The notes below the pieces were generated by a model. The model did no database searches. It had not been told where the DNA came from and was given only the letters and a program-made list of their open reading frames with translations. From a virus, in the IMG/VR virus record IMGVR_UViG_3300027851_000591, positions 1 to 23,943 of that record: 23,943 nt of DNA; one strand, given 5' to 3'. Both the position numbers and the translations under genes were made by a program. Shown here in pieces: positions 1 through 23,943 of this stretch. How positions within the stretch are numbered: the first letter of the stretch is position 1; every line of letters begins with the position of its first letter.

Positions 1-1
1 C

Positions 2-472
2 AATGCCCGCCCGCCCGTCTGCAAAATCCTCGATTACGGGAAATTCCGCTATGAAATGGCCAAGCGCGACCGCGAGGCCAAGAAGCACAATCTTTCCGCA
101 AGGGTGAAGGAACTGAAGTTCCACCTCAACACGGACACCCATGACTACATGGTGAAGATGCGCCATGCGGAGGATTTCATGATCAAGGGCATGAAAGTGA
201 AGCTCATGCTCGTCCTGCGCGGCCGGGAAATGATCCGCAAGGACGATGCCCGCGCCCTGGCCTTCAAAATCATCGCCGATCTCGGCCATGTGGCCTCCGC
301 CGACAACGATCCGAAATTGGTTGGCAGGAACATCAATTTGATGTTAACTCCCCTCCCCGAAAAAAAGCGGGTCCGGAAATACACGGTCGAAAACGAAGTC
401 TATGACGACGTTCCCGAGGGTCCGGAGGACGAGGAAGACGATGATTCCGACTCCGGGAATAGTAATTCGTAA
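2..472 (+). CDS. infC: Translation initiation factor IF-3, 5' end missing
   Basis: IF-3 binds the 30S subunit, keeps it apart from 50S and proofreads initiator tRNA pairing. The reading frame is already open at the left edge, and the visible part begins in the linker region with NARPPVCKILDYGKFRYE, an IF-3 signature. The C-terminal domain follows, ending near LMLTPLPEKKR. About 30 further residues form an acidic tail rich in E, D and S, longer than in the E. coli protein. The N-terminal domain and the start codon, which is often an unusual AUU in this gene, lie outside the window. It heads the classic infC-rpmI-rplT group, and rpmI starts 29 bases downstream, so co-transcription is likely. 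Identification is secure from sequence and neighbours; the function of the acidic tail is unknown. Confidence 0.96.
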   Translation, partial: NARPPVCKILDYGKFRYEMAKRDREAKKHNLSARVKELKFHLNTDTHDYMVKMRHAEDFMIKGMKVKLMLVLRGREMIRKDDARALAFKIIADLGHVASADNDPKLVGRNINLMLTPLPEKKRVRKYTVENEVYDDVPEGPEDEEDDDSDSGNSNS

Positions 473-501
473 CGCAATCAGAACTGAGAAAGAGAAGAAG
501 T

Positions 502-711
502 ATGGCCAAAGGAGTATCCCGTTCAAAGACGCGCAAAGCCGTGAGCAAGCGCTTCAAAATTTCCGCCAGTGGAAAAGTGAAAACTTCCCGCGCCGGACGC
601 CGCCACTTGGCGGGTAGCAAAAATCGCAAGCGCAAACGCCGCCTTGCCTCACCCAAAATGCTCAGCGACAGCGACCTGGGCAAAGTCAAAGAGAACTTGC
701 TCTTCGGCTGA
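502..711 (+). CDS. rpmI: 50S ribosomal protein L35 (bL35)
   Basis: bL35 is a small basic protein of the large ribosomal subunit. The 69-residue product is the usual length and carries the family pattern: a K/R-rich N-terminus (MAKGVSRSKTRKAVSKRF), then the SGKVK..RAGRRHLAGSKNRKRKR core. The ATG follows a purine-rich stretch (GAGAAGAAG) that serves as a weak ribosome binding site. The gene sits between infC and rplT, the conserved order in bacteria, and in many species these three genes are autoregulated by L20 binding to the mRNA. I did not identify the L20 binding structure here. Confidence 0.96.
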   Translation: MAKGVSRSKTRKAVSKRFKISASGKVKTSRAGRRHLAGSKNRKRKRRLASPKMLSDSDLGKVKENLLFG

Positions 712-749
712 TACCCTCTACGCTCGACCGTTCAACTTAAGGAAAATCC

Positions 750-1097
750 ATGCCCAGAGCCACTAATGCCCCCGCCTCCCGCGAACGCCGCAAACGGGTT
801 GTTGCCAGCGCCGCCGGATATCGCGGCCGCCGCAGCAAACTCTTCCGTTACGCGAAGGATGCCACCTACAAAGCCAAATACTGGTCCTACCGCGACCGCA
901 AAACCCGCAAACGCAATTTCCGTTCCCTGTGGACGGTCCGCATCAGCGCGGCGGTCAAGGCCTTCGACCTGAACTACAGCACTTTCATCGCCTCCCTGAA
1001 AAAGGCCAAGATCGAACTCGACCGCAAGGTCCTGGCCGATCTCGCCGTCGCGGATCCGGCGGTGTTTGAGCAGGTCGTCAAAGCGGCCCGCAGCTAA
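750..1097 (+). CDS. rplT: 50S ribosomal protein L20 (bL20)
   Basis: bL20 is an early-binding assembly protein of the 50S subunit. The 115-residue product has the family length and starts with [17 protein letters not shown], followed by the very basic N-terminal helix ([16 protein letters not shown]) and the globular C-terminal part with the [14 protein letters not shown] motif. The start is supported by AAGGAAA a few bases upstream. It ends the infC-rpmI-rplT group, and a strong intrinsic terminator follows at 1117-1155. The N-terminal style resembles Verrucomicrobiota L20 proteins; this is from memory and would need a search. Confidence 0.96.
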
Positions 1098-1116
1098 AGG
1101 GACACGTCCCTTACGA

Positions 1117-1155
1117 CGCCGCTGCCCGGATTCCGGCCAGCGGCGTTTTGCTTTT
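1117..1155 (+). terminator. Intrinsic terminator between rplT and pheS
   Basis: An 8-bp stem (CGCCGCTG with CAGCGGCG) is extended inward by a C-C mismatch and a further CCGG/CCGG pairing around a 3-base ATT loop. It is followed by TTTTGCTTTT. It ends the ribosomal-protein transcript. It lies only about 20 bases before the pheS start, so it could also act as an attenuator on pheS, but no leader peptide or T-box is visible. Confidence 0.85.
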
Positions 1156-1174
1156 GACCCCTGAGTAGATTTCC

Positions 1175-2191
1175 ATGATCACCGAACTCCAAGCCCTCCA
1201 GACCGAAGCCCTCCAAGCCTTGGAGCAGGTGGCCGATGCCGCGGCCCTGGAGGAATGGCGCATCACCTACCTCAGCCGCCAGGGCAAACTTCCCGCCGTC
1301 CTCGAAAAAATGAAGGACGTCCCGAAGGAACAACGCCCCGAAGCCGGCAAGGCCGCCAACCAGATCAAGAACGCCATCCAGGGCGCCTTCGACACGAAAA
1401 AGGAAGGCCTCTCCACCGTCCAGTCCAGCATGCCGGAAGATCCCAGCCTCCCCGGACGGTCCTTACCCCTCGGCGCCCGGCACCCCGTCTCCCGCCTGGT
1501 GGACCGCAGCGTCGACATCTTCCGCCGCATGGGATTCGCCCTCGCCACCGGGCCGGAAATCGACACCGAATTCCACAACTTCGACGCCCTGAACACCCCC
1601 GCCGACCACCCGGCGCGCAACGAACAGGACACCTTCTACCTCGATCTTCCCCCTGCGGGACAGTTGGGGCGGCGATTGCTCCGCTCCCACACCTCCACCG
1701 TGCAGATCCGCACGATGCAGAAAGAAAAGCCCCCGATCAAAATCATCGCCCCGGGCCGTTGTTTCCGGCGGGATGAGGTCGACGCCACCCACGGCATGTT
1801 TTTCACCCAATTGGAAGCCCTGGTGGTCGATGAAGGGATCAGCCTGGCCCACCTGAAGGGCACCATGGAATTCTTTTTCCGCGAGCTCTTCGGTCCGGAG
1901 ACCCGGATCCGTTTCCGGCCCCATTTCTTCCCCTTCACCGAACCCAGCTTCGAGGTCGACATGTCGGTTCCCGGCCTCCGCATCAAGGGCAAGGAATGGA
2001 TCGAAATCGGCGGCTGCGGGATGGTCGATCCGGCGGTCTTTGCCGCTGTGGGAATCGATTCCACCCGTTACACCGGTTTCGCCTTCGGCATGGGCCTGGA
2101 GCGGATGGTGATGATGATCCACGGCATCCCCGATTTGCGGCTGCTCTACGAAAACGACGTCCGGTTTCTGGAACAATTCCGGACCGCATAA
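1175..2191 (+). CDS. pheS: Phenylalanyl-tRNA synthetase alpha subunit
   Basis: PheS is the catalytic subunit of the alpha2beta2 class II enzyme that charges tRNA-Phe. The 338-residue product has the expected length. A coiled-coil N-terminal arm (about residues 1-90) is followed by the class II core. The core shows RRMGFALATGPEIDTEFHNFDALN, the motif 2 region with FRRDEVDATHGMFFTQLE, and the motif 3 region with FGMGLERMVMMIHGIPDLR near the C-terminus. The start ATG is preceded by TTGACC and a poor Shine-Dalgarno sequence. pheT, which often follows pheS, is not next: the gene is followed directly by a tRNA promoter and then the prophage. pheT must be elsewhere or beyond the prophage. Confidence 0.96.
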   Translation: MITELQALQTEALQALEQVADAAALEEWRITYLSRQGKLPAVLEKMKDVPKEQRPEAGKAANQIKNAIQGAFDTKKEGLSTVQSSMPEDPSLPGRSLPLGARHPVSRLVDRSVDIFRRMGFALATGPEIDTEFHNFDALNTPADHPARNEQDTFYLDLPPAGQLGRRLLRSHTSTVQIRTMQKEKPPIKIIAPGRCFRRDEVDATHGMFFTQLEALVVDEGISLAHLKGTMEFFFRELFGPETRIRFRPHFFPFTEPSFEVDMSVPGLRIKGKEWIEIGGCGMVDPAVFAAVGIDSTRYTGFAFGMGLERMVMMIHGIPDLRLLYENDVRFLEQFRTA

Positions 2192-2197
2192 GGGGTA

Positions 2198-2226
2198 TTG
2201 ACGCAGGGCCGGTGTGTTTTTAGTCT
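2198..2226 (+). promoter_or_regulatory. Probable sigma-70 promoter of tRNA-Tyr
   Basis: TTGACG (2198-2203) is separated by exactly 17 bases from TAGTCT (2221-2226), which is a good -35 and a fair -10. The predicted transcription start falls a few bases before the tRNA acceptor stem at 2239, as expected for a tRNA gene. Confidence 0.6.
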
Positions 2227-2238
2227 TTCAACTCCTTC

Positions 2239-2277
2239 GGGCGGATTCCGGAGTGGCCAAACGGGGCAGACTGTAAA
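2239..2277 (+). tRNA. 5' half of tRNA-Tyr (anticodon GTA), cut in the anticodon loop
   Basis: The acceptor 5' strand GGGCGGA (2239-2245), TT, D-stem CCG paired with CGG (2248-2250 with 2262-2264), D-loop with AGTGG, anticodon-stem 5' strand GCAGA (2266-2270) and loop CTGTAAA (2271-2277, anticodon GTA at 2273-2275) match bacterial tRNA-Tyr closely. After position 38 of the tRNA the sequence stops fitting. The expected TCTGC is replaced by ACTAC, and no variable arm, T-arm or TCCGCCC acceptor strand follows. As it stands this copy cannot make a normal tRNA. The missing half should lie at the other end of the prophage. Confidence 0.85.
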
Positions 2278-2282
2278 ACTAC
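2266..2282. other. Probable attachment site junction of the prophage (attL or attR)
   Basis: The chromosome-to-phage boundary lies within or just after the tRNA-Tyr anticodon loop: tRNA identity ends at 2277, and base composition drops sharply from the same point. Anticodon stem-loops are common core sites for tyrosine recombinases because the stem supplies the inverted repeat. The exact crossover and the size of the shared core cannot be fixed without the other junction or an empty site. No integrase is seen next to this end. Confidence 0.65.
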
Positions 2283-2340
2283 ATTGGTTGTTTGAATACC
2301 AATGACTTACAAAAGTGACCCGTGACAGGTGGTGTCACGG
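2282..2340. repeat. Two perfect hairpins just inside the prophage end
   Basis: CATTGGT and ACCAATG form a 7-bp stem around a 9-base loop (2282-2304). CCGTGACA and TGTCACGG form an 8-bp stem around GGTGG (2320-2340). Neither is followed by a T-run, so they are not typical terminators. Their place beside the attachment junction suggests recombinase-related or structural sites, which is inference. Confidence 0.5.
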
Positions 2341-2451
2341 ATTGACTGTTTCTAACCGTTCCCTGTTAAACCCTTTCTCCCGTGTCCCTATTCCCCATGG
2401 GGTGTTTTCCCCTTCCATTAATTAGGATGGTTCCTGATGTCACCCAGACAC

Positions 2452-2494
2452 GTTAAACAATGGGTTTGGTTGTCCATCATCAACCATGTTTAAC
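2452..2494. repeat. Long imperfect inverted repeat in the prophage end region
   Basis: GTTAAAC-a-ATGG (2452-2463) pairs with CCATGTTTAAC (2484-2494) as an 11-bp stem with one bulged A and a 20-base loop. An alternative inner pairing, TGGTTG with CAACCA (2467-2472 with 2481-2486), overlaps it. The region is otherwise non-coding. It could be an integrase arm region, an operator or a small RNA; the sequence does not decide. Confidence 0.4.
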
Positions 2495-2508
2495 ATCTGT
2501 TTCAAACA

Positions 2509-2602
2509 TTGATTCAATCAACGTAACTTTTGTATTGATTGCCTACAGGGTTCATGTGCAATCATCATGACAGTTGAATTAATCAACCGTCACCAAACTA
2601 AA
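2509..2602 (+). promoter_or_regulatory. Cluster of TTGATT/AATCAA half-sites with weak promoter for the 2620 gene
   Basis: The perfect palindrome TTGATTCAATCAA (2509-2521), TTGATT (2535-2540), CAATCA (2559-2564) and GTTGA-ATTAA-TCAAC (2573-2587) crowd into 80 bases upstream of the plus-strand gene. A weak promoter fits here: TTGAAT (2574-2579), 17 bases, ACTAAA (2597-2602). The last inverted repeat covers its -35, the layout expected of an operator. Recombinase arm sites are the main alternative. The rest of 2192-2619 holds the tRNA half and the hairpins listed separately, with no gene that I can see. Confidence 0.3.
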
Positions 2603-2619
2603 CAGAAAGATAAATCATC

Positions 2620-2922
2620 ATGGCTAAAATCAGTAAATCACAACTTGGATCAATGACACCAGAAGAACTTCTGGAATTGGTCGCTGACTTGAAAAGCGAC
2701 ACCATCAAGTCAAAATTGGAACCGGCAAAAAAAGAAGCACTTAAGAAGAAACGTGCTGAAGCACTAAGTAAGAAGTTTGAAAAGTATCAACCCCACTACG
2801 GTAACTATCAAAAACAACTTGATGTTATCAAACGGGAAATTGAAAAGAAAAAGGATATTCTTGAAACCCTTTATGGTTTGGGTTTCCCCCGTAAGGGTGG
2901 CGGAAAAAAGAAAAAGAAATAA
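2620..2922 (+). CDS. Lysine-rich coiled-coil protein of unknown function (moron-like)
   Basis: The 100-residue protein is not one I recognise. Residues 1-25 (SQLGSMTPEELLELVADLKS) look like a short acidic helix. Residues 26-85 are strongly charged and helical with heptad-like spacing (KKEALKKKRAEALSKKFEK; YQKQLDVIKREIEKKKDILETLYGLGF). The end is a flexible basic tail, PRKGGGKKKKK, suggesting nucleic acid binding. It has no membrane segment, signal peptide or helix-turn-helix. The start has only a weak AGAAAG upstream. It is the only plus-strand gene in the prophage part, lies beside the attachment end and faces the late operon, with its own terminator at 2941-2970. That arrangement fits a moron expressed in the lysogen; a DNA-architectural or excision accessory role is possible but unproven. 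Confidence 0.75.
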   Translation: MAKISKSQLGSMTPEELLELVADLKSDTIKSKLEPAKKEALKKKRAEALSKKFEKYQPHYGNYQKQLDVIKREIEKKKDILETLYGLGFPRKGGGKKKKK

Positions 2923-2934
2923 CGGTTAACCGTT
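2921..2934. repeat. Perfect 14-bp palindrome AACGGTTAACCGTT
   Basis: The palindrome begins within the stop codon of the 2620-2922 gene and precedes its terminator hairpin. With no room for a loop it is more likely a dimeric protein binding site than an RNA hairpin. A related GTTAACGG occurs in the gap upstream of the tail tube gene (about 11287). Confidence 0.5.
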
Positions 2935-2940
2935 TCTTAA

Positions 2941-2970
2941 AACCCTGTGATGAAAATCACGGGGTTTTTT
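2941..2970 (+). terminator. Intrinsic terminator of the 2620 gene, possibly bidirectional
   Basis: AACCCTGTGAT (2941-2951), the tetraloop GAAA (2952-2955) and ATCACGGGGTT (2956-2966) form an 11-bp stem with one G-T pair, followed by T residues to 2970. It separates converging transcripts: the plus-strand gene and the end of the late operon at 2980. On the minus strand the T-run is short, so it would stop late transcripts less efficiently. Confidence 0.85.
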
Positions 2971-2979
2971 GTTGTCTGT

Positions 2980-3291
2980 TCACTTCAACCAAATATCCAA
3001 AATCAACTTTACAGCAAATCCGATTATTCCGCCGAGTGATAGAATAGCGGTTACAATCCACGCATTATATTTTGCTGATGTGTTCTTTGCTGAATCCGTA
3101 GCAATCTTCTCGTTCTCCAAACTCTTCACCCGTGGTTCAAGGTCTTTGAATGGCGTAAGGATAATCAACTGTTCGTGAATCTTGGTGAGCTTCTCGCTGA
3201 TGTCTTTGAATAGAATATCAAAACTATTCAATCGCTTTTCCACGTTGTCCATTCTGTATGCCATCAGTTGATTCTTTTCATCTTCGCTCAT
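2980..3291 (-). CDS. XhlA/holin-like single-pass membrane protein
   Basis: The 103-residue product has a charged helical N-terminal part (MSEDEKNQLMAYRMDNVEKR) with coiled-coil character. It ends in one hydrophobic segment of about 22 residues (WIVTAILSLGGIIGFAVKLI) near the C-terminus. This layout is that of XhlA-type hemolysin/holin accessory proteins, which act with a holin or endolysin in the cytoplasmic membrane during lysis. It is the last gene of the tail operon, where lysis genes are often placed, but no endolysin is seen. I chose the ATG at 3291; an upstream in-frame TTG at 3312 directly abuts the previous stop and would add 7 residues. TTGACA lies 15 bases before the ATG. The call rests on topology and position only. 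Confidence 0.55.
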   Translation of the reverse strand: MSEDEKNQLMAYRMDNVEKRLNSFDILFKDISEKLTKIHEQLIILTPFKDLEPRVKSLENEKIATDSAKNTSAKYNAWIVTAILSLGGIIGFAVKLILDIWLK

Positions 3292-3312
3292 GCGTTTACA
3301 TTCGCGTGTCAA

Positions 3313-3684
3313 TTATTCGCCCAACACTTCTTCAAATGTGAATGGTGGATAGGGTAAATTGAGTGAACCCTGTATTGATTCCGCTCGTATTGTTTGTGTC
3401 CATTGATAAACTGCTACCAATCGTCGATGATTTTGTAAATCATCTTTATGTGTCATCATTAGTTCCAAACAAGTGATCAATCTTGTTGGACCATATCCAA
3501 CGTCGATCATGAATTGTTCTGCCTTCTGGACAGATTTGGGAATGGGCTGATATTTGATCCCTTCATTGGATATGAACGGATACTGGGTTGGGTTCGGTTC
3601 TCCATCGGGAATTTCTATCAAATCTCCTCGTTGATGGTCCTTCAAATAATCCCCCGTTGGATTTGGTAAAAATAAATAGTTCAT
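3313..3684 (-). CDS. Unknown protein downstream of the tail fibre
   Basis: The 123-residue soluble protein starts MNYLFLPNPTGDYLKDHQRG. The ATG at 3684 overlaps the fibre stop codon as ATGA, which implies translational coupling; a start 5 codons further up would overlap the fibre more and looks less likely. Residues 55-110 are predicted helical (AEQFMIDVGYGPTRLITCLE). The position just after a fibre gene is where fibre chaperones or fibre-associated proteins are often found, but I see no motif that confirms it. Confidence 0.6.
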   Translation of the reverse strand: MNYLFLPNPTGDYLKDHQRGDLIEIPDGEPNPTQYPFISNEGIKYQPIPKSVQKAEQFMIDVGYGPTRLITCLELMMTHKDDLQNHRRLVAVYQWTQTIRAESIQGSLNLPYPPFTFEEVLGE

Positions 3685-5249
3685 GCCGGATTGCTCCATG
3701 TCGTAAGTCTGTAAGTTTGGCCTATAGATACCCCCGCTCTTCCTACAACGTCTCCCCGTACAACAACATCACCCACGAATCTTCCGATGTAGTTATTATT
3801 CAATACACGGTGGATACCAACAGCATAATGTTTGTTACCTTTATAGCTTAACTTTGTCTGAGAAAACTTTGCAGAAATAGCACCGCCAGAACCCAATAAA
3901 TACGTTGTTCCTGAACCACCAGCGTTCACCCAGTAATGGAAATTGCGTTGATAAAACACTTGGTTATAACATGCACCATTAACGTCCACTTCAATTTGAA
4001 CGTGGGGTGAATTACTTGTACTACCTGTCACTTGGTATCCTCCGATAAAGTATGCTTTTGCTCCATATCCTCCGTCATTTGCAATACCACCGGATACCTG
4101 TAATTGTTCATTGCTTGCAAGTTTGTACCAATAAACGGAAGCCCCTGTACCATATGTTGATTGCCAATTGAATGAACATGATGGGCCACCAATCGGTTGC
4201 GTACTTGTGTCGTTTGGAGCAACAAATGATCCTGAATCAACCACGTAGTAGAGTGCATCAGTAAGTAAAGCATTAGCAGTATCTACAGCAACAAGATCAC
4301 TTGCAACCCATCCTGTTGAAGCGGTGTGGTAAGTGAACATACAATCAGTTCCTTTTCCAGAATGCGGAATGACGTGCCGGTACGAAGCAACGGAATCCAA
4401 GAATATTCCTATAGCATTTCCGTCTAAGTGTTCGTACCAGTCAACGGATAGTTGGGATTCGACCACACTGGCAGTATTTGCGTAACTCGCCGTGTTGGAT
4501 GTATTAGAATGTTCCGCCTCATTTGCAAAACCAGCGTGTTCATCCCCCGACATCAAACCAGCAACGTTGTTTGCAATTGTCTCAAGTGTTCCGCCTGATG
4601 TGTATTCTTGGGCTGAATAAGCGTTCCCCGCATCGTTCGCAAAGTCTGCGTTAAGTGCGTGATCCGCCTCAAGAGCATGGTCAGCTTCTGGTGTGTGGTA
4701 TGCCTCTACTGCGAAGGCGACACTTCCCCCTGTGCCATCAAATAAAGATGCAAGTACGGTTGAATTATAAACTCCACCAACGTCTTGTGCCGTATCAGAA
4801 CTTTGTGCTGTGACTGCCGATGCAACATGCCCACCAGAACCATCAAATAACGTGGATAAATCCCCTGCGGGTATGTTCACATCAAGAACTGAAATGTACG
4901 ATGTCCCATCCGATAAACTGGCGAATCCATCAAATTCATTTGCGACATATGCTGTTGCAGCTTCCGTTGCAAAGTTTGCCGTGTTTGCTGATTCAGCCGT
5001 TGTAGCGGTGTATGCCGATGAAGCATAATCAGCCGTTGATGCCATGAATGCGTTGGTCGCGTTCGTTGCCGTGTCGCTGTATTCAGCGTGGCTAACCGAC
5101 ATTGAACTTGTCTGGCTGTTTCGTATGAATGAACCCGTATCAATTACTTGTGGGGTGAAATAGGATTGGTAGTTGCCAAATGATAGTTGGGTTCCAACCG
5201 TTACCGTTTGAACGTTCGGATTACTGGAAGATATGGTTAATGTTGGCAT
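3681..5249 (-). CDS. Tail fibre protein with Ala-rich stalk
   Basis: The 522-residue protein is the probable host-binding fibre. After a short N-terminal beta-rich part (1-50) come two long stretches of Ala/Ser/Thr/Asp repeats (about 50-105 and 185-265) with patterns such as TADYASSAYTATTAESA and ADHALEADHALNADFA. These are typical of trimeric fibre stalks. Between them a module is duplicated: LFDGSGGHVASAV (134-146) and LFDGTGGSVAFAV (169-181). The C-terminal half (about 265-522) is non-repetitive, rich in G, Y, W and S, and is the likely receptor-binding part. It lies between a BppU-like gene and a coupled small gene at the end of the tail module. Which receptor it binds cannot be read from the sequence. 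Confidence 0.8.
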   Translation of the reverse strand: MPTLTISSSNPNVQTVTVGTQLSFGNYQSYFTPQVIDTGSFIRNSQTSSMSVSHAEYSDTATNATNAFMASTADYASSAYTATTAESANTANFATEAATAYVANEFDGFASLSDGTSYISVLDVNIPAGDLSTLFDGSGGHVASAVTAQSSDTAQDVGGVYNSTVLASLFDGTGGSVAFAVEAYHTPEADHALEADHALNADFANDAGNAYSAQEYTSGGTLETIANNVAGLMSGDEHAGFANEAEHSNTSNTASYANTASVVESQLSVDWYEHLDGNAIGIFLDSVASYRHVIPHSGKGTDCMFTYHTASTGWVASDLVAVDTANALLTDALYYVVDSGSFVAPNDTSTQPIGGPSCSFNWQSTYGTGASVYWYKLASNEQLQVSGGIANDGGYGAKAYFIGGYQVTGSTSNSPHVQIEVDVNGACYNQVFYQRNFHYWVNAGGSGTTYLLGSGGAISAKFSQTKLSYKGNKHYAVGIHRVLNNNYIGRFVGDVVVRGDVVGRAGVSIGQTYRLTTWSNPA

Positions 5250-5250
5250 G

Positions 5251-5613
5251 TTATTCTATTCCCTGTGTGATGTCTTGAGCCAGTGTGAAGGTGTCAGCAA
5301 CATACGTTGTGATCTTTCCGCCTGAATCCTTCACTTGAATATCAAAGAAGTAATCCCCGGCCTTGATGTCCACTGTATCAGCGTGATCCAATTGTATTCC
5401 TGTGGAACCCTGAACTGCGTTACTGTGACTTGTGATAACCTTCTGTATCAGAGAATCAGAATCCGCATCCGTTTTCTTTCTCTTAACCGTGAAATAAATT
5501 GTGTAATCGGTAATATCCAAGGGTGTTCCATCATCATTTTTGAATGAAAGTAAGAAAATCTGGTCATCCCCTTTGTACATATCAATTTTGTTGTTGCCTG
5601 TGTAGTCGTTCAT
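5251..5613 (-). CDS. BppU-N-like immunoglobulin-fold tail/baseplate protein
   Basis: The 120-residue protein matches the style of the N-terminal domain of phage upper baseplate proteins: KGDDQIFLLSFKNDDGTPLDITDYTIYFTVKRKK, then IQLDHADTVDIKAGDYFFDIQVKDSGG. These domains form a beta sandwich used to attach fibres. Here the domain stands alone as a gene directly upstream of the fibre gene, so it probably links fibre to tail tip. I chose the ATG at 5613, preceded by AGGAA at a good distance; an in-frame TTG at 5634 would add 7 residues. A short tandem repeat, TGACAAT twice, lies between the previous stop and this gene. Confidence 0.65.
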   Translation of the reverse strand: MNDYTGNNKIDMYKGDDQIFLLSFKNDDGTPLDITDYTIYFTVKRKKTDADSDSLIQKVITSHSNAVQGSTGIQLDHADTVDIKAGDYFFDIQVKDSGGKITTYVADTFTLAQDITQGIE

Positions 5614-5637
5614 ATTCTTTGTTCCTATTGTCAATTG

Positions 5638-7293
5638 TCAGACAATGGTGATGGTTGGCCCACCCGTACACATGTGAAGGTTTGTTGGGTAACGGGTATC
5701 ATCAACTCTCACACGGTAAAACATATTATACGCTGGAGCATTGATGGTATCCCATGAACTGGATGCTGATGTCTTCCCCTTGGCAAAATATATCGGCACT
5801 TCAATACTGGAAGTTGCGACAAACATTCCCGTATCAGGGTTGGTACTCGTTATGATTGCGTAGAAATTTAGCGTCTGGTCTGTTGGGGAAGGGTTTGGCA
5901 ATTCCCCGACAACTTTCCATCTGCATTTCTGACTGACGTAATAATGTTCTGTTGGGTCTAAGTATGTTCCTGCATCAAAGAATTCCGTGTAGGAACTACC
6001 CGAGCCGAACGGAAATAATAGAACGGCATCAACGGCATCAACTAATTCAGCCGTTGTGAATTCATCACTAAGTTCTGTGGTTACGACTACATCAGAACCG
6101 CAGATGTTTGGTATATCCACAACCACCGTTTTAAGTGTGTTCGTCTGGGAACCACTGAGACGCCAAGGGAAATTGTAGTATCCAACATCATACGTTCCCC
6201 GTGTTGGGTATTCATAATGCCCATTGATCAATGCGGGTGGTTCTGTCCACTCATTGTTCCACCATTCAGGGATTACAAATTCATCATTTTCAAAACTGCC
6301 CGTTGCTGTCAGGTAGTATTGTTGTTGCCCAAGATAATCAGTATCCGCTTGGTAGTGCTTCCATCCGTTAAAGTCCGTAGCATAATAACTTTCCGTTACA
6401 CACTCGGGTATGTATCCAACCATTTCTTGTTTTCGATATACCGACTGAATACTTGCCGTGCTGGTGTATCCGTGCCACCCCTGTTTAGTCATGTGGTTTC
6501 CAACACGTTCCAATTGAATATAAGCACTTGCTGAACACTGTGGGCCGACAACCGTAACACTTCCCGTATCAGTTGAAGGGGAAGAGATTTCATAGAAGTA
6601 AGTTCCCAGACTTGAAGTTGTGTTAACCGTTGGTGTGATTTCTTCTTCTTTATCAACGTATGTTGCAGATGCCGTACCAACGATTGTTTGCTCTCGCCAC
6701 TTAACAAGTAAGGAACCATCACCCGAACACCATTCAGGATGGGTTATTTTCCATTTGTATTTTCCCTTCTGTGCGTTTGCGTGTCCATAGGTTCCCCATT
6801 CAATAGAAGTTCCCGAACTATCATCCCCACATGAATCTGATGTAACGTAAATTGAATCGGCAGGGGAAACGCCCGTATGTCCAGGTTCTCTTACGTCTTC
6901 CACTGTTGTTCCAACTGAACTTCCCCCTGATGAAGTGGAACCAGTACTAGGACTGAGTGCAGACAGTTTATTGTAGGCATCAGTTATCAACAGGGTCTTA
7001 GTGTAAAGACTGCTTGAAGTGTTTGTACGGTTTCCACTATTCCAAGTAAGGAATTCCCCCACACACGAAAAAGAAATGGAATCATCACTGTGATTTATTG
7101 CCGTTGTTCTACTGTCGCTCGGCGTTATGTTGTCCGTTTCAATCAGGGTTAAATGTGTTGGTGCTCCAGCAACTGGGGAATTAGCAACAGTCCACCATGA
7201 TTGATAAGATGTAACCTTACCCCCGATAGTTGTAGCACCAAACGAACAACAATCATTACAAGGCGGTCTACGATCTGAACCTGTGCAGCTCAT
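5638..7293 (-). CDS. Large secreted-type tail surface protein with N-terminal Cys cluster
   Basis: The 551-residue protein is not recognised. Its N-terminus has a tight cysteine cluster (C3, C12, C15, C16 in MSCTGSDRRPPCNDCCSFG). The rest is rich in S, T, G, Y and W, with several more Cys and many short beta-like stretches (GTYGHANAQKGKYKWKI; RVGNHMTKQGWHGYTSTAS), as in adhesive tail-tip or fibre proteins. The ATG at 7293 overlaps the upstream stop as ATGA; an upstream GTG at 7305 would add 4 residues. By position it corresponds to the distal tail or central fibre zone, but it shows no clear lambda J or Dit features. A structural role in host contact is inferred. Confidence 0.6.
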   Translation of the reverse strand: MSCTGSDRRPPCNDCCSFGATTIGGKVTSYQSWWTVANSPVAGAPTHLTLIETDNITPSDSRTTAINHSDDSISFSCVGEFLTWNSGNRTNTSSSLYTKTLLITDAYNKLSALSPSTGSTSSGGSSVGTTVEDVREPGHTGVSPADSIYVTSDSCGDDSSGTSIEWGTYGHANAQKGKYKWKITHPEWCSGDGSLLVKWREQTIVGTASATYVDKEEEITPTVNTTSSLGTYFYEISSPSTDTGSVTVVGPQCSASAYIQLERVGNHMTKQGWHGYTSTASIQSVYRKQEMVGYIPECVTESYYATDFNGWKHYQADTDYLGQQQYYLTATGSFENDEFVIPEWWNNEWTEPPALINGHYEYPTRGTYDVGYYNFPWRLSGSQTNTLKTVVVDIPNICGSDVVVTTELSDEFTTAELVDAVDAVLLFPFGSGSSYTEFFDAGTYLDPTEHYYVSQKCRWKVVGELPNPSPTDQTLNFYAIITSTNPDTGMFVATSSIEVPIYFAKGKTSASSSWDTINAPAYNMFYRVRVDDTRYPTNLHMCTGGPTITIV

Positions 7294-7862
7294 ACAGCAT
7301 TCCACGCAATAGCGTAGTAACTCCTATTACAGTCAACTGATGTAACGTGCCTGTAGAAATTTAAACTGTTCTGAATTGCGTTATACGTGGCAACGATTAC
7401 ATCATCCGTCACGTAAACATAACCGAGCAACTGTGCTACCACTGTTGGTTCAATACCTTCATTCGCACCTGATGGAAGAGACGAACCGTTATCAATGAAC
7501 AGGGAAGTGATAGTGGGATAACCACTGGTCCAACTTAAATTTGCCTGAACCCATACAGCATCCCCGTCACTTGCTGTAAACGTTGAATTGATATTGGATG
7601 GCAACTGGCTATTCACCACGCCCATTGAAACATTGAATGTATCGGTTCCCTTGATGGGAATTATCTTGAATGGATATGGTTCGGCAGGTGTTGGTTTAAC
7701 AACAGGGTGTATGATTTCCAGTGTTGTCCCTGAACCTATCTGTTTGATTCGATAGTCAGAAGATGGGCTTAAAGCAATACGTTGTACAAGGTCAACCAGT
7801 TGATTGTGTTTCGCTGGTGTTACCACCCTTCCATTTTCTTTTAGTGCTACAAAGTTGTTCAT
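7290..7862 (-). CDS. Unknown distal tail protein
   Basis: The 190-residue protein begins MNNFVALKENGRVVTPAKHNQLVDLVQRIAL, a helical N-terminus, followed by a beta-rich body (residues about 45-190) that resembles phage virion surface proteins. It starts with an ATGA overlap on the upstream stop and ends with an ATGA overlap on the next start, so it is made in step with both neighbours. It has no signal peptide, membrane segment or known motif. Function is inferred only from its place in the tail module. Confidence 0.6.
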   Translation of the reverse strand: MNNFVALKENGRVVTPAKHNQLVDLVQRIALSPSSDYRIKQIGSGTTLEIIHPVVKPTPAEPYPFKIIPIKGTDTFNVSMGVVNSQLPSNINSTFTASDGDAVWVQANLSWTSGYPTITSLFIDNGSSLPSGANEGIEPTVVAQLLGYVYVTDDVIVATYNAIQNSLNFYRHVTSVDCNRSYYAIAWNAV

Positions 7863-8566
7863 GTATAATACACATCAGTGTTCCAACCGATTGCGGAATA
7901 AGTGTAAGTCCGAACGATTGTCCACCAGTTCCCCTGTTTCTGTCGGATAGCAGCATCAATTTTCCATTTATCAGTTCCACTTGCCACTGATGGAACAGAC
8001 AATGTGCCTACTTCATCAGCGGGACTTGATGGGCGACTTGAGTAGTAAGTGGTTGTAATAATTTGTGTGGTTGGAACGTCCCAGTTTTTGATGTTGGCTT
8101 TTCCACTTGCATCCGTGAAATCAACAAATATGTCTGTTGGATTTTCCCTTGCTGAATTGTAGTGGGTTCCATCCGATTTTCTTTCCCACCAGACTTGCCC
8201 CAAACTATCCCAGTAAGAGAAGTCAGGGTGTCTCATGATTGGTTCTTGAATGATTGCCGATTGTTCCACGAACGAATTAGGTGGCATCGTTGGTGTGTTA
8301 ATCGTTGATGTGTTGTAGTTGATAACGGCTCGGCCGTTACCTGCGGTTAACGTTTCCAATTGGGCAGTTGCCAAACCGTAAACGCTACTACTGATGAACG
8401 TATCTACAGGAACACTTCCGTATGACATGGAAGCAACCGTGGATTCCAACACATTGAAATCCCCTTCAAGTGTTACAGTGTAAGTGCTGACACCATCTGC
8501 GGTTTTATTCCAATTCCGTTTTGTTCGTATTGAACCCGTTGCGTTTCCGTATGTAATCAATGGCAT
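7859..8566 (-). CDS. Unknown tail protein following the tape measure
   Basis: The 235-residue protein, starting MPLITYGNATGSIRTKRNWN, is beta-rich with aromatic patches (FSYWDSLGQVWWERKSDG). AAGGAAT lies a few bases before the ATG. It is the first gene after the tape measure (9-base gap). In siphoviruses this position holds the distal tail (Dit) or minor tail M-like protein at the tail tip. I cannot see Dit signature residues, so the assignment stays positional. Confidence 0.6.
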   Translation of the reverse strand: MPLITYGNATGSIRTKRNWNKTADGVSTYTVTLEGDFNVLESTVASMSYGSVPVDTFISSSVYGLATAQLETLTAGNGRAVINYNTSTINTPTMPPNSFVEQSAIIQEPIMRHPDFSYWDSLGQVWWERKSDGTHYNSARENPTDIFVDFTDASGKANIKNWDVPTTQIITTTYYSSRPSSPADEVGTLSVPSVASGTDKWKIDAAIRQKQGNWWTIVRTYTYSAIGWNTDVYYT

Positions 8567-8575
8567 ATAAATTCC

Positions 8576-10168
8576 TTAATCAAGTGTTCCACTTCCATCT
8601 GAACCGACTTGTGTTATTGCTTCTAACTTGTCGATAATCTTCTGGAGTTTGTCGTTACTCTTTTCCAATTCCTTCTTTGCAGCTTCTTCTTTAGTCACCT
8701 GTGAACTCTTGATGTTGTTGCTGTAGTCCACTCCGGCGACTCCACCCCCTGATTGTCTAAGGGAATCAACGGCTGGATTGAATGGAAGTGCTTTGGCTAA
8801 ATCCAAATTCTTTTCAGCACTCTTCACTTCGTCTTCAATTTTCTTTTTCTGTGTTTCCAAGTCCTTTTTCTTTTTGGCATCTTGGAACTTTTTAAATTCA
8901 TCGTATTGCTTTTTGTCGGCCTTGTTCTGTTCGTTCAACTTGTCTTCACTGGCTTTCTTTTCTGCTTCTTTTTCCTTGGCAATCTTTTCATCAATCGCTT
9001 TCAATTCCTTCACAAGTTGGATTGCTTTTTCTCTCGCCTGTTCTCGTTCCAGTTCTGTTTGTGCAACTGTTCCTTGTCTTCGTGCTTCTTCTATCTCACC
9101 AAGTTTGATTGCCCGTTGTGTATCAAGAGCCATTTGTTCCCGTTGTGCTTTTCTAACGGCATCATCATTCTTTGATTTCAAGTCTGCGAGTTTCTGAGCA
9201 TCAGTTAATTCTTGTTTTGTCTTGGGCGTTTCCGCTGTTCCGTCTGCGGTTGGATCACTGACTGGCTTACTGTCAGCCGTTGAACTGTTTGGTTCGCCAG
9301 TCACCAATGATTTAACGGAAGAAAATAGTGCTGCGAATTTAGAACCTGTTCCCCGGATGTTTTCAAGGAACGCACCCCATCGTTTTGTTGCTCCCAACAC
9401 ATCACCATTCAACAAATCTTTAACCATCAACAGGGACAATATGAATCCCTGTATTGGAATTGTGATAGCTTCAGCGAATGGAACGAAAGCGGTTACAAGG
9501 TATCCGCCCAACACCTTGGCAGTTGTCAGCATTCGATTCATGAAATCGTCTGCCTTCTTTAATTGATCTAATGTTTTTTCATCAAGGATTGGAGCACTTG
9601 CAAACATTCCTTTAACACCTTCTCCACCACTACGGAGCAACGGTAATAATTCTTTCGCACTCTTTCCAAGGATTGTTAACAAGGCATTGAAAGCTTTCCC
9701 CTTATCTTCTGCACCAGTAAATGCCTTTGCTAAGGCAACGGTTTGTTCCTCGGGCGATAACTTGATGTATTCCTCTGCGGATATACCTAAATCACTGAAT
9801 GCTTTGGATGCTGTATCACTTCCCTCTTTCGCTTCTTGGGCAGCTTTGTTTCCTTTAGCAAGGGCCGATGCGAGTACTTCAACTGTCGTTCCACTTTGTT
9901 CGGCAGCATACTTCAACCTTTGAATTGATTCCCCCGTGGTGTCGAACTGGTCGGCAATATCCCCGATACGGGCAAACTCTGATATGGTTGTGCGAACGAA
10001 CGCAACAACTGCACCCACTGCAAAAGCATTCGTGATGCTTGATTGCAAACTGCCAAACTGTTTCTTGAAATGTTCTGTAACGGAAGATGCAACATTCTGC
10101 ACCTTTGCCATGCCCGTATTAAATTCAGATATGTCTGCCGTTACTTTCGCTTTGATGTCGTTACTCAT
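8576..10168 (-). CDS. Tail tape measure protein
   Basis: The tape measure protein spans the tail tube and sets its length. The 530-residue product is short for the family (lambda gpH is about 850), implying a shorter tail. The N-terminal part (DIKAKVTADISEFNTGMAKV) is the usual entry to these proteins. Next comes a helical region with ADQFDTTGESIQRLKYAAEQ, then hydrophobic segments at about 225-255, and a long K/E/A/Q-rich coiled coil (about 315-450). An ATG at 10168 is preferred over a TTG two codons upstream. TTGACA lies 15 bases before the ATG inside the end of the preceding gene. Recognition rests on length, helical content and place after the tail tube. Confidence 0.85.
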   Translation of the reverse strand: MSNDIKAKVTADISEFNTGMAKVQNVASSVTEHFKKQFGSLQSSITNAFAVGAVVAFVRTTISEFARIGDIADQFDTTGESIQRLKYAAEQSGTTVEVLASALAKGNKAAQEAKEGSDTASKAFSDLGISAEEYIKLSPEEQTVALAKAFTGAEDKGKAFNALLTILGKSAKELLPLLRSGGEGVKGMFASAPILDEKTLDQLKKADDFMNRMLTTAKVLGGYLVTAFVPFAEAITIPIQGFILSLLMVKDLLNGDVLGATKRWGAFLENIRGTGSKFAALFSSVKSLVTGEPNSSTADSKPVSDPTADGTAETPKTKQELTDAQKLADLKSKNDDAVRKAQREQMALDTQRAIKLGEIEEARRQGTVAQTELEREQAREKAIQLVKELKAIDEKIAKEKEAEKKASEDKLNEQNKADKKQYDEFKKFQDAKKKKDLETQKKKIEDEVKSAEKNLDLAKALPFNPAVDSLRQSGGGVAGVDYSNNIKSSQVTKEEAAKKELEKSNDKLQKIIDKLEAITQVGSDGSGTLD

Positions 10169-10177
10169 TAACAACCA

Positions 10178-10819
10178 TCAGACTGTCAAATCCAATTCCA
10201 TCTGAATCTCTGCCAATACCCTTTCATCAGCGGAACTAACCACGTTGCATTTACCTGTTTTGACGTATGCCAGGGTTTCCGATAACCAAAGCATTTCCCC
10301 TATCGTAAGGTTCTCCACTTCGTCTTTAGCCATGCCACCTTCAAACATCAGGTATCCCATACGACTAAGGGACCACGGAAGGGAACCCACTGGCCCCGAC
10401 TTCTCCACTTCCCCCAGTTCCATTTTCATTTTCTCTTCTGGTGTTAACTGGGACTTAACATCAAACACTTTCGGGCCTGAACAATAGTCATTCAGATACT
10501 CGGCAAACAGTTTCACTTGTTCGGGTATATCTTTCCTCTGTCTGTTTTTATAAACCCACCAGTTCCCCTGTAATCGTTGGAACCAAGAATATTTCTTAAG
10601 GTTCAGTTCATGAATTGGTTCATCCCGAGTGGTTGAACAAATACGGATTGCGTTTTCCAAGTCTTCAAGTTTCGCCTGTGTCGGGTTGTATATGAGTGGT
10701 GAACTGATTACATGTAACCGCAAGTAACGTTTCAACGTCAGCGGTTGCATTCGCTTCCCTAAAATCTGGTAATCAAAATGTATAAACGAATCAATGTAAC
10801 TGTTCTGTAGTTCTTCCAT
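10178..10819 (-). CDS. Protein at the tail assembly chaperone position
   Basis: The 213-residue protein, rich in K, E, Y and W, is not recognised by motif. It lies between the tail tube and tape measure genes, where lambda has G and GT, the chaperones that load the tape measure. Unlike lambda there is only one reading frame here: the tape measure begins 9 bases after its stop, leaving no room for a frameshift partner. The gene comes directly after the tail tube terminator and lacks a clear Shine-Dalgarno sequence; ATGACA lies 14 bases before the ATG. A chaperone role is a positional inference. Confidence 0.5.
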   Translation of the reverse strand: MEELQNSYIDSFIHFDYQILGKRMQPLTLKRYLRLHVISSPLIYNPTQAKLEDLENAIRICSTTRDEPIHELNLKKYSWFQRLQGNWWVYKNRQRKDIPEQVKLFAEYLNDYCSGPKVFDVKSQLTPEEKMKMELGEVEKSGPVGSLPWSLSRMGYLMFEGGMAKDEVENLTIGEMLWLSETLAYVKTGKCNVVSSADERVLAEIQMELDLTV

Positions 10820-10845
10820 GAATTTACTAACCGTGTCATACGCAC

Positions 10846-10876
10846 AAAAAAGGGACTGCGGTTAAGCAGTCCCTTT
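10846..10876 (-). terminator. Intrinsic terminator after the tail tube gene
   Basis: Read on the minus strand, AAAGGGACTGC pairs with GCAGTCCCTTT around a 6-base loop, ending in a run of T. It is a perfect 11-bp stem. It lies inside the late region and would make many transcripts end right after the tail tube gene, raising its output over the downstream tail genes. Confidence 0.88.
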
Positions 10877-10890
10877 AGTGGAGTTATGAA

Positions 10891-11229
10891 TCAGGACAAG
10901 GAAATGTATTCTGATGTGATACCGTCAACGGTATATTTCGTGAAGTTGTTGAACGTTCCGTTTTCTGCGACTTGTGTGCAGATATAAGTTGTTCCATCGT
11001 AAGTAAACGTTTGTGTTGCTTCTACGTTGGAACCAGAAGTTTTGAAGAACTCCACAGTTATACCTGTTTCAATATCATCGTAACGTCTTGTGCAAATCGA
11101 ACCTGTTTCATTGGCGATTGTTGCGACTACGTTTGGTTTATAAGTTCTGTTGTACGACTGTACTTTTTTACCCAACCAAATCGGGGCACCAAAAGCTGAT
11201 CCTGTAATTCCGTATGTTATTTGTGACAT
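10891..11229 (-). CDS. Probable major tail tube protein
   Basis: The 112-residue protein (MSQITYGITGSAFGAPIWLG) is beta-rich, with TFTYDGTTYICTQVAENGTF near the C-terminus. It is smaller than lambda gpV but in the same place: after the tail terminator and before the chaperone-position gene and tape measure. Expression signals fit an abundant protein. It has a good AAAGGAA binding site, a 7-bp hairpin upstream in its own 68-base leader (11245-11264), TTGACA at 11271-11276 and a strong terminator after it. Identification is by position and these signals; I see no sequence motif that proves it. Confidence 0.65.
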   Translation of the reverse strand: MSQITYGITGSAFGAPIWLGKKVQSYNRTYKPNVVATIANETGSICTRRYDDIETGITVEFFKTSGSNVEATQTFTYDGTTYICTQVAENGTFNNFTKYTVDGITSEYISLS

Positions 11230-11244
11230 AAATTGATTTTTCCT

Positions 11245-11264
11245 TTACTGCTTGTTGGCAGTAA
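11245..11264 (-). repeat. Hairpin in the leader of the tail tube gene
   Basis: TTACTGC and GCAGTAA pair over a 6-base loop just upstream of the AAAGGAA ribosome binding site. TTGACA lies 6 bases further upstream. It may stabilise the 5' end of the tail tube mRNA or act as an operator. Confidence 0.45.
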
Positions 11265-11297
11265 TGGTGTTGTCAACTTATGGCTGGTTAACGGTTA

Positions 11298-11750
11298 TCA
11301 GGTTCCGAACTGAATGGATGGATTAAACCCTTGTTGTGCCATCACAGTTACATTAAGTAACGATGTCCAAAGTTTATTGTTCTGTTCTGTTCCAACGTCT
11401 TTAACTTCCGTGTTGTATATGAACAAGCTTCCACTAACCCCGTTACAGTATGAACGAACGGCGAGAGTATCCCCCATCTTGTCTGTAACTTCATTCAACA
11501 GATATGTGTTGTCGGATAAACTTCCTGATATTTCAACCTGAGTTAATACCATCACGTTAATATCCATTTCAAACACCCCATCCAATGGCGGTTGATTAAC
11601 GGAACGAACCACGTTCACACTTACAACTGGATATTCAATATCTTCATCATTCGTACATGGAACAAAGTTGTGTTCTTTGTGATTGGTGATGCTGCTACTA
11701 AGATAGTTTGTTAATTCTCTTTCTGTGATTTGTGCAATTCCGTATTTCAT
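11298..11750 (-). CDS. Probable tail terminator protein (gpU-like position)
   Basis: The 150-residue protein has a helical N-terminal part (MKYGIAQITERELTNYLSSS) and a beta-rich remainder ending in TSLLNVTVMAQQGFNP. This size and layout fit tail terminators such as lambda gpU, which cap the tube and join it to the head. It follows the Z/gp10-like gene by 2 bases and precedes the tail tube gene, exactly the lambda Z-U-V order. No decisive motif is visible, so the call rests on gene order and size. Confidence 0.55.
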   Translation of the reverse strand: MKYGIAQITERELTNYLSSSITNHKEHNFVPCTNDEDIEYPVVSVNVVRSVNQPPLDGVFEMDINVMVLTQVEISGSLSDNTYLLNEVTDKMGDTLAVRSYCNGVSGSLFIYNTEVKDVGTEQNNKLWTSLLNVTVMAQQGFNPSIQFGT

Positions 11751-11752
11751 AT

Positions 11753-12496
11753 TCAGTTCTTCCCGTAAAATTCTCTTTGTCCCTTGTTCAATACGTTCTT
11801 GTGTATCGATTTGATAATGTCGTTTTCACGACCTACCAAAGCCCGACTTAAAATGCTGTTGTTCTTATCCACTGTTCCAGCGTATGCGACTGCACTACCA
11901 ACCGTGATAGATGGACTGTTCAGGTTCTTAATATCATCCACAAAGATTTCCTGTGTGTTGTGTTTGGTTATCCATGCAGCCGGCTTTCCACCCAGTTTTG
12001 CGTATGCGGCACCCAGTGAACCCTTCAGTTTACCAACCTGTTCTTGCAATTTCTTTCTGTATGCAATCATTGGTTCCTTACTCTTCAACATGATCTTGGT
12101 TCCATTGGTAATCACTCGGCCCCGTTCGTTCCGTTTGATGTCTTCTTTGTTGAATTCCTTTGCTTCAAGTCGAGCAAGTATCCCCGTGTCTTTGATTATT
12201 TCTTGCAGGGCCGTTTCGTTCCCTTCTCTGAAATATTTTCTTACTCTCTTTTGCAATCCCGCATCCCGACTGGTGAACTTCCGTGCAAGGTAATCGGGTT
12301 CAACGAACAACTTGTTTAAATCATCCGTGATTGCGTCAGCCCCTTGTTTACGTGTGGATGGTGGAGTAAAATCCATCATCCGTTTCAACAACAACTTGGC
12401 TTGATCTTTGATAACAAGTCGTATGTCTACATTGAAGTTTGCCGCATACCGTTGTATGGCCTGACTGAAACGTGTTGTATCAACTTGAATGTTCAT
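11753..12496 (-). CDS. HK97 gp10/lambda Z-like neck or tail completion protein
   Basis: The 247-residue basic protein begins with MNIQVDTTRFSQAIQRYAAN and a helix with KDQAKLLLKRMMDFTPPSTRKQGADA, a pattern typical of the gp10/gpZ family that completes the tail-head junction. The C-terminal part has SITVGSAVAYAGTVDKN, also usual in that family (the region near the interface with the neighbour subunit). It starts with ATGA overlap on the FII-like gene. It is somewhat longer than many gp10 proteins; the middle (about 60-150) is charged and helical. Confidence 0.6.
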   Translation of the reverse strand: MNIQVDTTRFSQAIQRYAANFNVDIRLVIKDQAKLLLKRMMDFTPPSTRKQGADAITDDLNKLFVEPDYLARKFTSRDAGLQKRVRKYFREGNETALQEIIKDTGILARLEAKEFNKEDIKRNERGRVITNGTKIMLKSKEPMIAYRKKLQEQVGKLKGSLGAAYAKLGGKPAAWITKHNTQEIFVDDIKNLNSPSITVGSAVAYAGTVDKNNSILSRALVGRENDIIKSIHKNVLNKGQREFYGKN

Positions 12497-12810
12497 TTGT
12501 TGGTGTCGGATATTTCAATCGTGTAACTGTTGTTGTCTTCCGAGTAATCAACAATCCAGTAAGTCTTTCCCTTCAATACGATTTCTTTTCCACGTACCGT
12601 CTTCTTATTAGCAATCGTAAGAACGTTCTTACGCACAAGCAGAGTGGTAACGAATCGTTCCAAGAAACCTCCATCAGCAAGTTCCTCTGTAACCTTCACT
12701 GTATTTGTTACACCCTTATATGTCTTCCCGTTGAAAGTGAATGAATCGCCAATCATTGATTCTGCGTTCTTCATTCCTATTTGTATTGCGTCGTTGAAAA
12801 TGTTTCCCAT
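12493..12810 (-). CDS. FII-like head-tail joining protein
   Basis: The 105-residue protein has the pattern of the lambda FII / head-tail attachment family: an N-terminal helix (NIFNDAIQIGMKNAESMIGD) followed by a small beta domain (SFTFNGKTYKGVTN; KGKTYWIVDYSEDNNSY). It follows the major capsid gene and is coupled to the gp10/Z-like gene, in lambda order. It is the first gene after the capsid terminator and has no evident Shine-Dalgarno sequence; TTGACA lies 16 bases before its ATG. Role: binding the portal vertex so that tails can attach. Confidence 0.6.
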   Translation of the reverse strand: MGNIFNDAIQIGMKNAESMIGDSFTFNGKTYKGVTNTVKVTEELADGGFLERFVTTLLVRKNVLTIANKKTVRGKEIVLKGKTYWIVDYSEDNNSYTIEISDTNK

Positions 12811-12839
12811 ATATCAATCTTGGTTCTGTCAAAGGACAT

Positions 12840-12870
12840 AAAAAAAGAGCGTGTCCTAAAGGACACGCCC
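12840..12870 (-). terminator. Intrinsic terminator after the major capsid gene
   Basis: On the minus strand GGGCGTGTCC (one G-T pair) pairs with GGACACGCTC over a TTTA loop, followed by TTTTTTT. It is a textbook strong terminator within the late region, 34 bases after the capsid stop. It would limit read-through into the connector and tail genes. Confidence 0.92.
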
Positions 12871-12903
12871 TAATTTTATAAGCAGTTGTTTGTTTGTCGT
12901 TTA

Positions 12904-13776
12904 TTAGACGATACGTTGAACGGCTCCGTTAACACCCTTTGCAACACCGTAGATCACGGACATTTCAAAGTATTGTTTACGTGTAGCAAGGTCCACCCAT
13001 GCGATGAAGTGAGCAGGAAGTCCTGTCTTTTCAGACACAACAACACCTTCTTCAATCACGCCTGGAGCACCAATCAATTTTGGCGAACGAGCTGCGATTA
13101 ACAAACCGTTACGATGAAGAGCAACACCCTTCGTATTAGCAGCAATGTAATTGCTGTTGATCGAAGCGATTTCAAATCCACCAAGAACAGGAAGTTTTCC
13201 AGTCTTAACAGTGTTCACTTCCGAGTTGTAGAACTGTGCGGTGTTTTGCACCTTTTCGTCCTGTAACAAGGCGTTGTAGTGGCCGTCAACAAGTACAAGT
13301 GTACGAGGAGCCGTACCAACTTCTCTACTATCCAATGCGGCTTTAAGGGCCAAAAGGTTGTTGAGAGACATAGAGGCTTCTGCGATTGAAGACGAATGAG
13401 AGAAGTTTGTGGACGTAAGCAATCCAAACAAATCCTTGGAAATGTCTTTTGCTAATGCGTCTGCAAGTTTGGTTGCAATCGGGTCCATCCAGTTAACAAC
13501 ATTGCTGTTCACTTGGTTGGAATCAATTGCTTCTCTCACACCACGGTATTTGTCCAACGTCACTGTGTAATCGTTGCCGGATGCGTCTGTAGTTGTGAAC
13601 CCAGTTGTTGGGCTATACAACGATGTGGATGGATTATCCAGATCATGAATTGTTACCGAACCAGAAACCCCAGCTTCTACATTCGAGAAGTTACGGGCAA
13701 ATGTTTCAAGGTAAGGTACGTTTGCTTCGACAGTGTTGATAATCTCCTGTCCTAGATTTTTGAAACTAAGTTCCAT
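12904..13776 (-). CDS. Major capsid protein (HK97 fold)
   Basis: The 290-residue protein is the probable main shell subunit. The N-terminal helix (MELSFKNLGQEIINTVEANV) precedes a long beta-containing middle with TTGFTTTDASGNDYTVTLDKYRG. A helical spine follows (WMDPIATKLADALAKDISKD), then a C-terminal A-domain-like section (LPVLGGFEIASINSNYIAAN; GVALHRNGLLIAARSPKLIG) common in HK97-fold coats. Its place after protease and scaffold, an AAAGGAAAA binding site embedded in the scaffold stop, and a strong terminator directly after it all fit the most abundant late protein. No lambda D-like decoration gene precedes it. Its independent scaffold gene means it has no built-in delta domain. Confidence 0.85.
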   Translation of the reverse strand: MELSFKNLGQEIINTVEANVPYLETFARNFSNVEAGVSGSVTIHDLDNPSTSLYSPTTGFTTTDASGNDYTVTLDKYRGVREAIDSNQVNSNVVNWMDPIATKLADALAKDISKDLFGLLTSTNFSHSSSIAEASMSLNNLLALKAALDSREVGTAPRTLVLVDGHYNALLQDEKVQNTAQFYNSEVNTVKTGKLPVLGGFEIASINSNYIAANTKGVALHRNGLLIAARSPKLIGAPGVIEEGVVVSEKTGLPAHFIAWVDLATRKQYFEMSVIYGVAKGVNGAVQRIV

Positions 13777-13779
13777 ATA

Positions 13780-14214
13780 TTATTTTCCTTTGGTTAAAGA
13801 CTTTATTTTTTTGTAAAGTTGAGCGGATTTGTGCGGGTCTTTCTCCGCTTTAAATTGCTCTTGGAGAGTTGCGATATTTTCAACCGACAAAATCTCCTTA
13901 ACTGAAATTGGTTCTACTCCAATTTCTGCGACAATCTCCGCTGCCATTTCGGTTGCGGTTTGCTTGGTTGTTTCCAACGTTGCGACTGTTTCAGATAGTG
14001 TTTCGTTTGTGGCAACGACATCAGTAATCTTCGTTTCCAATTCTTTTTCTTTCGCTTCTTTGTCGGCAACCAATCCTTTAAGACCTGAAATTTCTTCCAA
14101 GTGTGTTTCAAGGGTTGTCTTCAATTCCGCGTTTTCTGTTTTCAAAGAATCGTTTTCGGCGGTTAAGCTGGTGACGGTTTCTTTGAGTTGTGAAATCTCT
14201 TTAAGTAAATCCAT
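13780..14214 (-). CDS. Coiled-coil scaffold protein
   Basis: The 144-residue acidic protein is almost wholly helical with clear heptads (ISQLKETVTSLTAENDSLK; AELKTTLETHLEEISGLKG) and a basic C-terminus ending in KSAQLYKKIKSLTKGK. These features and its place between protease and capsid identify a capsid assembly scaffold, which is normally removed by the protease. In lambda the scaffold Nu3 is nested in the protease gene; here it is separate. I chose the ATG at 14214, which follows AAGGAAAG; an upstream ATG at 14256 would add 14 residues but has no binding site. TTGACA directly follows the protease stop (14275-14280). Confidence 0.75.
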   Translation of the reverse strand: MDLLKEISQLKETVTSLTAENDSLKTENAELKTTLETHLEEISGLKGLVADKEAKEKELETKITDVVATNETLSETVATLETTKQTATEMAAEIVAEIGVEPISVKEILSVENIATLQEQFKAEKDPHKSAQLYKKIKSLTKGK

Positions 14215-14276
14215 GTTCTTTCCTTCTTTTTTAAAAATGTTTAACAAGTTGTTCATTTATAGTGTTGCGTTTGGTG

Positions 14277-15116
14277 TCAACTATTCAGGTACGCCACCAA
14301 TGATTCCAAGTCGTTGATGACTCCATCTATCAAACCTGCGGTTAAAGCTTCGTCTGAATCAAACATCTGGCCTTGCATTGATTCATCCCCAACAGTTCTT
14401 TTTGCCAGTACGTAGGATTTGAATTCTGCGAAGCATTTATCAACGCCGTCTTGAATCAACTTCCGTTGATTGTCTGTGAGACTCTTTCCAGCAATACCCA
14501 TTGATTTGAATTCGCCACTGTCGAACACTTCCACTTTGTAACCTTCCTGTTCGTAGTGTTTGGAACTATCCACGTATGCGACACGCACACCAATTGAACC
14601 CACTTCTGCGGATTTACTGATGAAGATTCTTGAACACTGGGAAGCAAGGTAATAACCGGCACTTGCAATCATTCCGTTACTATAGGCAATAACGTTCTTT
14701 GTCTTTGCCACTTCTGCAATCAGGTCGGCAGTCTCGGGGACTTGTGTAACCACTCCACCGGGAGTATCAAAATCAATGATGATATTTTTTACCAAGTCGT
14801 TAGTTGCCAACTCTTTTAAGTTCTTCTGAAACAATTCTAAGGAGAACGCACCACACATCATTTCAAGCATTCCAGCTTTTGGCAGAATGGTTCCTTCCAC
14901 GTTGATAATTGCCGTGTTCCCTATGATGTCGTAATACTTTATTTCCTGTTCTGGTTCTGTGGATTCATCAGGCATCATGTCTGCTATATCCATCGTTCCT
15001 TTTAAATGTGCATCAAGTAATCCACGTATGGCTTGATACTTCGCGGGAAGGATTAACCACTTGGTTTCATCATTCACGATTGCGACTATCCGACTTAAAT
15101 CTTTTTTGTGTTTCAT
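14277..15116 (-). CDS. S49-family prohead protease (lambda C-like)
   Basis: The 279-residue protein is a ClpP-fold serine protease that cleaves scaffold and capsid proteins in the prohead. The S49/SppA core runs from about residue 68 (TAIINVEGTILPKAGM) through IIIDFDTPGGVV (112-123), the nucleophile in GMIASAGYYLAS (Ser152) and the general base in GEFKSMG (Lys204). The N-terminal 60 residues are a phage-specific extension. Its ATG overlaps the portal stop by one base (TAATG), so it is translationally coupled to portal as in many lambda-type modules. Its catalytic dyad is intact. Confidence 0.88.
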   Translation of the reverse strand: MKHKKDLSRIVAIVNDETKWLILPAKYQAIRGLLDAHLKGTMDIADMMPDESTEPEQEIKYYDIIGNTAIINVEGTILPKAGMLEMMCGAFSLELFQKNLKELATNDLVKNIIIDFDTPGGVVTQVPETADLIAEVAKTKNVIAYSNGMIASAGYYLASQCSRIFISKSAEVGSIGVRVAYVDSSKHYEQEGYKVEVFDSGEFKSMGIAGKSLTDNQRKLIQDGVDKCFAEFKSYVLAKRTVGDESMQGQMFDSDEALTAGLIDGVINDLESLVAYLNS

Positions 15117-16747
15117 TATTGTTGTGTTGGTTGATTGTTTGTTGAATCAGGAGTTAACGTGATTGGTTTACGTACTGGCGTATCAGTCCAATCTTGTTCC
15201 ACTTCCACCGTTGGTTTTGGCAATCCAAGTTTTTCTCTGATTGCTTTTTCGTCTTCAAGGTTTGGTGTTAATGCACCCGCTCTTACAGCCACGCCGTATG
15301 TATCTGCGAACGTTCTCGCGTTATCCGTTTCTTTCTTTTGTACTTCACCATCAGTTAATCCAAGTGATGCAAGTAATTCCTTCTCGGCTTTGATTTGTTT
15401 AAATTCTGTTTTGTAATCCTTACCCTTGGAACTGTAATAAGATTCATACGACAACAAATTATTCTGAATCAATTTGATTGCTGCTTCCGTGTCGTAACCT
15501 TTATCAATTCCGATTTGTTCTGGCAGAGTGTAAGTTGCCAAATACATCTTGGAACCAATGTCGGAAACTTTTAAATCTCCATCAACAACACCCCCGGCAA
15601 TTACCCATCCGTAAATTCTACGGAGCATGGAATCAATCAATGTGTTCTGAATGATGACACGAAAGAATGCGTTGGTTGAACCAAGGACAACACGGTTACC
15701 TGTTCCGTTTAACTTCTCGGGGGTAACAATGAATTCGTAAGACAAACCAACTGATTGGCAAACTTGTCGTGCAAGTTCTTCAAGAAATCCTGTGAATGCC
15801 TGTGATGGTCTATTGCTTGTTGTAAGTTCTATTTTTTCATCTGTGTTCAGATATGCAATGTTTGCACCCAGAATTCTTTCCAATTGTGTGTTACGTTTTG
15901 CAGGTTGATTATCCGATTTTAAATTAGCTGTTGGTGTTCCTCTTCCCCATGTTCCATCCCCGGCATTTCCTGAACGTTTGGTTACAGTAGCAGCAAGGGA
16001 ACTGTGAACCTTAAGTGCGGATTTCTCTAACTTAAGAATGTCTTTGTAATCTCTCGCTGTATTAAGTGCCGATGTGAAAGCGGATATACCCCGTAATTGA
16101 TTCGGGCCTTTCGTTGTTCTCTTAACGTGAATTACATTTTCAGCACTTACACGTTGGTATGTGTCACCAGTCCAAACGTTGTAAGCAATTGGTTTCCCAT
16201 TATCATCAATGTATATTCCATCAATGGATTCATCGTTTGGTTCCCCTGTTCCTCTTACTGCATCCGTACTAATAAACTGAACTTGTCTGTATCCTGTTGA
16301 TGCTTTCGTGAGTAACAAAAAGAATTCACCATCACGAATAAGAAGACGCGCACCAAGTGCCTGTAATTGATAAAGGGTGTGATCTTGATTGACCGTGCAA
16401 AACTTATTGTTTGCCCATGATTCAAAGTAATCTGTTGCGTTGATGTTAAATTGTTCATCAGGGGAAACGGCTTGGATGCTGATTCCACTACCAACCCCGT
16501 GAACTTCAATCTGTGTAAGAATGTTTTCAATCAGGGGAAAGTTTGTTTCAAGGTATCGGGCAAGTCTGACTATCTCTTGTCTTGTGTATTCCGATGGTGT
16601 TTCCATTTCTTCAATTGAAGTGTGTGGAATATAAGAACGGTCATTGGTTTGTTGTGCGGCTTCAAATGCCTGGCCACTGGAGAACTTTCGTTTTGCTCTG
16701 TATTCCCTCATGTATGCGGCCCGTGATTTAGGTTGTTTTGCTGACAT
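15116..16747 (-). CDS. Portal protein (lambda B family)
   Basis: The 543-residue protein forms the dodecameric ring at one head vertex through which DNA passes. Family features are visible in order: a basic N-terminal tail (MSAKQPKSRAAYMREYRAK), the stretch with REIVRLARYLETNFPLIENI-like helices, RDGEFFLLLTKASTGYRQVQ, IYIDDNGKPIAYNVWTGD, VIHVKRTTKGPNQLRGISAF, and AGGVVDGDLK towards the end. The sequence agrees with the lambda-type portal family and its length is usual. It lies between gpW-like and protease genes. AGGAA sits before the ATG at slightly long spacing. Confidence 0.9.
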   Translation of the reverse strand: MSAKQPKSRAAYMREYRAKRKFSSGQAFEAAQQTNDRSYIPHTSIEEMETPSEYTRQEIVRLARYLETNFPLIENILTQIEVHGVGSGISIQAVSPDEQFNINATDYFESWANNKFCTVNQDHTLYQLQALGARLLIRDGEFFLLLTKASTGYRQVQFISTDAVRGTGEPNDESIDGIYIDDNGKPIAYNVWTGDTYQRVSAENVIHVKRTTKGPNQLRGISAFTSALNTARDYKDILKLEKSALKVHSSLAATVTKRSGNAGDGTWGRGTPTANLKSDNQPAKRNTQLERILGANIAYLNTDEKIELTTSNRPSQAFTGFLEELARQVCQSVGLSYEFIVTPEKLNGTGNRVVLGSTNAFFRVIIQNTLIDSMLRRIYGWVIAGGVVDGDLKVSDIGSKMYLATYTLPEQIGIDKGYDTEAAIKLIQNNLLSYESYYSSKGKDYKTEFKQIKAEKELLASLGLTDGEVQKKETDNARTFADTYGVAVRAGALTPNLEDEKAIREKLGLPKPTVEVEQDWTDTPVRKPITLTPDSTNNQPTQQ

Positions 16748-16750
16748 AAT

Positions 16751-17041
16751 TTAAATTCCTATGTTGGTAAAATCGGGCGTGGAATTCGTAATGAATCCCC
16801 CGTTAAGGTATGAAGTGAGAGCAAGAGTTGTTTCTGCAAACAACTGTTCGTTCGTCTTTGTTCCGAACGTGTAGGCTTTTCCGTTTTCAGAAACGGAAAC
16901 TAAATGTTTTCCACTACCGTTCTTAATCGCGTCTTTGGCGATTGTTCTTAGTTCCTCTATGTAATCGGAACTTCCATCTAAAAATGCATCATCAACAAGT
17001 GCTTTAACAAAATCGGTATCAATCATGAGCGTATTGCTCAT
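16751..17041 (-). CDS. gpW-like head completion protein
   Basis: The 96-residue product occupies the position of lambda W, between large terminase and portal, and has the gpW-like pattern: helices around a short beta hairpin (GKHLVSVSENGKAYTFGT) followed by a long helix (TNEQLFAETTLALTSYLNG). gpW-type proteins close the portal and form the tail-binding site. The ATG at 17041 is chosen over a TTG three codons upstream. The start is unusual: ATGAGC-GTATT-type hairpin pairing (17025-17041) includes the ATG, TTGACA abuts it, and another palindrome lies just before. No Shine-Dalgarno sequence is visible. Confidence 0.65.
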   Translation of the reverse strand: MSNTLMIDTDFVKALVDDAFLDGSSDYIEELRTIAKDAIKNGSGKHLVSVSENGKAYTFGTKTNEQLFAETTLALTSYLNGGFITNSTPDFTNIGI

Positions 17042-17068
17042 GTCAACCAATGTGTAACACTGTTACAC
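17025..17068 (-). promoter_or_regulatory. Twin inverted repeats around the gpW-like start codon
   Basis: The first repeat, GTGTAAC and GTTACAC with a 3-base centre (17052-17068), directly follows the terminase stop. The second, ATGAGC and GCTCAT over a 5-base loop (17025-17041), contains the start codon of the gpW-like gene. TTGACA (17041-17046) lies between them. This could be a translational switch, an operator flanking a promoter element, or an mRNA processing site. Confidence 0.45.
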
Positions 17069-18892
17069 TTACCAACTATTAGAGGGGTAATAGACTTCTG
17101 GTGCAGAAGTTTCTTGTGTCTGTTCCGTAACTTCTTCTGGTGTTCCCTTGATCGAATCCAAACGTATTAACGGGGAATAGAAATCGAAAAAACAAATCGT
17201 GTATTTCAAGCAGTCGGCAACGTGGTTATCTTTGTAAACTTCAACCCACTTTGTTTCACCTTTGATTGTAACTTTCTTTTCCGACATCAAGTGGCGAATT
17301 AAAATTGGATCAATTATTGAACCTTCAGGGAAATACAAAGCCATTGAACTGAAGTCTTTTACTTTAATCAGTGTGGTGAACAGTTTGTTTTTGTATAGAT
17401 AGTCCCCGACAACAAAACGATTTATGTAAACACCCTTGTGCAGTTTATCACTTTCTATTTTGTGTGTGAAGAATTGACCAGTAACACCACGACATGGCAT
17501 AAAGAATTCTCCTGTTGCAAGGCACAAATCAAGAACAGCAAGTATTCTGTGTCCACCTGAGTCAATGATTGCTTTATCAATTCCGTATTTTTTTCCATCG
17601 TGTTCGTACACTTGGTTTGATAATCGTACCAGTTCTTCTTCAACTGATACTTGCCCGTAATCCAATACATAAGCTTTGAAGTCTTTTGTAATCGCAGTGA
17701 TTGTGTACCAGAAAGATTCGTCCTGTGTATCACACGCCATCAGTATCATTGATGGAACTACAGGTAAGGTGTTCCGTTGATACTTTGGAGACAATGCCAA
17801 GAACGATGTTACATCTGATTCTTTAGTTGTTTGTGCCCGTTCTTCCCATGGTTCGCCCAAGTGTCCATTGTAAAAGTCGTGCAGTTTAATCGGGTCATCT
17901 TTGGCAACTAAATAATCTCGTATCAAATGCCACCAAGGAATTTTCAAACTGTATAAACGTGATATGTGAAATGATAATGTTTCTTTTGAATAGTTTTCAG
18001 AAGTGGCAATCCATTCCCCTTCTAATACCATTTTCGCTTTATCCTTCTCGTAAATCTTTCCCTTACAGTTTGGACACTCACAATGTGCGTACTGTGCGAC
18101 TTTATCTAAGTCGTATGTTTTATCTTCTCGCTTACAGTTCTCTGCACCCTTGAGCATATCAAACCGGAGAACAAATTGTTTTTCACAATGGGGACAACGC
18201 AAATGGTATTTGTGCTGACTACCCTTTTGATACTCCTTTAGTATTTTACTTCCATCTTTGGTCGTGGGTGTTGATGCAATTAGAATCTTTTTAGACAGGG
18301 GATAATTTGCAGTTCTTTGTTCTGCTAAGGATATGGAATCCGTTTCCCCCTTTGTTTCGTATTCTTGTTGAAGCTTATCAGCTTCATCTATCAAACAGAT
18401 AGGAACGGAAATGGATGCAAGGTTAGCTGGAGAACCGGCACCAACTAAGTGTAATTGTCCTGACTGAAATTCAATGTACTCGTTTCTTATGAAGTCTTCA
18501 TCGTTCGGCAACATTCGTTTTGCTGGAATGCACCGTGACAACATCGGGTCTAATTTGATTTGTTTAAACTCCTTTGCCTTTTTTGTAGAAGGCGAGACAT
18601 ACAACATGTTGTAAGTTTCGTTTGAAACAAAATATAGAATTGCATTTGCGAACAACAGGGATGCACCAACCTGTGCAGACTTCATCAAAACTATTTTACG
18701 TATGCGGGGGTCTGCTAAAGCGTCGTATATTTTCCGCATGTAAGGGGTACGATCTAAATCGAATCGTCCCGTATCATCTGAAACACGCTTACTTAAATTA
18801 ACATTACGTTCACACCATACAGAAGGTTTTAACTTTTCCTTTGGTTTGAATATTCTTTTAATTATTTTATTCGCTACTACGTTTGCTTTCAT
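17069..18892 (-). CDS. Terminase large subunit, GpA family
   Basis: The 607-residue ATPase/nuclease motor packages phage DNA and cuts it. The N-terminal ATPase shows KSAQVGAS (71-78, Walker A-like in this family), ICLIDEAD (165-172, Walker B) and IASTPT (205-210, coupling motif). A paired CPHC (233-236) and CPNC (273-276) forms a likely zinc finger, as in lambda gpA relatives. The nuclease half carries MACDTQDE (Asp388 a candidate metal ligand), IIDSGGHR (Asp444) and a late DNHVADCLKY. The start overlaps the small subunit gene by 26 bases, implying coupled translation. GpA-type terminases usually make cohesive ends, so cos packaging is likely. Confidence 0.93.
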   Translation of the reverse strand: MKANVVANKIIKRIFKPKEKLKPSVWCERNVNLSKRVSDDTGRFDLDRTPYMRKIYDALADPRIRKIVLMKSAQVGASLLFANAILYFVSNETYNMLYVSPSTKKAKEFKQIKLDPMLSRCIPAKRMLPNDEDFIRNEYIEFQSGQLHLVGAGSPANLASISVPICLIDEADKLQQEYETKGETDSISLAEQRTANYPLSKKILIASTPTTKDGSKILKEYQKGSQHKYHLRCPHCEKQFVLRFDMLKGAENCKREDKTYDLDKVAQYAHCECPNCKGKIYEKDKAKMVLEGEWIATSENYSKETLSFHISRLYSLKIPWWHLIRDYLVAKDDPIKLHDFYNGHLGEPWEERAQTTKESDVTSFLALSPKYQRNTLPVVPSMILMACDTQDESFWYTITAITKDFKAYVLDYGQVSVEEELVRLSNQVYEHDGKKYGIDKAIIDSGGHRILAVLDLCLATGEFFMPCRGVTGQFFTHKIESDKLHKGVYINRFVVGDYLYKNKLFTTLIKVKDFSSMALYFPEGSIIDPILIRHLMSEKKVTIKGETKWVEVYKDNHVADCLKYTICFFDFYSPLIRLDSIKGTPEEVTEQTQETSAPEVYYPSNSW

Positions 18893-19499
18893 CCAATACA
18901 GTTTCCCAGTCTATGTCGTGTAACCTTCGTTTCACTTCTGCTATTTCTACTTTCGCGTTCTCTATCATTCCGATTTTATCCATGCCCAAACACTTATCTG
19001 CGATACGTCCAGGAATTGCATCTAAGTCTTCATTGAACTGCATCAGCATTTGATTGTATGTTGAAACCATGTCATCCACTGAAACCACATTACGGTTTAA
19101 TTCATTCACCTTTGGGTTATCCACTTCTAGTTTGCGTAGGGATTCAGTTACTTTGTTGAAGTCTGATAAAATTAAAGATGCCGTTCCGTCTTCTCCTTTT
19201 CCTTTACTCGTTATGTATTGTTCATACAAAGAGTTCGCTATGGTGGATAACCGTTTGATTTGTGTTTCCATTCCTTCACCATCCACACGTTCAATCTTGA
19301 TTGGTTCACCAATACGTTTTTGTTTCAATAATGGGTTCCCTCTTCCCCGCCTCTTTACAGTTTCCAAATACGTTTTTACGGCCGTATCATCATCCAAGTT
19401 GATTCCAGCTTTGTTTGCTTTGTACAAACTTTGAATGTTAGTATCAAAGATTGTTGTCATCACTGGATACGTTCGTTTCCATTTCTTGTTCTTACTCAT
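18867..19499 (-). CDS. Probable terminase small subunit
   Basis: The 210-residue protein directly precedes and overlaps the large terminase. The C-terminal part (IPGRIADKCLGMDKIGMIEN, then a helix ending RRLHDIDW) resembles the tail of Nu1-type small terminases, which bind cos DNA and hand it to the large subunit. The N-terminal 80 residues are basic (MSKNKKWKRTYPVM; VKRRGRGNPLLKQKRIG) and suit DNA binding, although a clear helix-turn-helix is not obvious. A non-coding gap of about 196 bases lies immediately upstream, the usual place of cos. Name rests mainly on position and the C-terminal pattern. Confidence 0.7.
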   Translation of the reverse strand: MSKNKKWKRTYPVMTTIFDTNIQSLYKANKAGINLDDDTAVKTYLETVKRRGRGNPLLKQKRIGEPIKIERVDGEGMETQIKRLSTIANSLYEQYITSKGKGEDGTASLILSDFNKVTESLRKLEVDNPKVNELNRNVVSVDDMVSTYNQMLMQFNEDLDAIPGRIADKCLGMDKIGMIENAKVEIAEVKRRLHDIDWETVLDESKRSSE

Positions 19500-19695
19500 A
19501 ATGATTGGCGATAACCTGTTAAGTGTGTGTTTGGTGTCATGGTTTCAATGTTGGTTCAGGGGGTTGATTCAGTCCCTTTACCCTTATAGTCACTATTTAG
19601 TGCTGGTTGGGCAACAGACACTTACGCAAATGTTCACGGTGTCCGTAACCCGAGGGAAGCGGGTTTTCTGAAGAGATTTCTTATCATAATTTTGC
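19500..19695. other. Gap upstream of terminase: candidate cos and late promoter region
   Basis: This is the longest gene-free stretch in the phage part except the attachment end. It holds AACCCG paired with CGGGTT over a 7-base loop (19647-19665) and the near-palindrome CACTATTTAGTG (19591-19602). On the minus strand TGACACCAAAC occurs shortly before the terminase start, and is shared with the gap before the scaffold gene. Gap position upstream of a GpA-type terminase pair is where cos lies in lambda. No convincing -35/-10 pair was found. Confidence 0.4.
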
Positions 19696-20010
19696 TCATT
19701 TATGAGCCATTTTGAACACATATACAGCGTGTTTTCCGAACATTTCCTGTAGCGCGTCTAACATAATTATGTCGTTTGCCGGGTCATTTGTTCCCCGTGC
19801 CACTGATGCTAATATCACTTCCAATCTTTCTTCCCCGTTCAAGTTCCGTAGTTCTCCAATTGCCAAATTCAGTTTGTGAATCAGCTTCATATGTAAGTCC
19901 AGGTCGATTGAATCAAGGATGTGTATCACTGCTTTTCTGTCTTCAATGTTTTCTTTATACGTTCTGAATTGCCGAACGATGAACCCCGTTAACGTTTCAA
20001 TGTTATTCAT
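19696..20010 (-). CDS. Unknown protein at the end of the early operon
   Basis: The 104-residue protein is mostly helical (MNNIETLTGFIVRQFRTYKE; LIHKLNLAIGELRNLNGEER) with no membrane segment or known motif. It starts 30 bases after the NUMOD3 nuclease and is the last gene before the terminase gap. Its small size, helical content and location would suit a regulator or anti-host protein, but nothing in the sequence points to one. Confidence 0.65.
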   Translation of the reverse strand: MNNIETLTGFIVRQFRTYKENIEDRKAVIHILDSIDLDLHMKLIHKLNLAIGELRNLNGEERLEVILASVARGTNDPANDIIMLDALQEMFGKHAVYVFKMAHK

Positions 20011-20040
20011 ATTATTATTTTCTTTTATCCTCTTTGTTTG

Positions 20041-20781
20041 TTAAAACGGCAACATGTCTGTGTGACACTGTGCGAATTCTTTTTCTTCTCTCCAATCATC
20101 TGCTTTTTCGTTCCATCGTAAGATCATCCAATCTTTCGGCAGACTCATTAAAATTTGTTTGTGTCTGAATTCATCATTGATACGTTGTTTTTCTGTAAAA
20201 TGATGTGGTTCATCCCATTCGATTATCAGCTTTAAATCTTCACAGTAGTAATCAACCGCATATCTTCCATCCACTACTTTCTCGCCACCGTTCAGAGCAT
20301 GAAGACCGTTAACATTTAAACGTTTGTTGATCACGTCAAAGATACGACAAGCGGTTTTGTTGTAGTTCAAACAAATCGTATCGGATTCTGTGATACGTTG
20401 TTTACTTGCGATACTCATTTTCCGTTTTGTTTCTTCTGTGTGTTTGATTCCTTTGTGTGATTCAGACATTTTTGATCGGGATACGGCACTATGTTTCTTT
20501 CCTTTTTTTGCGGCACTCATTCTAGCAATACTTTTTTTGCTATGATTCTTGCCAAATCTCGGATGATTGGAACCCAAGTAAGCAACACTCCTATTTTTCC
20601 GTCGTTCAGGTGTCCACGAATCTTTTACTGCGGAACTTATTTTATCACGATGTTCTGTAGAAAGTTTCTTCCCTTTTTGTGCAACACTTAATCTTTCACG
20701 ATGTTCTGGTGTCATTATTTCTTTTGTTTTGGAACTAATTCTTTCACGGGTTTCTGCACTATGTTTTTGCCCTTTTCTCAT
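20041..20781 (-). CDS. Free-standing homing endonuclease: NUMOD3 repeats plus Vsr/DUF559-like nuclease
   Basis: The 246-residue protein has two parts. Residues 4-125 contain about seven copies of the NUMOD3 DNA-binding repeat (GQKHSAETRERIS, MTPEHRERLS, GKKLSTEHRDKIS, WTPERRKNRS, GKNHSKKSIARMS, GKKHSAVSRSKMS, GIKHTEETKRKMS). Residues 135-230 form a nuclease with YAVDYYCEDLKLIIEWDEPHHF (Asp177, Glu188, Asp190, His193/194) and DWMILRWNE, resembling the Vsr-like EDxHD and DUF559 enzymes, not GIY-YIG or HNH. The start overlaps the upstream stop as ATGA. Such genes spread by cutting phages that lack them; no intron or intein is evident here, so it is free-standing. Target unknown. Confidence 0.75.
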   Translation of the reverse strand: MRKGQKHSAETRERISSKTKEIMTPEHRERLSVAQKGKKLSTEHRDKISSAVKDSWTPERRKNRSVAYLGSNHPRFGKNHSKKSIARMSAAKKGKKHSAVSRSKMSESHKGIKHTEETKRKMSIASKQRITESDTICLNYNKTACRIFDVINKRLNVNGLHALNGGEKVVDGRYAVDYYCEDLKLIIEWDEPHHFTEKQRINDEFRHKQILMSLPKDWMILRWNEKADDWREEKEFAQCHTDMLPF

Positions 20782-21389
20782 AACGATTCCTCACACTGGT
20801 CTTGTATCCCGTCTGTCATAAGAATTATCGTTTCATATTGTTTACGTGAGAGCTTCACCTTTCCTAATTGTGTTGTGACTGATTGAAGATTCCGTACTAC
20901 TTCACAGAATACTTTATCCACCTTGTCCGATTCATGTTCTGGCTTTGGTGTTGGGTTGTTGTTGGATGCACTGTGTAAGGTTCTGATGTTTTTTCTCATT
21001 TCTGAAATGGTAAGGTTGTTCTTCTCGGCATAATCCAAGCAACCAATTGCTACTTGAGTATCCCCCTTACATTCAGCCAATGCTTCCTTGTGGAATGAAT
21101 ACGTAAGATTTTTATTACGCTGTTCAATGGGGAATCTCTTTGCCAGGGATTTACTTTCTTTAAGGGAACCACGGCAATAACCTGTAGATTCCATTAACGA
21201 ATCGTATCCCCTTCCCACATCTTCACAATGGTTCAGGTAGTCACCCAGACACCAACGGATTCCCTTTTCAGCACTTAGCAACGATTCCCATAGTTGTTTG
21301 TGCTCTTTGTCGGTTAGTTCTTTGTGAACTACCAACCCGATTTCTGATATTGTTACCTTGCTATTGCTGCTGATATTTAACTGATTCAT
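20778..21389 (-). CDS. Conserved phage protein, putative DNA-binding
   Basis: The 203-residue protein carries a pattern I know from many phage and bacterial proteins of undefined role: WCLGDYLNHCEDVGRGYDSL (46-65), STGYCRGSLKESKSLAKRFP (68-87), then NLTYSFHKEALAE and DYAEKNNLTISEMRKNIR. The middle resembles the helix-turn-helix of KorB/ParB-like proteins, so DNA binding is plausible. The C-terminal 60 residues are charged and helical. It begins after a 22-base gap with an AGAAGGAAC binding site and is coupled to the nuclease gene downstream. Possible roles in replication or partition are inference. Confidence 0.6.
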   Translation of the reverse strand: MNQLNISSNSKVTISEIGLVVHKELTDKEHKQLWESLLSAEKGIRWCLGDYLNHCEDVGRGYDSLMESTGYCRGSLKESKSLAKRFPIEQRNKNLTYSFHKEALAECKGDTQVAIGCLDYAEKNNLTISEMRKNIRTLHSASNNNPTPKPEHESDKVDKVFCEVVRNLQSVTTQLGKVKLSRKQYETIILMTDGIQDQCEESL

Positions 21390-21411
21390 TTTGTTTGTTC
21401 CTTCTGTTTGT

Positions 21412-21732
21412 TTATTTTAATAACCTTCTTAACCTTCCCAGTTCACTTATAAACCGTGTGAACATGTCCAACCTGTTTTCCCATACCATTTGCTTTTTGA
21501 ATTCTTCCCATGAACAAATCGCCTGATGGGTCGTAATTTTGCTTTTTGTACCTGATACACAATAGCAACGCACACACTCGCCTTGTTCTGTTTGATAAAT
21601 GATCGTAGTGAATTTATTACAGGCTGATTGTACTTCTTTGTGTAGGCAATTAGGCGGGAAGTATGGTTCCACTGTCTGCATTAGTTCATCATCTACTAAA
21701 GATGTTCCGAATATTCTGTTGATTTCTGTCAT
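21412..21732 (-). CDS. Unknown small protein
   Basis: The 106-residue protein (MTEINRIFGTSLVDDELMQT) has five cysteines (NCLHKEVQSACNKF; GECVRCYCVSG; ICSWEEFKKQ), with CVRCYC suggesting possible metal binding, though the spacing is not a classic finger. The C-terminus is helical and basic (RFISELGRLRRLLK). It is joined to the upstream gene by ATGA overlap. Function is not recognisable. Confidence 0.6.
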   Translation of the reverse strand: MTEINRIFGTSLVDDELMQTVEPYFPPNCLHKEVQSACNKFTTIIYQTEQGECVRCYCVSGTKSKITTHQAICSWEEFKKQMVWENRLDMFTRFISELGRLRRLLK

Positions 21733-22265
21733 TTTGTTTTTCCTTTTTTCTTTTTGATCTTTGGTTCCTCTTCAATCTTTCTATTTCTTTTATTTCCATC
21801 ACGATAAGTTGATGATGTATCAGTAGATTTGCACATTCTGGGGTGTCTTAGTCCCAGTTCTTTCACGATGTCTGAAACACGTTCTGAAAATGCTTCACGG
21901 GTGATTGCATATGACTTGGCTATTTCTGCGTGTGATACGTTCCCCCTGAAGGGCAAGTTAAGTGCTGCTACCAACGCATCCACTTCAAGACGGGGATTTT
22001 TACTAAACAATATCCGACTGATGATAACCGTTAACACTTGGGCCGTTCGCCGTTCACTATCCACCCGTATCAATTCGTTGATGATCAATTGCGGTTCCTC
22101 TGCATCCAGCAACATTCCTTTAAGGGTGTCGGTTTGATGTAGAAGTGTTTCCCAGTCAAAGCCACAGGGTAAATCAATGTCGTATCCCCCGTTTTCATTC
22201 TGCGTAAAGATGGGCCGTATTGAATCGGGTTCCTGTCTGTCTGATTTAATTCCTGTGATTGTCAT
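21729..22265 (-). CDS. Helix-turn-helix protein with sigma region 4-like motif
   Basis: The 178-residue protein has a mainly helical body (residues 40-105; LINELIRVDSERRTAQ-type helix) and a clear helix-turn-helix at about 110-139: VSHAEIAKSYAITREAFSER followed by VSDIVKELGLR. This is close in form to sigma region 4 and LuxR-type motifs. The last 30 residues are very basic (GNKRNRKIEEEPKIKKKKGK). It overlaps both neighbours as ATGA. It is the best candidate in the window for a phage transcription regulator. A sigma-2-like region binding -10 is not evident, so it is not a full sigma factor. Confidence 0.6.
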   Translation of the reverse strand: MTITGIKSDRQEPDSIRPIFTQNENGGYDIDLPCGFDWETLLHQTDTLKGMLLDAEEPQLIINELIRVDSERRTAQVLTVIISRILFSKNPRLEVDALVAALNLPFRGNVSHAEIAKSYAITREAFSERVSDIVKELGLRHPRMCKSTDTSSTYRDGNKRNRKIEEEPKIKKKKGKTK

Positions 22266-22576
22266 GATCTTTTTATTACCTTCGTTCTGTTAAGGGTTAA
22301 AATTCTTCCACCTGATTCGTTTTTAGTTACAAGGTGGAACATGTAGTGGGTTCCTTCATCACTGATAACGTATTCATTCCCTGATTCGTTCTGAACGATG
22401 GTGAATGGATATTCTGTTTCCACTGTTGCGAATGTTTCTGAATCCAAGTCCAATACACTTATTTTCTTAAGGGGTTTGATTCCCTTACATTTTGATAAGA
22501 AACGTTTTTCTGTATCATGGAACATCAGGAGATTTTTAATCTTTTTGAAGTCCAAGGGTTGTTTGTCGGTTTTCAT
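22262..22576 (-). CDS. Unknown small protein
   Basis: The 104-residue protein begins MKTDKQPLDFKKIKNLLMFH, then a beta-rich half with TIVQNESGNEYVISDEGTHY and FHLVTKNESGGRILTL. The ATG at 22576 shares one base with the upstream stop (TAATG) and has GGGAGT before it. An earlier in-frame ATG at 22585 would overlap the previous gene by 10 bases. Its second half resembles part of the product of the next upstream gene (both have HYM and GGRI motifs), so the two may be related copies. Confidence 0.55.
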   Translation of the reverse strand: MKTDKQPLDFKKIKNLLMFHDTEKRFLSKCKGIKPLKKISVLDLDSETFATVETEYPFTIVQNESGNEYVISDEGTHYMFHLVTKNESGGRILTLNRTKVIKRS

Positions 22577-22836
22577 TATTGGCACTCCCGTACTGGAATA
22601 ATTCTTTCAGGTGTTGTGTATTCTTTTCCTTTATAGAGAAACTTTCTCTGTTCAGTTTGCCCATGACATAAAGCTGTGACTGTAGTTTTTCCGTCCACAT
22701 ACTTTCTTACTGTTGTTACCGAAAACATTTTTCCATTCAGTTCGATGTAATTGCCTGTGTGAATTCTTCCACCATTGACGGGTTCAATAACGATCATGTA
22801 GTGAGATCCGTTTTTATATTCTTCAATTGTTTTCAT
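22576..22836 (-). CDS. Unknown small beta-rich protein
   Basis: The 86-residue protein (MKTIEEYKNGSHYMIVIEPV) has the pattern SHYMIVIEPVNGGRIHTGNY, similar to THYMFHLVTKNESGGRILTL in the following gene, and then a compact beta domain (GKMFSVTTVRKYVDGKTTV). It starts with ATGA overlap on the upstream stop. It may be one of a pair made by duplication. No function is visible. Confidence 0.55.
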   Translation of the reverse strand: MKTIEEYKNGSHYMIVIEPVNGGRIHTGNYIELNGKMFSVTTVRKYVDGKTTVTALCHGQTEQRKFLYKGKEYTTPERIIPVRECQ

Positions 22837-23222
22837 TCCTTGTTCTCCTTAACTGAAATCATCGTTTCAAAACTAATCCACGATTCATTTGATTGTGTAA
22901 TCCATTCCGTGACGGCGAACTGCCCACCGTATCCACCTAGTTGCAATATTTGGTATCGTGCAACGTTCCGTTTATCTGTTGATAGATCAAAGAAGGGTAT
23001 TTTGGTTTCGTAAATCGTACCACTTGGTAACAACCCCTTAACTTTTGTAAGAAACTGTTTAAAAGGATTCTGTATATGAAACGGTTCTGCTCCGATTATT
23101 TTGCCTGATACAAAAATATGTTTCCATTTTCTAGTGTCAGCAAATGTGCAACCGTCGTATTCAGTTTCTATTCCTTGTTCGTATATGTTGTTTAAGGTTT
23201 GGTCGTTTAAGTGTAATTTCAT
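22833..23222 (-). CDS. Unknown early protein
   Basis: The 129-residue protein starts at MKLHLNDQTLNNIYEQGIET, chosen because AGGAGA lies 6 bases before this ATG; upstream in-frame starts have no such site and would overlap the 50-residue gene. The remainder is beta-rich (GCTFADTRKWKHIFVSGKII; FAVTEWITQSNESWISFETM). It is in the coupled early operon. I do not recognise it. Confidence 0.6.
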   Translation of the reverse strand: MKLHLNDQTLNNIYEQGIETEYDGCTFADTRKWKHIFVSGKIIGAEPFHIQNPFKQFLTKVKGLLPSGTIYETKIPFFDLSTDKRNVARYQILQLGGYGGQFAVTEWITQSNESWISFETMISVKENKE

Positions 23223-23242
23223 TTTGTTCTCCTGTTTGTTGT

Positions 23243-23395
23243 TCATCCCCATAAATAAACTTCCCGTTGTCCTGCGTGTCTGTGATTCCAATTGTAGAAA
23301 TACGGGTGCCATTCAGGGTCTTGAAATAATCTCTGTTTGGGTTTGTAGTTCTTGTATGCATCCACTCTGATTTTAATACGTTCCGTTAAACTCAT
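23243..23395 (-). CDS. Short 50-residue gene coupled to the HNH gene
   Basis: The frame encodes MSLTERIKIRVDAYKNYKPK, then QRLFQDPEWHPYFYNWNHRH and a tail ending YLWG. Its ATG overlaps the HNH stop codon as ATGA, the same coupling used by many neighbours, and it fills the gap between the HNH gene and the gene starting at 23222. Composition is basic and aromatic. Function unknown. The frame is short, so chance is not excluded, but its fit to the operon is good. Confidence 0.55.
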   Translation of the reverse strand: MSLTERIKIRVDAYKNYKPKQRLFQDPEWHPYFYNWNHRHAGQREVYLWG

Positions 23396-23919
23396 GAAAG
23401 TAATGCTGGTGAACAGTCATCTCCATTCTTGTGCGACATCATCAATTCAATTGAAATATCATCCACCAAATCAATTTTCATTCGGGTTGTGATCATCGTA
23501 AAAATCATTTCGTTCTCTATTTTGTTTTTCTTCTTCTGATTCTGTAGGGAAGGAATGATTCTGAGATTGTACCAAACGTGTTTGTATGCGGTTAGTGTTG
23601 GGTTCTTCTTGAACCAAGATAACGGGACGATGTGATCAATTTGATATGTTCCATTCAACAACCCGTTTAATTGTTCGGGCGTTTCACAAAGATATTCCAA
23701 TACGTCTTTGCGTTTCATTCCCACCATCAGTTCAAAACGTTCTGTTGCTTTACCAACTGTTCTTGTTTCTTGTTTAGCTTCTCGTCTGATTTGATAACTG
23801 ATGAAAATTCTGTCTGCGTGATCCTGTGCGAATTGTTTATCTGTTGATCTGCGGTTCCGTTGATACTTTCTTTGATAAGCGGGTTCTCCACCTTTGATTT
23901 TATAAATTCCCTTACTCAT
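23392..23919 (-). CDS. HNH endonuclease
   Basis: The 175-residue protein has a basic N-terminus (GGEPAYQRKYQRNRRS) and an HNH fold with YQIDHIVPLSWF (Asp95, His96) and WYNLRIIPSLQNQKKKNKI (Asn118, Asn127 and following lysines) as the metal and base positions. It lies at the start of the visible early operon and is preceded by AAGGAAT. HNH proteins near cos phage terminases either support DNA packaging or act as free-standing homing enzymes. The terminase here is about 4 kb downstream, which favours the second, but this is open. Confidence 0.8.
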   Translation of the reverse strand: MSKGIYKIKGGEPAYQRKYQRNRRSTDKQFAQDHADRIFISYQIRREAKQETRTVGKATERFELMVGMKRKDVLEYLCETPEQLNGLLNGTYQIDHIVPLSWFKKNPTLTAYKHVWYNLRIIPSLQNQKKKNKIENEMIFTMITTRMKIDLVDDISIELMMSHKNGDDCSPALLS

Positions 23920-23943
23920 AACTTTTATTCCTTGGTCTGTTTG

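Follow-up and report, generated by a model that had tools for sequence, protein, structure and literature searches.

Position 2277 of the DNA analysed here most probably marks the left-hand junction (attL) of a ~30-kb prophage, which is integrated in a host tRNA-Tyr gene behind pheS and brings a substitute 5′ half for the gene that it interrupts. The stretch of 23,943 bases, hereafter called the window, comes from IMG/VR (virus record IMGVR_UViG_3300027851_000591). The original prediction had left three options: a replacement 5′ half brought by the phage at its far end, loss of the tRNA with dependence on a second copy, and a chimeric contig. The first is the best supported, because of the position and orientation of the integrase, three complete relatives (G332, G657, and G454), and a published class of genomic islands (Islander); its junction part is what we infer from these.

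The left end of the window is host DNA. From product and gene order, we take the open reading frames in 1–2191 to be infC, rpmI, rplT, and pheS, and they are followed by a promoter-like element of the tRNA gene:

2–472, plus strand: host infC, open reading frame with its 5′ end cut by the record, 90% identity to G008
502–711, plus strand: host rpmI (L35), open reading frame, syntenic in G008
750–1097, plus strand: host rplT (L20), open reading frame, syntenic in G008
1175–2191, plus strand: host pheS, open reading frame directly 5′ of the tRNA, with relatives found by tblastn
2198–2226, plus strand: promoter-like element of the host tRNA-Tyr gene, made up of TTGACG and a -10 close to TTTAGT/TAGTCT, which stays with the orphan 5′ half

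Through infC-rpmI-rplT-pheS-tRNA the window is 84–90% identical to G008, a genome that belongs to the order from which L002 comes, and the alignment ends at window position 2277. ARAGORN identifies an intact tRNA-Tyr(GTA) behind pheS at this locus of G008, and L002 contains an intact tRNA-Tyr behind pheS in the same order as the window locus, so that the uninterrupted gene is found at the same place in relatives. A DNA query of pheS with the tRNA half was matched in 59 of the 62 genomes of the host's order, and no viral relatives were found with the pheS query. L002 (JAAUTS010000101.1) is titled Blastochloris sp.; its pheS locus and its order-mates are Verrucomicrobiota-like, and the name may be wrong.

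Around position 2277, the following features were delimited:

2239–2277, plus strand: 5′ half of the host tRNA-Tyr(GTA), from the acceptor strand to the end of the anticodon loop, 39/39 identical to G008
2271–2277, plus strand: anticodon loop CTGTAAA, located by its position in the tRNA structure; in relatives the break is found here too
2278–2304, plus strand: first phage bases ACTAC followed by a hairpin, without homology to tRNA

Every letter of 2239–2277 equals the corresponding letter in the first 39 nt of the G008 tRNA-Tyr (E 4e-16), which confirms the predicted 5′ half of 39 bases and its end at the anticodon loop. The fragment is thus a displaced 5′ tDNA fragment of 39 nt, truncated at the anticodon loop (the integrase sublocation), and CTGTAAA is presumably the 7-bp overlap of the integrase crossover. 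The predicted fall in base composition was also observed, the G+C content dropping from ~0.60 to 0.41 across the junction. The five bases that follow 2277 are ACTAC in the window versus TCTGC in the intact gene, and they lead into a hairpin (CATTGGT/ACCAATG, 2282–2304). In the common 3′-fragment islands the host 5′ half runs into a 3′ half supplied by the element, whereas here it runs into ACTAC and no 3′ half. No tRNA was detected in the window by ARAGORN or by Rfam at the gathering threshold, and none was found in two further stretches of the same phage (L013 and L014). A 4-letter-word search for the tRNA-Tyr 3′ half, covering the window and the further 8 kb that a second contig supplies past 23943, gave chance-level matches only (E 3.5 or worse). 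The earlier observation that ACTAC and the hairpin do not form the missing parts of the tRNA is therefore upheld; the wider wording, that the tRNA is not rebuilt by the prophage, is valid for the left end but not as a statement beyond it.

The remainder of the window is occupied by phage DNA:

2278–23943: prophage, with phage genes; 8,005 bp more in G001, up to the integrase

The genes past the junction include a GpA-type large terminase, a lambda-type portal, and a head maturation protease. The sole other record that matches this phage, G001 (IMGVR_UViG_3300006033_001292, 28,268 bp), is 100% identical over window positions 3681–23943 (20,263 bp) and extends 8,005 bp past the window end. On the side of the window it ends at position 3681, so that it contains neither junction, and the link of 2278–3680 to the phage is known from the window record alone. 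At its other end, G001 opens directly with the start codon (ATG) of an integrase of 402 aa (PF00589, E 1.8e-8; L013:1-1209), and the overlap of 20,263 bp at 100% identity places this tyrosine integrase inside the element. In window orientation the integrase is encoded on the minus strand at the phage end opposite 2277, and its start codon faces the missing right junction. The ends of G001 lie exactly on gene boundaries, which suggests that this record was trimmed. A scan for the integrase start reached G001 alone, and the right junction (attR) and attP are present in no record reached. A candidate attP core in the first integrase codons (L013:11-24, where 12 of 14 bases agree with the tRNA 5′ half) was rejected, having an E value of 8.4 and flanks unlike those of the window or the tRNA. 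Nuclease-like genes of the NUMOD3 homing, endonuclease VII/HNH, and SegE GIY-YIG types are located at window positions 20041–20781 and 23392–23919 and at L013:1310-1732.

These positions bear on the possibility that the contig is chimeric, with host and phage DNA from separate contigs. Such a join would be compatible with G001, which stops at window position 3681 and leaves the junction outside. However, the join coincides with the last base of the anticodon loop, which by our own estimate chance would achieve at ~3 in 2277 positions, and at the phage end opposite the integrase. With the break sitting on the integrase crossover point, a chimeric contig is very improbable.

Both arrangements in which an element carries the 3′ half are excluded, because either would put a 3′ half or the integrase at the left junction. 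An integrase-distal host 5′ half without a 3′ half therefore fits a carrier of the 5′ half or a carrier of neither. In the latter case the phage would have identity to the loop only, the tRNA-Tyr gene would be broken, and the need for it would be met by another copy, in the host or elsewhere, or by frequent excision. Neither half is found in the sequenced phage and attR lies beyond the sequence in hand, as this explanation allows; nevertheless, the related elements with both ends resolved keep one intact tRNA, and a tRNA-Tyr probe was matched only once in 39 of the 41 order genomes that had a match, G008 among them (twice in the other two; the 21 of 62 order genomes with no exact match may be incomplete or carry stem variants). 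Counting the tRNA-Tyr genes in relatives thus makes permanent loss of the tRNA compensated by a second copy unlikely, and a phage that carries neither half is improbable. A carried 5′ half is the most likely arrangement because a lysogen without tRNA-Tyr would not live. It is only faintly conceivable that the phage restores no part of the gene and that the single tRNA-Tyr gene is turned off by integration and on by excision, with lysogens sustained by a mixed or rapidly excising prophage population; this would amount to regulated integrity of an essential tRNA gene.

A pattern for orphan tRNA-Tyr halves elsewhere (non-T after the loop) had one match in the 62 order genomes, at a place without an ARAGORN tRNA, and the attL pattern had no match in viral contigs. 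Two viral contigs with the orphan-half pattern were set aside because the pattern lies inside an open reading frame, and a pattern for the whole anticodon arm was too unspecific for use in viral contigs.

Comparison with related integrases supports a carried 5′ half. The phage integrase was matched in 202 of 387 genomes of the phylum Verrucomicrobiota, from which 70 loci were taken: 30 that the search gave as loci and 40 additional rows chosen by hand. At 34 of these, ARAGORN identified a tRNA or tmRNA immediately upstream of the integrase, which was on the strand of the integrase in 20 cases and on the other strand in 14, and a covariance search of 14 of the 36 loci without an ARAGORN tRNA revealed further tRNA-like remnants. 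The G332 integrase was searched against 345 genomes of its class (63 genomes matched at 1e-20), and stretches from 14 hits, chosen by hand, yielded G657 and G454. The Verrucomicrobiota relatives of the phage integrase also use the anticodon loop.

The elements for which both ends could be resolved fall into two kinds, which have the same orientation of integrase to tRNA and differ in the tRNA half that is carried. In the 3′-half kind, the integrase is turned toward a displaced 3′ fragment, with an intact tRNA at the opposite end of the element (G029:C88, G025:C1, G100:C19, G271:C89, G176:C62, G375, G485:C319, G643:C38, G116:C1, and, with a less sure assignment, G501). In the 5′-half kind (G332:C6, G657:C156, and G454:C7), an intact, divergent tRNA lies beside the integrase and an orphan 5′ half is located at the integrase-distal end:

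G332: tRNA-Arg(TCT), copies sharing 41 nt, orphan half 14.7 kb away
G657: tRNA-Ser(TGA), copies sharing 43 nt, orphan half 11.4 kb away
G454: tRNA-Arg(CCT), copies sharing 44 nt, orphan half 9.0 kb away

In all three, the two tRNA copies part within three bases upstream of the tRNA; to judge from these sequences, the 5′ half and the upstream DNA of the integrase-side tRNA are supplied by the element. They resemble the window in integrase family, in the break at the loop end, and in the integrase-distal orphan 5′ half (the orphan halves of all four end at the anticodon loop end or one base past it), and they differ from it in their tRNA-Arg or tRNA-Ser targets and in having copies 9–15 kb apart. 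The G332 integrase is 26% identical to that of the phage. A shared TTTTATTGGGCTTTT is located inside both ends of the G332 element (L258:366-390 and 14972-15000), as arm-type integrase sites would be. A search for empty sites had one genome to search in the family of G657, and in the family of G332 its matches were tRNA-Arg 3′ halves or downstream pieces.

Against a carried 5′ half, a scan of 13 elements whose intact tRNA is divergent from the integrase (G403, G326, G424, G125, G428, G279, G427, G182, G197, G332, G657, G454, and G448) revealed a displaced 5′ half in only three, a count that applies to the contigs scanned, most of which stop <30 kb from the integrase. No displaced 5′ half was found in the scan of G197 (96 kb beyond the integrase) or of G427 (29 kb). 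A divergent tRNA adjoining the integrase was dropped as sole proof of a carried 5′ half, G375 being a counterexample: the full tRNA-Lys that ARAGORN calls there (L227) is a displaced 3′ fragment joined to a chance (cryptic) 5′ side. Displaced 3′ fragments were likewise identified by cmscan and repeats in G029, G025, G100, G271, and G176:C62. Since calls like that in G375 mislead, an element was counted only if both of its ends were resolved. Such false calls of full tRNAs also inflate tRNA counts.

The nearest integrase relatives of the phage, G029 and G025 from the host's order, both carry the 3′ half in the same orientation. This would favour an origin in which a 3′ half supplied by the element once stood at the left end and was later removed by deletion or by a second insertion. 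However, the break coincides exactly with the crossover point, just as it does in the three intact 5′-half elements, and a random deletion would rarely begin there; such a loss is accordingly improbable. A quick tree of 67 of the 71 integrase proteins (four fragments <250 aa were left out) places the phage integrase near 3′-half carriers (L163 and L171), on a long branch with weak support (SH-aLRT 80), and outside the main cluster of the 5′-half kind, which likewise speaks against a carried 5′ half. The labels of element kind are clustered on this tree, with 5 changes versus 11.7 in shuffles.

A probable model for the supply of a substitute 5′ half is as follows. The tyrosine integrase would insert the phage into the tRNA-Tyr gene that the host has behind pheS, at its anticodon loop, in a crossover that probably uses the 7-base loop as overlap, and the host promoter and 5′ half would be left stranded at the left end. 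The phage attP, which would read as integrase-side DNA joined to ACTACATTGG, would bring a replacement 5′ half together with phage DNA upstream of it, and this half would join the host 3′ half (CTGTAAATCTGC...) beside the integrase. The product would be a whole tRNA-Tyr divergent from the integrase, and excision would bring back the original tRNA-Tyr gene.

A promoter swap at the other end had also been proposed. Upstream DNA is indeed exchanged in the relatives, but no clear sigma-70 promoter was recognized by a looser promoter score upstream of the 5′ halves that their elements supply. The same score finds a good promoter ahead of the G332 orphan half, and with it TTGACG is common to the window, G008, and L002; in a consensus promoter scan the tRNA promoter fell below the threshold and is absent from the list. 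The displaced promoter now points into the phage:

2620–2922, plus strand: lysine-rich open reading frame of 100 aa, first gene inside the junction, oriented like pheS and the displaced promoter

This open reading frame is closed by a terminator-like stem at 2939–2968 and has no Pfam or PHROG match and no match in viral contigs.

According to the Islander study, 3760 of 3919 tDNA islands have a 3′ fragment and 159 have a 5′ fragment, and 2083 islands have anticodon-centred sites (PMC4383910). As described there, 5′-fragment islands share with the window a tyrosine integrase, a crossover in the tRNA, and a displaced 5′ fragment at one end; Islander requires both ends of an island, whereas the window is known from the displaced end alone. 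The common 3′-fragment islands share the tRNA target and the anticodon-loop crossover but, unlike the window, leave a 3′ fragment, and the host promoter stays on the restored gene. A review of archaeal tyrosine recombinases states that a restored bacterial tRNA gene keeps its promoter with very few exceptions, that the pTN3-like integrases work with the 5′ half, which puts the gene under the integrase promoter, and, with reference to Williams 2002, that bacteria rarely show this arrangement (PMC8371274). Reading of the restored gene from an integrase-side promoter, as in the pTN3-like case, may also apply to the window; the pTN3-like integrases, unlike that of the window phage, belong to archaeal elements. 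A narrow literature search found no report of this phage.

The window phage thus joins a known, uncommon class of 5′-fragment elements. If the substitution occurs as proposed, the lysogen's only tRNA-Tyr would be transcribed from phage DNA between the tRNA and the integrase, which would make a basic function of the host dependent on the prophage. Elements of a single integrase family, alike in crossover point and orientation, carry now the 5′ half and now the 3′ half of the target. The switch between the two among related integrases may merit a proper survey, and a family of such mixed habit opens the origin of the rare 5′ kind to comparison.

Follow-up and report, generated by a model that had tools for sequence, protein, structure and literature searches.

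In bacteriophage T4, late promoters consist of one short element, TATAAATA, which lies near the transcription start, occurs in many copies before late genes, and requires a phage factor, gp55, that reads it together with the host RNA polymerase. Stoperators of the mycobacteriophage L5 type occupy short gaps between genes, in correlation with the direction of transcription (PMC9283540; PMC6550527), and the late promoters of phage AR9 produce leaders of 26–491 nt (PMC5312081). Our literature searches for promoters of Verrucomicrobia (Verrucomicrobiota) or Akkermansia prophages, and for leaderless late promoters with TTGACA, returned nothing.

The TTGACA hexamers of the prophage studied here resemble T4 late promoters in that a single element precedes many late genes. 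A candidate phage factor is suggested by its co-occurrence with the hexamer and by a switch between TTGACA and TTGACT. Unlike T4 late promoters, these sites do not carry TATAAATA, and they end 12–18 bp before the start codon, where a leader would be nearly absent, with no Shine–Dalgarno sequence. The candidate counterpart of gp55 would be P178, a helix-turn-helix (HTH) protein whose copy in the window has no Pfam match. With the stoperators of L5 and other Cluster A phages, the hexamers share asymmetry, a single orientation, a location at gene junctions, and a phage-encoded DNA-binding protein (here a candidate) with co-varying specificity. They differ from stoperators in standing at a fixed spacing from the start codon, in replacing the Shine–Dalgarno sequence, and in what is conserved, which is [G/T]TTGACA plus a weak spacer composition as opposed to the 13-bp L5 core. 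Like sigma-70 promoters, they present a −35-like hexamer, but no A/T block is conserved at −10 distance in 150 collected sites, and a start codon 12–18 nt after the hexamer is not compatible with a position near −35. The element is short and phage-specific, like those of AR9 late promoters and other phage-polymerase promoters, although no gene for a large polymerase subunit was noticed in the window phage.

TTGACA Is Confined to Gene Junctions in a Verrucomicrobiota Prophage

The window (the whole stretch of DNA analyzed, 23,943 nt) is a complete IMG/VR record that begins with host DNA and continues into a prophage whose genes are read on the minus strand; open reading frames (ORFs) were called mechanically, and the prophage ends are not defined. 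Positions 1–2226 carry infC, rpmI, rplT, and pheS (identified by reading) and are host DNA adjoining the prophage. This host part is of Verrucomicrobiota type, with the closest pheS at 64% and the best pheS relatives in Verrucomicrobiota metagenome-assembled genomes. A second contig, G001 (28,268 nt), overlaps the window, is identical to it over 16.9 kb, and extends the phage 8 kb upstream. Searches for close relatives among viral contigs with terminase, capsid, and portal queries each returned only the identical contig, and a terminase alignment contained no stretch conserved enough to serve as a search query.

A scripted count found seven copies of TTGACA on the minus strand and none on the plus strand, at exactly the coordinates given in the original prediction (Table 1). 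All seven read in the phage sense direction and sit at gene junctions, the predicted distance of 15–16 nt to the ATG is right for the copies at 12827, 10184, 5629, and 3307, and none lies deep inside a gene, the single coding copy being at the very end of its own. It is also true, as predicted, that no good −10 stands at the right distance from the window hexamers. Contig G001 contributes two further forward copies, each 14 nt from the start it precedes, one belonging to an endolysin-like gene and the other to a lipoprotein gene, so that the nine hexamer-to-start distances are 14, 14, 14, 15, 15, 15, 16, 18, and 44 nt. In the phage contig extended with G001, 7/9 copies fall 12–17 nt before an ORF start (P = 4.6e-10).

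Table 1. Positions of TTGACA copies and associated features in the window
Feature	Position	Strand	Context
TTGACA	17041..17046	-	14 nt before second in-frame ATG of gene 16751-17041; last A shared with first ATG
TTGACA	14275..14280	-	Overlaps stop of S49 protease gene; 18 nt before scaffold-like gene
TTGACA	12827..12832	-	16 nt before the gene following the major capsid gene; directly 3′ of terminator hairpin
Intrinsic terminator	12846..12871	-	11-bp stem with T tail; separates major capsid gene from TTGACA
TTGACA	11271..11276	-	44 nt before gene 10891-11229; sole late site with a long gap
TTGACA	10184..10189	-	Within the final codons of gene 10178-10819; tape measure gene starts 15 nt downstream
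TTGACA	5629..5634	-	15 nt before gene 5251-5613; TGACA copy 7 nt upstream
TTGACA	3307..3312	-	15 nt before holin-like gene 2980-3291
P178, helix-turn-helix protein	21729..22265	-	Family co-occurs with motif; candidate reader of the element
P203, conserved neighbor of P178	20778..21389	-	Same co-occurrence; second candidate factor

The signal is one of position, not of abundance, since the window as a whole holds fewer copies than dinucleotide shuffles do (7 vs. 26.3); an excess of the hexamer was rejected as the signal, since shuffling makes it more frequent. Synonymous codon shuffles made gene by gene predict about 10 sense and about 5 antisense copies in phage coding sequence, compared with 1 and 0 observed, while four copies lie entirely within the 768 noncoding bases and another two straddle the edge of a gene (14275 and 17041). 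TTGACA/TGTCAA is among the most depleted coding hexamer pairs, behind the palindromes GATATC and TTCGAA and A6. The confinement of TTGACA to junctions is confirmed, far beyond chance. A possible degenerate copy of the element, TGACA within ATGACA, is found at 10834–10838, 14 nt before the ATG of gene 10178–10819, and tandem partial copies adjoin two sites (window 5629–5640, TGACAATTGACA; L012 1729–1741, TTGACTTTTGACA).

The Element Recurs in Distant Verrucomicrobiota Prophages

Verrucomicrobiota genomes carry distant prophages whose terminases are about 24–32% identical to that of the window phage. Approximately 20 of these bear the observation out, showing a strong TTGACA strand bias and starts clustered 13–17 nt after the hexamer. 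The collected set comprises 150 sites at which [G/T]TTGACA stands 12–18 nt (mostly 13–16 nt) before an ATG (122 sites) or GTG (28 sites), with distances of 12 nt (2 sites), 13 nt (59), 14 nt (42), 15 nt (18), 16 nt (19), 17 nt (6), and 18 nt (4). Nothing is conserved further upstream than the G/T at −1. The spacer is C-rich and then G-rich, and a G at spacer position 12 is fixed relative to the hexamer at every start distance (0.52–0.75), which indicates that this G belongs to the element; its share falls to 0.36 in a second, partly AT-rich set. In three AT-rich phages (G469a, G469b, and G603) the spacer ends T-rich, often with TAT or TGT before the ATG, unlike the C-rich, GG-bearing spacers of GC-rich phages. 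Spacers are slightly more folded than shuffled sequence (t = −3.4), and a hairpin as a conserved feature was rejected because no covariation was found.

No peak in TTGACA-to-start spacing appears in 400 kb of host DNA on both strands, other prophages show no such spacing, and the motif is likewise absent from cultured phages of Roseobacter, Rhodobacter, and Faecalibacterium whose terminases are related. One further prophage, G294, had seemed motif-bearing from loose start counts and was rejected, being negative with proper ORFs and without P178.

Strand Avoidance and Upstream Terminators Point to a DNA Element

Inside the late genes of motif-bearing prophages, antisense copies of TTGACA are strongly avoided (4 vs. 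28.3 expected, P = 1.5e-8). Sense copies inside late genes of motif-bearing relatives are neutral (34 vs. 37 expected), and in prophages that lack the motif antisense copies are not avoided (24 vs. 16.5 expected). Because an antisense copy does not appear as UUGACA in late mRNA, its avoidance argues for an element of DNA rather than RNA and points to one whose wrong-way copies do harm, as those of a promoter would. Of the 161 TTGACA sites, 12 directly follow a terminator-like hairpin and its T tract, compared with 7/633 other starts (P = 4.5e-5). Among the 12 are the site at 12827 in the window and the one at 6795 of the overlapping contig, whose T tract extends into the hexamer. This enrichment was not repeated in the second set (1/45 vs. 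2/106). Where a terminator is directly upstream and the start codon follows within 12–18 nt, the gene can be read only if transcription starts anew at the element.

Genes led by TTGACA also tend to lack a ribosome-binding site. A Shine–Dalgarno sequence of at least 4 nt was found at 7/103 TTGACA-led starts vs. 307/732 other ORFs, a count that allows any of three starts for the latter, and an AGGAGG-like site 5–10 nt before the start is correspondingly rare in TTGACA-led genes (7/103). In the window, most early genes have a Shine–Dalgarno sequence, which is mostly absent from TTGACA-led genes; the TTGACA-led gene 5251–5613 has a weak one, and gene 10891–11229, 44 nt from its hexamer, has AAAGGAA.

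One reading of this pattern is that UUGACA, 12–18 nt before the start codon, is a translation signal that a phage factor or ribosomal RNA recognizes in place of the Shine–Dalgarno sequence. The tight hexamer-to-start spacing, the contrast in Shine–Dalgarno content between TTGACA-led and early genes of the window, and the weak hairpin tendency of the spacer would all suit it. The original prediction had listed a translation or processing signal among its options, and in its purely translational form we now consider this unlikely, given that antisense copies, which are not UUGACA in late mRNA, are avoided sevenfold, that directly upstream terminators at some sites leave no mRNA without a new start, and that one window site is 44 nt away from a gene with its own Shine–Dalgarno sequence.

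A Phage-Encoded Protein Co-occurs with the Element

An all-against-all comparison identified two neighboring protein families, P178 and P203, in motif-bearing prophages and initially in no others. Diverged P178 and P203 are present in the upstream parts of two motif-lacking prophages, G420a and G420c, which use TTGACT at the same spacing (15/25 sense copies before starts, P = 3e-15). Prophages G420b and G420d, in the same host genome, use TTGACA. Specificity is therefore carried by the phage, and TTGACA/TTGACT constitutes a switch of specificity by one base that occurs naturally in a single host.

A blind test drew on new prophages chosen by P178 alone, covering seven long regions. TTGACA was the top start-linked hexamer in 5/7 (G529, G491, G469a, G469b, and G603; P from 1e-6 to 4e-15), and its signal was weak in G518 and G572. 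In G144a and G144b the TTGACA signal has P < 1e-4. Exceptions occur on both sides: G402 has the motif with P178 not detected, G082 and G421 have no more than a marginal P178, and G222b has a diverged P178 and no motif. The P178-bearing regions G222:C76 (L210–L211), G518, and G572, all without clear TTGACA, may rely on a different element, as is the case for G420a and G420c.

P178 is a generic HTH protein. The window protein has no Pfam or PHROG match, its relatives give weak HTH, MarR, and Sigma70_r4 matches, and its best match in the PDB is a KorA-type HTH (E = 0.0045). An AlphaFold model of P178 from one sequence reached a pLDDT of 39 and was not used, and neither P178 nor P203 had a match among 50,697 phage records. 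P178 is the best candidate for the reader of the element.

Asymmetric junction sites in one orientation that co-vary with a phage HTH protein could also be a stoperator-like roadblock, at which a phage repressor bound to one-way sites halts RNA polymerase in the lysogen, as in mycobacteriophage L5. We regard this as improbable: a roadblock would not be expected to keep a constant distance from the start codon or to go with a missing Shine–Dalgarno sequence, antisense sites would do no harm, and conservation extends over 6–7 bp only, compared with a 13-bp core. The proposal that the hexamers are ordinary −35 boxes of host-type sigma-70 promoters fares worse and is very improbable. The hexamer does match the −35 consensus, as the original prediction had pointed out, but no −10 lies 16–18 nt from these hexamers, the arrangement is absent from host chromosomal genes, and TTGACT users reside in the same host. 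RNA from a −35 box here would start inside the gene, and with a start codon merely 12–18 nt away TTGACA cannot be one. Coincidence, which the original prediction had also listed, or a by-product of codon bias and restriction-site avoidance, might be suggested by the mere seven copies in the window and by the many palindromic hexamers that the phage also avoids, but its probability is negligible, since TTGACA is not palindromic, is placed and not merely avoided, and recurs in the blind set and in approximately 20 further, distant prophages, which rule chance out.

A Proposed One-Element Late Promoter

The best explanation, and in our judgment probably the correct one, is a conserved, phage-encoded, one-element late promoter that yields nearly leaderless mRNAs. 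TTGACA would form the core of this phage-specific promoter and [G/T]TTGACA its one visible element, with the start codon 12–18 bp (mostly 13–16 bp) downstream. A phage-encoded DNA-binding factor, for which P178 is the best candidate, would direct RNA polymerase to the element, and RNA would begin between the hexamer and the start codon. As these are 12–18 nt apart, the start site should lie within that stretch and the leader should be no longer. Late genes would then be read as nearly leaderless mRNAs with no need for a Shine–Dalgarno sequence. The original prediction had also raised the option that a phage activator uses the hexamers as −35-like elements. A DNA element with a phage-encoded factor is supported by the antisense avoidance, by the upstream terminators at some sites, and by the TTGACA/TTGACT switch in one host, while the notion that it acts as a −35 box fails.

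Several features weigh against a promoter. A hexamer plus G/T holds little information, there is no consistent −10, spacer composition differs between phages (C-rich in GC-rich ones, T-rich near the ATG in AT-rich ones), and the association of P178 with the motif is imperfect (G402, G082, G421, G222b, G518, and G572). In a more specific version of the promoter model, P178 would be a sigma-like or promoter-recognition factor of a new kind, possibly acting together with P203. It would bring the host polymerase to a single hexamer approximately 15 bp upstream of the start site, so that many late genes have nearly leaderless mRNAs, and its specificity would change by one base between phage lineages. 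This would be an undescribed system, and we advance it only tentatively.

TTGACA is most likely a phage-specific switch that starts mRNA almost at the first codon and is read by an undescribed phage protein. If true, many prophages of this phylum, whose phages have hardly been studied, share one regulatory code, and late gene starts become predictable from sequence with a candidate factor named. To have promoters take the place of ribosome-binding sites, one gene at a time, would be an unusual phage late program.

Other Features of the Locus

Coding sequence in window positions 2226–23943 lacks the palindromic hexamers GATATC, TTCGAA, AGATCT, and CAGCTG and also avoids AAAAAA. The absence of palindromes is as expected from restriction avoidance, which was rejected as a source of the TTGACA pattern because it accounts for the avoided palindromes and not for placement at starts. 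Genes resembling those for homing endonucleases are found at 20041–20781 and 23392–23919 in the window and at 1310–1732 in L012, as judged from NUMOD3-like repeats (by eye), a weak HNH_4 match, and the GIY-YIG SegE family. Near the host junction, on the opposite strand and outside the late gene block, lies a lysine-rich ORF of 100 amino acids (2620–2922, plus strand).
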